Source: Planctomycetota bacterium
GTDB taxonomy: Bacteria; Planctomycetota; JAJSAM01; JAJVHW01
Assembly (NCBI GenBank): GCA_022072415.1
Contig: JAJVHW010000088.1
Coordinates: 1-44,105 of the forward strand
DNA: 44,105 bases
Reading direction: 5' to 3'
Shown here: positions 1 through 44,105 of the stretch, in pieces
How the letters are laid out: each line of letters starts with the position of its first letter
Position numbering within the stretch: the first letter of the stretch is position 1
The notes under the pieces: model-generated
Seen by the model: only the letters and a program-made list of their open reading frames with translations
Told to the model about the DNA's origin: nothing
Database searches by the model: none
Position numbers and translations under genes: made by a program

Positions 1-157
1 CCACCGAGAGTGCGGATGGAAGCGTGCAGTGGGAGCGGATCACGGAACGGATGGGCGACCGTCGGCACGGTCGCGCGGCATTGACACGGCTGGCCTTCTC
101 ATGGAAGCTCTCGAAAACTCGAAAACCCACCGAGTTTTCGAGAGCTGTCCCCCTGCG
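1..157. terminator. Non-coding end region with two strong hairpins
   Basis: No gene is seen here. Two perfect stem-loops are visible. The first is GCGACCGT at 55-62 pairing with ACGGTCGC at 67-74 around a 4-nt loop. The second is a perfect 16-bp stem, 106-121 with 131-146, around a 9-nt loop. The second lies 12 bp beyond the stop of the leftward gene at 158 and most likely ends its transcript. It has no long T run, so its efficiency as an intrinsic terminator is inferred from the stem alone. Confidence 0.6.
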
Positions 158-1609
158 CTACTTCTTCTTCGGCGGCTTCACGGGCCCCTTCGGCTCCTCC
201 GCCGGCTTCTGCCCGGGGGGCCAGTTGCCCTCGCCGACGCAGAGCGCGATGAACGCCGCGATGTCCGGCTCGTGCACCGACGACGGCTTCCGCCAGTCGA
301 TCACGCGGATCTGGAACACCTTGTCGCCCTTCGACTTCGACGTCCAGAGGATGTCCAGGTTGCGCTGCGTCCGGTTCAGCGAGAGCACGCGCCCGCCGGA
401 CTCCATCCACCAGCCGTCGAGCCCCTTCTTCGCGTCGCCGAACGGCTGCGGCTGCTTCTCCGCCATCGACTCCTCGTACGTGGACCGGCGCTTCTCGAAC
501 AGGATGCCCGCGGCGGCCTTGAGGTCCTTGTACGTGCCCGTGCCGATGGCCGTGTTCGCCCCGAAGGACGTGAGCATCACCTGCACGGTGTCGGGACGCA
601 CGTCGTCGGTCGGGTCGAGGTCGTACGTGCGCTCGTAGATCACGCCCCACTCCGGCGTCGCGTCGAGCCGCTTCCAGTTGCCGCCCCGCGGCGTCGCGAT
701 GGCGATCCCCTCGTACGCGTCCTTCGCGCGGACCATCTCCGGCTTCGGATGCGGCCCGGGCAGGTTCCACGCGTGCGCCTCGAGGAGGACGCGCAGGAAG
801 AACCAGTGGGCCTCGTCGGTCGCGCCCTTCACTCCGGTCGCCTGGTGCGCGAGAGCGAGCGCGGCGCGGAGCGCCTCCTCGTCGCGCACCTCCTGGTCGA
901 TGGGGATGGCGTTGTGGACGTAGACCGCCTCCTCGAAGCGCATGCGGGCGGCGTCCTGGAGCCACGCGGCCTCGTGCGGCGATCCCGGCGCGGCGGCGGC
1001 GATCATCTCGGCGCCCTTCCGCCAGTCGGCGACGCACGCGTCCACCTTGTCCGGCTTCCGCGACACGAACGCGCGGAGCCCGTAGGCCTGGCCGAGCGCG
1101 ACCTGCGTGTCCGCGCTCATGCCTTCGGCCCCCGACTTCTCGGCGAGCTTGATCGCCCAGTCGGCGCGCGCCTTCGCCGCGTCGTTCTTCCGCGACGCCA
1201 TCTCCATGCCCGCGAGGTCCCGCGCCGCGGCGATCGCGTTCGCGAGCGCGGCCCCGTCCTGCGGGCGCGCCTCGACCACGATCCCGAGGCACTTCATCTG
1301 CGCCTCGAGCCCCTTCCGCCGGTCCTCGCCCTTCTTCTTCTCGATGGACTTCGCGGCGGCGGCCGCGAGCTGGAGACGGAGGTCTACGTCCTTCAGGAGC
1401 GCGGGGTCGGCCTTCGCGAGGAACTCCTCCGCCTCGGCGAACTTCCCCTCAAGGTAGAGGAGACGGGCCTCCTTCCGCGGGTCGTCCTGCGCCGCCGCCT
1501 GCGGCGCGAACGCGCCGGACCCGGCCGCCGCCGAGACGACGGCGTCGGCTGCCGCCGCGGCGACGACCGCGAGGGGGGCGAGACTGGCGAGCAGGGTCGT
1601 GCGCTTCAT
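158..1609 (-). CDS. Secreted protein of unknown function (483 aa)
   Basis: I do not recognise a family. The start at 1609 gives MKRTTLLASLAPLAVV and an alanine-rich hydrophobic stretch, a typical Sec signal peptide, with an AGGAG ribosome site about 8 nt upstream. The frame stays open far upstream, but that extension is arginine-rich shadow sequence. The mature N-terminal half is alpha-helical with TPR-like spacing (a KEARLLYLEGKFAEAEEFL-type segment near residues 45-63). The C-terminal half is less helical, with Trp-containing blocks, and ends in a Lys/Pro tail. It is transcribed divergently from the gene at 1710, with about 100 bp for both promoters, and ends at a strong hairpin. An envelope or periplasmic location is likely; the role is unknown. 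Confidence 0.8.
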   Translation of the reverse strand: MKRTTLLASLAPLAVVAAAAADAVVSAAAGSGAFAPQAAAQDDPRKEARLLYLEGKFAEAEEFLAKADPALLKDVDLRLQLAAAAAKSIEKKKGEDRRKGLEAQMKCLGIVVEARPQDGAALANAIAAARDLAGMEMASRKNDAAKARADWAIKLAEKSGAEGMSADTQVALGQAYGLRAFVSRKPDKVDACVADWRKGAEMIAAAAPGSPHEAAWLQDAARMRFEEAVYVHNAIPIDQEVRDEEALRAALALAHQATGVKGATDEAHWFFLRVLLEAHAWNLPGPHPKPEMVRAKDAYEGIAIATPRGGNWKRLDATPEWGVIYERTYDLDPTDDVRPDTVQVMLTSFGANTAIGTGTYKDLKAAAGILFEKRRSTYEESMAEKQPQPFGDAKKGLDGWWMESGGRVLSLNRTQRNLDILWTSKSKGDKVFQIRVIDWRKPSSVHEPDIAAFIALCVGEGNWPPGQKPAEEPKGPVKPPKKK

Positions 1610-1709
1610 TCCGGGAGCTCCTCTTGCAAGCGGGGGGCCATTGTCGCCGGGCGGGCGGTCCCGGTCCATTCGTCGCTTCCGAGAGGCTCCTCCTGCTACG
1701 AAAGAGGAC

Positions 1710-2804
1710 ATGTCGCGGGCGATCCCGTTCGTGGTCGGCTTCCTCGTCGCCTCCGGGCTGGCGACCGCGGGCTGGTTCCTTCGCGGGGAGCCGAGCCTGG
1801 TCGCGTCCCGCGACGCGATCCGCGACGCCGAGGAGACGGCCCGCCGCGCGCGCCGCGAGGCTTCGGACGCGTCGATCGAGGCGCAGGTCGAGCGGGACCG
1901 ACGCCGATCGGCCGAGGAGCGCGTGAAGGAGCTCGAGCGCTCGATGACGGGCGGAGCGCCTCCCGTCGCGACGTCCGCGAAGCCCGACGCGGGCCATGGC
2001 GGCATGCGCCGGCCGGACGCGCCGACCGAGTGGGACTTCGCCCGCGTGCGGCAGGAGATCGACTACATCGGCAACGCCGGCGCGGCGGTCGCGAAGCACC
2101 CGCGGCTCGCGCTCGTCGCCGAGGCGATGGCGGTCCGCCCCGAGGAGTCGGCGAGGTACCTCGGCGACCTGCTCCAGTCGAACCTGCCCGCCGGGTACGT
2201 CGCCGCGGCCGGGCACCTCGCCGCGCTCCTCTCGAGCGCCGACGCGCTCCCGGCGGTGATGAAGCGGGCCGACGTCGAGAAGGACCCCGTCGTCGTCACC
2301 GCCCTCGCGCGGGCGATGGCCGTCATCCCCGGCAACGCGCAGGTCGAGCGCCTGCGGAAGATCGCGCTCGACCTCGCGGCGCCCGCCGCTGCGCGGGGAC
2401 ACGCGATCGAGGGCCTCGGCCGTCGGATGGACGTCGCCGCGCAGGCCGCGGCGCGCGGCGGGGGAGACATCGCCGACGACCCGAGGTTCCGGCTGCGTGC
2501 GCTCGTCGGAGTGCACGACGCCGTCGCGGCGGGCCAGTGGAAGGACGCGTCCGCCCTTCCGATCTTCGCGCACGGGCTCCGCACGGGGCAGACGTTCGGG
2601 ATCCGCCTGCTCTGCCTCGAGACGCTCGAGGGCTGGTGGAGCGAAGACGCCGCGAAGGCGCTCGACGCGTGGGCCGCGACGCCGGAGGCCGACCCTCAGC
2701 TCGCCGGACGCGCGAAAGCGGCCGCCGCGGCGATCCGCGCGAAGGCCGCGCGCCCCGCGGACGCCGGCGCGCTCGACCCGGGCTTCCGCCAGACCGAAGA
2801 CTGA
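1710..2804 (+). CDS. Membrane-anchored HEAT-like helical protein of unknown function (364 aa)
   Basis: The ATG at 1710 follows AAAGAGG and begins MSRAIPFVVGFLVASGLATAG, a single N-terminal membrane segment. Residues about 30-75 are an Arg/Glu-rich probable coiled coil. The rest is alanine-rich helical repeats resembling HEAT repeats (LARAMAVIPG, ALDAWAATPEA). Longer upstream starts add only proline- and arginine-rich sequence overlapping the divergent gene, so they were not used. The stop at 2804 is 2 bp before the GTG of the HAD hydrolase, so the two are probably co-transcribed. No catalytic motif was seen; a scaffold or envelope role is a guess. Confidence 0.75.
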   Translation: MSRAIPFVVGFLVASGLATAGWFLRGEPSLVASRDAIRDAEETARRARREASDASIEAQVERDRRRSAEERVKELERSMTGGAPPVATSAKPDAGHGGMRRPDAPTEWDFARVRQEIDYIGNAGAAVAKHPRLALVAEAMAVRPEESARYLGDLLQSNLPAGYVAAAGHLAALLSSADALPAVMKRADVEKDPVVVTALARAMAVIPGNAQVERLRKIALDLAAPAAARGHAIEGLGRRMDVAAQAAARGGGDIADDPRFRLRALVGVHDAVAAGQWKDASALPIFAHGLRTGQTFGIRLLCLETLEGWWSEDAAKALDAWAATPEADPQLAGRAKAAAAAIRAKAARPADAGALDPGFRQTED

Positions 2805-2806
2805 CC

Positions 2807-3514
2807 GTGCCTCCGCGCGCGCGCCGGGCCACGCTCTTCGACGCGGGGAACACGCTCCTCTGGATCGACCACGCGCGGATCGCGGCGATCCTCTGCGACG
2901 CGGGCGTCGCGGCCACGACCGACGCCGTGCGGCGCGCGGAGATGGGGCTCCGGCCGAAGCTCGACGCGATGCTCGCCGCGCAGCCGAGGCGCGAGGGCGC
3001 GGACACCGTGCGGAAGTCCGTCGCCGGACTGCTCGCCGCGCTCGGCGCGTCGCCGTCGCCGGAACAGGAACTCCGGGCGCACGACGCGCTCCTCGCCGCG
3101 TGGCCGCGGCTCTGGATCGTCCCTCCGCCCGACGCCGAGGAAACGCTCGACCGCCTCGCCGCGCGGGGCGACGTGCTCGCGTGCGTCAGCAACTCGAACG
3201 GACGCGTGGCGGCGCTGCTCGAGGAGACGGGGCTCGCGCGGCGGCTCGCGGTGATCGTCGATTCGGGGATCGAGGGGATCGAGAAGCCGGACCCGCGCAT
3301 CTTCGCCGCGGCGGCGGAGCGGATCGGCGTCGCGCCCGGCGACTGCACGTACGTGGGCGACCTCCTCCGCGTGGACGTCCTCGGCGCCCGCGCCGCGGGC
3401 ATGCGCGGCGTACTCTACGACCCCGGCGACGTGTGGGGCCCGTCGCTCGCCGCCGGCGCGTTCGATCCGCCCGTCGCCCGCGTGCGGACGCTGGCGGAAC
3501 TCGTCGCGAGCTGA
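2807..3514 (+). CDS. HAD-superfamily hydrolase (235 aa)
   Basis: This is probably a small-molecule phosphatase of the haloacid dehalogenase superfamily. Motif I is LFDAGNTLL (nucleophile D12), motif II is CVSNSN, the motif III Lys lies in IEKPDPRIF, and motif IV is YVGDLLRVD, all in the right order. The length of about 235 aa is normal for a HAD with a helical cap between motifs I and II. Motif I reads D-A-G-N-T rather than D-x-D-G-T, so the usual second Asp acid/base is missing; some HAD groups show this, and it may change activity. The GTG start directly follows the upstream stop, indicating translational coupling. The stop codon overlaps the left end of the inverted-repeat element. Confidence 0.85.
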   Translation: MPPRARRATLFDAGNTLLWIDHARIAAILCDAGVAATTDAVRRAEMGLRPKLDAMLAAQPRREGADTVRKSVAGLLAALGASPSPEQELRAHDALLAAWPRLWIVPPPDAEETLDRLAARGDVLACVSNSNGRVAALLEETGLARRLAVIVDSGIEGIEKPDPRIFAAAAERIGVAPGDCTYVGDLLRVDVLGARAAGMRGVLYDPGDVWGPSLAAGAFDPPVARVRTLAELVAS

Positions 3515-3765
3515 GGCGTCGTCCCGAAACAACTGACACTCTTCGTCATGCGGGTTGCGATGTCCGTCGCCGGAACACTCTGCACGCACGGTTCGCAACC
3601 CGCACGCCAGCAAGCTGCACTGCGATGCGGCGGGCAGTCATGTCAACTGCCTGCTGCGTTGGGCTCGCGCCGCAACTCTCTCCTTTGAGTTGGCGCCGCT
3701 CGCCCGCCTTGCAGCCGACGCGCCGCATCGCGGCCAAGTGTGTCACTTGTTTCGGGAAGACGCCT
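3514..3765. repeat. 252-bp inverted-repeat-bounded, hairpin-rich element (MITE-like)
   Basis: The ends are near-perfect inverted repeats: 3514-3539 pairs with 3740-3765 at 24 of 26 positions and shares the core TCCCGAAACAA. Inside are a perfect 12-bp inverted repeat (TGCGGGTTGCGA near 3549 and its complement near 3593), a GGCAGT/ACTGCC hairpin near 3641-3660, and a GCGCCGCAACTC/GAGTTGGCGC stem near 3669-3700. The only internal frame (70 aa from 3555) is not convincing. The size and terminal repeats fit a non-autonomous miniature element or a structured intergenic repeat. It fills the whole gap between the HAD gene and the convergent receiver gene. Confidence 0.6.
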
Positions 3766-3772
3766 GAGGCCG

Positions 3773-4738
3773 CTACCCGCCCGTGCAGCGCGCGCAGCGG
3801 AACTGCCCGCGCACGCCGTTGTCCGTCGTCGGATCCGGCGCGAGGCGGAGGAGCAGCGTCGATCCGCACACGGGGCAGTTGAGGTCCGCGGGCAGGCCGA
3901 GCGACGCCGCGAGCTGCGCGGCCTGGCCGACGGCCCGGTTGAGCATCGTGTCGAACGACTGCGATGCGGCGATCGTCGCCGTGCGCTGGACGGACTGCCC
4001 GGGATCGTCGGCGAGAGGCGATGCAGAGGTCGCCGCGATCGCCGCGATCGGCGCGCGGGGAGCGGGGATGTCGTCGTCCTCGTCGAGCACGCCGTACGGC
4101 GGGAGCCGTTCCGGCTGCGCCGGGTGGACCGCCGGCCGACGCGGGGGCGAGGACGCGCTCATCGACGGCGAGGGCAGCGACTGCGCCGTCGGCGATCGCT
4201 GCGAACCGGGCATCCACGACTGTCCCGCGGGCGGGTGGCCCGACGCGTGCGTGTCCGGCTTCCGGAAACGCCGCGCGATGTCGTCCACGGCGCTCGGCAC
4301 CGACGCCGACGGCCCCGTCGGGAGCGTGCGCGCGGGCACCGCGGGCCGCCGCTTCGAATCGAGGATGCCCGCGATCTCGTGCACGATGTCCCGCGGCCCG
4401 AGCCGCGCCTTCTCGAACACCCCGTCGGCTCCCTCGCGCATCGCCCGGTCCACGAAGTCGGCGTCGCCCGGCTGCGCGAGCACGTACACGGTCGTCGCGG
4501 CGGTCTCCTGCCGCTGGCGGAGGAGCCGGAGCACCTCGACGCCGTTGCGGTAGGGGATGCGCAGGTCGAGGAGGATCAGGTCCCACGCCTTCTGCTGCGC
4601 CGCGGTGAGCGCCTCGTAGCCGTCGGACGCGGTCGTCACGTCCCAGCCCTCGGCGCGGAGCCGCTGCCCGTACCCCCGCTGGATGACGGGGTCGTCGTCC
4701 ACGAGCAGGATGCGGACCCCGTGGGAAGGCACGCTCAT
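3773..4738 (-). CDS. Receiver-domain response regulator with C-terminal zinc ribbon (321 aa)
   Basis: Residues about 8-125 form a CheY-like receiver: acidic pair in LLVDDDPV (D14, D15), phosphoacceptor D58 in LILLDLRIP, and conserved K110 in VFEKA. The usual switch Thr/Ser is Ala (VLAQP, A88). A long Pro/Ser-rich low-complexity linker (about 130-270) follows. The last 35 residues hold two Cys pairs, CPVCG and CARC, a probable zinc ribbon. No DNA-binding HTH or enzymatic output domain is seen, so it may act by protein contact. The ATG at 4738 begins the receiver fold. The same frame stays open to 6793, but that part is shadow of the selenoprotein gene. The partner kinase is not in the window. 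Confidence 0.8.
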   Translation of the reverse strand: MSVPSHGVRILLVDDDPVIQRGYGQRLRAEGWDVTTASDGYEALTAAQQKAWDLILLDLRIPYRNGVEVLRLLRQRQETAATTVYVLAQPGDADFVDRAMREGADGVFEKARLGPRDIVHEIAGILDSKRRPAVPARTLPTGPSASVPSAVDDIARRFRKPDTHASGHPPAGQSWMPGSQRSPTAQSLPSPSMSASSPPRRPAVHPAQPERLPPYGVLDEDDDIPAPRAPIAAIAATSASPLADDPGQSVQRTATIAASQSFDTMLNRAVGQAAQLAASLGLPADLNCPVCGSTLLLRLAPDPTTDNGVRGQFRCARCTGG

Positions 4739-4957
4739 GCGACGGCCTTCCGCCGCGCCGGAAGGGCGCGGACGCGGCCCGCATGGCGGGCTCGGGGGGC
4801 GGCGGGCAGGAGCGAGGACCCCATCTCGGTCTGTCCCGGCTATCGGTTTGAGAAAGGCGGGAACATGAGGGGCCTGCCGAGGAATGTGTGGGAGCCTTTC
4901 CGGGTACTCCCGGAGACGTTTCCGGGGATCACCCGCACCGCCTGAAGAGGAGGCTCC

Positions 4958-6202
4958 ATGATCCGCGTCCGCCGCACCCTTGCCGCCGCCGCCGCCCTGA
5001 GCGCGTTCGCGCTCGCCGCCGCGGTCCCGGCCGCAACGCTCCTTCCGGCCGCGCCCGCCGCCGCCGCCGACGACGCGCCCTCCGCGGGCGGCGTCGAGTG
5101 GATCGAGACGTGGGACGCCGGCAAGAAGGCCGGCCTCGCGCAGAAGAAGGTGCTCTTCGTCTACGTCCACCGCGTGAACCCCGGCTGACCCCCCTGCAAG
5201 GCGCTGGAGAGCAGTGTGTTCTCCAAGGAGTCGAGCAAGGTCCTGTCCGAGAAGGCCGTCGCCGTCCGCCTGACCGGCGGGAACGACATCACGCAGGAAG
5301 TCAGCGACTTCATGCAGAAGTACGGCGTGCGCGGCTATCCGACGATGTACGTCATGAACGCGCAGGGACACGTGCTCGTGAAGCAGGTGGGCCGCTCGCT
5401 CGAGGCGATGGAGAAGGCGATCGCCGACGGCGCCGCCGCCCAGGCCGAGTGGGACGCGCTCGCCGCGAAGACCGACCCCGCGAGCCGCGAGGCGCAGCGG
5501 AAGATGCTCGCCGACCGCATGGCGTGGGACGACCTGCTCCCGCTCGTCGAGGCCGCGCACAAGGCCGCGCCGACCGCCGCGACCGCGCAGGAGATGGCCG
5601 CCGTCCTCCGCTCCACGGGGAAGAAGGCCGAGGAGAAGGCGCACCTCGCCGCTTCGGTGAAGGCGTTCCCCGACGCGGCGGACCGCACCGCGTGGCGCCT
5701 CCGCATGGCCACGATGGACCACGACATCATGCCCCGCTCCCGCGAGGAGTTCGTGGCCGCCGCGGAGAAGGCCGCCGCCGGCATCGGCGCGCTCCTCGCC
5801 GAGGTGGAGAAGGAGGGCAAGCCCGCCGCCACCGCCGAGGTGCGCATGGCCCTTGCCGCCGCGCTCGGCCAGGCCGGCAAGTCCGCCGAGTCCGAGACCG
5901 AGCTCGACAAGCTCGTCGCCGACGGCCCCGCGAAGGGCGTCCCCGCCGCGACCTTCGCCCAGGCGCTCATGGGCAAGGCCAACGCCCACTTCCGCAAGAA
6001 GGAACTCGAGCCCGCACTCGGCTTCCTGAAGCGCATCGTGGCCGAGTGCCCCGACAGCCCCGAAGCCAAGCAGGCCCCGAGCGGCATCGACCGCCTCACG
6101 AAGATGCTCGAGGCGGAGAAGGCCAAGTCCGGCGGCGGCGCACCCGCGGGCGGCTCCGGCGGCGGCTCCGGCGGCTCCGGCGGCGGCGACGCGCCGAAGT
6201 AG
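4958..6202 (+). CDS. Secreted thioredoxin-fold selenoprotein, UGA at codon 77 read as selenocysteine (414 aa)
   Basis: The ATG at 4958 (AAGAGGAGG site 4-5 nt upstream) opens a signal peptide of about 37 residues. Codon 77 is TGA (5186-5188), and the same frame then runs to 6202. Around it the protein reads LFVYVHRVNPG-U-PPCKALE, so the TGA occupies the first redox cysteine of a C-x-x-C site, with C80 as the second. A cis-proline motif GYPTMYV follows at the normal thioredoxin distance. Residues about 170-390 are helical, possibly TPR-like, and the tail is Gly/Ser-rich. A SECIS-like hairpin starts 16 nt after the TGA. The predicted product is an exported thiol/selenol redox protein. The alternative, a nonsense mutation in a pseudogene, is less likely given the intact frame and motif. 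selA, selB, selC and selD are not in the window. Confidence 0.85.
5186..5225 (+). promoter_or_regulatory. Candidate bacterial SECIS element following in-frame UGA
   Basis: The TGA at 5186-5188 is followed after 16 nt by a perfect 6-bp stem, TGGAGA (5205-5210) with TCTCCA (5220-5225). The 9-nt loop GCAGTGTGT contains the G-U dinucleotides expected for SelB recognition. The distance from UGA to loop (22 nt) resembles that of known bacterial SECIS elements. The stem is short, so this is a candidate until folded and compared with homologues. Confidence 0.6.
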
Positions 6203-6616
6203 GCGTCGCGCTTCCCCAGCACCCGCGATCCGCCGCACCCCCGGCAGCCGCGCGCCCCGCGCACGGCTGCCGGTCCGATTCCGTCGCGACACCGCGATCG
6301 CGGGTCCCCGTCGGCGTCCGCGCCCGCGACCGTGCCCGCGACCCTGCCCGTGGTCCTGCCCGTGGTCCTGCCCGTAATCTTGCCCGTGAACCTGCTCGTG
6401 AACCTGCCCGCGAGTTCGCCGCCCGCCCGCGTCCCCGTCCGGCGCGCCGACCCGCCGCGCCGACGCCGCCACCGCCGCACCCGCGACCGCCCCGAAAACC
6501 CTTCCCCCTCCCGCGCCCCCTCGCCTACCGTCTCCCCCCCTTCCCCGCGCAGCCCCGGCCCAGCCCGTCCCCGGACGAGCCCCGGCCCCCGGACCGCCGC
6601 AGGGACCACACGCCGT
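6203..6616. repeat. Intergenic region: terminator hairpin and 12-bp tandem repeat
   Basis: No gene is supported. The perfect 10-bp stem CCGGCAGCCG (6241-6250) with CGGCTGCCGG (6264-6273) is a likely terminator for the selenoprotein gene. From 6326 to 6409 seven 12-bp units of the form GTGGTCCTGCCC run head to tail, with the middle two identical and the others diverged. A pyrimidine-rich stretch follows up to the tRNA. Open frames crossing it on both strands are repeat-driven and run into the tRNA. Confidence 0.55.
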
Positions 6617-6694
6617 CGGGGCGTAGCTCAGCCTGGCTAGAGCGCTTGCTTCGGGAGCAAGAGGCCGGAGGTTCAAATCCTCTCGCCCCGACCA
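6617..6694 (+). tRNA. tRNA-Pro (anticodon CGG)
   Basis: The cloverleaf is complete by eye. The 7-bp acceptor stem is CGGGGCG (6617-6623) with CGCCCCG (6684-6690). There is a D arm with GTAGCTCAGC, and an anticodon stem CTTGC/GCAAG around the loop TTCGGGA, which gives anticodon CGG. The T loop is TTCAAAT, and A plus an encoded CCA follow at 6691-6694. It reads CCG proline codons. Its 3' end is the likely attachment site of the mobile element that follows. Confidence 0.93.
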
Positions 6695-6963
6695 CAACGC
6701 GGCCTCCGCGAAAGACTTACGGCGACGTAGGTCGAGGTCGGTCCCGGCCGAACGGCCGCCGTTTGCAGGCTCAGTTCGCCCAGAGTTGCGCAAGAGTTGC
6801 TCTAGAGTTGCGCACCGCCGCGGGACGCAGGCACCACCTGCATCCCGCGGCTGGTGGCTCCCGCGATGTCGCCGCAGCTCAGGCTCCCGGAAGCAAGTGA
6901 GCGAAGCAAGCGCGCTTCGCGTTCCGCTGGGCGTCGCCGCTCTCCGCTACCGTCCGTTGACTC
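6695..6963. repeat. Junction region after tRNA-Pro: 11-bp direct repeats and hairpin
   Basis: Three 11-bp units lie head to tail at 6782-6814: AGAGTTGCGCA, AGAGTTGCTCT and AGAGTTGCGCA. The first and third are identical. Just after is a 14-bp stem with one mismatch, 6818-6831 with 6837-6850, around a 5-nt loop. Repeats spaced by one helical turn next to a tRNA attachment site could be arm-type binding sites for the integrase or operators for the SIR2 gene. No promoter hexamers could be fixed with confidence. Confidence 0.45.
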
Positions 6964-8730
6964 ATGGGTGATTCGCAGTCCAGTAACGTGGTGTTCCTGC
7001 TCGGCGCCGGGGCGTCGATCGCCGCCGGAGTTCCGGACACTCTCGGCTTCGCGCGCGAGTTCCAGGAGTCGGTCAGGTCGCGCGCGAGCGCGGCAGGTCC
7101 AGCGGGCGGACCGGACCCGGATGTTGCGCCCAGCGACGCGGAACACCTGGACTACGTCTTCGAGACCCTGAAGCCGCATGCGCGCGAGCGCCGCGTCGAC
7201 ATCGAACTTCTGCTCGAGGTGCTGACTCGCCTCGCGGACTGGGACGCCGACACTGCGCTCGCCTTCTGCAGCGACCGGGAGCTCGGCCGCCCGGGGCTGC
7301 GCGAATCGGCGGGTCGGCTCGCGAGGCTCCTCCGCGACTTCATCAAGAGCAAGGCGTTCGTGGATCCGTCGCGGGTCCAGCATCTTGCGCCGCTCGCGCA
7401 GTACGTGACGCACCACGGACGACTCGACATCGCGACACTCAACTACGACACCGCGATCGAGGAGTTCAGCGCAGCTCACGGGATCGAGCTGCACGACGGG
7501 TTCCGCCCCGAGTGGAGCCAGGACTCGATCGGCAAGGCGGCGCAGGGAATCCGCCTGATGAAGCTGCACGGGTCCGTCACGTGGTACCAGACCCCGGAGG
7601 GCCGCTACCGCAAGGAGAGTATCAACGTTCCGCAGTCGCGGGTCCGGATCGTGCAGGGCGGCGAGTCCGAGAGCCTGATGCTCTTCCCGGTCCGCAAGTG
7701 GGCCTACTCCGAGCCGATGGTGGGTCTCCTGTTCGAGTTCAAGAGGGTGCTGGAGGCGGAGTCCACGCGCGTCCTCGTCGTCGCGGGCTACTCCTTCCGC
7801 GACGACCATGTGAAGGTCGCGATCCGCGATGCGGTGCGCAACAACCGGCGGCTTGAGATCGTGCTCCTCGACCCGGATGCGTTCGGGATCAAGAGGCGCC
7901 TGCTCGCGCCCTGCGGCCAGGACTCCTGGCCGGAGGCGATGGAGCCGCGCATTCTGTGTCTGCCCTACCGATTCGAGCGGCTGCTTCCAGAGCTGAAGCA
8001 CAGGCTGCTCCGGTCCCTACTCTCCGGGCTCGATGCGGACGAACAGGAGCGCCGGCACCTTGCCGAGCGCGGCACGAAGAACTCGCCGGAGAGTGCAATG
8101 GCGCACTTCGCGGACTGTCAGCACGTCTCCAGGTTCGAGTCCTACATGGCGAGCTGCGAACCCGTCCGGACCGCGGAGCTCACGCTACGCGAGATCTCCG
8201 TCCGACTCGGTCAGGCGATCTGCTCCGATCCGACGATGGCGTTGGCGAGCCAGGCGCAGATCATTCAAGTCTTGCGAAACAGGCTCGTCGACCATCTCTA
8301 CTGCGACGTGCGAGTCGGCGACCGGGTCGTGCGCGCGAATTCGGAGTGGAGAACGGGCTCGCAGTCGCACGGTGGAAACGGCGCCGCGCAGTTGATCGAA
8401 GGACTCGCAGAGAGAGTGCAGCCGTACGTACGCGCCGCGCTCGGGAACCCGGCTTGGGGCGATCTGCTCGTCGAACGTCTTCGCGCAGTGTCGACCTACC
8501 TCCGGGAGGTCCACCGACTCACGGGCGACCTCGTCGAGTGTGCCGCGCGGCTCGGTGTCGATGAGTCCGTCAAGGCCGAAGCTCAGAGGCTCGTCGCCCA
8601 GGTTGCGCATCAGAAGATCGGGAGGTCGCTGGTCGGGCCCTCGGAGCCAGTGACCGCGGCCATGACTACGTGCCTGCGAGACCGGGTGTCGGAGATCCTG
8701 GAAGTTCTCGCTCCGCCCAGCTCGATCTAG
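6964..8730 (+). CDS. SIR2-domain protein, putative NAD-dependent defence effector (588 aa)
   Basis: The N-terminal half is a SIR2-type NAD-binding domain. It has LLGAGASIAAGVPD (G14-S18, dinucleotide binding), TLNYDT (N160, D162), the catalytic-type HG of KLHGS (H202) and VVAGYSFRDDH (G275-H282). The C-terminal 270 residues are helical and match nothing I recognise. Proteins with this layout are common in anti-phage systems, where SIR2 depletes NAD when infection is sensed. A defence role here is inferred from the domain and from its position as first gene behind the tRNA in a mobile element. The ATG at 6964 has no clear ribosome site. It stands alone on this strand, so any partner would be the nuclease gene on the opposite strand. 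Confidence 0.8.
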   Translation: MGDSQSSNVVFLLGAGASIAAGVPDTLGFAREFQESVRSRASAAGPAGGPDPDVAPSDAEHLDYVFETLKPHARERRVDIELLLEVLTRLADWDADTALAFCSDRELGRPGLRESAGRLARLLRDFIKSKAFVDPSRVQHLAPLAQYVTHHGRLDIATLNYDTAIEEFSAAHGIELHDGFRPEWSQDSIGKAAQGIRLMKLHGSVTWYQTPEGRYRKESINVPQSRVRIVQGGESESLMLFPVRKWAYSEPMVGLLFEFKRVLEAESTRVLVVAGYSFRDDHVKVAIRDAVRNNRRLEIVLLDPDAFGIKRRLLAPCGQDSWPEAMEPRILCLPYRFERLLPELKHRLLRSLLSGLDADEQERRHLAERGTKNSPESAMAHFADCQHVSRFESYMASCEPVRTAELTLREISVRLGQAICSDPTMALASQAQIIQVLRNRLVDHLYCDVRVGDRVVRANSEWRTGSQSHGGNGAAQLIEGLAERVQPYVRAALGNPAWGDLLVERLRAVSTYLREVHRLTGDLVECAARLGVDESVKAEAQRLVAQVAHQKIGRSLVGPSEPVTAAMTTCLRDRVSEILEVLAPPSSI

Positions 8731-9435
8731 AACGCGGCAGTGAGTTCAGGCCTACCTGCGGAGCGTAGGGCGCGCAGGCTCGGTCCGACGCGCCGTGGCT
8801 GCGTCCGAGGCAGCGTCCCAGCGCGTCTGGGAGGAACGAACGGCAGTCGCCAGGTTGATCGATGCAGTCCGTGAGACGACCATCGGCATGGCGCAGAGCC
8901 GCCTTGGCAGGACTCCCACCCTGGGCCTGCCCGGGACGGAGGAGCGTCCGTGCACGGCAGTGGTGCCGTGAGATCGCCGTCATGCCGCCTTGCGAGTTGG
9001 CCTGCGGGTGGTCCCTCCGACCGTCGAGAACAGCGGCGAGGCACATCGAGGGATCGGACAGATCAGGCGGCCCGCCGAAGCACGCTCACGAAGACCGTCG
9101 GCGCCGCCCGCTACCAGATAGACGAGCGCGTCCTCCGAGTCCGCGTCCAGATCGAGCGCGAACACCTGGTGAACTGCCGACCTGCGGAACTCGGCGTGAA
9201 TCTTGTCCAACGGCGGAGCCCTCCCAGTCGGCGGCGCACCTCATCCTTCGAGTCGATGAGATGGCGCGACGCATGGCTCCGAGGATGACCGCTCCGGGGG
9301 ACACCGTGTTGGCGCGGCGGCGAGACATGGCGGGATGCAGCGCGGACCGGCGACGTCGCCGCCTGCCGGCTCGCTGGGGAGAACCCCTCCAGCGACGCCC
9401 CACGAGACCGGCTCCAGGAATCTGCGGCCCGCCTC
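8731..9435 (-). pseudogene. Gene-poor stretch with a possible broken leftward gene (8980-9350)
   Basis: No intact gene is convincing in these 705 bp. On the minus strand one frame from about 9241 to 8980 reads well (HQVFALDLDADSEDALVY) but has no good start. A different minus frame just upstream contains HLIDSKDEVRRRLGGLRR, which would join it through a single frameshift near 9240. I read this as the possible remains of a small gene whose two halves are in different frames. It is also possible that both are chance open frames. Bases 8731-8979 hold nothing I can name. Confidence 0.25.
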
Positions 9436-10071
9436 TCAGCGACCCGTCGCCAGCAATCGGCCGAGGAGCAGGACACCCGCGTGCCACGCGCCGCGGGGAC
9501 CTTGCGGCGGCCATCGCATCGGCGGGGCCTCGCCCCACACCGCGAACTGCGCCGCGCCCGAGTCGAGAAGCCGCGTAGCGGCGCTCAAGGCAGACTCCCG
9601 GACGCACTCGGTCTCCTCCCTGCGACGCGAGTAGGGCGCGCCGAATGCGGCGGCGATGCGGAGCCCATGGCCGTCGGGGTAATCGGCGACCTGCCGTTCC
9701 GCGGCGTCGAGCATTGACGTGAGGACCGTTCCGAGCCGCTCCTCGCCCGGCCTGACCGAGATCCAGTCGTGCTTCAGCTCAAGCACGTAGTCCGAGCTGC
9801 CGATCCCGACGTAGAGGTCCGCTCTCCCTCGCCGCCGGCCTCCTGGCTTGCGGATGGCCCACTCCTCGACCGCCACGCCGCCAGCAAGCCAGGCCGCGGT
9901 TGCAACGGTGCCCACCAGCGAACGCTCCTGCTGCCACGCGAGCGTGTCCTCGCGGTCATGAAGCGCCGGGTACTCGGCGACCATCCGTGCCCATCGCGCC
10001 AGCACCGGGCGGAGAGGCTCCAGTTCCGATGCTCGGATCTCGCCCCCGGGGTCCGTTCTGAAGCTCGACAT
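9436..10071 (-). CDS. Putative PD-(D/E)XK nuclease-like protein (211 aa)
   Basis: The central segment GRADLYVG...DYVLELKHDW has the D...E-x-K spacing of PD-(D/E)XK nucleases (about residues 85-106), preceded by a helical region with WQQERSLVG. The family includes restriction and repair enzymes and nuclease effectors. The exact fold cannot be proved by eye. The start at 10071 is preferred because GGAGGTG lies 11 nt upstream; an earlier ATG at 10137 lacks a site. It lies downstream of the integrase gene on the same strand with a gap of about 160 bp, and faces the SIR2 gene across a decayed stretch. It could be part of a SIR2-associated defence module or an unrelated cargo gene. Confidence 0.55.
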   Translation of the reverse strand: MSSFRTDPGGEIRASELEPLRPVLARWARMVAEYPALHDREDTLAWQQERSLVGTVATAAWLAGGVAVEEWAIRKPGGRRRGRADLYVGIGSSDYVLELKHDWISVRPGEERLGTVLTSMLDAAERQVADYPDGHGLRIAAAFGAPYSRRREETECVRESALSAATRLLDSGAAQFAVWGEAPPMRWPPQGPRGAWHAGVLLLGRLLATGR

Positions 10072-10234
10072 CTCTTGGCGCCACCTCCGCGGCGGTACGA
10101 TGCTCGCCGAACCGGCGCGAGGTGGGAAGCCGGTCAATCCCGACGCTGGGTCGAAGGGCGGCGCCGTGCCGCTGGCCGGGACGTGCGGCGACTGTCAGTT
10201 GTCCCTCGGACCGCCCGCGTGACGGCGCCGTCCG

Positions 10235-11530
10235 CTACGTCCCGAAGTTCATCCCCATGACCGCCTCGCGCCTCCGCTCCGAGAGGGCCTTCGCGTAGAT
10301 CTGCGTCGTCGAGAGGTCGGCGTGCCCGAGCTGCTGCTGGAGGTCGGTCACGGCGCCCGCGCGTTCGAGGAAGTAGGTCGCGAAGGTGTGGCGGAAGCTG
10401 TGGAAGGTGAGATCCGCGCGGCCGGCGAGGCCAGCGCGGGCCAGCGTGATGCGCATGCTCGACTTGACGCTCTGGTACGGGCGGTTTCGCCGGGAGAGGA
10501 AGACGTGGTCGCCGGGACCGGCGGGAAGCCCCGTCTTCCGCTGCCGAGCGCGGAGCCGGTCGAGCTCCGCATGGAGCTCTGGATGCAGGTCGAGCGAGTC
10601 GCTCGATCCGGTCTTCTGCCGGAAGAGCGCGATCTTCCCGCGGCCGAAGTCGATGTCCTGCCACCTGAGCCGCGTGAGCTCGCACTTGCGCGCGCCGGTG
10701 AAAACAGCTGCTGCGACGAGTCCCCGGAACCGCCAAGGGGCCTTCCGGATCATCGTCCGGACATCCGCCTTCCGAAAGACGCCGCGGGAGTGCCGGGGCT
10801 CCTTCAGCTTGCGGAGCCCGGCGATGGGGTTGGCCGGGATCAGGCCGTCGAGCACGGCCTCGGCCAGAACGCGCGAGAGGAACTGCTGGTCGCGGTTGAC
10901 CGTCGCCGCCGACACCGTGCGCAGGGAGGGCTCGACCGACCGTCGCGCGTTGGGCACGTTGCGCACCCCGCGCCGCCACGCCCGGTAGTCGAGGAAGCTC
11001 GACGCCGTGACATCGCAAAGCCGTACGGCCGGGCGGTCGTCCCGCGGCCCGAAGAATCCAGAGAGTGCGCGGAGGTTCGCCTCGTAGAGCCCGATCGTCC
11101 CCCTCGCGAGCGAGGCGCGAAGCCGGCGATCGACGAGCTGCCTCGCATACTCCACGAGCGGCGGCGATGCGCCGGGCGTTCTGCGAGCGGCAGGACCGCC
11201 GGCCTGCGGCGCCGGACGGAAGGTGGCGCGCGCCGCGTCGATCGGCGCCCGCGCGCCCTTAATGACGTCTTCGTTCAGATCGGATGTGACGCCCCGCGCG
11301 GCGCGGCTCGCCCCGGCGTGGGTCCTCGGCGGCACGTAGCCGTCGTCGTGCATGCGGATTCGAAGCTCGTCGAGGAACTCCTCGGCGTCGCGCTCGGTGT
11401 CGAAGTGCCGGGTGAGCCTGCGCCGCGCGACGGGGTCGCTCCACTGGGCCGACCAGGTCGTCCGCCCCGACGGCCAGGAGCGGGCGAACACCCGCCCGAA
11501 CCGCCGTCTCGTGCTGGTTCGATCGCTCAT
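10235..11530 (-). CDS. int: Tyrosine recombinase / integrase (431 aa)
   Basis: This is a site-specific recombinase that would integrate and excise the element. The catalytic set is complete: R281 (TGARKCELTRLRW), K306, H377-x-x-R380 (HSFRHTFAT), H403 (QLGHADLST) and Y412 (TQIYAKA). Residues 10-70 form an arm-type or AP2-like N-terminal region with Trp residues, and about 125-235 is a SAM-like core-binding domain. The start at 11530 is chosen for GGAGG 7 nt upstream; an ATG 7 codons earlier is possible. It points toward tRNA-Pro about 3.5 kb away, which fits integration at that tRNA, although cargo genes lie between. Confidence 0.92.
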   Translation of the reverse strand: MSDRTSTRRRFGRVFARSWPSGRTTWSAQWSDPVARRRLTRHFDTERDAEEFLDELRIRMHDDGYVPPRTHAGASRAARGVTSDLNEDVIKGARAPIDAARATFRPAPQAGGPAARRTPGASPPLVEYARQLVDRRLRASLARGTIGLYEANLRALSGFFGPRDDRPAVRLCDVTASSFLDYRAWRRGVRNVPNARRSVEPSLRTVSAATVNRDQQFLSRVLAEAVLDGLIPANPIAGLRKLKEPRHSRGVFRKADVRTMIRKAPWRFRGLVAAAVFTGARKCELTRLRWQDIDFGRGKIALFRQKTGSSDSLDLHPELHAELDRLRARQRKTGLPAGPGDHVFLSRRNRPYQSVKSSMRITLARAGLAGRADLTFHSFRHTFATYFLERAGAVTDLQQQLGHADLSTTQIYAKALSERRREAVMGMNFGT

Positions 11531-11672
11531 GAGGCTGCCTCCGTCCTGCAACTCCGGGAGCCCGGAGCAAGCGGCATCGATTGACGCTCTGCGCGCGGCC
11601 GGGATCGAGTGTGTTCGGGCGAGGCAGGGCGCCGTGCGCGGCTGGCGCCGAGGCGCGTCGAGAGGCCCGGAA

Positions 11673-12521
11673 CTACTTGCCCGGACCGGGCCCGGTCCAC
11701 CGCTCGAATGCGTCGAGGAACGCCTCGATCTGGCCCTTCTTCCCGGAGAAGACCTCGGCCAGCCGGGGCGGTCGCTGAACCCTCCGCGCGCGGTCGGCCC
11801 ACTTCTTGTCGAGGAGCACGAAGTGGGAGACGGCCAGGGGCACGGCCGCGTGGAGCAGGTCGAACATGTCGTTCGGCGTCACGCCGGCGGAATCGCGGAG
11901 CGCCGAGTGGGCGAGACGGCGCGAGATCTGGACGCAGGCCGCCTCGTCCCCTCGCAACGGGGGGAGCCGCGTGTGGCCGTCCACCACGGCGCGCCGCGCG
12001 TCCTCGAACTGCGAAGCCGCCTCCTCCCGGCTCGATTGGAGCTGCGGGCGGAGCTGCTCCTGGAGCGCTGAGCCGATCCCGCAGACCTGATGGAGGGACC
12101 AGGGTCCGATCGCGCCGCCCGACTCGAGCGCGAGTACGAGGGCGAAATCGAAGTCGAAAGTCGCCCCCGTCTCGTCGCCGCATTCGGAGGCGCGTGCGGC
12201 GACCGCATCGACGTTCGGGTCGATCACCATGAAGCGGTGGCCGACCGCACGGAGCAACCGCTCGAGGTCGTCCATCGACCTCCCGGGCCCCTGGACCGCC
12301 ATCTCGATCATGTGAAGGGACGAGAGGACGAGCGTGCCCCCTGCATGGAGCCTCGCGATGAACCTCTCCGAGTGCCTGGGGTCCTCGGCGATCTGGCCCA
12401 TGACGCCGTGGTCGAGGTAGATGCCGGGCGGAGTCGGCCGGAACTCGATCCGGCGTCCGCCTCCGGGCGTCGCGGAGACGTGCATGCGGGGAGCGTAGCC
12501 CGGGGAACCGACGAGCCTCAC
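11673..12521 (-). CDS. PIN-like domain protein (282 aa)
   Basis: The pattern suggests a PIN-type nuclease fold. An N-terminal acidic site lies in IYLDHGVMGQIAED, a central conserved Glu in SSLHMIEMAV, and a C-terminal block in NDMFDLLHAAVPLAVSHFVL followed by LDKKWADRA. That last block resembles the D-L-x-H-A-A...LxTxDxxF region of PIN proteins. The substrate would be RNA or DNA. The GTG at 12521 directly follows the stop of the HTH gene, suggesting coupling; an internal ATG at 12485 is the alternative start. It is probably co-transcribed with the HTH gene. No partner antitoxin other than that HTH protein is visible. Confidence 0.5.
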   Translation of the reverse strand: MRLVGSPGYAPRMHVSATPGGGRRIEFRPTPPGIYLDHGVMGQIAEDPRHSERFIARLHAGGTLVLSSLHMIEMAVQGPGRSMDDLERLLRAVGHRFMVIDPNVDAVAARASECGDETGATFDFDFALVLALESGGAIGPWSLHQVCGIGSALQEQLRPQLQSSREEAASQFEDARRAVVDGHTRLPPLRGDEAACVQISRRLAHSALRDSAGVTPNDMFDLLHAAVPLAVSHFVLLDKKWADRARRVQRPPRLAEVFSGKKGQIEAFLDAFERWTGPGPGK

Positions 12522-12785
12522 TCACGCGGCACCTCCGAAGAGATGCCGCCCGCCGCGGCGTCGCGGCGGCGGCTGAACCGTCTTCGCGGCGAGGAACGCC
12601 AGCACGTCGCTCACCCGGAAACGCCGGACGCGCGGCGCAACCTCGATCACCGGGATCCCGCCCGGCCGTCCGGCGAGCCGGTAGACGGTCGCGCGGTCCA
12701 CGCCGAGGTGTCGTGCGACGTCGTCAGCCGTGACGAGCGGCTCGCCGAAGTACGACATCTCCCGCGGGCCATCGCTGCCGCTCAT
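12522..12785 (-). CDS. Excisionase/AlpA-like helix-turn-helix protein (87 aa)
   Basis: Residues about 17-68 are a MerR/AlpA-type winged HTH: LVTADDVARHLGVDRATVYR, then IPVIEVAPRVRRFRVSDVLAFL. Proteins of this type serve as excisionases or control genes of integrative elements. The gene lies upstream of the PIN-like gene and close to the integrase, fitting a directionality factor. Two starts are possible, 12785 and 12758, with weak sites at both. It is divergent from the possible HEPN gene, with about 60 bp between them for promoters. Confidence 0.75.
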   Translation of the reverse strand: MSGSDGPREMSYFGEPLVTADDVARHLGVDRATVYRLAGRPGGIPVIEVAPRVRRFRVSDVLAFLAAKTVQPPPRRRGGRHLFGGAA

Positions 12786-12847
12786 CTCCGTTGGCTGTCC
12801 TGTAGGCTGTGGATACTCCGGATCTTCGGTCGAGAAAGAGGCGCGTC

Positions 12848-13636
12848 GTGATCTCCATCAAGTTCCAAGACCTGCGCGCCCTGGAGCTGACGGTCCAGGA
12901 CCCGCCGCCGACGAGCGCTCTTCGCCCGGTGCTCCTCCCCGTCTACATGGAAGAGATCGACTCCGCGGTTGCCGTGCTCAACGAAGTCCACCGCGCGCAC
13001 CGTCAGGATGTCGAGCGCAACATCCATCCGGTGATGCCGACTGCCAACCGCGCGACGTGGAAGCGCGGTTGGGAGGCGAAGGTCGATCAGATCAAGCCGC
13101 GAGAGCTCTACCGCGTGGTCGCCTACCTGATGTACGCGACCACCCTGGCTGGCGTAGTCCGCGCGGCGTACGACGATCTGATGAAGAAGTTCGCGGCGGC
13201 GAACGACGCGGAGGCGTCGCGCATCGTGGCCGCGCATGCGACGCGGATCGAAGCAGCTCGCACGGCGTACGCGCCGGTGTTCAAGGTCCGGAACAAGGTC
13301 TTCGCCCACACGGCGCTGGCGAAGCCCGATCGCCCCGACGACACGGCGTCGATGAAGTACTCGTCGCTCCAGTACCTCATCGGCAATCCATGCGGGTTCG
13401 GGCCTGAGGGCCTGTGCTTCGGCGGCGACTGGACGTTCGATGGCGATCCGAGCCCTTCGCTCAGGACGATCGGCGTCTACAGCCTCCACATCGAGACGCG
13501 CCACCTCTTGGCTGCGTGGCGCCAACTCCTTGACGAGGCAGTCATGTCGCTCGCTGCACTGCCGGACGCAGACGTCCTCAGGGCGCGCGATGGAGCCGTC
13601 AGCGTTCGACGGCTTCGTCCGGCTTCTCCGACGTAG
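12848..13636 (+). CDS. Hypothetical protein with HEPN-like R-N-x4-H motif (262 aa)
   Basis: I do not recognise it with certainty. The chain is mostly helical, and near residues 148-154 reads RNKVFAH, which fits the R-x4-6-H motif of HEPN ribonucleases such as AbiU2-like proteins. A C-terminal helix with SLHIETRHLLAAWRQLLDEA follows. The GTG at 12848 has AAGAGG 6-7 nt upstream and is preferred to a GTG at 12809. Its stop is only 8 bp from the convergent stop of the methyltransferase. HEPN proteins often act in toxin-antitoxin or abortive infection systems; that role is inferred from one motif and the mobile setting. Confidence 0.55.
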   Translation: MISIKFQDLRALELTVQDPPPTSALRPVLLPVYMEEIDSAVAVLNEVHRAHRQDVERNIHPVMPTANRATWKRGWEAKVDQIKPRELYRVVAYLMYATTLAGVVRAAYDDLMKKFAAANDAEASRIVAAHATRIEAARTAYAPVFKVRNKVFAHTALAKPDRPDDTASMKYSSLQYLIGNPCGFGPEGLCFGGDWTFDGDPSPSLRTIGVYSLHIETRHLLAAWRQLLDEAVMSLAALPDADVLRARDGAVSVRRLRPASPT

Positions 13637-13644
13637 GCGGTCGC

Positions 13645-14904
13645 TCATGCCTCGGACCTGGCGGAACTCCGCTGCCGCTCCGCCTGCTCGCCCGTGTACT
13701 CCTCCCAGCGACGCACGGCGACATCGACGTAGCGCGGGTCGAGCTCCAGCCCGGCGAACCGCCGCCGCTCTCGCACGGCTGCGATCAGCGTCGTTCCCGA
13801 TCCGAGGAAGGGGTCGAAGACGAGGTCGCCCGGCTCGCCGTGGTTCCGGATCGGCCGCGCCATCACTTCGCAGGGCTTCTGCGTCCCGTGGACCGTCGTC
13901 CCGGTGCCGTCGCCCGCCGCCACCTCCCAGACCGTCGACTGCGTCCGGTCCCCGCACCAGCGGGCCGGACGCCCCTTCCGCACGGCGTACCACGCGGGTT
14001 CGTGGCCCCAGTGGTAGGCGCCGCGTCCGATCGCGAACCGCGGCTTCTTCCAGATCACCTGCGCGCGGATCTCGAAGCCGGCGTCGTGGAGGTTCGCGGC
14101 GACCGTCCCGGCGTGGAGCGCCGCGTGCCAGACGTAGGCGACGTCGCCCGTGAAGAGCTGCCAGGCCGCGGTCCAGTCGGCGCGGTCGTCGTTCATCACC
14201 TCGCCGGTCCGCTTCGTCTGCGCGATGCCCGCGTCGTTGCGCCACGCCGGGCGGTACAGGATTCCGTATGGCGGATCGCTCACCATCAGGAACGGCCGGG
14301 CGCCGGCGAGGACGCGCCGCACGTCAGCGGCGTCGGTCGCGTCGCCGCAGAGGAGCCGGTGCTCGCCGAGGATCCAGAGGTCCCCGCGCCGGGTCACCGG
14401 CTCCTTCGGCGGCTCGGGGACCTGGTCGGGGTCGCTCGCGCCCGCGACCGCTCCCCGGAGCCGCGCGATCTCGGCGGAGGAGAACCCCGTCAGCGCCGCG
14501 TCGAAGTCCGGCGCGTCCGCGAGCGCACCGAGTAGACGTCCGAGCACGTCCTCGTCCCAGTCGGCGAGTTCTGCCGTCCGGTTGAGCGTGATCCCGAGCG
14601 CCGTGGCGTTGAGGTCATCGACGTCCACCTCGACCACGTCGGCTTCCACGGCGCCCATCTCGCGGAGCACGGCGATGCGGCCGTTTCCGCCGATCACGCG
14701 GCCGGTTCCCTTCTGCACCAGCACCGGCTCCACTTGCCCGAACCGGGCGAGGCTCGCCCGGATCGCTTCGAGGTTGCGCGGCCCGTGCTTTCGTGCGTTC
14801 GCCGGGTCGAGCGTCAACGCGTCCAGCCGGCGGCGGACGATCTGCAAGCCGCCGCGGCGGGGCATCCCGGACTCCGTGGCGGGCGTCGCGTCGTGGGTGC
14901 TCAT
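13645..14904 (-). CDS. ParB-domain / DNA methyltransferase fusion (419 aa)
   Basis: Residues 20-110 are a ParB/Srx-like domain (LTLDPANARKH, GGNGRIAVLREMG). Residues 175-405 are a class-beta DNA methyltransferase with catalytic DPPYG at 210-214 followed by FDPFLGSGTTL (363-373) for S-adenosylmethionine. That motif order is typical of N6-adenine or N4-cytosine enzymes carried by phages. The ATG at 14904 follows GGAGGAAAG and overlaps the stop of the upstream small gene as TGATG, so translation is coupled. No restriction partner is adjacent. It probably marks element DNA or evades host restriction. Confidence 0.9.
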   Translation of the reverse strand: MSTHDATPATESGMPRRGGLQIVRRRLDALTLDPANARKHGPRNLEAIRASLARFGQVEPVLVQKGTGRVIGGNGRIAVLREMGAVEADVVEVDVDDLNATALGITLNRTAELADWDEDVLGRLLGALADAPDFDAALTGFSSAEIARLRGAVAGASDPDQVPEPPKEPVTRRGDLWILGEHRLLCGDATDAADVRRVLAGARPFLMVSDPPYGILYRPAWRNDAGIAQTKRTGEVMNDDRADWTAAWQLFTGDVAYVWHAALHAGTVAANLHDAGFEIRAQVIWKKPRFAIGRGAYHWGHEPAWYAVRKGRPARWCGDRTQSTVWEVAAGDGTGTTVHGTQKPCEVMARPIRNHGEPGDLVFDPFLGSGTTLIAAVRERRRFAGLELDPRYVDVAVRRWEEYTGEQAERQRSSARSEA

Positions 14905-15194
14905 CAGGGCTTTCCTCCGGTCGCGCGCAGGTAGGCTGCGGCGACGTGATTGACGACCCTCGTGGCTTCGGGATCGACGGTGCGGTCCTCCCGGCAGAGC
15001 TGGTGGGCGCGCAGCACGGCGCCGAGCCTCTCGACCTGGCGGACGGGCAGGCCCGAGAGCCGCGCCCACTCGGTGAGGAGCGCCCGGGCTGCGAGGGAGG
15101 GCCCGACGAGGGGCCAGGCGAGGACCAGCATCCGCGCGGGCTCGCTCTTCGCGAGCACCGAGACGGCGACGGCGGTACGGGCCGGGTCGCTCAC
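14904..15194 (-). CDS. Small phage-type protein of unknown function (96 aa)
   Basis: The product begins with SDPARTAVAVSVLAKSEPAR and is a short helical protein with two conserved-looking Trp (AWPL, TEWARL). The GTG at 15194 overlaps the stop of the P27 terminase gene as GTGA and has GAGGAG about 8 nt upstream. Its own stop overlaps the methyltransferase start. This tight four-gene coupling supports it as a real gene. No family is recognised. Confidence 0.7.
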   Translation of the reverse strand: MSDPARTAVAVSVLAKSEPARMLVLAWPLVGPSLAARALLTEWARLSGLPVRQVERLGAVLRAHQLCREDRTVDPEATRVVNHVAAAYLRATGGKP

Positions 15195-15685
15195 CGGCCC
15201 TGCTCCTCGGGCGTCCGGAAGAAGTAGCGCCGCCGCCGTGCCTCGGCCTCGGGGCTCCGGACGCGCGGGGGTGTCGAGCTGACGCGGGACCGCGCGGACG
15301 GCGAGAGCCCGAACTCCTGCGCGAACTTCCGGAGCGCCTCGCGCGCGGCCTCCATCCGGCGGAGCTCCGGATGCGCGGAGAGACCGCCCCGGGCGTCCGC
15401 CACGGTCGTCCCCTCCTCGCGAAGGACGCGCATCGCGTCCGCCATGTCGCTCCACGCGGTGCAGTAGCCGACGAGCGCCGCGGAGTCGATCTCCTCGACC
15501 AGGCCGCGCGCACGGAGGAGCGGGATGATGCGGTCCCACTCCTCGCGAGCGAGCGGGGGGAGCCAGGGCGGCGGCGTCGGGACGCCGGGCGCAGGCACCG
15601 GCTCGCCGCGGGACCTGTGGGGGCGGAACGTCCCTCGCGCGAGCTTCGTCGCGCTCGGGAGCGGCGGCGGGCCTCGCCTACCCAC
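15191..15685 (-). CDS. Phage terminase small subunit, P27 family (164 aa)
   Basis: The start MGRRGPPPLPSATKLARGTF, the PPPWL...AREEWDRI core, and the helical segment ALVGYCTAWSDMADAMRVL, then PELRRMEAAREALRKFAQEF and SPSARSRV are the layout of P27-type small terminases. These bind pac/cos DNA and present it to the large subunit. The GTG at 15685 has a G-rich site upstream. It lies in a leftward operon with the small gene and methyltransferase, while the large terminase is about 4 kb away on the other strand, which is unusual for phages. Confidence 0.85.
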   Translation of the reverse strand: MGRRGPPPLPSATKLARGTFRPHRSRGEPVPAPGVPTPPPWLPPLAREEWDRIIPLLRARGLVEEIDSAALVGYCTAWSDMADAMRVLREEGTTVADARGGLSAHPELRRMEAAREALRKFAQEFGLSPSARSRVSSTPPRVRSPEAEARRRRYFFRTPEEQGR

Positions 15686-15832
15686 GGGGCACCCCCCCTG
15701 TTCCCGAGCCGATTACCTGGCCGCGCGGAAATGCGAGGCAGGCAGCGGTCCATCGGCCGAGGGTGGGCACGTTCGCTCCCCCCCTCCCGGGTGCGCCGGT
15801 CCGTGCATGCCGCCTGAGAACTCTGGCGGCGG

Positions 15833-16726
15833 TCACGTCGGATCTCCGGCCTGCCTGGGGATCGACCCTGACGTCTGCTGGACCAGAAGCAGCGCCTCGT
15901 TCGCCAGTCGCGCGAACTCTGGGTCGTCGTCACTCTCAGCCTTCAGCGCCCGCTGCACCGCGACGCAGGCATCACTGTTCGACGGCAACTGCCTGAAGGC
16001 ATCCCGAAGCCGCTGGCCCAAGCCAGCCTTGTGAGCAGCAGCGTCGCGTGCGCCGCCGCCGGGCTTGATCGACTTCAGCACGTCCTTCGGGCCGAGTGCC
16101 CTTCCGTCCCTCCCGCGCGCCGAGCCGGAGCCCGCGGGAGCGGGCGAAGGCGACGGCGAGGCGCGCGGTCCCGTCCGGTCCGTGTCCGCGTCCGCTTCGC
16201 GTCCACGTCCCGTCCGGTCCACGTCCAGTCCACTTCCGCCGTCGAGCGATCGACGATCACTCGTCGAGGGCTCGTCGAGTGTGCGACGCCGGCGGGGCGA
16301 CTCGACGGCCTCTGTGCGGGATTCACGATTCCGCCAGCGCAAGTTCCTCTGGCGCTCTGGGCACGACCCCTCAGGCGGAGGCGGGAGTCGGCTGTCGTTG
16401 GGACGGTCCACCACCTGGTAGCAGAAGCTCTGTCCGTCCTTCCAACCGCGGATCACGAGGAACCGCCGCGCCTCCGCCTCGTATCGGATGACGAGTCCGG
16501 CGCGCTCCAGGTCTTCCACGGCAACGAGTAGGCTGCGCTCGTCGACATCGGGTGGCAGCCCGCGTGGGAAGGTCGCCGTCAGCAGCGAACGATCGTCGCC
16601 GTACATACGACCGTCGTCGTCGGCTTCGGAGATGAGCAGGACGAGAGCCAGGCGGGCGAGGACGGAGAGGCCGTCCATCACAGGAGATCGCCGCATCTCC
16701 GGGTCGATCGTGCGTATCCGCGGCAT
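15833..16726 (-). CDS. Phage replication-initiation-like protein (297 aa)
   Basis: The first 100 residues (MPRIRTIDPEMRRSPVM, LSVLARLALVLLISEADDDG, LLVAVEDLERAGLVIRYEAE, FLVIRGWKDGQ) match the winged-helix region common in phage replication organiser and DnaD-like proteins. A disordered Arg/Pro/Asp-rich linker (about 110-220) and a short helical C-terminal part follow. It probably binds the element's origin. The ATG at 16726 overlaps the stop of the upstream HTH gene as TGATG. The linker is low-complexity, and its many open reading frames on both strands are shadows. Confidence 0.7.
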   Translation of the reverse strand: MPRIRTIDPEMRRSPVMDGLSVLARLALVLLISEADDDGRMYGDDRSLLTATFPRGLPPDVDERSLLVAVEDLERAGLVIRYEAEARRFLVIRGWKDGQSFCYQVVDRPNDSRLPPPPEGSCPERQRNLRWRNRESRTEAVESPRRRRTLDEPSTSDRRSLDGGSGLDVDRTGRGREADADTDRTGPRASPSPSPAPAGSGSARGRDGRALGPKDVLKSIKPGGGARDAAAHKAGLGQRLRDAFRQLPSNSDACVAVQRALKAESDDDPEFARLANEALLLVQQTSGSIPRQAGDPT

Positions 16727-16932
16727 CAGCGCACCTCGTGAGAGTTGGTGGCCGGCCTGCGGCGGACTGAGAGCGCCGCGCGGAGCCGCTCGACCGCGTC
16801 CGAGTCCCACGCGAAGACGTGGCCGATCCTCGGGACGCCCGTGACCAGAGCGCGCCGGATCGCGTCGTGGACGATCGACTCCCGGACGCCGAGCTCCTCG
16901 GCCACTTCGCGCGTGCTCTTCATCTGGCTCAT
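16726..16932 (-). CDS. Small HTH DNA-binding protein (68 aa)
   Basis: A single MerR/excisionase-type HTH covers most of the protein: STREVAEELGVRESIVHDAI, then GHVFAWDSDAVERLRAAL. The ATG at 16932 has GAGGAGGT about 8 nt upstream. Longer upstream frames lack a site. The stop overlaps the next start, so it heads the leftward operon of replication, terminase and methyltransferase genes and may regulate it. It is short for a repressor and has no separate dimerisation domain. Confidence 0.7.
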   Translation of the reverse strand: MSQMKSTREVAEELGVRESIVHDAIRRALVTGVPRIGHVFAWDSDAVERLRAALSVRRRPATNSHEVR

Positions 16933-17304
16933 CTGCGAAACCTCCTCGTGTGCGGCGACGGCCGCAGCGACGTTCAACCCATCGTGTGGCTCCACGGAGA
17001 CCGGCGCAAGCCGGTCTGACGGCTCCGGAGAAATCGACGTAAGCGGTTTCCATGTAACAGTTTGAGATCGAATCCAGATTCGTCGTGGTCTCTCGGGGTC
17101 TCTGTCGCGTCGCGCTGCCATCGCCGCAGCGAATCGAACCACGGAGGCCGCAGCGAGCGTGGACAGAGTGGTCCAGCAACCCTGTCCACGGCGTCGCCGG
17201 GAGGGTCGCGTACCGCGCGACAGCGATGCGCCGCGTCCCGGCGCGGAGGTGGGATGGACTACGTCGGGATCACGTGTCCATGACGATTGCTCGGCGGTGC
17301 GTCG
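16933..17304. promoter_or_regulatory. Gene-free control region with GNRA hairpin
   Basis: No gene is supported in these 372 bp. A perfect 8-bp stem AGACCGGC (16998-17005) with GCCGGTCT (17010-17017) encloses the tetraloop GCAA. It lies about 65 nt upstream of the HTH start, in the 5' leader of the leftward operon. The local sequence around 17025-17080 is less GC-rich than its surroundings, as expected for a promoter. The role of the hairpin (leader structure, attenuator or operator) is not known. Confidence 0.45.
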
Positions 17305-18183
17305 CTACTTCGCCGCGGCGGGCCCGTCGACGCCGATCACGACGTGCGCCCAGTGGGCGTTGAACCATCGGCTGAAGGTCCGGCGGTCAACGGCAGGCAC
17401 TCGTTGGAGTGCCGCTTCCGCGGCGACGAGCCGCGCAAGTTCAGCCACATTCGTTTCGAGAGAACCGCCGCGGCAGGGCCTGCCGTGCTTCCTGAGCGCC
17501 GCGATCGTGAGCCGCCAGCAGTCGACCTTCTCCGGATGCATCAGCCACGGTTCGGGAAGGGGCCCTCGCTCAGGCCGGTCGGGCCAGTTCTCATCGCGCA
17601 TCCGCCAGTGGGACTTCGCCGTGCTGAGGACCGCGTCCTGCGGAGCATGGCGGCCGAACCGCACGCAGCGCGGGTTCGTCGCGAAGCGGTCGTCGTAGCC
17701 GGCCCGCTCAGGCCGCCGCACCAGGACGGCGCCATGCGGGAGGTGCTTCGTCGCCCCCGACCCCTCGATCGCGAGCGGCAGCCAGCGAGGACCCCCGGGG
17801 AGCGACGCAGATCGGTAGACGTACTCCAGGAACTCGAGCCCCACGCCTCGCCGGCGCAGCAGGCCCTCGAGCCCGCGTAGAACGAAGGACTCCTGGCAAG
17901 CCGCCTCGGCCTCCGCACGGCGAGGCACCCGACCCGCGGGCTTCAGTCTCCGCGCTCGTTCCGTGCGGCTTCCAAGGAGGTCCCACGAGTTCAGGTGCCC
18001 GAACCACTCGGACCTCGCCTCTGCGCGAAGCCGCTCGATCTCCCTCCGCGCCACCTCGAGGAAGTCGCTCCCTGCGCTCGGCGGGGATCCGCCACGTCCG
18101 AGGAGCACGCGCTCCGCCGCCTCAGAGAGGAACTCGGCCGCCGCGCGGCGGTCCACGGAGTCGTCGAGATCCCGGCGCGGCAT
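17305..18183 (-). CDS. Element protein of unknown function (292 aa)
   Basis: I do not recognise a family. The ATG at 18183 has GAGGAGG about 5 nt upstream. The sequence is Arg-rich, with a helical N-terminal half (VARREIERLRAEARSEWFG). A middle part has Pro/Trp and charged motifs (HWRMRDENWPDRPERG), and the C-terminus contains RRTFSRWFNAHWAHVVIGV. No Walker motif, HTH or clear catalytic set was seen. It is divergent from the serine recombinase and upstream of the leftward replication operon, so a role in element maintenance is possible. Confidence 0.65.
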   Translation of the reverse strand: MPRRDLDDSVDRRAAAEFLSEAAERVLLGRGGSPPSAGSDFLEVARREIERLRAEARSEWFGHLNSWDLLGSRTERARRLKPAGRVPRRAEAEAACQESFVLRGLEGLLRRRGVGLEFLEYVYRSASLPGGPRWLPLAIEGSGATKHLPHGAVLVRRPERAGYDDRFATNPRCVRFGRHAPQDAVLSTAKSHWRMRDENWPDRPERGPLPEPWLMHPEKVDCWRLTIAALRKHGRPCRGGSLETNVAELARLVAAEAALQRVPAVDRRTFSRWFNAHWAHVVIGVDGPAAAK

Positions 18184-18523
18184 CGATCCTCCTCGTGCAT
18201 CCAAGCACGCGCGTTCTCGCCGGGCGGACGGTCGTCCGCACGGGGACGACAGGCACGGCAAATCGGCGCCGCGTCCACGGTCGTTCGTCGCGCGCGCGCA
18301 CGGAGCGCGCACCGCCGGAGCGTACGCCCCGGTTCCGACGACGGGGCCGCGGTGCGCACGAAACCCCCGGTGCCAGGCGCCGGCGAGCCTCCGCCGTCGC
18401 GGGGCTCCAGGGCGGCATCGCCGCTGCGCAGAAGTCACTGGTTTCGTGCGCAGTCCGAGCGAACGTCCCCGGCGGGCCGCCCCGCCGCGCCCGGCGAGGC
18501 GGCTCCCGGAAGGAGCACTCCCG
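18184..18523. repeat. Divergent region with 13-bp inverted repeat beside the serine recombinase
   Basis: No gene is supported. A perfect 13-bp inverted repeat, TGCGCACGAAACC (18353-18365) and its complement (18440-18452), flanks a 74-bp spacer. It ends about 70 bp before the recombinase start. It could be a recombination site, a pair of operators for the recombinase, or a small invertible segment. G/C-rich alternating sequence fills 18280-18330. Confidence 0.5.
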
Positions 18524-19222
18524 ATGTCCTCCGCCGCCACGACCCGAGCGATCGCGCTGCTCCGCTGCTCGACCGACCGTCAGGACCTCGACCACCAGCG
18601 CGACGCCGTCTCGCGATGGGCCGAGCGGCAGGAGGGGCTCAGGTCGCTTGAGTTCCGGGAGGAGGCTGCGACCTCGGGCGGCGCCGCGGACAGGCCCGTC
18701 CTTGATCGGCTCCTTCGGGACGCCCGGCGCGGGGAGTTCGACCTCCTCGTCGTGGCGGCGCTCGACCGGCTCGGCCGCGACGCCGTGCGGCTCGTCACCG
18801 CGCTCGACGAGCTCCACGGCGCGGGCGTGCGGGTCGTGTCGCTCCGGGAGGGGATCGACTTCGCGGGGCCGGTCGGGCGCGCCCTGGCGGCCCTCCTCGG
18901 CGCTGTCGCGGAGATCGAGCGTGCGGCGATCCGGGAGCGGGTCAGGAGCGGGCTGCGCGCCGCGCGCGCGCGTGGGGCGGTCCTCGGCCGACCGGCGCTC
19001 CGCTGGCGCGCCGAGGAGATCGCGGAGGTCCGCTCGCTCCTGGCCGCGGGGCGTTCGATCCGCGGGATTGCGCGGGACGGCGCCGTCGTCGTCTTCGACT
19101 CGCAAGGCCGCGCCGTCCGACCGAGCGAGGCCGCGATCCGGGCGGCGCTCGGCGGACCCGCGGAGCCGACGGGTTCTGGACGCCGCGCGCGCTGCATCGC
19201 TCCGTCGCCGCCCTCGCGCTGA
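18524..19222 (+). CDS. Serine recombinase of the resolvase/invertase family (232 aa)
   Basis: The catalytic domain spans residues 8-150: nucleophile S16 in LLRCSTDRQD, VVAALDRLGRDAVRLV with the conserved Arg pair, and a long helix GAVAEIERAAIRERVRSG. A partial C-terminal HTH follows (WRAEEIAEVRSLLAAGRSIRGIA), interrupted by an insertion before PSEAAIRAAL. The ATG at 18524 has AAGGAG about 8 nt upstream. It would catalyse resolution or inversion at short sites, and the inverted repeat just upstream is a candidate. The element therefore has two recombinases of different chemistry. Confidence 0.9.
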   Translation: MSSAATTRAIALLRCSTDRQDLDHQRDAVSRWAERQEGLRSLEFREEAATSGGAADRPVLDRLLRDARRGEFDLLVVAALDRLGRDAVRLVTALDELHGAGVRVVSLREGIDFAGPVGRALAALLGAVAEIERAAIRERVRSGLRAARARGAVLGRPALRWRAEEIAEVRSLLAAGRSIRGIARDGAVVVFDSQGRAVRPSEAAIRAALGGPAEPTGSGRRARCIAPSPPSR

Positions 19223-19372
19223 ACAGCCGCACCTGACGCTCCCGCGCCGGGTGCAGCTCGTTCCCCTCACGCACCCCCCCAGTCAAAAAGCAGGGCGGCA
19301 CCCCTCCGCAGCCCCGGGGGGCCGGAACCGGCTCCGATCCGCGTGTCGCCCTGCATCGGTATGATCCTCTGA

Positions 19373-19930
19373 ATGAGCACCGAACAGGGCTCGACCGGGG
19401 GCGTGGAGCACCCGCCGTCGACCGCGACGTCGGCGGCGCAGCCGTTTGCACACCGGCCGATCCCGCGCCGGCTGCGCGTCAGGACCGCTTCCGCGCTTGA
19501 CCGCGTCCGCGTGAACGAACTCCTCCGGCGCATGGAGGCCGGGGAGGGAGAGCTCGACGCATTCTGGGCGGTGGTGACGAGCGAGGACCTCGGGTACTGC
19601 GGGTTCATCGGCAGGACCGACCGTCCCCGCGCCGTGTCGCTCCGGCGGAAGCTCGCGGCGCTGCTCGAGCGCACGCAGCCCGGCCTCGTCGCCGAGGCGC
19701 GAAACCTCGCGCTGGCAAGGCTGGCCCGGCTCTCCGACGAGGCGCTGCTCGCCGTCTCCGAAGTCGTCGGAGGGAGCGAGCCCGACGCGCGGATGGCGCG
19801 GGCGCGCCTTGATGCGGCGAAGACGATCCTCGCCTCGCTCGGCATCGCGGATCGCGGCGGCGGCGTCACCGTGGCGACCCAGGTCAACGTGTCATCGCAC
19901 GCTCCGGACCGGGTGCCCGATGGCGCGTGA
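19373..19930 (+). CDS. Putative terminase small subunit or packaging accessory (185 aa)
   Basis: The protein is helical after a disordered N-terminus. Its C-terminal pattern, ARMARARLDAAKTILASLGI then VTVATQVNVSSHA, is like that at the end of many phage small terminases. Its stop overlaps the start of the large terminase gene by 11 bp, the usual position for a small subunit. No HTH can be fixed by eye. The ATG at 19373 has only a weak site. If correct, the element has two different small-terminase candidates, this one and the P27 type at 15191-15685. Confidence 0.55.
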   Translation: MSTEQGSTGGVEHPPSTATSAAQPFAHRPIPRRLRVRTASALDRVRVNELLRRMEAGEGELDAFWAVVTSEDLGYCGFIGRTDRPRAVSLRRKLAALLERTQPGLVAEARNLALARLARLSDEALLAVSEVVGGSEPDARMARARLDAAKTILASLGIADRGGGVTVATQVNVSSHAPDRVPDGA

Positions 19931-21800
19931 CGGGACCGTGCGGAGCACGAGCGCGTCGGTCCGCAACCCCGAAGCGGAGGAGCCGGGCGACCGCGACTGG
20001 GACGCGCTCGGCGGCGATCTCGTGGACGATGAGGATTCGCTGGAAGGCGGAGCGCCGAAGGACGGAGCGCTGGACGATGGGGCGCACGCGGCCGGTCTCG
20101 CGGATCGGGAAGCGTTCGCCGCTGTCCGAAGGCTCCCGCGTGCGGGTCCGCACCTGACCGCGCCGACGGGCGCCGTCGCTGACGTCTCGCCGCGCGCGCC
20201 CTGGACCGACGATGCCGCGCGCGAGTGCGTGCGCCTCCTCGAAGCCCTCGTGCTCGACACGGGCGAGCGGTGGGGCGACCGCTCGCTCATGCCGTGGCAG
20301 CGCGAGGCGTTCGCTGCGACGCTGGGGCTCCCCGGCCACGCGGCCGGCGCGAAGAGCCAGCTCTGGGTCGAGGGGCCGACGGGGTGCGGGAAGGACCAGG
20401 TGATCGCCGCCGTGTGCCTGGCTGCGCTCCGCTTCGCGCCGGCGGGCTACGAGGTGGTCAACTACTCGGCCGACCTCGACCGCTGCCGCGACCTCGTGAA
20501 GACGGTGCGAGGGTTCATCCAGCGGACCGACGAGCGCGCCGAGGCGATGGGCATCCCGAGGTGGCTCGGCGAGGGGATCACGATCCTCCGGGACGAGATC
20601 CGCCGCGAGGCGGCGGACGAGCGGGGTCGGCTGGTCGTGCGCGCCGTCGCGCGGATCGAGTCGCTCGACGGCTACTCGGCGTCGGGCGCGCGCGCGGACC
20701 TCTTCATCGCCAACGAGGTCCAGAGCTGGCCGGAGCCGCACGGCGAGCGGGTCTGGGACGAAGCGCTCGCGCGCTACGACAAGCTCCCGCACGGGCGCTT
20801 CGCCGTCTTCTCGAACGCGCCGTTCTCGCCGGCCGGGGACTTCCGCCGGGACGAGCGCGAGCGGGCCGCAGCGTGCGCCGCGGACTCGCCCTGGCACTTC
20901 GTGCCGGTGTCGGTCGAGGACTGCCCGTGGATCGGGCCGGAGAAGCTCGAGCGAAAGCGGGCATCGCTCGCGCCGCACGTGTTCCGCAGGCTCTACCTTT
21001 GCCTCCCGACCGACGGCCGCGGCGAGCTCGTCTCTCCGGCGGTCTACGACCGCGCAGTTGATCCGGGGTATCGCCCGCCCTCCGCTCCCGCACCCGGCGA
21101 CCGCTGCTACCACGGGCTCGACGTCGGAGTTTCGCGGGACCACGCGGTCCACGCTATCGTGCGCCGATGCGCGGCCGACGGCAGGCTCTACCTCGACCGG
21201 ATACGCGTCTGGCTTCCGCCGCCGCGCGGGCAGATCGACCTCGACGGGATCGAGGCGGAGGTCGCCGCGTCCTTGGTTGAGCGACCGGGACGGCTCCTCG
21301 CCGATCCCTACCAGGCGGTCCAGATGTGTCAGGCGCTTGCGCGTGGCGGGAACGACGTGCGTCAGATCCCCTTCACGACGGAGTCGCTGACCCGGATGTG
21401 CGAGGCCGTCCGGAGCGCGTTCAACGACCGGCGCCTCGTTCTCTTCGCTGACGCGGGACTCGTGTCGGCCGGCGGCGGTGCCGCGGGCTCGGCGACGACG
21501 AGCCTCCGCCGACAGGTGCTCGAAGCGGAGGTGGCGGAGTCCGAGCGGGGCTCGCGGATACGAAGCCGCCGCGGGCGGGGCGGCCACGGCGACCAGCTCG
21601 CAGCCCTGGCCCTCGCGCTCCTTGGTGCAGCCGAGGACGGCGTGCAGTCATGCCCCGCCGTCGGGGCGCCGCCCGAGCGGGAGCCCGAGGCAGGGCACCC
21701 CGCCGATTCTCATCCGGGACGTCGCGGGTACTTCCGACCCCACGGCGGACGGCTGATCGGGGCGCGCGTCGAACGGCGGCGGATCATCCGCGGTCGTTAG
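19920..21800 (+). CDS. Phage terminase large subunit (626 aa)
   Basis: This is a DNA-packaging ATPase and nuclease. The Walker A-like EGPTGCGKDQ lies at 151-160 and the Walker B-like ADLFIANEVQSW near 259-270. The RNase H-fold nuclease has acidic residues in YHGLDVGVSRDH (D401), LLADPYQ (D462) and GGHGDQ (D558). The length is normal for this class. The N-terminal 90 residues are acidic and disordered. The ATG at 19920 overlaps the upstream gene. The stop shares the bases TTAG with the convergent AlbA-domain gene. No portal, protease or capsid gene follows, which is unusual for a prophage. Confidence 0.88.
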   Translation: MARDGTVRSTSASVRNPEAEEPGDRDWDALGGDLVDDEDSLEGGAPKDGALDDGAHAAGLADREAFAAVRRLPRAGPHLTAPTGAVADVSPRAPWTDDAARECVRLLEALVLDTGERWGDRSLMPWQREAFAATLGLPGHAAGAKSQLWVEGPTGCGKDQVIAAVCLAALRFAPAGYEVVNYSADLDRCRDLVKTVRGFIQRTDERAEAMGIPRWLGEGITILRDEIRREAADERGRLVVRAVARIESLDGYSASGARADLFIANEVQSWPEPHGERVWDEALARYDKLPHGRFAVFSNAPFSPAGDFRRDERERAAACAADSPWHFVPVSVEDCPWIGPEKLERKRASLAPHVFRRLYLCLPTDGRGELVSPAVYDRAVDPGYRPPSAPAPGDRCYHGLDVGVSRDHAVHAIVRRCAADGRLYLDRIRVWLPPPRGQIDLDGIEAEVAASLVERPGRLLADPYQAVQMCQALARGGNDVRQIPFTTESLTRMCEAVRSAFNDRRLVLFADAGLVSAGGGAAGSATTSLRRQVLEAEVAESERGSRIRSRRGRGGHGDQLAALALALLGAAEDGVQSCPAVGAPPEREPEAGHPADSHPGRRGYFRPHGGRLIGARVERRRIIRGR

Positions 21801-22954
21801 TCACGGAGCGTGTGCCACCGGCCGCCGGACGCGTACGAAGCCGATTCGCGGATGCCGACCGCGTTCCAGAGGGAATCGAACGCCGGACGAAGGACTCGCC
21901 GGAGATCCGCGCCGTAGTCGGTGACGAGCACGTCGGGGCAGAGGAGGTGGTCCCGGTCGATCGGGTGGTCCGCGCGACGGTGCCGCTCGAACGAGGTGCC
22001 GGGGATCTGGAGCCCCCGACAGCGAAGGACCGAGAGGAGAATCACGGCGGGCCCCTCCGCCGAGAGCTTCCGCAGTGCGCCCAAGTACTCGCCGCTTCGG
22101 GCGAGGACCTGGTCCTCGATCTCGGTGAGCAGGATGTTCCCGTCGAGACAGAGCCGATCGGTTGCCGACTCGAACGCGCCGGATCGCAGCACCTGAAGGT
22201 AGGCGCCGGGCCCGCGGGACGTGATGAGGAAGCCGTCGAAGTTCCAGCGGCGCTCGACGGCATCCGAACTGAGCGGAAGGACCTCACGGTCGATCGAGGC
22301 GGCCCGGCCGATCGGAAACGGAAGGCCGACCCGCTCTCCGAACGGAACCACGTGGAGGACGACGACCGCGCCGGGCTCAAGCGCCGACGGCGCCTCGCCG
22401 CCGAGTATCCGCGAGATGCGCTCGGCGCGGAACGCCCGCACGCGGTCCGACGCGCCAGCGCCGTCGGCGAAGGCGCGCCGGAGGTCATCGACGTCGAGCT
22501 GGAAGCAGCCGGCCGAGCCACGGCCGAAGAACCGCGACCAGCCGCCGAGGGTCACCATGTGGGGCGCGCAGAAGCTGCGCGGAACGCGGAGGACCAGGGC
22601 GACCCGCCCCTCGCCGACCCCGATCACAGCCGACTGCACACCGTGGACCCGCGGACGGATGCCGTCCCGGATTGAGTTCTCGACCCGGAGCTTCAAGTCG
22701 TCCGGGCTCCCCTCCTCGAAGCCGCAGACATCCTCTGGGACGCCCTCCCTGGCGGCGATGCCGTAGATCAGGTGGCCGCCGGCGGCGTTCGCGAGCGAGC
22801 TCACGTCCTTCAGGAGCTCGCGCTTCGCCTCGTCGTTGCGCCCCGGTGCGTCGCGCTTGTACTCGACGGTGCGGCACTCCGCCGCGGCGGCGGCGACGAG
22901 CGCGCGGAGGTCCGCCGCTCCGAGTTCTTCGATCGCCTTTCCTTCGAACGCCAT
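21797..22954 (-). CDS. AlbA_2/Schlafen-type domain protein (385 aa)
   Basis: Residues about 20-150 match the AlbA_2 (Schlafen) domain: ECRTVEYKRDAPGR, LLKDVSSLANAAGGHLIYGIA and the later VALVLRVPRSFCAPHMV. The C-terminal 230 residues are beta-rich and not recognised. Proteins with this domain are frequent in defence islands and mobile elements, where they are thought to bind nucleic acid or act as nucleases. The ATG at 22954 has GGAGG about 7 nt upstream. It is convergent with the terminase gene. A second protein with the same domain lies at 23822, with the domain at its other end. Confidence 0.75.
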   Translation of the reverse strand: MAFEGKAIEELGAADLRALVAAAAAECRTVEYKRDAPGRNDEAKRELLKDVSSLANAAGGHLIYGIAAREGVPEDVCGFEEGSPDDLKLRVENSIRDGIRPRVHGVQSAVIGVGEGRVALVLRVPRSFCAPHMVTLGGWSRFFGRGSAGCFQLDVDDLRRAFADGAGASDRVRAFRAERISRILGGEAPSALEPGAVVVLHVVPFGERVGLPFPIGRAASIDREVLPLSSDAVERRWNFDGFLITSRGPGAYLQVLRSGAFESATDRLCLDGNILLTEIEDQVLARSGEYLGALRKLSAEGPAVILLSVLRCRGLQIPGTSFERHRRADHPIDRDHLLCPDVLVTDYGADLRRVLRPAFDSLWNAVGIRESASYASGGRWHTLRD

Positions 22955-23123
22955 CGGGGCCTCCTTCGGGACGAGTCTATCGGCCTGCCGGACACCGGAA
23001 GGATCCGCGGAGTGCAAGGAGGATCTGCGGGCTGGCGGGCGTCCGCGGGCGCGGCGAGCGGCGCTGGAACACACTGGCTATCGCACATGCCGGAGCGAAC
23101 GTCCGGGTTAGGAGGTGCTCACG

Positions 23124-23651
23124 ATGAAGCACAAGAAGAAGACGAAGAAGGCGGGCGCCGTCGGCGCGCCAGTCCGGACGAAGACCCGGGCGACAGTCCG
23201 AGCGACGACCCGCGCGGCCATCCGCGCGGCGAGCCGAACGGCGTCGGGGGTAGCCGCAGAGGCGACGAGCAAGACCGCCCCCTGTCGGCGCGGTACGCGC
23301 GATCCGGTCGAGCCGCCTCGCCGGACCCGCGCCCCGGCGCGGCGCGACGACGCGGGAGTCCCGCCGCCGGGGTCGGTCCTCACGCGGCGATACAAGGGCC
23401 GGGACCTCCTCGTCACGGTCACGGCGGAGGGGTTCCGATTGGACGGCGAGTCCTTCCGGCCGCTGACCGCGGTCGCTCGCCGCGTGACCGGCTACGCGGC
23501 GATCTCGGGCCCGCACTTCTTCCGCCTGAAGGCCCAGCGCCGCGAGCAGGTCGCGGGTTCCGCGCCCTCTCGATCCGGCCCGCGGCAGGCGCCGCCGCTT
23601 CCGCCCGCCACGCCGGGAGACGAAGCCGAAACGAGCACCGCGGCGCCCTGA
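23124..23651 (+). CDS. DUF2924-family protein (175 aa)
   Basis: The C-terminal half has the DUF2924 pattern: PGSVLTRRYKGRDLLVTVTA, then EGFRLDGESF, LTAVARRVTGY and GPHFFRLK. The N-terminal 65 residues are a basic Thr/Arg/Ala-rich tail that likely contacts DNA. DUF2924 proteins are usually found near serine recombinases and phage genes; their function is not established. The ATG at 23124 has AGGAGGTG 6 nt upstream. A strong hairpin ends the gene 27 bp after the stop. Confidence 0.75.
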   Translation: MKHKKKTKKAGAVGAPVRTKTRATVRATTRAAIRAASRTASGVAAEATSKTAPCRRGTRDPVEPPRRTRAPARRDDAGVPPPGSVLTRRYKGRDLLVTVTAEGFRLDGESFRPLTAVARRVTGYAAISGPHFFRLKAQRREQVAGSAPSRSGPRQAPPLPPATPGDEAETSTAAP

Positions 23652-23677
23652 CCCGCCGCGCTGAGACTGCTCCCGTC

Positions 23678-23703
23678 CCCGGCGGCGCTTCGGCGCCGCC
23701 GGG
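23678..23703 (+). terminator. Intrinsic terminator with UUCG tetraloop
   Basis: A perfect 11-bp stem CCCGGCGGCGC with GCGCCGCCGGG encloses the loop TTCG and is followed by CTCGTTT. It lies just after the DUF2924 gene. Confidence 0.75.
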
Positions 23704-23821
23704 CTCGTTTCACGGCCGAGGCGACCGTCTGCGCTTCACGTGCGCTGCCGCCTCGATCGAGCCGAAGGTGCGCGCGTCGACGCCCATTCGGCGGGGGACG
23801 AACGGCGCGTAGTCTCTGCCT

Positions 23822-25240
23822 ATGCAGGCCCAACTGACGTTTCGCGACGGGACGGTCCCGCTCCCCGTGATCCTCGGAGACCTTGAGGCGCAGCTTCCCG
23901 GGATCGCGGCGGTCCGGCTCCGCGCGGCCCTCGTGCGACCGGCGGCGTCGCGGGATGCCGACCCGTCGTGGATCGCCACCCACTGGGTGATGTCGGCCAG
24001 CCGTCCCGGGGAGAACCCCGTGAGGCAACCGGACACCCTGCTTCCTGAGCTTCGCCTGATCGAGCGCGAGGTCCGGCCCGCGGATGCGGTCGCGGTCCTC
24101 GACCGGCTTCTTCGGACCGGGGAGGGACCCGACTTCTCCGCGCTGCCGCTCGCCGCCTCGTCGAACGACCGCTACCAGATGAATCTCCACGGGAGCACCG
24201 CGCGACGGGGCGCATGGAGACAGTGGGGCGTCTCGCTCGCGCGCGGCGAGCAGACCGCCACGATCCCGACCATCCAGCAGATCGCCTATGGTTCGCCGCC
24301 GATCCTCTACCCGGCCGGGGCGGCCTGCCGCTGGCTCGGCATCCGGCGCCGGGATGCGGATCTGATCCGCATCCCCTCCGCGCGGGTCGAGATCCCCGAG
24401 ACGCGCTGCCGGATCGTCGGCATGCGCAGGATCGACGAGGCCAGGGTCGAGATCGACGTCGAGAGGAGACCGGGATACGACGTCGCCGTCGAGGCGCACT
24501 TCGCGGTTGTGACCGACGCCGGCGAGATGCCGCAGTTCAGGGCGGTCTCGGGCTCGGGCGCCATCCCCTTCGACTGCCCGGCTGAGGCGCCTGAGCTGAC
24601 GGCAGCCCTGATCTCCGCAGCGGACGAGGTCCTTGACTGCCACCGCGAGTCGCCGGCCGAGTTCCGCGGAGTCAGCCGAGTCCTCGACGCGCTCCCCGGC
24701 GAGGAGGACGACTTGGCCCTTCTTTCGCGGCTCATCGCGGGCGGCGAGGGGGAGGGGACCGAGTTCAAGCCAGGCGTGAAGTGCGACGCCGGCAGCCTGA
24801 AGAGGGAGGAGGTGTTCGCGACCGTCTGCGCATTCGCAAACCGCAGCGGGGGCTACGTCCTTCTCGGGGTCTCCAACGACGGAGTGCCGGATGGGATCGA
24901 GGCCGCGGCGTCCAGCGGGAAGGGCCGGGATCTCGGCCGCGCCCTGGAGAGCTACCGCCTCCGGCTCTGCGAGCTCGTCCGGAGCGTCGTCGAACCGGAG
25001 CCCGCAGTGGACGCGCGGGTCGTCCAGATCGCCGGGCGGCACGTGCTGATGCTCAAGGTAGCGGAGCACCCGGACAAGCCCTGCCATCTCCGCGACGAAC
25101 GGCGCATCGTGGTCCGCACCGGCGCTTCGAACATGGCGCCGAGCAGGGAGTGGATCAGGGAGTTCTCCGGCCGAGGGGACGACGACGATGCGGACGGGTC
25201 GGACGGGCTCATCGGCGGCGGCACCGCCGACTTCAGATAG
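23822..25240 (+). CDS. Protein with C-terminal AlbA_2/Schlafen-type domain (472 aa)
   Basis: Residues about 310-430 carry an AlbA_2-like domain: GEGEGTEFKPGVKCDAG, VFATVCAFANRSGGYVLLGV, then HVLMLKVAEHPDKPC and RIVVRTGASN. The first 300 residues are unrecognised, with an SNDRYQMNLHGSTAR segment near 120. The last 20 residues are acidic and disordered. The ATG at 23822 is the only good start, although no strong ribosome site is visible. It differs from the AlbA protein at 21797 by having the domain at the C-terminal end. A nucleic-acid-binding or defence role is inferred from the domain only. Confidence 0.7.
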   Translation: MQAQLTFRDGTVPLPVILGDLEAQLPGIAAVRLRAALVRPAASRDADPSWIATHWVMSASRPGENPVRQPDTLLPELRLIEREVRPADAVAVLDRLLRTGEGPDFSALPLAASSNDRYQMNLHGSTARRGAWRQWGVSLARGEQTATIPTIQQIAYGSPPILYPAGAACRWLGIRRRDADLIRIPSARVEIPETRCRIVGMRRIDEARVEIDVERRPGYDVAVEAHFAVVTDAGEMPQFRAVSGSGAIPFDCPAEAPELTAALISAADEVLDCHRESPAEFRGVSRVLDALPGEEDDLALLSRLIAGGEGEGTEFKPGVKCDAGSLKREEVFATVCAFANRSGGYVLLGVSNDGVPDGIEAAASSGKGRDLGRALESYRLRLCELVRSVVEPEPAVDARVVQIAGRHVLMLKVAEHPDKPCHLRDERRIVVRTGASNMAPSREWIREFSGRGDDDDADGSDGLIGGGTADFR

Positions 25241-25282
25241 TCCACCGCCGCACGCCTGCAGAGGACCGAAGGCCGCCGCGCG

Positions 25283-25510
25283 TCAGTTGTCGGTCGGGTT
25301 CACGGCACGAGGGGCGCGGCGGACCGAAGCCGGCGCGGCCCGTGTGACGCTCGGCGTTGTGACGTCCGGCGTTGCCTTGGCCTGAGACCCGGCGCGGAGC
25401 TTCTCCCCCCAGGCCCGGAGCAGAAGGTCCGTGTTGCGGTCGCGGCGCCGCTCCTGCTCCTCGTCCGGCGTCTCCCGTCGACCCCGCCGCACTCCCGAAT
25501 CACCGGCCAT
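25283..25510 (-). CDS. Small basic protein, paralogue A (75 aa)
   Basis: No family is recognised. The ATG at 25510 has GGAGGGAGG about 5 nt upstream. The core EEQERRRDRNTDLLLRAWGEKL closely parallels the core of the next small gene (25937-26095), sharing R-D-R-x-T-x-LLL-x-AW-x-x-KL. The C-terminal tail is Thr/Pro/Ala-rich and basic. The shared helix argues that both are real. It may be a small DNA- or protein-binding factor of the element. Confidence 0.55.
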   Translation of the reverse strand: MAGDSGVRRGRRETPDEEQERRRDRNTDLLLRAWGEKLRAGSQAKATPDVTTPSVTRAAPASVRRAPRAVNPTDN

Positions 25511-25936
25511 CGTCGCCTCCCTCCGTGCGCGACGCACGCGCACCGCTTCGCCTGGGCCGCGCCGGTCGCCGTTCGCGGTTGCTGCTCCGCGGCGCCTGAC
25601 TGCGCCGCTCGTCTGCGCAGCCCCTGCGAAAGCCAAGGCTACGCCGCTGCACCGACCGTCCCTGCGTACCGAATCCCTCGGTCGGCGCCGGGGACTCTCG
25701 CGCCGGGCCTGACGCTGGTCTCGGTGTCCGTCGGGTCGCCGGCTCCTGGTCGCGGGCGTCGCACACTCGATTCATCGTCCCGCAGGGCTCGAACCTGAGC
25801 CCCTTCGGGTCCTGCCCTCACGTCCAGGGAGAACGTCGCTCCCCCCGCCTCCTCCCCCTCTCCTCGGGGGCCCCCGGGATGTGCCCGGAGCCCCCGCCTC
25901 CCGCCGGCCGGAGTCGCCGGCCTGGCGCAGATCGAG
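25511..25936. terminator. Gene-free region; hairpin terminator at 25866-25895
   Basis: No gene is supported in these 426 bp. GGGGGC (25866-25871) pairs with GCCCCC (25890-25895), with an inner CGGG/CCCG. This lies about 40 bp downstream of the leftward small gene B and likely terminates it. The remainder is leader sequence of small gene A. Confidence 0.5.
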
Positions 25937-26095
25937 CTACCGCCTGTCGGCGGCGCCCCCCTCCTTCTGGTCGGCGAGCAGCTTCGCCCGCCAGGCGACG
26001 AGCAGGAGGTGCGTCGCGCGGTCGCGCGCCGCCTCGAGCTCCTCGTCGCAGCGGTCCTCCGCCGCGGGCTCGTCGATGTCGTAGTCGGTCGTCAT
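25937..26095 (-). CDS. Small protein, paralogue B (52 aa)
   Basis: The ATG at 26095 has AGAGGAGGAAC about 7 nt upstream, a good site for so short a gene. The N-terminus is acidic (MTTDYDIDEPAAEDRCDEEL). The helix EAARDRATHLLLVAWRAKLL matches the core of paralogue A. No known family. The pair probably arose by duplication within the element. Confidence 0.55.
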   Translation of the reverse strand: MTTDYDIDEPAAEDRCDEELEAARDRATHLLLVAWRAKLLADQKEGGAADRR

Positions 26096-26166
26096 GGCCA
26101 AGTTCCTCCTCTGGCACTTCAGACGAGGACCCCGCGCAGGCATGGAACGTCACGCCACAAGGCACG

Positions 26167-26186
26167 GGGCCCTCCTTTCGGGGCCC
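26167..26186 (-). terminator. Hairpin upstream of small gene B
   Basis: GGGCCC (26167-26172) pairs with GGGCCC (26181-26186) around an 8-nt loop. It lies between the candidate small ORF ending at 26199 and gene B, so it may terminate the former or structure the leader of the latter. Confidence 0.35.
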
Positions 26187-26198
26187 AGCCGCCGCGTC

Positions 26199-26462
26199 CT
26201 ACACGCGGGCGGCGCGGCCGTGGTCGTGGTGATGGTCGTCGCCGCAGCCGTCGGATGCCGCAGATGCGTGGCAGGCGCGGCGGACTGCGATGCGGGAAGG
26301 CGCCCGGCGGACTTCGTCCGGTCCGAGCGCTCGGGCGTCGGCGTGCTCCCCTCGGCCAGCAAACGTCGAGAGCCCCGGAGCGGCGGCCTCGGCGGAGATG
26401 CCTCGGCCTGCCGCCGCGGGGTCGCGGTCGTCCTTCGGTTCGCTGGGGGTCGGAGTGGTCAC
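26199..26462 (-). CDS. Possible small His/Asp-tailed protein (87 aa)
   Basis: A GTG-started frame fills most of the 437-bp gap between the His-rich sigma-like gene and small gene B. It ends with CGDDHHHDHGRAARV, a likely metal-binding tail like those of its neighbours. The codon third positions are G/C-rich but not strikingly so, and the ribosome site is weak. An opposite-strand frame here with a run of valines is the complement of this tail and is thought to be a shadow. I hold this as possible only. Confidence 0.3.
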   Translation of the reverse strand: MTTPTPSEPKDDRDPAAAGRGISAEAAAPGLSTFAGRGEHADARALGPDEVRRAPSRIAVRRACHASAASDGCGDDHHHDHGRAARV

Positions 26463-26532
26463 GTTGCGCTCGTTCGATGGTCCGATCAGTGTTGCGGTTG
26501 CGTGGGCGACGGGTCGCCCGTGCGGTGTCAGG

Positions 26533-27570
26533 TCAGGCGGTCCCGCCGCCGTCGTATCCGTGCCGCGGGTGCGGCACGTGCCGCCCACCGCTCTGCCCGG
26601 CGTGCAGGTCGTGCGCCTCCTCCGACCCGTGCGCCTGCTGCGAGTCGTCTGCGTGCCGCGGCTCGTGCGCCGAGTGCCCGCCGTGCCCGTGGTGCCCGTG
26701 GTGCCCGCCGCACGCGGCGCCTCCGCACCGGGCGGCGTGCCGCACCGGTTCGCCGCAGGCCCCCTCAGCGACGGCGACCCGTCCGGAGAGGAAGTGGCGC
26801 GCATCGCGAAGCACCGCGGCCTCGCCGTGGCCGCTCCGCTCGCGCTCGCCGATCTCCCGGAGCAGCGCCTCGGTGAACGCCTGGCGCGCCGCCCGGAGCG
26901 CGTGCAGGCCCTCGGCCGGCGTCGCGAAGACCGGCGGCTCGGGGTCGTGCGGGGCAAGGCCGCAGCTCTGGAAGCGGTAGTAGTGGACGATCACGTCGTG
27001 GTGGTCCCGGCGGAGCGACCGGAGCGCGACGGGCACGAGGAGGCGCACCGCGTGCACCACGTCCATCGCGTCGTCGAACTCGATCAGCGCCGAGACGGAG
27101 TCCCCGCCGAACACCCGCGCGGACTCGCGCAGCACGTCGATGCCGACCCCCGTCTGGTAGCGGCGGCGGTGGCGGACCTCGCGGCGGTGGGCGTGGTCCA
27201 GGGCGATCCGCATCTGGCGCACGATCGCATCGGCGGACTCGCCCTCCTTCACGCTGACCCAGACCGCGGCGAGCGCCTCGGACGCGAGCTCCTCGCTCTC
27301 GTGCTCCGCCACTCCGTGCGCGGCGTGGAGGTACTCGCGGCATCCGAGGATGACGCGCGACAGGGCCGCCTCGTCGTGGAAGCGAGCCTGGCACAGGTCG
27401 GCGTGCTCGACGTGGAGCTCGGTGTGGAGGTCGGCGCTGGGAACGACGTGACGGCCGGCGTGACGCTCGGCGTGCGTGTGGGAGTCGTCGCGGCCGGTGG
27501 TGCCGGCGCCGGTGCGGCCCGGGGCGCGCGGTCCGGCGTGGCGTGCGGTGTCCTCGTGGTGGTCCTTCAT
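26533..27570 (-). CDS. Divergent sigma-like protein with His/Cys-rich C-terminal tail (345 aa)
   Basis: Residues 55-125 resemble region 2 of ECF sigma factors (FHDEAALSRVILGCREYLHA, then HESEELASEALAAVWVSV and a basic R-R-x-V-R-H-R-R-R). Residues about 165-240 resemble region 4 (LRSLRRDHHDVIVHYYRFQS). Both ends are His-rich. The last 75 residues contain GGAACGGHHGHHGHGGHSAH and many further His, a probable metal-binding module. ECF factors with metal-sensing Cys-rich tails (CorE type) are known, and a CusBA efflux pair lies 3 kb away; a link is inference. The ATG at 27570 has GAGGAG about 6 nt upstream. No anti-sigma gene is adjacent. Confidence 0.5.
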   Translation of the reverse strand: MKDHHEDTARHAGPRAPGRTGAGTTGRDDSHTHAERHAGRHVVPSADLHTELHVEHADLCQARFHDEAALSRVILGCREYLHAAHGVAEHESEELASEALAAVWVSVKEGESADAIVRQMRIALDHAHRREVRHRRRYQTGVGIDVLRESARVFGGDSVSALIEFDDAMDVVHAVRLLVPVALRSLRRDHHDVIVHYYRFQSCGLAPHDPEPPVFATPAEGLHALRAARQAFTEALLREIGERERSGHGEAAVLRDARHFLSGRVAVAEGACGEPVRHAARCGGAACGGHHGHHGHGGHSAHEPRHADDSQQAHGSEEAHDLHAGQSGGRHVPHPRHGYDGGGTA

Positions 27571-27776
27571 TGCGGGCTCCTCTCGGTTTCGGCGCCTGGT
27601 CCCTCTTCGGGGCCGCGGGCATCCGGTACTCCCTAGGGACGCAACCGCCCCCGGGCGGGACATTGCAGTCTCCCGCTGCCCGCGCGCCCTGCTGCAACGA
27701 GTCGCGCCCGCGGCGCGGACCGGAGTCCGATGCCGCGGGCGCTTGCGAGAGAGGAGGAGACGGCCGGGCCGGCGGA

Positions 27777-28550
27777 CTACGCGTCCGCGCTGGCGCCGCC
27801 GCCTGAGCGCTGGCGCCGCAGGAGTTCCAGGACGGTGCCTGCGCGGACGAGGCGCATGCCGCGCACGAAGGCGAGCACGGAGTCGAGCACGTCGCGGTCG
27901 CCTCCGGCGCGGACGCGCCGGAGGATCCCTGCCTCGAGCGCCTCCGAGAAGCGGCCGCGCGCGCGCTGGAGCGCCTTCCGGCCGGCTTCGTCCCTTGGCC
28001 GGCCTGGAGCGCCGCCTCCGGCGTCCGCGGCCGAGCCGGGCTCCGAGGCCGTGGGAGGCTCGCCGTCCTTCCCGGGCGAGATCCCGTAGGCGTCCGCGAT
28101 GAGCGAGCGGTCGGCCGCGGACAGCGACAGGAGCGCGGCGGTCATCTCCGACTCCGCGACCTCGATGACGCGGCGCGCGTACTCGCGCTCGATCAGGTCA
28201 TCGATGCTGTTCCCCCTCGCCGTCCAGTCGAGCTCGGGAGGAAGCGGCACGGCGCGCGAGCGCCGGCGGCGGAGCTGCGCCACCTGCCGCTCGACCGCGC
28301 GCCGCATCTCCAGCCGGATCTCCCGCGGGTCGGCGCCGTCCTTGATCATGTGGAACGTCTCGGAGATGGCGTACGAGACCACCTCCTCGACCTCCTGCGG
28401 CGGAACCCATCCCAAGCGCCGCCTCCGGACGAACTCCTCGACCGCGAGCCGGATGCGCTGGTGCGCGTAGTGGTCGTCGAACATGAGGAGGCGGAGGTCC
28501 TCGTCCGCCACATGGGGCCCGCGGTCGTCGTCGCCGGAATGGTCGTGCAT
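27777..28550 (-). CDS. Divergent sigma-like protein (257 aa)
   Basis: It begins MHDHSGDDDRGPHVADEDLR, with an N-terminal His/Asp stretch as in its neighbour. Residues 25-105 have the region-2-like pattern (VPPQEVEEVVSYAISETFHM, then EMRRAVERQVAQLRRRRSRA), and 130-200 a region-4-like pattern (MTAALLSLSAADRSLIADAY, ARGRFSEALEAGILRRV). The -10 and -35 recognition helices are too diverged to assign. The ATG at 28550 has AGGAGGAG about 7 nt upstream. It is separated from its neighbours by about 200 bp with hairpins, so it is probably an independent transcript. A small hairpin at 27645-27658 lies downstream. Confidence 0.5.
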   Translation of the reverse strand: MHDHSGDDDRGPHVADEDLRLLMFDDHYAHQRIRLAVEEFVRRRRLGWVPPQEVEEVVSYAISETFHMIKDGADPREIRLEMRRAVERQVAQLRRRRSRAVPLPPELDWTARGNSIDDLIEREYARRVIEVAESEMTAALLSLSAADRSLIADAYGISPGKDGEPPTASEPGSAADAGGGAPGRPRDEAGRKALQRARGRFSEALEAGILRRVRAGGDRDVLDSVLAFVRGMRLVRAGTVLELLRRQRSGGGASADA

Positions 28551-28699
28551 CGCTCGCTCCTCCTGGCGAGGCACCCCGTCGGGGTCGGAGTTGGCCCCGC
28601 CGCGCGCCCCTCCACCAATCTGGGATGCGTCGGAGAGGGGCCGGGACAGGGCGCCCGCGGAATCTCCGCTGCGGACGGTCGCCCCTTCACGGCGACGCT

Positions 28700-28719
28700 C
28701 CAGACCTGCTGTGGTCTGG
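28700..28719 (-). terminator. Hairpin downstream of sigma-like gene
   Basis: CCAGACC (28700-28706) pairs perfectly with GGTCTGG (28713-28719) around a 6-nt loop, 45 bp beyond the stop at 28765. No T run follows. Confidence 0.4.
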
Positions 28720-28764
28720 CGCCGGGCACGACCAGACGTCCGCCCGCTGACGGTGCGCCTTGGG

Positions 28765-29469
28765 TCACGCATCGTGGGCGGAGTCCGTGCCGCCGACGTG
28801 CCCGTCGAACGTACCGAGCGCGAACCGCACGACCTCGGGGTCGGCCTCTCCCGCGGCGACCAAGCGCTGGAGATTTTCGACGACCCCCTTCCGGAACGCC
28901 CTCACTGCGCGGCGGCGGGCGCGGCTCTGCGACGCGTCCGTCCTCGTGCGCCGCGTCCCCGGGCGCGGGAGCTTCCGCGCAGGCAGCGGCAGGTCGTGGT
29001 GCCGGCGGAGCAGCTCGTAGTCGCCGTCCCCGAGCCCCTTCATCGCAGAGGCGACCGCGACCGACATCGCGGCGTGGACGGCGAAGGCCGTCTCCCAGGC
29101 GGCGAGGATGTTCGGCGGATCCTCCGCGGTCTCCGGCTCTTCGTGCTTCCCGCTGCTCTGGCTCTTGCGCGCCCTGTCCGAGGCCCGCCACGCACGCTTG
29201 GCGTGGCGCTCAAGGGCCTTCGCGTAGCTCTTCGCGGGGGCGGAGCAGCGGCCCTCTCGAAGCTCGTCTCCGACGCGGACGATCGCGTCGGAGACGACGT
29301 CCTCCACGTCGTCGCGCGGGACCCGCCCGCGCCTGCGGCGCGCGAGGTGCGTGACCGAGAGCGCGCGCAGCTCGCGGTGGCACTCGGGATCGCCGAGCAC
29401 CGCGCGGCGGACGAACTCGTCGTCCGCGAGCGTGAAGCGGGGGCTTCGATGGCCGTCACGGAGGTCCAT
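28765..29469 (-). CDS. Divergent sigma-like protein (234 aa)
   Basis: This is the third gene of the series. Residues 15-95 resemble sigma region 2 (DDEFVRRAVLGDPECHREL, VPRDDVEDVVSDAIVRVGDE, then a basic KAWRASDRARKS-like stretch). Residues 125-205 resemble region 4 with an extra basic loop (GLGDGDYELLRRHHDLPL, RARRRAVRAFRKGVVENLQR). The ATG at 29469 has AAGGAG about 5 nt upstream. It shares overall order and length with 27777-28550, which suggests duplication and divergence. It is the last gene before the divergent EEP gene and perhaps the last gene of the mobile element. Confidence 0.5.
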   Translation of the reverse strand: MDLRDGHRSPRFTLADDEFVRRAVLGDPECHRELRALSVTHLARRRRGRVPRDDVEDVVSDAIVRVGDELREGRCSAPAKSYAKALERHAKRAWRASDRARKSQSSGKHEEPETAEDPPNILAAWETAFAVHAAMSVAVASAMKGLGDGDYELLRRHHDLPLPARKLPRPGTRRTRTDASQSRARRRAVRAFRKGVVENLQRLVAAGEADPEVVRFALGTFDGHVGGTDSAHDA

Positions 29470-29779
29470 GGGGGCTCCTTCCGAGGTCGGCGGGATGTCC
29501 GGGCAGGGGCAGCCGCCGATCCCTCTGATCAAGTGGGACTGCGCGGGAGGTCGCGCGGACAGCAGCTGCGCCTGAGTTTCGGCGCGCGCGTCAGGTCGTT
29601 CCGCAATCCGACCCTCGTCCGGCGATGCGCGGCAGACATGAAACGCCGCAGCGCAGGGCGGAGTTGCGCCGCTGCGGATTCCCGCCGCGCGAGACTCCAG
29701 ACCGACTTGATCGCGGCTCCGCGGCGCGGTTACGATCCCCCTCGGTCCGCAGGACGAGGAACCGCAGGAGGAAGGACCC
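29470..29779. promoter_or_regulatory. Divergent gene-free region with stem-loop
   Basis: No gene is supported. It separates the leftward sigma-like gene from the rightward EEP gene, so it should hold both promoters; none could be fixed. An 8-bp stem CCGCAGCG (29646-29653) with CGCTGCGG (29670-29677) is visible, and its loop includes GAGTTGCG, also present in the direct repeats at 6782-6814. It is a candidate for the right end of the mobile element, but no copy of the tRNA 3' end was found here. Confidence 0.35.
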
Positions 29780-30598
29780 ATGGCGAAGGCGTTCACGCTT
29801 GCATCCTGGAACGTCGAGCACTTCAAGGACGACCCGACGCGGGTCGCCCGCGTCGTCTCGTTCCTCGCGGACCAGACGCCCGACGTCTTCGCGCTCTACG
29901 AGGTCGAGGGGGCGGCCGTCTTCTCGGCGCTCACCAAGGAGATGCCCGGCTACAGCTTCCACATCACCGAGGGCCCGCAGATCCAGGAGATCCTCGTCGG
30001 CGTCAGGCGGCCCCTGACCGCCTTCTTCACACAGAAGACGGAGTTCCGGAGCGGGCAGACGACGCTGCGACCGGGCGCTCTCCTCTCGCTCGTGATCGAC
30101 GGCGAGACCTACTCGATCCTCTTCCTCCACACGAAGAGCGGACCCGACCCGAAGGGGCTCGGGATCCGCGACGACCAGTTCGGCCGCGCGCTCGACTTCA
30201 AGAAGACCCTCGACAAGCTCGCGCGGAAGGGCGGGAAAGCCGCCGCGAACTACCTCTTCCTCGGCGACCTGAACACGATGGGGATGAAGTACCCCTACGG
30301 GCGATCGATCGACGCGGCGACCGAGCTGCGGAAGCTCGACAGCGAGGCGAAGCGAGTCGGGATGAGGCGCCTCTCGAAGGACGAGCCGGCCACATGGTGG
30401 AACGGACCGGGCGGGAAGTTCGCGCCGTCGGACTTGGACCACGTCGTCGCCTCATCCCACCTCTCCATGAAGAGCCAGGGCGGCGCCGACATCTCCGTGC
30501 TCGGCTGGCCGAAGGAGAAGACCCCGGCTGCTCAAGGGGCGTGGATCGAGACGTACAGCGACCACGGCCTCCTCAGGCTCCAGGTCGAGCGTTCTTAG
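29780..30598 (+). CDS. Endonuclease/exonuclease/phosphatase (EEP) family protein (272 aa)
   Basis: The EEP metal-site motifs occur in order: SWNVEHF (N11), ALYEVEG (E41), LFLHTKSG, FLGDLNTMG, SDLDHVVAS and YSDHGLL. Members cleave phosphodiesters in DNA, RNA or lipids; the substrate cannot be told from sequence. There is no signal peptide, so it is cytoplasmic. The ATG at 29780 has AGGAGGAAGG a few nt upstream. The stop shares TTAG with the stop of the convergent CusA gene. It is a single-gene unit and may be either chromosomal or the last cargo gene of the element. Confidence 0.85.
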   Translation: MAKAFTLASWNVEHFKDDPTRVARVVSFLADQTPDVFALYEVEGAAVFSALTKEMPGYSFHITEGPQIQEILVGVRRPLTAFFTQKTEFRSGQTTLRPGALLSLVIDGETYSILFLHTKSGPDPKGLGIRDDQFGRALDFKKTLDKLARKGGKAAANYLFLGDLNTMGMKYPYGRSIDAATELRKLDSEAKRVGMRRLSKDEPATWWNGPGGKFAPSDLDHVVASSHLSMKSQGGADISVLGWPKEKTPAAQGAWIETYSDHGLLRLQVERS

Positions 30599-33500
30599 CC
30601 GCTGGCGCCCGCCGCGGAAGCGCTCCGCATGCGCCGCCATCTTGCGAGCTCCAGCCGGTAGAAGAGCGCGGGCAGGAAGACGTCGATCACCTCGTCGGCG
30701 ACGAGGATGCCGCCGAGGACGGGCGCGGCCATCGGCCGGAGGATCTCCGAGCCCGGCCCCTCGACGAACAGCATCGGCGCGACGCCGAGGATCGTCGTCG
30801 CCTCGGTCAGGAGCTTCGGGCGCATGCGCCGGACCGCGCCGTCGAGCACCGCCGCGCGGAGAGCCTCGGGAGACGCGACCCTTCCGAGCCCTCCCGCGGC
30901 GGAGACGGCCTGCCGGAGATAGACCAGCATCACGATCCCCGTCTGGGTCGCCATCCCGAAGCAGGCGATGAAGCCGACCCACGATGCGACCGAGAACGGC
31001 TCGCCGAGGATCGCCTGGCAGAACACCCCGCCCGCGAGCGCCCCGGGGACGGCGAGCAGCACGAGCAGCGCATGGCCGAGGTCGCGGTAGGTCATCCAGA
31101 GGATCGCGAGCATCGAGACGAGCACCGCCGGGATCATCAGCGAGAGCGTCCGCCGCGAGCGGACCTCGTGCTCGTACTGGCCGGTCCACTCGAGCGTGAC
31201 GCCGCGCGGAAGGGAGACGCGGGTCCCGACGACCGCTTTCGCGTCCTCGACGAATGAGACGATGTCCCGGCCCTCCACGCCGAGTTGCACCAAGCCGCGG
31301 AGCGTGCCGTTCTCGCTCCGGATCATCGCAGGGCCCTCGGCGAGCTCGACCCGCGCCGCGTCGCCGACCTCCGGATGATGGCGCGGCACCCACTCCGCCT
31401 CGGCCGCATCCGGCGCCGCCGTCGGAGCCGCCGCCGACCTCGGCTTCGCAGCGTGCGCCATCCCGGCCATGGCGCCGGGCATCGCCGAGCCCGCGCCGCC
31501 CATGAGGGGTGACGCATCGGCGGCTTCGGCGCTGCGCGGCGGGAGCAGCACGGCGCGTGCGTCATCGGCATCCTCCCGCGCGGCTCGGGCGTACCGCACC
31601 CGGACGGGGAGCCGGGCGCCAGAGAACCGCCCGTCCCCCGGGAGTTCACCGGCGATCGTGCCGTCGAACGCCGCGCTCACAGCCGCGAGCAGGTCGGCGG
31701 CGGGGACCAGCGCACCGCCGGGGAACTCCGCCGGAGTCACGCGGAGGTAGGACTTCCCTGACGCCTGCTCTGCCACGACATCGACCGCGCCGGGCACGGC
31801 GCGGAGGATGACGGCGACCTCTGCGGTCACGCGATCAACCGTCTCGACGTCCGGCCCGAGGACGCGCACGCCGACCGCCGTGCGCACGCCGGTCGTGAGC
31901 ATGTCGATCCGGTTGATGATCGGCTTGGTCCAGATGTTGGCCCACCCGGGCATCCGGACGGCGGCGTCGAGTTCCGCGAGGAGGTCGTCTCGGGACTTCC
32001 GCGACAGGGTCGGCGCGAAGCCGCCGGCCGCGGAGGCGACCGCAGCGCGCACGCGGCTGTCCTCCGGATCCAGTCCGCCGGCCGCGGCGAGGGACTCGAT
32101 CCAGGAGAGTCCGGCGCGGGAGGGCTCAAGGCGTCCGTGGGACGCGTCCGCGCGCATCCGCGCGTCGAAGAGGCGCCGCGCCTCGGAAGCGTCGCCGCCG
32201 CTCACCGCGGCGGCTGCGTCGGAAAGCCCCGCCGCCTCCAACTCGCCAACGAGCCGCGCGGATCCGCGAGCGGCCTCGCCGTCGCCGAGGTGCCGCCGCG
32301 GCCAGTCCGCGGCAGGACGCAGTCCGACGTGCGTCTCGATCATCTCGATCGGACTCGGATCGGTCGCCGTGTCCGCGCGCCCGGCCTTCCCGACGACGGT
32401 CGTCACCTCGGGGAAGGACCGGAGCAGCTCGTTCCGTGCGCGGAGATCGTCGCCGACTTGGGCCAGGGACGCGCGCGGGGTCGTCACCGGCATGTCGAGG
32501 ATCGCCCCCTCGTCGAGCGCCGGCATGAACTCCCGCCCGAGCCGGGAGGAGACGACCCATCCCGCCGCGAGGATCAGCGTGAAGAGGAGGAGGACGACTC
32601 GCGTCCGCCCGATCAGCCATGAGAGGACCGGGCGGTAGACCGCGGCGGCCGTGCGCACGAGCCATGAGTCCTCCTCGGCCCGCACCCGCCCGCGGAGGAG
32701 GCGCGGGAGGAGTGCTGGGAGGAGCGTCACCGTGACCACGCCGACCGCGAGGAGCACCAGCGTCTTCGTCCACGCGAGCGGGTGGAACATCCGCCCCTCG
32801 ACGCCGCCGAGCGCGAACACGGGGAGGAAGGAGACGACCATCACGAGGACGGCGAAGAAGACAGGACGCCCGACCTCCTGGGCGGGCCTGAGCAGCAGAT
32901 CCCGCGTGTCGCCCCGGACCGGCCCCTCCCCGAACCTCGCCCGGAGCGCGTGGAGCCCGTTGTCCGCGAGCACGATCGCCTGATCCGCGAGCACGCCGAT
33001 CGCGATGGCGATCCCCGCGAGCGACATCAGGTTCGCCTCGATCCCGAGCGGCCTCATCGCAAGGAAGGAGAGGAGGATCGCGAGCGGGAGCGAGATGCAG
33101 ACGAGGACCGACGCGCCGGCGTGGCGCATCACGAGGAAGATCACCGCGACGGCGGCCATGAGCTCGACCGCGAGCGCGCGGCCGACCGTCCCCACAGCGG
33201 CGCGAACGAGCTCGCTCCTGTCGTAGAACGGCGCGATGCGCACACCGCCCGGGAGCTGGGCCGACACCTCCGCGGCCCGTGCGCGGAGCGCGGCGCAGAC
33301 CTCCCGCGGGTTTCCGCCGCGGGCCATCACCGCAACGCCGCCGACCGCCTCGCTCCCGTCCCGCTCAAGGATCGACCGGCGCGGCGCGGGCCCGACCGAG
33401 ACCGTGGCAAGGTCGCCGACGCGGATCGGCGACCCGCGCCGCTCGGCGACGACGGCGCGAAGGATCGCGTCGCGGGCGCGGCCCGCGTCGAGCCCGCCGC

Positions 33501-34194
33501 TGACGATCACCGCCTCGCCGCCGGGGCCTGCAGCGGTCCCGCCGGCGCCCTGACCGCTGGAGGCGCGCCTGACCGCATCGGTGAGCTCTTCCAGCGTGAC
33601 GTCGAAGGCCCTAAGCCGGAGCGGATCCGACTCGACCTGCCATTCGGCCTTCATGCCGCCTGCCGCGGCGACCTCGGCGACGCCGGGGACGGAGCGGAGT
33701 GCCGGGAGGACGACCGCGTCATGGAGCTCCCGTCGCTCTCCGAGGTCGAGGTCGCCGCCCTCGAGCGTGTACCAGAAGACGTGCCCGGTCGCGGCGGCGT
33801 CAGGGCCGAGGGCGGGCAGGACGCCCTCGGGGAACTCCGGGATGGCCGCAGCGATGCGCTCCGCGGCGAGCGACCGCACGAGCTGCATTTCCGCGCCGTC
33901 CTCGAGGACGACGTCCACCATCGACATCCCCGACTCCGAGGAGCCCCGGACCGCGCGCACGCCGGGGATGCCGAGAAGCGCGCGGGAGAGCGGTCGCGTG
34001 ACCCTCTCCTCGACTTCGAGCGGCCCGCGGCCGGGCCATGCCGCGCCGATGAGCACCTGCGGCTCGGCGAGGTCGGGGATCACGTCGAGCGGGGTCGCGA
34101 AGAGCGCCGCGGCGCCCGCAGCCGCGGCGGCGAGCGACGCCGCGAGGACCGCGCGCGGCCTCCGCATCGACCAGCCGATCACGCGCTCGATCAC
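30595..34194 (-). CDS. cusA: CusA/CzcA-type heavy-metal RND efflux pump (1199 aa)
   Basis: This inner-membrane RND transporter has an N-terminal helix (MIERVIGWSMRRPRAVLAAS), the heavy-metal-type TM4 motif IGVLADQAIVLADN with the proton-relay Asp, and the PIINRIDMLTTGVRT block of HME-RND pumps. C-terminal TM helices include CFGMATQTGIVMLVYLRQ. At 1199 aa it is about 150 longer than usual. The first insertion, roughly 100 residues, follows ETHVGLRP. A second, after VLLPPRSAEAADA, contains MGGAGSAMPGAMAGMAHAAK and is rich in Met and His, a plausible Cu(I)/Ag(I) site. The GTG at 34194 overlaps the CusB stop as GTGA. The metal specificity is inferred. Confidence 0.88.
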   Translation of the reverse strand: MIERVIGWSMRRPRAVLAASLAAAAAGAAALFATPLDVIPDLAEPQVLIGAAWPGRGPLEVEERVTRPLSRALLGIPGVRAVRGSSESGMSMVDVVLEDGAEMQLVRSLAAERIAAAIPEFPEGVLPALGPDAAATGHVFWYTLEGGDLDLGERRELHDAVVLPALRSVPGVAEVAAAGGMKAEWQVESDPLRLRAFDVTLEELTDAVRRASSGQGAGGTAAGPGGEAVIVSGGLDAGRARDAILRAVVAERRGSPIRVGDLATVSVGPAPRRSILERDGSEAVGGVAVMARGGNPREVCAALRARAAEVSAQLPGGVRIAPFYDRSELVRAAVGTVGRALAVELMAAVAVIFLVMRHAGASVLVCISLPLAILLSFLAMRPLGIEANLMSLAGIAIAIGVLADQAIVLADNGLHALRARFGEGPVRGDTRDLLLRPAQEVGRPVFFAVLVMVVSFLPVFALGGVEGRMFHPLAWTKTLVLLAVGVVTVTLLPALLPRLLRGRVRAEEDSWLVRTAAAVYRPVLSWLIGRTRVVLLLFTLILAAGWVVSSRLGREFMPALDEGAILDMPVTTPRASLAQVGDDLRARNELLRSFPEVTTVVGKAGRADTATDPSPIEMIETHVGLRPAADWPRRHLGDGEAARGSARLVGELEAAGLSDAAAAVSGGDASEARRLFDARMRADASHGRLEPSRAGLSWIESLAAAGGLDPEDSRVRAAVASAAGGFAPTLSRKSRDDLLAELDAAVRMPGWANIWTKPIINRIDMLTTGVRTAVGVRVLGPDVETVDRVTAEVAVILRAVPGAVDVVAEQASGKSYLRVTPAEFPGGALVPAADLLAAVSAAFDGTIAGELPGDGRFSGARLPVRVRYARAAREDADDARAVLLPPRSAEAADASPLMGGAGSAMPGAMAGMAHAAKPRSAAAPTAAPDAAEAEWVPRHHPEVGDAARVELAEGPAMIRSENGTLRGLVQLGVEGRDIVSFVEDAKAVVGTRVSLPRGVTLEWTGQYEHEVRSRRTLSLMIPAVLVSMLAILWMTYRDLGHALLVLLAVPGALAGGVFCQAILGEPFSVASWVGFIACFGMATQTGIVMLVYLRQAVSAAGGLGRVASPEALRAAVLDGAVRRMRPKLLTEATTILGVAPMLFVEGPGSEILRPMAAPVLGGILVADEVIDVFLPALFYRLELARWRRMRSASAAGASG

Positions 34195-35690
34195 CGGGGC
34201 TCGCTTGCGCCGAAGTAGGCGGCGGCGGCGGCCGGGTCGAGGCGCGTCTCGGCGTCGAGGAGGAAGGCCCCCGCAGCCGCGACACGTTCGCCTGCGCCGA
34301 TGCCGGAGATCACGGGGCGCGAGTCGCCGCATCGCGGTCCGAGGCGGACCACGTGCGCGTCGAACGTGCCCGGCGCGGAGAGCACGAAGACGAACGCCGC
34401 CCGTCCGGTCTCGACCACTGCGGAGTCGGGAACGGCGAGGACGTCGAGCGGACCGGCCCCGCCCAGCACCTCGCGCGCGATCAGCTTCATCTCGCCGCAG
34501 AGCCGGCAGATCCCGGGCTCGTCCTCTGAAACCCCGTGCGGCGGGCACTCGTAGACGGTCCTCGGCTCGCCCGCGGCCGGGAACTCCATCCCGGACCACG
34601 GCTCCGTCTCCCGCACCGGGACGCGGAACCGTGCAGCGACCATGCTGCCCGCCGTTGGCGCTCGTGCCGGCGCGCTGGCGCCCTCGACAGTCCGCGCCCG
34701 CACGAGGACGGTCTGCGCGGCCTCGTCGGCGTGCGGCGCGACTTGGACGATCTCGACTTCGGAGCGGTCCTCCGGCCGGAGCGGATCAACGAGGTCGCCG
34801 CGGAGTCCCGGCCGGAGCATCCGCGCTTCGCCGCGCCGGATCTGGAGGATCGCGACGACTGCGGCGGGGTCTGCGACGTGGACCAGCGGCGAGCCGATCA
34901 CGACCTGCTCTCCGACCGACACGTCGGTGTGGAGGACCACGCAGTCAAACGGCGCCCGGATCGCCACGTCCTCGCCTGGCTCGTGCGCTGCGAGGAGCTC
35001 GAGCTGCCCCTGATCGAAGCCCCAGGCGAGGAGCTGCCGCCCGAGCTGGTCAGTGAGGGCGCGGAGGCGCTCGATCGCGGCCGAGGCGGACCGGCCCTTG
35101 GCGTCTTCGAGCTGCTTCGCCGAGGTGGCGTAGCTCGCGGCGACCGCCTGCACCTCGGCGCTCGCGATGCGGACGAGCGGCTCCCCTCGGCGGATCGTGG
35201 CACCGTCAGTGGTGCTCCCGAGCGACGTGACCCGCCCGGTGAAACCTGCGCCAAAGCGCCGCGTCGCCGCCTCCTCGTAGCGGAGGACGCCGCGCGCCTC
35301 GACCTCGAACGCGAGCGGCCGCCACGAGGCGGGCTCTGTGCGGATCCCCGCCTGCCCGATCCGGTACGGCGCGAGGACGACGCGCGCACGAGTGCCCTCA
35401 GGGAGGTCTGGCCGCGATCCGGGCTGGCGCACCGCGAGCGGCATCGCGCAGGAAGGGCACTTCCCCGGCGCGGCGCGGACGACAGCGGGGTGCATCGGGC
35501 AGAAGTGCTCGGTCGCGCCGGGTCCGATCGCGGCGACCCTGTCGCCGCGGACGAGCTCCGCCGCCCGGTCCCAGAACGCCGCCGCTGCGATCAGGAGGGC
35601 GATCAGGGCGAGAAACCGCAGCCGCGCGAGCACGGCCGCGAGCGCGAGCCGCCAGCCCGAGCGTCCGCCGAGAACCTCCTGCTCTCCCAT
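34191..35690 (-). CDS. cusB: CusB-type periplasmic adaptor with two heavy-metal-binding motifs (499 aa)
   Basis: This membrane fusion protein links the RND pump to an outer-membrane channel. A TM anchor (residues 17-40) is followed by a heavy-metal-binding domain, HFCPMHP...CPSCAMPL (62-85). Lipoyl and barrel regions follow (GFTGRVTSLG, VAIRAPFDCVVLHTDVSVGE). Near 395-420 is a second motif of the same kind, YECPPHG...CRLCGEMKL. Two such domains in one adaptor are uncommon. The ATG at 35690 is chosen since GGGGAGG is 6 nt upstream; the ATG two codons earlier abuts that site. No CusC-like channel gene is adjacent. Confidence 0.87.
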   Translation of the reverse strand: MGEQEVLGGRSGWRLALAAVLARLRFLALIALLIAAAAFWDRAAELVRGDRVAAIGPGATEHFCPMHPAVVRAAPGKCPSCAMPLAVRQPGSRPDLPEGTRARVVLAPYRIGQAGIRTEPASWRPLAFEVEARGVLRYEEAATRRFGAGFTGRVTSLGSTTDGATIRRGEPLVRIASAEVQAVAASYATSAKQLEDAKGRSASAAIERLRALTDQLGRQLLAWGFDQGQLELLAAHEPGEDVAIRAPFDCVVLHTDVSVGEQVVIGSPLVHVADPAAVVAILQIRRGEARMLRPGLRGDLVDPLRPEDRSEVEIVQVAPHADEAAQTVLVRARTVEGASAPARAPTAGSMVAARFRVPVRETEPWSGMEFPAAGEPRTVYECPPHGVSEDEPGICRLCGEMKLIAREVLGGAGPLDVLAVPDSAVVETGRAAFVFVLSAPGTFDAHVVRLGPRCGDSRPVISGIGAGERVAAAGAFLLDAETRLDPAAAAAYFGASEPR

Positions 35691-35804
35691 GTGCATCCTC
35701 CCCGGTGCGTGCGCGGTCCGGCCGTTCCGCGCGGCGGGCCTCCGCGCGGGGAGCGTAGCACGCCCTCGCGCGCGCCGGTGCCCTCGAGATTCCGTGCAAC
35801 CCCA

Positions 35805-35834
35805 TTGACTGCCCCGGAGAGGGGGCGGTAGCGT
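35805..35834 (+). promoter_or_regulatory. Putative sigma-70-type promoter
   Basis: TTGACT (35805-35810) and TAGCGT (35829-35834) are separated by 18 bp, about 100 bp upstream of the gene at 35933. The -35 box is strong; the -10 box is a weak match, as is usual in high-GC genomes. Confidence 0.4.
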
Positions 35835-35932
35835 TTCTCGGTCGGCAGGGGCGGCGCACCGGGTCGGTCGCCGCGCGTCTCGTCCGAATTGAGAGGGACA
35901 GGACCGGGTCGAAGCACCGAGGGAGCCGTTCG

Positions 35933-36424
35933 ATGATGAAGCGCAGGTTGATGCTGTTCGCGCTTGCGGCGGGGGCCGCAGCGCTCGTGGCGCCGGGGAT
36001 CTCCTCCGCAGCGGACAAGCGCGTCGCGGAGCTCCAGGCCATCGCGGAGACCGGCGGCCGCTCGCGTCGGCTGGCGGCGATTGACGAGCTCGTCCGGAAG
36101 GACTCGAGCGAATCGCGCGGCGCGCTCGAAGCGCTCGCCGCGAGCCGCGACGCGGAGCTCGCGTCGCTGGCGCTCCTCGCGATCGGCCGCGCGGACTACT
36201 CGGGGGCGCGCACGAAGCTCGCCGACGCCGCCGGAGACGCGAAGCGGAGCGACGCCGCCCGCGCGGCGGCGCTGACGGCGTGGCTCCGGGCCGAGGAGAA
36301 GGACGGGAAGTCGTGGGACGCCGTCAACGGGACCGCCGAGTCGAAGGCGGGGAGCAACGACCTGCTGAAGGACGTCCTCTCTGCGGTCAAGAAGGCGCGG
36401 TTCGACGCGAAGGGCGGGCAGTAG
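35933..36424 (+). CDS. Small secreted helical (HEAT-like) protein (163 aa)
   Basis: The signal peptide MMKRRLMLFALAAGAAALVA ends near ISSAADK. The mature part is short helical repeats rich in Ala, Arg and Glu (RRLAAIDELVRKDSSE, LEALAASRDAELASLALLA), HEAT-like. The ATG at 35933 has GAGGGAG upstream; the adjacent ATG is equally possible. Its stop is 2 bp before the Rhs start, so the two are co-transcribed. It may help export, fold or anchor the Rhs protein. No enzymatic motif was seen. Confidence 0.7.
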   Translation: MMKRRLMLFALAAGAAALVAPGISSAADKRVAELQAIAETGGRSRRLAAIDELVRKDSSESRGALEALAASRDAELASLALLAIGRADYSGARTKLADAAGDAKRSDAARAAALTAWLRAEEKDGKSWDAVNGTAESKAGSNDLLKDVLSAVKKARFDAKGGQ

Positions 36425-36426
36425 CC

Positions 36427-39400
36427 ATGCGCGCCCTCCTCCCGCGGCTCTTCGCGTTCGCGGTCCTTCCGTTCCTCGCGGCGGCGGCCTTCGCCGCGGA
36501 CACGGACGGCGACGGCCTCACCGACGACTTCGAGACGGCGCTCGGCTCGGACCCGAACGACAGCGACACCGACGACGACGGCTGGAGCGACTTCGTCGAG
36601 GCGACGGAGAAGGGCACGGACGTCACGCTGGCCGACATGGACGGCGATCTCACGAACGACCCGACCGACTCGAATCCCTTCGATCCGGGGTCCGGCCTGC
36701 TCGACGGCGGAAGCACGATCACGAAGACCGGCGCGCCGACCAGCGCCGGGTACGCCGCCGCGGGGACCTCGCCCATGGCGGGTCGCGGCGCCGTCCTGAC
36801 CTCGGGAGCCGTGCGCCGGAGCTACGGCTTCGGTGCGGCGCCTGGGCGGCGGCCGAGCCTCCTCGGGCAGATGGACTGCTGCGGGGACGCTCCCGCTCCC
36901 GAGGCGGTGTCGCTCCTCGACTTCGAGCTCCGGCTCGAGTACAGCTCCCAGAGCGCCTTCGACGGGCGGGTCGGGAAGGGCTGGTTCGCGCCGCTCCTCG
37001 ACACCGCCTACACGGTGGACGGCTCGGGCAACTTCACGGTGCTCCGCGAGGACGGCGTCCAGGTGACCTACACCAACTCGAGCGGGATCTTCACCTCGCC
37101 CGCCGGGATGCGCGACGAGCTGACCCTGTCCGCCGGCGTCTACACGCGGACGACGCCCGAGGGGATGTCCTGGACGTACTCGGGCGGGCTGCTCGATGAG
37201 GTCTCCGACCGCTTCGGAAACTCGATCGCGCTCTCCCACGGCTCGGGGGGCGAGACCACGTCGGTGACCGACACCCGCGGGAACTCCCACACGTTCAGTT
37301 ACTACTCGGGGACCGGACGGCTCTCCACGATGACGGTCCAGGGCGGCGCGGGCTGGAGCTTCACCTACAACACGAAGGGCCAACTCCTCGGCGTGACCGG
37401 ACCCGCGACGACGCTCTTCCCGGCCGGGATCACGCGGGAGTTCCGCTACGTCAACGGGAGCTCCTCCTCGGCGCTCAACGGGAACCTCCTGATCGAGATC
37501 GACGGCCGCGGCAACTCGGCGCTCCGCTACGCCTACGACTCCTCGGACCGCGTGACGAAGCAGTACATCGACTCGTGGTCGAACTACGTGGCGTTCGACT
37601 ACAGCGACGTCGCCAACCGCAAGGTGACGGTGACCGACCGCGCGGGGAACGAGAAGGTCTACGAGTGGGCGGCGACGACGCTCGCCATCGCAAGCCTCGT
37701 CGAGAAGACCAACCGCGGCGTGCGTTCGGGCGAAGGCGACTACACGACGACGTGGGGGAGCAACACGGCGGGCTACATCACGTCGGTGACGCTGCCTCGG
37801 GGGAACGGCGCCAAGTGGACGCTCAACTCGGCACAGCTCCCGACCGAGGAGCGGCGGAAGGAGGTCATGTCCGCCGCGGACGGCTCGGGCGACATCGTCC
37901 ACACGTGGACGCTCGACTCCGCGAAGTACTACGCGCCGAGCTCCTACACGGACCCCCGCGGAAACACGACGAGCTTCACGCTGAACTCGAAGGGCCAGCC
38001 GACCACGATCACGTTCCCGACGCTGACCCACGTCACCCCGAACCAGACGGTCACCCACGGCTACACCTACAACACGGACGGCACGGTGGCGTCGTTCACC
38101 GACGGCGAGGGGAAGGTCACCTCGTGGAGCTACTACTCGACCGGTACCAAGACGGGGCTCCTTGAGTCCGTCGTCCGGGACGACGGCGGTCTCGACCTGA
38201 CGACGACGTGGGATTACACCTCCTGGGGCGGCCCCGCGTCGGTGACCGACCCGCGGGGGAACACGACGACCCTGACGGCGGAGCGCTACGGGAACGTGAC
38301 CGAGATCGCGGCGCCGTCCGCCCTGGGCTACGTGACGAAGTTCGAGTACACGGCGAACCTCGGCGTCACCAAGGTGAGCCGGAAGAACATCGACTACGAC
38401 GGGACGTGGCTCACGACGCCGGCCTGGTGGGAGACGTCCTACGCCCGCCACCCGAACAACAAGGTCGCGAGCATGCAGGAGATGGTGACCGCGTCGGCCT
38501 CGCGGAGCACCTCGTTCAGCTTCGACGCGAACGACAACGTGATCGCGCAGGAGCGCGGCCCGGTCCGGACCGAGTGGACCTACGACGAGCGGGACTTGGT
38601 CTACACGCAGGTGAGGGACCCCGGCACGGGGCACATCCAGGCGACGGACACGTTCCACTACGACGGCAACCGGAACCTCACCTCCCATGTGAACCCGCGC
38701 TCGAAGACGGCGACCAAGACGTGGGACCTCTTCGACCGCATGACCGCGGCTGTGACGCCGATCGGCCACTACCGGACGACCGACTACGACAAGGCCGGTA
38801 ACGTCACCGACGCCAAGGCGTACGCGGAGGCGGGGGCGACCGACCTGCTGCTCGAGCACACGAAGCACACCTACGACGCGATGAACCGCCGCTGGAAGGA
38901 GGAGGGGCTCCTCCAGGGGACGACCGACCAGTGGCTTGCGCGGACGTTCACCCTGGACAAGCGCGGGCTGATGACGGCCCACAGCGACCGCCGCGGCTAC
39001 GACACGCTGCACGAGTGGGACGGCGCGGGGCGCCTGGTCGAGGAGGAGGACGCGGCGGGGAACATCCGCGCGTACACGCTCGACGCGAACGGGAACGTGA
39101 CCGCGCTCTCGGAGACGGAGAAGCTCCACGGGAGTTCGACCACCGAGACCTACGTGACCGAGTTCGAGCACGACGCCCTGAACCGCCTGAAGAAGCGCTC
39201 GGTCGTCGACCGCACGAACAGCTCGAACAAGCTGGTCACGGAGTACAAACTGGACGCGCTCGGCTTCCTGCGAAGGACGATCGACCCCAGGGGCTACGCG
39301 ACGACGCGGAGCCGGGACGGCCTCGGCCGCGTGACCGAGGAAAGCCGCGAGGTCTCGGCGAGCGGGTCGATGGTGACCGGGACGGCGTGGGACGACCACG

Positions 39401-41562
39401 ACAACGTCCTCTCGCTGACCGACGACAACGGGAACGAGACGCTCTACGAGTACGACCTGCTCCACCGCTTGGTCGAGAAGACCTACGAGGACTCGAACAC
39501 GGTGGCGCTCGCTTGGGACGCGAACGGCAACCTGACTCTGCTGACCGACCAGAACGGCACCGAGATCGACCTCGTCTACGACGACAACGATCGGCTGGTG
39601 AGCCGCGACTACACGCTTGCGTCCGGCGTTGGGGGGATCACCGAGGAGACCTACCAGTGGGACGGTCTCGGCCGGATGACCTCGGCCGTCAACGACCACT
39701 CGACGGTCCAGTACACCTACGACAGCCTCTCGCGGGTCCTGACCGAGGTCCAGGGCGCGAACCCCCTCGGATCGACCGGGAAGACCGTCACCAACGAGTG
39801 GGACGCCGAGGGCAACCTCACCAAGATCACGTACCCGTCCGGCTTCGTCGTCAACCGCGAGTACGCGGAGATCTCGATGCTGACCGGACTTGAGGACGGT
39901 TCGAGCGTCTCGATCGCGACGTTCGAGCACTGGGGTCACCACCGCTCGAAGAAGACGACCTTTGGGAGCGGCGCGACCGCCAACCGGAGCTACGACGGCT
40001 ACCGCCGCCCGACCGAGATCTTCCACAAGACGTCCGGCGGGACGGAGTTCGCGGGCTTCGACTACGGCTACGACGCGAACGGGAACCCCACCTACGAGGC
40101 GCGAAGCCACGAGTCGGGCTACGGCGACGTCTACACGTACGACCGCGCCGACCGGCTCGTCAAGGCGCTGACCGCGGTCGATGACCCGGCCGCCGAGGCG
40201 GCGAGCCCCGGGAGCCGGAGCTACTCGGACAAGCTCGAGTACAACATGGACGACGTCCACAACCTGACGTCCTACGTGAAGACGCCCTACGGCGGCTCGG
40301 CCGCGACGACCTCCTACACGACGAGCTCGATGAACCTCTACACCGTGGCCGGGGGCGTCACCCACGTCTACGACGACAACGGCAACCTGAAGGACGACGG
40401 CTCGAAGCTCTACAAGTACGACGGGCTGAACCGCCTGATCGAGGTGAAGGACAAGGGGACGAGCGCGGTCCTGATGACGGCGAAGTTCGACGCGGCGCCG
40501 TCGGCGAGCCTCCGCGGCCGGCGCTTCGAGAAGACGACCGGCTCGGTGACGACCCGGACGATCCACTCGGGCGAGGACCCGATCGAGGACTACGAAGGCG
40601 GAAGCCTCGCCCGGAAGTGGGTCTACGACGACGGGATCGACCGCCCGGTGATGATGGAGGCGCCGGACGTCGCCGACGTGGACCAGGACTCGGACACGAG
40701 CGAACTTAAGCGCTTCTACTACCACGGGCAGCTGATCGGCTCGGTTACGCACGTGACGGATTCGTCGCAGAACGTGGTCGAGAGCTACAGCTACGACCCC
40801 TGGGGAAAGGTGACGATCAAGGACCGGACCGGCGCCACGGTCTCCTCCACGCAGGTCGGGAACCCGTGGATGTTCACGGGCCGGCAGTGGGACAAGGAGG
40901 CGGGGCTCTACCACTACCGGGCGCGGGCGTACTCGCCGGAGCTGCGGAGATTTGTTCAGCGGGATCCGCTGGAGTATGTGGATGGAATGAATGCCGGGTC
41001 CTATGCGCGTGGGTCGCCGACTCGCGAGCTCGATCCATTGGGGCTTGACACGGCAGCTGCCCATCGAAAGAAGGCCGAGGAGCTGCGCAAGGAAGCTGAT
41101 CAAGCGGATGCAGATGCAGACGCAATTGCGCTGGCGCTGAAGGATCAGGGTCTGGAAAAGCACGCTTGCAAGTGGTTGGCAACGGAAGTGGTCGCCGAAG
41201 GCGGACTCGGAACCGTGACCAAACGCTTGGCAAAACTCTGCAATACGACTCCGGAGGAGATTTACAGTAAGGGCGTCGCCGCGTTCTATTCCGGCTTTAT
41301 GGGCGGGATAATGTCGTGCTGTGGCGGCATCCCGACGTCGCTGGCTCTCAAAGCGGCGACGACCGGGATAAAGATCAAGAAAACCGTCGACGAGGTCGGC
41401 GAGCGCCCCGGTGCAGGAATCTGGGTACAAGAGCTGCTCAGATTGAGGCTCCTAGCGAAGGACAAGCGGCGGCAAGCGGATGAGGAGGAGAAGCGCGCTA
41501 ACGAGGCGCAAGAGCGGGAGGACAAGGAGAAGGAGAAGGAGAAGGCCAACCCTCCCAAGTAA
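36427..41562 (+). CDS. Secreted Rhs/YD-repeat protein with variable C-terminal tip (1711 aa)
   Basis: The signal peptide (MRALLPRLFAFAVLPFLAAAAFA) is followed by calcium-binding thrombospondin-3-like repeats (DTDGDGLTDD, DSDTDDDGWSD). A long series of YD repeats makes up residues about 180-1440 (YDALNRLKKR, YDGYRRPTEI and many more). The Rhs core ends with YDPWGKVT, FTGRQWDKEAGLYHYRARAY, FVQRDPLEY and DPLGL. The last 172 residues (from 41047) are the tip: a helical Lys/Glu/Ala part, a Gly-rich hydrophobic segment (FYSGFMGGIMSCCGGIPTSL) that may insert in membranes, and a charged Lys/Glu tail. The tip is probably a toxin carried in the Rhs cage. Its lower GC begins near 40950, just inside the conserved core. 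Confidence 0.88.
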   Translation: MRALLPRLFAFAVLPFLAAAAFAADTDGDGLTDDFETALGSDPNDSDTDDDGWSDFVEATEKGTDVTLADMDGDLTNDPTDSNPFDPGSGLLDGGSTITKTGAPTSAGYAAAGTSPMAGRGAVLTSGAVRRSYGFGAAPGRRPSLLGQMDCCGDAPAPEAVSLLDFELRLEYSSQSAFDGRVGKGWFAPLLDTAYTVDGSGNFTVLREDGVQVTYTNSSGIFTSPAGMRDELTLSAGVYTRTTPEGMSWTYSGGLLDEVSDRFGNSIALSHGSGGETTSVTDTRGNSHTFSYYSGTGRLSTMTVQGGAGWSFTYNTKGQLLGVTGPATTLFPAGITREFRYVNGSSSSALNGNLLIEIDGRGNSALRYAYDSSDRVTKQYIDSWSNYVAFDYSDVANRKVTVTDRAGNEKVYEWAATTLAIASLVEKTNRGVRSGEGDYTTTWGSNTAGYITSVTLPRGNGAKWTLNSAQLPTEERRKEVMSAADGSGDIVHTWTLDSAKYYAPSSYTDPRGNTTSFTLNSKGQPTTITFPTLTHVTPNQTVTHGYTYNTDGTVASFTDGEGKVTSWSYYSTGTKTGLLESVVRDDGGLDLTTTWDYTSWGGPASVTDPRGNTTTLTAERYGNVTEIAAPSALGYVTKFEYTANLGVTKVSRKNIDYDGTWLTTPAWWETSYARHPNNKVASMQEMVTASASRSTSFSFDANDNVIAQERGPVRTEWTYDERDLVYTQVRDPGTGHIQATDTFHYDGNRNLTSHVNPRSKTATKTWDLFDRMTAAVTPIGHYRTTDYDKAGNVTDAKAYAEAGATDLLLEHTKHTYDAMNRRWKEEGLLQGTTDQWLARTFTLDKRGLMTAHSDRRGYDTLHEWDGAGRLVEEEDAAGNIRAYTLDANGNVTALSETEKLHGSSTTETYVTEFEHDALNRLKKRSVVDRTNSSNKLVTEYKLDALGFLRRTIDPRGYATTRSRDGLGRVTEESREVSASGSMVTGTAWDDHDNVLSLTDDNGNETLYEYDLLHRLVEKTYEDSNTVALAWDANGNLTLLTDQNGTEIDLVYDDNDRLVSRDYTLASGVGGITEETYQWDGLGRMTSAVNDHSTVQYTYDSLSRVLTEVQGANPLGSTGKTVTNEWDAEGNLTKITYPSGFVVNREYAEISMLTGLEDGSSVSIATFEHWGHHRSKKTTFGSGATANRSYDGYRRPTEIFHKTSGGTEFAGFDYGYDANGNPTYEARSHESGYGDVYTYDRADRLVKALTAVDDPAAEAASPGSRSYSDKLEYNMDDVHNLTSYVKTPYGGSAATTSYTTSSMNLYTVAGGVTHVYDDNGNLKDDGSKLYKYDGLNRLIEVKDKGTSAVLMTAKFDAAPSASLRGRRFEKTTGSVTTRTIHSGEDPIEDYEGGSLARKWVYDDGIDRPVMMEAPDVADVDQDSDTSELKRFYYHGQLIGSVTHVTDSSQNVVESYSYDPWGKVTIKDRTGATVSSTQVGNPWMFTGRQWDKEAGLYHYRARAYSPELRRFVQRDPLEYVDGMNAGSYARGSPTRELDPLGLDTAAAHRKKAEELRKEADQADADADAIALALKDQGLEKHACKWLATEVVAEGGLGTVTKRLAKLCNTTPEEIYSKGVAAFYSGFMGGIMSCCGGIPTSLALKAATTGIKIKKTVDEVGERPGAGIWVQELLRLRLLAKDKRRQADEEEKRANEAQEREDKEKEKEKANPPK

Positions 41563-41639
41563 TCACATCCTACCATCTGGCGGGTCCCGAGCCGGACCGA
41601 GCCGAGAAGCGAACCGTGCAGTTTGGAGGAATCTAGTCG

Positions 41640-43076
41640 ATGCGGACTGATGGAGCCAAGAGACGTATGACGATGTCCGGTGCGCACGCCACTCTGATAC
41701 TCGCGCTTGCGCATGGCGCGTGTGGAAATCCGTCGAAAGAACCCGATCGCGCTCCACGTCCGCGCAGCTCGACCACAACCTGCAGCTCAGGCCCGGAACC
41801 AGCCGATCGACCGCGAGCCGGCTCTGCCAACCTAATCTCACCGACCGCACTGACTGGCCTTTATGATGAGCTCACCGAGGAGCTCAAACGGTCCGGATTG
41901 CTCGTCGATTTGGACAACGTCTACCGGGACGATGAGCGCACGCGGGAGCGCGACGAGATTCTTGTCACGGCCGCAGCTCGTCGGCTCAGAGCCATAGGTG
42001 GCATCTCTTGGACTTCTGAGATTCCGGATTGGCATCCAGACCTGGCCGATGACCCGGCGGTCGCTCATGCAGTCGCGCACCTTGATCCAGCCTGGGGAGA
42101 GGTGGCGCGTGCTGTGGGTGATGCGTCTGCGATTCAATTCATCACCATGGGCAGTACTCAGGTAGCCGAATGGCAGCCAGAACTCCTCGCAGGTTGGGTT
42201 TGCGTGTATTGGGCATACGTTGGAGCAGCTGCGCAGCCAGGCTCCGAGGTGCGAATGCGCGCTACGGAGCAACTGATTCTACTCGGAAACAAGTTCCGAG
42301 CGAACTTCCTGGCGGGTTTCGTGCGTGGCACGATCGTGCCCATGGATCGGGCTTGTGACCTGCTGCAGGTCGCGTTGGGCGATCCGGAGCGCCCGGCGAC
42401 GTACGACAGCGTGATAGCGGCCGGTCTCGGTGTTGATTTGCGGTCAGCGCTGGTGCGTGCACTGATGGCCGAGCGAGCAACGGTCGTTGCTGACGGGAGA
42501 TCCGGAACTCTCGGTGGCATGAGGCTAGTTGGCAGATTGCTCAACACGGAGATTCGAGGAGTTGGAGACGAGCAACTCGTTGAGGGAGTGCGCGGTTACT
42601 GTCGCGCAGTTTCCGCGCTGGTTGCGGCGGTGAAGGAGGATACGGACTGGTGTTGGCGAGGCGCAATGGTGGCGATCGAGACTGAGTGTGCGCGTTCAGC
42701 GACTCGGGTAGCCTGGTGGAACGACGAACTGCCTGCGCCTGAGTCAGGTACGATCGAGGTCCTGCGAATTGCACATGAAAAGGCGGCTGTGATCGCAATT
42801 CGTTCGCGGCTTGCGTTGTTGGCCCTGCGCGTGGCAGAGCATGGCCGGACTCGCGGCCGGCTGCCGCAGTCGATACACGAGATTGAAAGCCCAGTGTTGT
42901 CGTCCGCCGTACGCGAAGCGTGCGCGTCATCGGACGAGTTCGAGTACGAGGTGGAGGCCGGAGTAGCTCGTATCAGGTTGCGTGCAGAGCGGATGCGACA
43001 GTTGGAGTCGCGGATGGCGCACATTGACCCGGCGGAACTGCAACGACAGTTCGAGTGGGAAGTTCGGATCTGGTGA
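41640..43076 (+). CDS. Lipoprotein-like protein of unknown function, candidate Rhs-linked gene (478 aa)
   Basis: The N-terminus has a hydrophobic stretch ending in LALAHGACGN, a weak lipobox, followed by a Pro/Arg/Ser-rich linker. The body is helical with VYWAYVGAAAQPG and ERATVVADGRSG. Near the C-terminus LALLALRVAEHGRTRG then LPQSIHEI resembles a stretch common in planctomycete secreted proteins. GGAGGA lies 9 nt upstream of the ATG at 41640. Its codon use is less GC-rich than the upstream Rhs core and like the Rhs tip, so the two may have arrived together. It could be the immunity protein for the tip, though it is large for that. Confidence 0.65.
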   Translation: MRTDGAKRRMTMSGAHATLILALAHGACGNPSKEPDRAPRPRSSTTTCSSGPEPADRPRAGSANLISPTALTGLYDELTEELKRSGLLVDLDNVYRDDERTRERDEILVTAAARRLRAIGGISWTSEIPDWHPDLADDPAVAHAVAHLDPAWGEVARAVGDASAIQFITMGSTQVAEWQPELLAGWVCVYWAYVGAAAQPGSEVRMRATEQLILLGNKFRANFLAGFVRGTIVPMDRACDLLQVALGDPERPATYDSVIAAGLGVDLRSALVRALMAERATVVADGRSGTLGGMRLVGRLLNTEIRGVGDEQLVEGVRGYCRAVSALVAAVKEDTDWCWRGAMVAIETECARSATRVAWWNDELPAPESGTIEVLRIAHEKAAVIAIRSRLALLALRVAEHGRTRGRLPQSIHEIESPVLSSAVREACASSDEFEYEVEAGVARIRLRAERMRQLESRMAHIDPAELQRQFEWEVRIW

Positions 43077-43442
43077 CAGGGCGATAGCTCAGCTAGGAGC
43101 CGCATCGAGTCGCCGTACCACTCGGGTAACTGATGAGAGGCCAAGTGTCAGGTGATCGTGCACACCCGGTTCGCGTCTAACTGGCATCTCAGCGGGTCCG
43201 GTCCGGCCGTTCGAGGCCCAGCTACCGATCACGACATTCGGTTGCTTTCTGACGGATGATCGTCACTTCGGGCGTTCGGGAGCGGCCGATCCGGTCGGGC
43301 CGGGCCTCGCCGTGTATTCGGCCGGTCGCGGAGGGCGGTTCTGGTGCGAGGAACCGGCCGACAACGCCGTGACGTCGCAGCGCAACGGGCACGTCGGCGG
43401 CGCTGCCGCGACCTGTCGAGCACGACATGGGGACCAACTTGC
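43077..43442. other. Gene-free region with tRNA-like fragment and possible IS end
   Basis: No gene is supported. GGGCGATAGCTCAGCTAGG at 43080-43098 looks like the 5' acceptor and D arm of a tRNA, but no anticodon arm or matching 3' half follows at the right distance. It may be a tRNA remnant or chance. TGTCAGGTGATC at 43146 resembles the TGT-type end of an insertion sequence and could be the left end of the element whose transposase lies at 43443. Confidence 0.3.
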
Positions 43443-44105
43443 TCAGACGCAGACCGCGCAGCGCGCGGCGCGATGCACCTCCAGTCTGCGGCGTCGGGCC
43501 GCCGACTTCGCTGCTTCGAGCACGGCCGGGACGTGTCCGCCGGTGCCGAAGTACATCTCGTCGGGCGTCTGCCCGTCGAAGGCGGAGTGGGGCAGGCGAC
43601 GGTTGTGCTCCTCGACGTAGAACGCCACGAGGCGCCTGACGGCGTCGGGCGTGTCGAGGCGGTTCAAGCAGAGCCACTGGTGCTTGAGCACGCGCCAGAA
43701 CGCTTCGATCATCGAGTTGGAGAAGTCGATCTCGGTCCCAGCGAGGACGCGCCGGAGGCGTCCGTCGTTCACGAGCGCATCGACAGCGCCGTTGCGGTTC
43801 TCGACGCCGGAATCGGCGAGGAGCAGGGGCGGATTGTGTTCTTCGCCGAGGTGCCGTCCGGCGTCCACGAGCAGCGAAGCCGTGATCCCCGGGTCGAAGC
43901 GGTCTGCCACGCGCCATGCCAGGATGCGTCGCGAGAAGTTGTCGATCACGGCATGGACGTACACGCGGGAACCGTCGAGCCCGGGTTTGACACTCGCTAG
44001 AGGCACATCGTCGTAAGTATGCGAGGGAGCGCAAGTTGCGGCGGCACGCTGGAATCGCGTGTATCTATGCCGTTGGAGGCAGGTCTCGGACGTCCAGGAC
44101 GTCCT
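43443..44105 (-). CDS. IS transposase, integrase-core (rve) domain, partial at window end
   Basis: This is a DDE transposase of IS481/IS3 type. VYVHAVIDNFSRRILAWRVA, LADSGVENRN (second Asp), SNSMIEAFWRVLKHQW (Glu) and YVEEHNRRLPHSAF with GQTPDEMYFGTGG are the hallmarks of its C-terminal half. The frame is open to the window edge. A GTG at 44006 would give 187 aa, too short for a full enzyme. Upstream of KPGLDGSR the expected W-x-x-D block with the first catalytic Asp is not recognisable (PSHTYDDVPLAS instead), so the copy may be 5'-truncated or rearranged as well as cut by the window. Confidence 0.75.
   Translation of the reverse strand, partial: RTSWTSETCLQRHRYTRFQRAAATCAPSHTYDDVPLASVKPGLDGSRVYVHAVIDNFSRRILAWRVADRFDPGITASLLVDAGRHLGEEHNPPLLLADSGVENRNGAVDALVNDGRLRRVLAGTEIDFSNSMIEAFWRVLKHQWLCLNRLDTPDAVRRLVAFYVEEHNRRLPHSAFDGQTPDEMYFGTGGHVPAVLEAAKSAARRRRLEVHRAARCAVCV

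Follow-up and report, generated by a model that had tools for sequence, protein, structure and literature searches.

Chlamydiae, the hosts of DsbH, belong with the planctomycetes to the PVC superphylum. Chlamydial DsbH has been described as an oxidoreductase acting in the reducing direction, with a presumed part in maintaining a reducing periplasm (PMC5193440). Thioredoxin_2-type UxxC selenoproteins have also been described, as in the GOS 'Trx-like 2' group (cd02953, the DsbD-gamma type), in which Cys forms dominate (22 Sec versus 2,098 Cys; PMC2398784). Here we describe a gene in a 44,105-nucleotide stretch of DNA (the window), contig 13 of a planctomycete draft MAG (3.86 Mb, 76% complete), which would encode an exported thioredoxin-fold redox protein with selenocysteine recoded from an in-frame TGA. 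We put the probability of this reading at about 0.93.

The gene product has a PF13098 match above cut-off, a CxxC-type motif, a cis-Pro and a thioredoxin fold, which place it in the thioredoxin superfamily. No NCBIfam 20.0 model reaches its cut-off for the family; the nearest names are DsbH, TsoB and DsbD, none of them near cut-off for the window protein. DsbH (NF043050), likewise an exported thioredoxin-fold oxidoreductase, is the best of these neighbours, with weak matches in 7/8 and 20/29 members (best member, E 1.5e-11) and 13.6 bits against a cut-off of 190 for the window protein; 2ju5, annotated DsbH, is the best PDB match in a sequence profile search. Chlamydial DsbH differs in having Cys in place of Sec and in lacking the long C-terminal domain. 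The likeness to DsbD (NF001419; 15.1 against 330 bits) is confined to the gamma-like part, and the membrane domain of DsbD is absent from the window protein. Trx7/PDZ (NF041199) and TsoB (NF045694), the latter a rhodanese/DsbD fusion and both at least in part selenoproteins, share the thioredoxin-like domain and give weak partial matches (E ~1e-5 to 1e-9; cut-offs 300 and 805 bits, respectively), but the motif of Trx7/PDZ is CxxU rather than UxxC. VPGUxxT (NF041382/3) yields weak partial matches at most, below its curated cut-offs, and GOS_C (NF045500), itself a UxxC thioredoxin-like selenoprotein, is not matched by family members in NCBIfam searches. Selenoprotein thioredoxins (PF00085) also have UxxC, and the window protein scores 22 bits against a gathering cut-off of 23.5.

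A 2026 review table includes thioredoxin-type UxxC entries. The nearest, 'Thiol:disulfide interchange protein' WP_011366075.1, has PF13098 and the UxxC position in common with the window family, and no entry clearly matches the family, WP_011366075.1 being known and compared by domain and motif alone. The preliminary description had recognized no described selenoprotein family in the protein; the lack of one holds against NCBIfam 20.0 and the review table, although as a kind Thioredoxin_2-type UxxC selenoproteins were already known. A literature search covering article texts found no description of the family. For planctomycetes P1 and P2, the main text of one study names the selenoproteins FdhA and FmdB (PMC4807772); some family members may be listed, unrecognised, in its table S9, and some may have been binned in the GOS 'Trx-like' groups. 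What appears to be new is the family itself, along with its architecture and its scarcity of Cys forms, the comparison with WP_011366075.1 extending to domain and motif.

Architecture and probable function of the protein

The features of the locus are collected in Table 1. Translation bears out a single in-frame TGA where the thioredoxin motif would have its first redox Cys, with the frame intact to the end of the gene, as first described. GC content by codon position is alike on the two sides of the TGA (0.76/0.58/0.96 5′ and 0.71/0.51/0.97 3′), which indicates a single coding frame through it. Moreover, Pfam Thioredoxin_2 (PF13098) matches residues 62–140, spanning the TGA, with 31.8 bits against a gathering cut-off of 27. 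The motif GUPPCK occupies residues 76–81 and is followed, again as first described, by the cis-Pro motif GYPT at residues 126–129.

Table 1. Features of the selenoprotein locus in the window.
Feature	Position	Strand	Details	Evidence
Shine-Dalgarno-like AGGAGG	4948..4953	+	4 nt 5′ of ATG	sequence
Selenoprotein gene	4958..6202	+	414 aa, ATG to TAG, single in-frame TGA	translation and homologues
Probable signal peptide	4958..5068	+	residues 1–37	sequence; predicted helix 2–21, then low-confidence linker
Thioredoxin-fold domain	5096..5467	+	residues ~47–170	Pfam Thioredoxin_2, AlphaFold2, Foldseek
TGA, predicted selenocysteine 77	5186..5188	+	first redox position of U-P-P-C	TGA-bearing homologues
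Resolving Cys80 of U-x-x-C	5195..5197	+		invariant in alignments A1 and A2
Bacterial SECIS hairpin, UGGAGAGCA-GUG-UGUUCUCCA	5205..5225	+	9 bp, 3-nt loop, loop 25 nt past UGA	
cis-Pro P128 of GYPT	5339..5341	+		column P128 invariant in alignments A1 and A2
Helical C-terminal domain, TPR-like	5477..6133	+	residues ~174–392	TPR profiles; lower-confidence model helices

The AlphaFold2 model is confident over the thioredoxin domain (pLDDT mostly 84–97 over residues 51–170) and less so over the helical C-terminal half. Foldseek matches the model to PDIA6, ERp19 and other PDI domains, DsbD-gamma and DsbH, with probability 1.00 to DsbD-gamma, DsbH and PDI domains. A TPR_16 match at residues 298–368 (E=1e-4) lies below its own cut-off, and members of the gene's subfamily match TPR_14 (1e-8) and TPR_6 (6e-8). 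Of the three-part architecture proposed at first, the thioredoxin domain is upheld by Pfam and the model, the signal peptide is probable, with cleavage near AAA-ADD only a guess, and the C-terminal domain is predicted to be TPR-like. An ORF of ~200 codons at another locus of the order (L023; G003:C345:877-1416, minus strand) resembles only the TPR-like C-terminal half and has no thioredoxin domain.

Each of the order's nine genomes encodes DsbD. The home-genome DsbD (L294; G000:C68, minus strand) has a TGA of its own, at locus positions 1102–1104, in place of the first gamma-domain redox Cys (FTGFA-U-INC). The gamma domain also carries a TGA in G003 (L295, UMNC) and G008 (L296, UGNC), and Cys in G005 and G007. 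The fold, the profile neighbours (DsbH, TsoB and DsbD), the presence of DsbD and its TGA together lead us to a model in which the window protein is most likely a disulfide reductase of the periplasm, similar to DsbH and DsbD-gamma and supplied with electrons by DsbD. The signal peptide would export the protein, so that its site of action would be the cell envelope. There, on the pattern of thioredoxin, DsbD-gamma and DsbH, Sec77 would be the nucleophile, attacking a substrate disulfide or oxidized thiol, and Cys80 would resolve the mixed selenenylsulfide; DsbD, itself apparently a UxxC selenoprotein in the home genome, probably keeps the protein reduced. The TPR-like domain may bind a substrate or partner. 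Judged from sequence and model, we regard the disulfide-reductase role as probable.

The choice of a reductase over an oxidase or peroxidase comes from fold and motif, and the same recoding could instead serve an envelope selenol peroxidase or a methionine-sulfoxide/arsenate-type reductase rather than a general disulfide reductase. Reviews give many thioredoxin-fold selenoproteins as peroxidases, the paralogue expansion (several copies per genome in our sample of the phylum) suggests distinct substrates, and in most members UPPC or UGPC is preceded by YFTRSY. We nevertheless consider such an enzyme unlikely: peroxiredoxin, GPx and Msr are absent from the matches in Pfam, NCBIfam and the fold search, and the intact UxxC and cis-Pro, along with DsbD-gamma, DsbH and PDI as neighbours, favour thiol-disulfide exchange.

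Evidence for recoding of the TGA

Two full-length homologues from another genus of the same family have 38% identity to the window protein and carry TGA at the same codon, a conservation that, by the alignment, is far beyond chance. Five further members from the order have UPPC or UPHC and a shorter C-terminal part. With the window protein alone as query, a search of genome contigs gave no matches; the homologue alignment, searched against 392 Planctomycetota genomes, found matches in 104, with the TGA inside the listed match in 87. The preliminary description had looked to homologues for TGA or Cys at this codon between conserved flanks, and this is what they have: TGA, rarely Cys, with both sides conserved. 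The rare replacements are Cys (TGC) and single instances of Ser, Tyr and Leu, never Trp.

The window gene also has a hairpin 3′ of the TGA. Published bacterial SECIS constraints comprise a loop of 3–9 nt with G in its first two positions, a stem of 4–16 bp, a UGA-to-loop distance of 16–37 nt and a minimum free energy of at most −7.5 kcal/mol (PMC13188914). The window hairpin, at −14.1 kcal/mol and with the loop GUG, lies within all four. We folded 48-nt windows of 156 TGA genes, taking as control shuffles of synonymous codons within each gene. Excess structure 3′ of the TGA was confined to windows covering about +18 to +42 (mean z −0.9 to −1.3), and 6.67 of 7 stem pairs were formed, as against 4.85 in the shuffles. 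Since part of the stem lies in conserved codons (LE, FS), the protein itself dictates some of the pairing, an effect for which the synonymous shuffles control. Two registers of the hairpin (stems 20–26/32–38 and 20–25/31–36) together account for 140/156 genes, and there are compensatory pairs, for example C-G, G-C and U-A at offsets 26/32. Eight homologues in which Cys, Ser, Tyr or Leu takes the place of Sec form at most 3–5 stem pairs, as shuffles do: non-Sec homologues have lost the hairpin. A second, weaker folding excess lies ~50–70 nt 5′ of the TGA in family genes (mean z ~−0.9).

The home genome encodes tRNA-Sec with anticodon UCA (80.8 bits), SelA (498 bits) and SelD (376 bits). SelD has its own TGA at GUACK, the known Sec site of this protein. 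SelB was not found in this 76% complete assembly, from which ~24% is missing; an apparent SelB (159 bits, adjoining tRNAs) is EF-Tu-like and was rejected. The other eight genomes of the order all have SelB above cut-off, so incompleteness is the simplest reading of its absence here. The search for sel genes proposed at the outset is thus answered for selA, selD and tRNA-Sec and, within the home genome, not for SelB. Across the sample, SelB is present in 81/87 TGA-bearing genomes and 154/305 others (odds ratio 13, p=1e-14, a value that is optimistic since the genomes are phylogenetically non-independent). The UGA would then be read as selenocysteine through the hairpin, with SelB and Sec-tRNA(UCA), a step for which the genome and RNA evidence is strong.

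Were the TGA a real stop, the gene would yield a 76-residue fragment, and the ORF from GTG 5216 would be a separate protein or a pseudogene. That ORF (5216–6202) is indeed what gene callers would report, as the preliminary description anticipated, and SelB is missing from the assembled home genome; yet the Thioredoxin_2 match runs across the TGA, the TGA and both its flanks are conserved in ~160 homologues, and the SECIS hairpin and Sec machinery are present, which makes a stop highly improbable. Still less credible is a Cys thioredoxin whose TGC or TGT became TGA through a sequencing error. Although the window comes from a draft MAG, the same TGA recurs in genomes sequenced independently by many projects, over 150 homologues with both TGA and SECIS hairpin excluding the error raised at the outset, and the gene has kept the hairpin that non-Sec homologues have lost. 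Genome-wide reassignment of TGA to an amino acid such as Trp, under which a single in-frame TGA would also stay open, is just as implausible in the face of tRNA-Sec, SelA and SelD in the home genome, a homologue (L024) with an internal TGA as U and a second TGA as stop, and replacements that are never Trp. As far as genome sequences can decide, these three readings are refuted.

Extent and meaning of the family

We scanned 85,000 species genomes for the motif Y-F-T-R-[ST]-Y-x-x-[U/C]-[PGAR]-P-C with TGH at the site codon, counting TGA, TGC and TGT alike. There were at least 116 matches, against a chance expectation that we estimate at ~0.7. Whereas GOS 'Trx-like 2' is Cys-dominated, the matches listed here comprise 112 Sec (TGA) and 4 Cys (TGC). 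Their titles are mostly of Planctomycetota, including one record labelled Candidatus Kuenenia stuttgartiensis; single bins among them are labelled Gemmatimonadota, Bacillota and Proteobacteria, which may be misnamed or reflect transfers, and we do not claim that the family is confined to Planctomycetota. The observation is bigger in extent than first supposed: this is a large planctomycete family and, from the genomes searched, one that is widespread and Sec-dominated in the phylum.

In a tree of the thioredoxin core (169 rows, rooting uncertain), the window gene lies within a 10-row, all-Sec clade (support 100/98) whose three members from the order carry TPR matches. Non-Sec rows are scattered over the tree and need at least 12 changes, 7 of them forced by well-supported branches, though Sec losses are overstated because at least two rows scored as non-Sec (L219 and L167) carry the TGA. 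The pattern agrees with an ancestor that had Sec and descendants that lost it repeatedly, subject to the uncertain rooting.

Among 71 neighbouring ORFs there is no common operon or substrate gene beside family members. Two or three family copies, all Sec, adjoin one another in single loci (L101, G118:C29; L107, G382:C77; L129; L131). In the window, the gene is followed by a tRNA-Pro (6617–6694), a SIR2_2-domain protein (6964–8730, plus strand) and a phage-type integrase (10235–11551, minus strand); positions 6617–11551 look like an element integrated at tRNA-Pro, adjoining the selenoprotein gene. An ORF at 3546–4784 (minus strand) looked like a spurious frame. Elsewhere in the order, L029 (G008:C62) and L068 (G001:C169) encode a second exported UxxC protein, in which VY[ML]TKTH-U-PHC precedes a C-terminal region that looks repeat-like. 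It comes near the cut-off of no NCBIfam model and is a candidate for another selenoprotein family.

Many bacterial selenoprotein families are a Sec minority within a large Cys family; the window family is nearly the reverse, across much of a phylum. A recent selenoprotein finder may, according to its authors, miss selenoproteins without Cys homologues (PMC12013277), and the family is a real test case for this limitation. Annotation has probably cut these predicted envelope redox proteins short in many genomes of planctomycetes, among them one labelled Candidatus Kuenenia. We suggest, tentatively and at slightly less than even odds, that Planctomycetota have a dedicated Sec-based envelope reducing system, in which a Sec-containing DsbD would feed an expanded set of near-obligate-Sec, C-terminally specialized secreted UxxC thioredoxins, and which would have been overlooked because discovery methods seek Cys/Sec pairs. 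The family offers a reason for the retention of selenocysteine in the phylum.

Follow-up and report, generated by a model that had tools for sequence, protein, structure and literature searches.

Three tandem sigma-like genes in a Planctomycetota contig form a strongly diverged family derived from ECF sigma factors

Introduction

Three consecutive genes on a contig of a Planctomycetota bacterium (JAJVHW010000088.1; the whole stretch of DNA analysed, 44,105 nucleotides, is hereafter called the window) raise the question of whether their products are sigma factors and, if they descend from sigma factors, whether they can still read promoters. The original prediction, made from the DNA letters, regarded them as strongly diverged ECF sigma factors lying in one element, which might form a regulatory cascade or a hijacking device for the host RNA polymerase. 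Here, we describe the genes, their relationship to ECF sigma factors, their predicted folds, and the residues that they have kept and lost, and we weigh the possible functions.

Results

Gene organization and paralogy

The ORFs of the trio lie on the minus strand and fill exactly positions 26533-29469, in agreement with the predicted series of three leftward genes. In transcription order, they encode the sigma-like protein P0003 (28765..29469, 234 aa) and its sigma-like paralogues P0002 (27777..28550, 257 aa) and P0001 (26533..27570, 345 aa), where the lengths are taken from the most likely ATG starts. The GC content at third codon positions is 0.915 for P0003, 0.930 for P0002, and 0.942 for P0001. 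The same measure ranges over 0.88-0.94 in six neighbouring genes and is lower (0.64-0.83) in the five overlapping ORFs tested, which run antisense or out of frame. The trio consists of real genes with a coding signature like that of the other tested genes of the contig. A purine-rich ribosome site of its own precedes each start codon (GGAAGGAG, AGGAGGAG, and AGAGGAG), as had been noted before. The shared length that was also predicted applies to a common core of approximately 230 aa but not to the complete proteins. P0001 has His-rich N- and C-terminal ends; 40 of its 345 residues (11.6%) are His, 15 of which are within residues 263-345, and this tail also holds three of its six Cys residues.

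P0001 and P0002 share 30% identity (BLASTP, E 1e-11), and a tblastn search of the whole genome with P0002 finds P0003 at E 0.0028. Direct BLASTP comparisons of P0003 with P0002 and with P0001 gave no significant match. All three proteins have a common C-terminal extension despite identities of 22-35%. As judged from these comparisons, the trio members are paralogues, with P0003 being the more distant one.

Relationship to ECF sigma factors

None of the three proteins has a significant family in Pfam or PHROGs, and none reaches a curated cut-off in Pfam, NCBIfam, or PHROGs. The best curated match of P0003 is NCBIfam sigma70-ECF (E 8.1e-4; 19 bits, where the cut-off is 42.9), and P0003 is the only member with this below-cut-off match. 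A weak match of P0001 to Ribosomal_S21 (E 0.026), also below the cut-off, was discarded. The host genome contains 23 Sigma70_r2 matches, none of which lies within the trio.

A joint profile of the three proteins, designated A1, was searched in six frames against 392 genomes from the phylum and nine from the order. Outside the trio, A1 matched 18 places in the phylum genomes at E <= 0.01; in the order genomes, it matched an ECF of the host genome itself at E 3.5e-6, and two further places at E 0.08 and 0.79. All 19 out-of-family matches that were checked are ECF sigma factors, with Sigma70_r2 present in 19 and region 4 in 17, and each of these proteins matches NCBIfam sigma70-ECF.

For profile-profile comparison, we used 17 ECF proteins that had been picked by PF04542 and not by A1 (16 of 25 loci were kept and one locus, L008, was added, whereas RpoD-like and mis-framed loci were left out). 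HHalign aligned A1 to this set with a probability of 86, a score of 44.3, and an E value of 4.9e-6, spanning both sigma2 and sigma4, compared with maxima of 17.9 in 150 column permutations and 18.7 for the reversed profile. P0003 alone scored 29.5 via sigma2 (60 permutations reached 18.5 at most), and the pair of P0001 and P0002 scored 31.2 via sigma4 (null 21.3), while P0001 alone and P0002 alone were not significant. A sigma2 domain is present, as the ECF sigma2 is matched above the permutation controls both by P0003 on its own and by the family profile. The fold matches to region 2 of sigmaE and CnrH (see below) point to it as well.

When a plain HMM was made from the 17 ECFs, the three proteins taken singly never beat their shuffles. 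An HMM built from partly A1-selected ECFs gave 26.7 bits for P0003 and 16.9 bits for P0001, each above all 2000 shuffles, and -3.2 bits for P0002, but as A1 had selected the set, we did not rely on these scores. In a sequence search of the PDB, A1 had CnrH as its top match at E 0.16, followed by designed helical proteins, and P0003 alone found nothing relevant. At the family level, these comparisons show the trio to be a tandemly duplicated, strongly diverged family from ECF-type sigma-70 factors. The profile of mutually diverged tandem paralogues thus exposes a family that single-sequence annotation overlooks.

No relative of the trio was found in the collections searched, which comprised the order and phylum genomes, genome and viral contigs, phages, and plasmids. 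Scans of the viral contigs yielded 129 stretches for A1, 35 for P0003, four for P0001, and 12 for P0002, and scans of the genome contigs yielded 260 for A1 and 503 for P0003; none of them was confirmed. Queries of P0002 and P0003 found no match in phages by tblastn, and in plasmids they found three records with best E values of 5 to 9, which we took as chance. In the 392 phylum genomes, P0002 matched itself and a 67-aa segment of a long, unrelated protein (E 9.5e-4); we likewise attributed the latter to chance. PADLOC gave no match for the trio. The nine order genomes each hold 17-92 Sigma70_r2 matches, and therefore offer ample raw material for such a family.

Predicted folds

AlphaFold models of P0002 and P0003 were built from the trio alone, using an alignment without any sigma sequence. 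Their confidence is middling, with mean pLDDT values of 68.9 for P0002 and 67.5 for P0003; by block, the sigma2 part ranges from 67 to 89 in P0002 and from 54 to 80 in P0003. In the VIA-align comparison, the list for P0002 opens with 37 rows and that for P0003 with 27 rows that are exclusively sigma factors or sigma chains from polymerase complexes (RPSB, RPSD, and RPSH in the structure titles denote sigma B, D, and H). The best match of the P0002 model is CnrH (Z 8.2, rmsd 2.9, 84 residues), a nickel/cobalt-response sigma factor of an efflux locus, and that of the P0003 model is region 2 of sigmaE (Z 8.6, rmsd 2.8, 91 residues), whereas the best unrelated rows have Z values of 6.0 and 5.3, respectively. 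Such Z values would by themselves be weak for helical proteins, and it is the uniformity of the lists that carries the argument.

Foldseek gave no match at E <= 0.001 for either model. Among the best 50 of 104 matches in a viral fold library, ranks 1, 4, 7, 10, 11, and 12 are annotated as sigma factors or sigma-like subunits, none of them significant. Folds unrelated to sigma factors, which would have refuted the original prediction, were not obtained from the structure comparisons suggested along with it; the predicted folds mainly resemble sigma factors. Both models have a long loop where the helices of the sigma4 HTH are expected.

Residues kept and lost

The alignment with the 17 ECFs indicates which parts of a sigma factor the trio has retained. 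The acidic, DAED-type motif of sigma2.2 is kept as DVED in P0003, EVEE in P0002, and ESEE in P0001. According to an excerpt of PMC8999054, ECF sigma factors bind beta' by these acidic residues, which matter for core binding in EcfP. In the last sigma4 helix, the Ala-Arg pair (Ala in 17 and Arg in 15 of the 17 ECFs) is also kept in the trio. The C-terminal extension of all three proteins is without counterpart in the ECF set.

Several other conserved positions have changed. The sigma2.2 Gln, present in 17/17 ECFs, is replaced by Ser in all three proteins, and the sigma2.3 Trp, also invariant (17/17), by Tyr, Glu, and Gln. An Asn found in 14 of the 17 ECFs is His, Arg, and His in the trio, and in the sigma4 HTH, Leu, Glu, and Glu, situated inside Pro-rich stretches, stand in for an Ala shared by 15/17 ECFs. 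The HTH core of sigma4 is lost in all three proteins, where Pro-rich or variable loops take its place and the flanking helices still align; in P0002, the replacement is a Pro/Gly-rich loop, and in P0003, sigma4 is only a remnant. Because the residues for promoter opening and reading and the HTH core are lost, an ordinary sigma function of the trio is doubtful. The sigma2.2 Gln belongs to the core-binding region, and its loss could also weaken core binding.

The description as strongly diverged ECF sigma factors therefore stands at the family level, where HHalign with its permutations, the identity of the out-of-family matches, and the two predicted folds bear it out, but it does not extend to the residues and the HTH core with which such factors open and read promoters. 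On this alignment, the trio consists of degenerate sigmas, derived from ECFs and yet outside them by the missing HTH and invariant residues.

Intergenic regions and candidate partners

The genes of the trio are separated by gaps of 214 and 206 bp, in which hairpins had been noticed. Stems do exist, such as a perfect 11-bp inverted repeat without a U tract in the P0002-P0001 gap (approximately 27704..27742, minus strand), but the gaps as a whole fold only slightly better than shuffles: 9/200 and 17/200 shuffles folded at least as well, and the P0002-P0001 gap has a z of -1.45. Neither a sigma-70 promoter nor a U-tailed terminator was found in 25200-30000, and Rfam gave no match at E <= 1 in 24500-31000. 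The three upstream regions, when compared, have no clear common motif; one of the three pairs was marginal (3/500 shuffles) under one of two scorings. The upstream regions lend the suggested regulatory cascade no support.

As the original prediction had stated, no adjacent anti-sigma gene is present among the neighbours scanned, as far as Pfam recognises one. Downstream of the trio, two small ORFs lie on the same strand, one of 51 aa (25937..26092), which has the frame and coding-like GC of a longer ORF at 25937-26143, and its paralogue of 75 aa (25283..25510). They are identical at 17 of 34 residues (E 4e-7). Neither has a family match, Pfam included in the case of the 75-aa ORF. We regard their products as candidate partners of the trio.

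Genomic neighbourhood

To the left of the trio, there are phage-like genes for an integrase, a small and a large terminase, a replication-initiation protein, and a ParB-methylase. This set occupies 10235-21800 and comprises a tyrosine integrase, a ParB-like/DNA methyltransferase, the small terminase (15191-15685, minus strand), the replication initiation protein, the large terminase (plus strand), and a resolvase; the two terminase genes are apart from each other and on opposite strands. A tRNA-Pro is located at 6617-6694, and its 3' end has no repeat of at least 13 bp in the window. A 13-mer at 21656 was rejected as an attachment repeat, as it matches the 5' side of the tRNA-Pro and is at about chance level by estimate. 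Because no attachment repeat was found, we cannot claim that the trio is placed on an element; phage-like genes are indeed nearby, yet no end of the supposed single element could be mapped, and the flanking genes in the nine order genomes did not help to locate one.

To the right, an opposing endonuclease/exonuclease/phosphatase-family gene (29780-30598, plus strand) is followed by CusA- and CusB-like efflux genes. The former has a second copy in the same genome (G000:C16:34144-34962, minus strand) with 91% protein identity; at the DNA level, the match (89%) is confined to the gene without its flanks (29777-30598), and the other eight order genomes yielded no copy. Elsewhere in the window, a SIR2-domain protein that matches many PADLOC SIR2 defence models is encoded right after the tRNA-Pro (6964-8730, plus strand), and Schlafen AlbA_2 domains occur in two closely spaced convergent-side genes (21797-23074, minus strand, and 23822-25240, plus strand). 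An ARAGORN call of an 87-base tRNA-Gly at 23531-23617 (minus strand) overlaps ORFs and is probably a false positive. An RHS-repeat protein of 1760 aa with a TSP3 repeat is encoded at 36280-41562 (plus strand).

Discussion

Possible function of the trio

The acidic motif has been kept, whereas the Gln, the Trp, and the HTH core have been lost, and sigma-derived regulators without ordinary -10/-35 reading are therefore the most likely explanation of the trio. In such a mechanism, the sigma2-like helical domain of each protein would grip beta' by its acidic motif, and the last sigma4 helix would have been kept and supplemented by the common C-terminal extension. Without the invariant sigma2.2 Gln and sigma2.3 Trp and the HTH core, the proteins would probably not read -10 and -35 elements in the ordinary manner. 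Their binding to the core enzyme (beta') or to an anti-sigma factor may instead have a regulatory effect, either on the polymerase of the host or within the sigma/anti-sigma network. We assign a probability of roughly 0.55 to the trio being ECF-sigma-derived regulators that act in this way.

The retained homology in sigma2 and sigma4 and the acidic core-binding motif would also suit working ECF sigmas with an unusual promoter preference, each serving a small regulon or the next gene in a cascade. Separate ribosome sites and gaps long enough (206-214 bp) to hold promoters fit this explanation, and some ECFs act without an anti-sigma factor, as stated in part of PMC8999054. However, the loss of the invariant sigma2.3 Trp and the HTH core in all three proteins, the long loop in the models at the position of the HTH helices, and the lack of a common upstream motif make it unlikely. 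A sigma-like fold minus its DNA-reading parts is also what a decoy would need, that is, a mimic that takes the position of a genuine ECF on an anti-sigma factor and thereby releases a host sigma. The sigma-like domain of PhyR is a precedent for such a decoy (PMC8999054, in an excerpt), and the 23 Sigma70_r2 matches of the host genome are consistent with it. This explanation is more unlikely still, as the trio has no receiver domain, no anti-sigma gene was recognised near it, and the acidic motif that binds polymerase has been kept. The weak similarity of single members to sigma factors, the lost functional residues, and the failure to find relatives elsewhere that could reveal purifying selection would also be expected of decaying ECF paralogues, in which no function depends on the sigma fold. 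Against decay speak three intact ORFs with a strong coding signature and ribosome sites, and an extension common to all three at only 22-35% identity, and we consider it improbable.

If the regulators acting without ordinary promoter reading do bind polymerase, they would be natural sigma-derived effectors and would allow a clean assessment of the sigma parts that are sufficient for binding the core enzyme. Going further, the trio may represent a new family of RNA-polymerase effectors, of which it would be the first member to be seen. Sigma2 clamps without promoter reading, arranged in tandem beside phage-like genes, would occupy or retarget the host polymerase, and the two small paralogues downstream might be their partners. 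This extension is tentative, and we hold it to be possible but on balance doubtful. The regulatory cascade and the hijacking device of the original prediction are inferences.

Comparison with known systems

Mimicry of the PhyR type, as outlined in part of PMC8999054, would resemble the action of the trio if its degenerate sigma fold binds an anti-sigma factor. Unlike PhyR, the trio has no receiver domain in Pfam or NCBIfam, and no NepR-like or other anti-sigma gene was found nearby. Phage-encoded sigma factors are likewise sigma-like genes near phage-type genes and might redirect host transcription, but those described in PMC9429907 are recognised sigma homologues, whereas the trio has no relative in the phage collections searched.

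P0001 is similar to the CorE-like metal-sensing ECFs, as far as an excerpt of PMC8999054 describes them, in having a C-terminal tail rich in metal ligands (15 His and three Cys in residues 263-345) and in its location near CusA/CusB-like efflux genes. P0001 differs from the CorE-like proteins of that excerpt by the absence of a Cys-rich domain and of a CXC motif in the linker; furthermore, only one member of the trio has the tail, and an opposing gene lies between the trio and the efflux genes. More speculatively, the His-rich ends of P0001 could add metal binding. We treat the link to metals, which consists of the His residues of P0001, the CnrH match, and the efflux genes, as a lead only.

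A further close comparison is with the ECF (group 4) sigma-70 factors, such as E. coli sigmaE and CnrH. The trio differs from them in falling below the curated cut-offs, in the loss of the invariant Gln and Trp and the HTH core of sigma4, and in the added C-terminal extension, but it shares with them the two-domain layout of sigma2 and sigma4, the acidic motif of sigma2.2, and the predicted fold.
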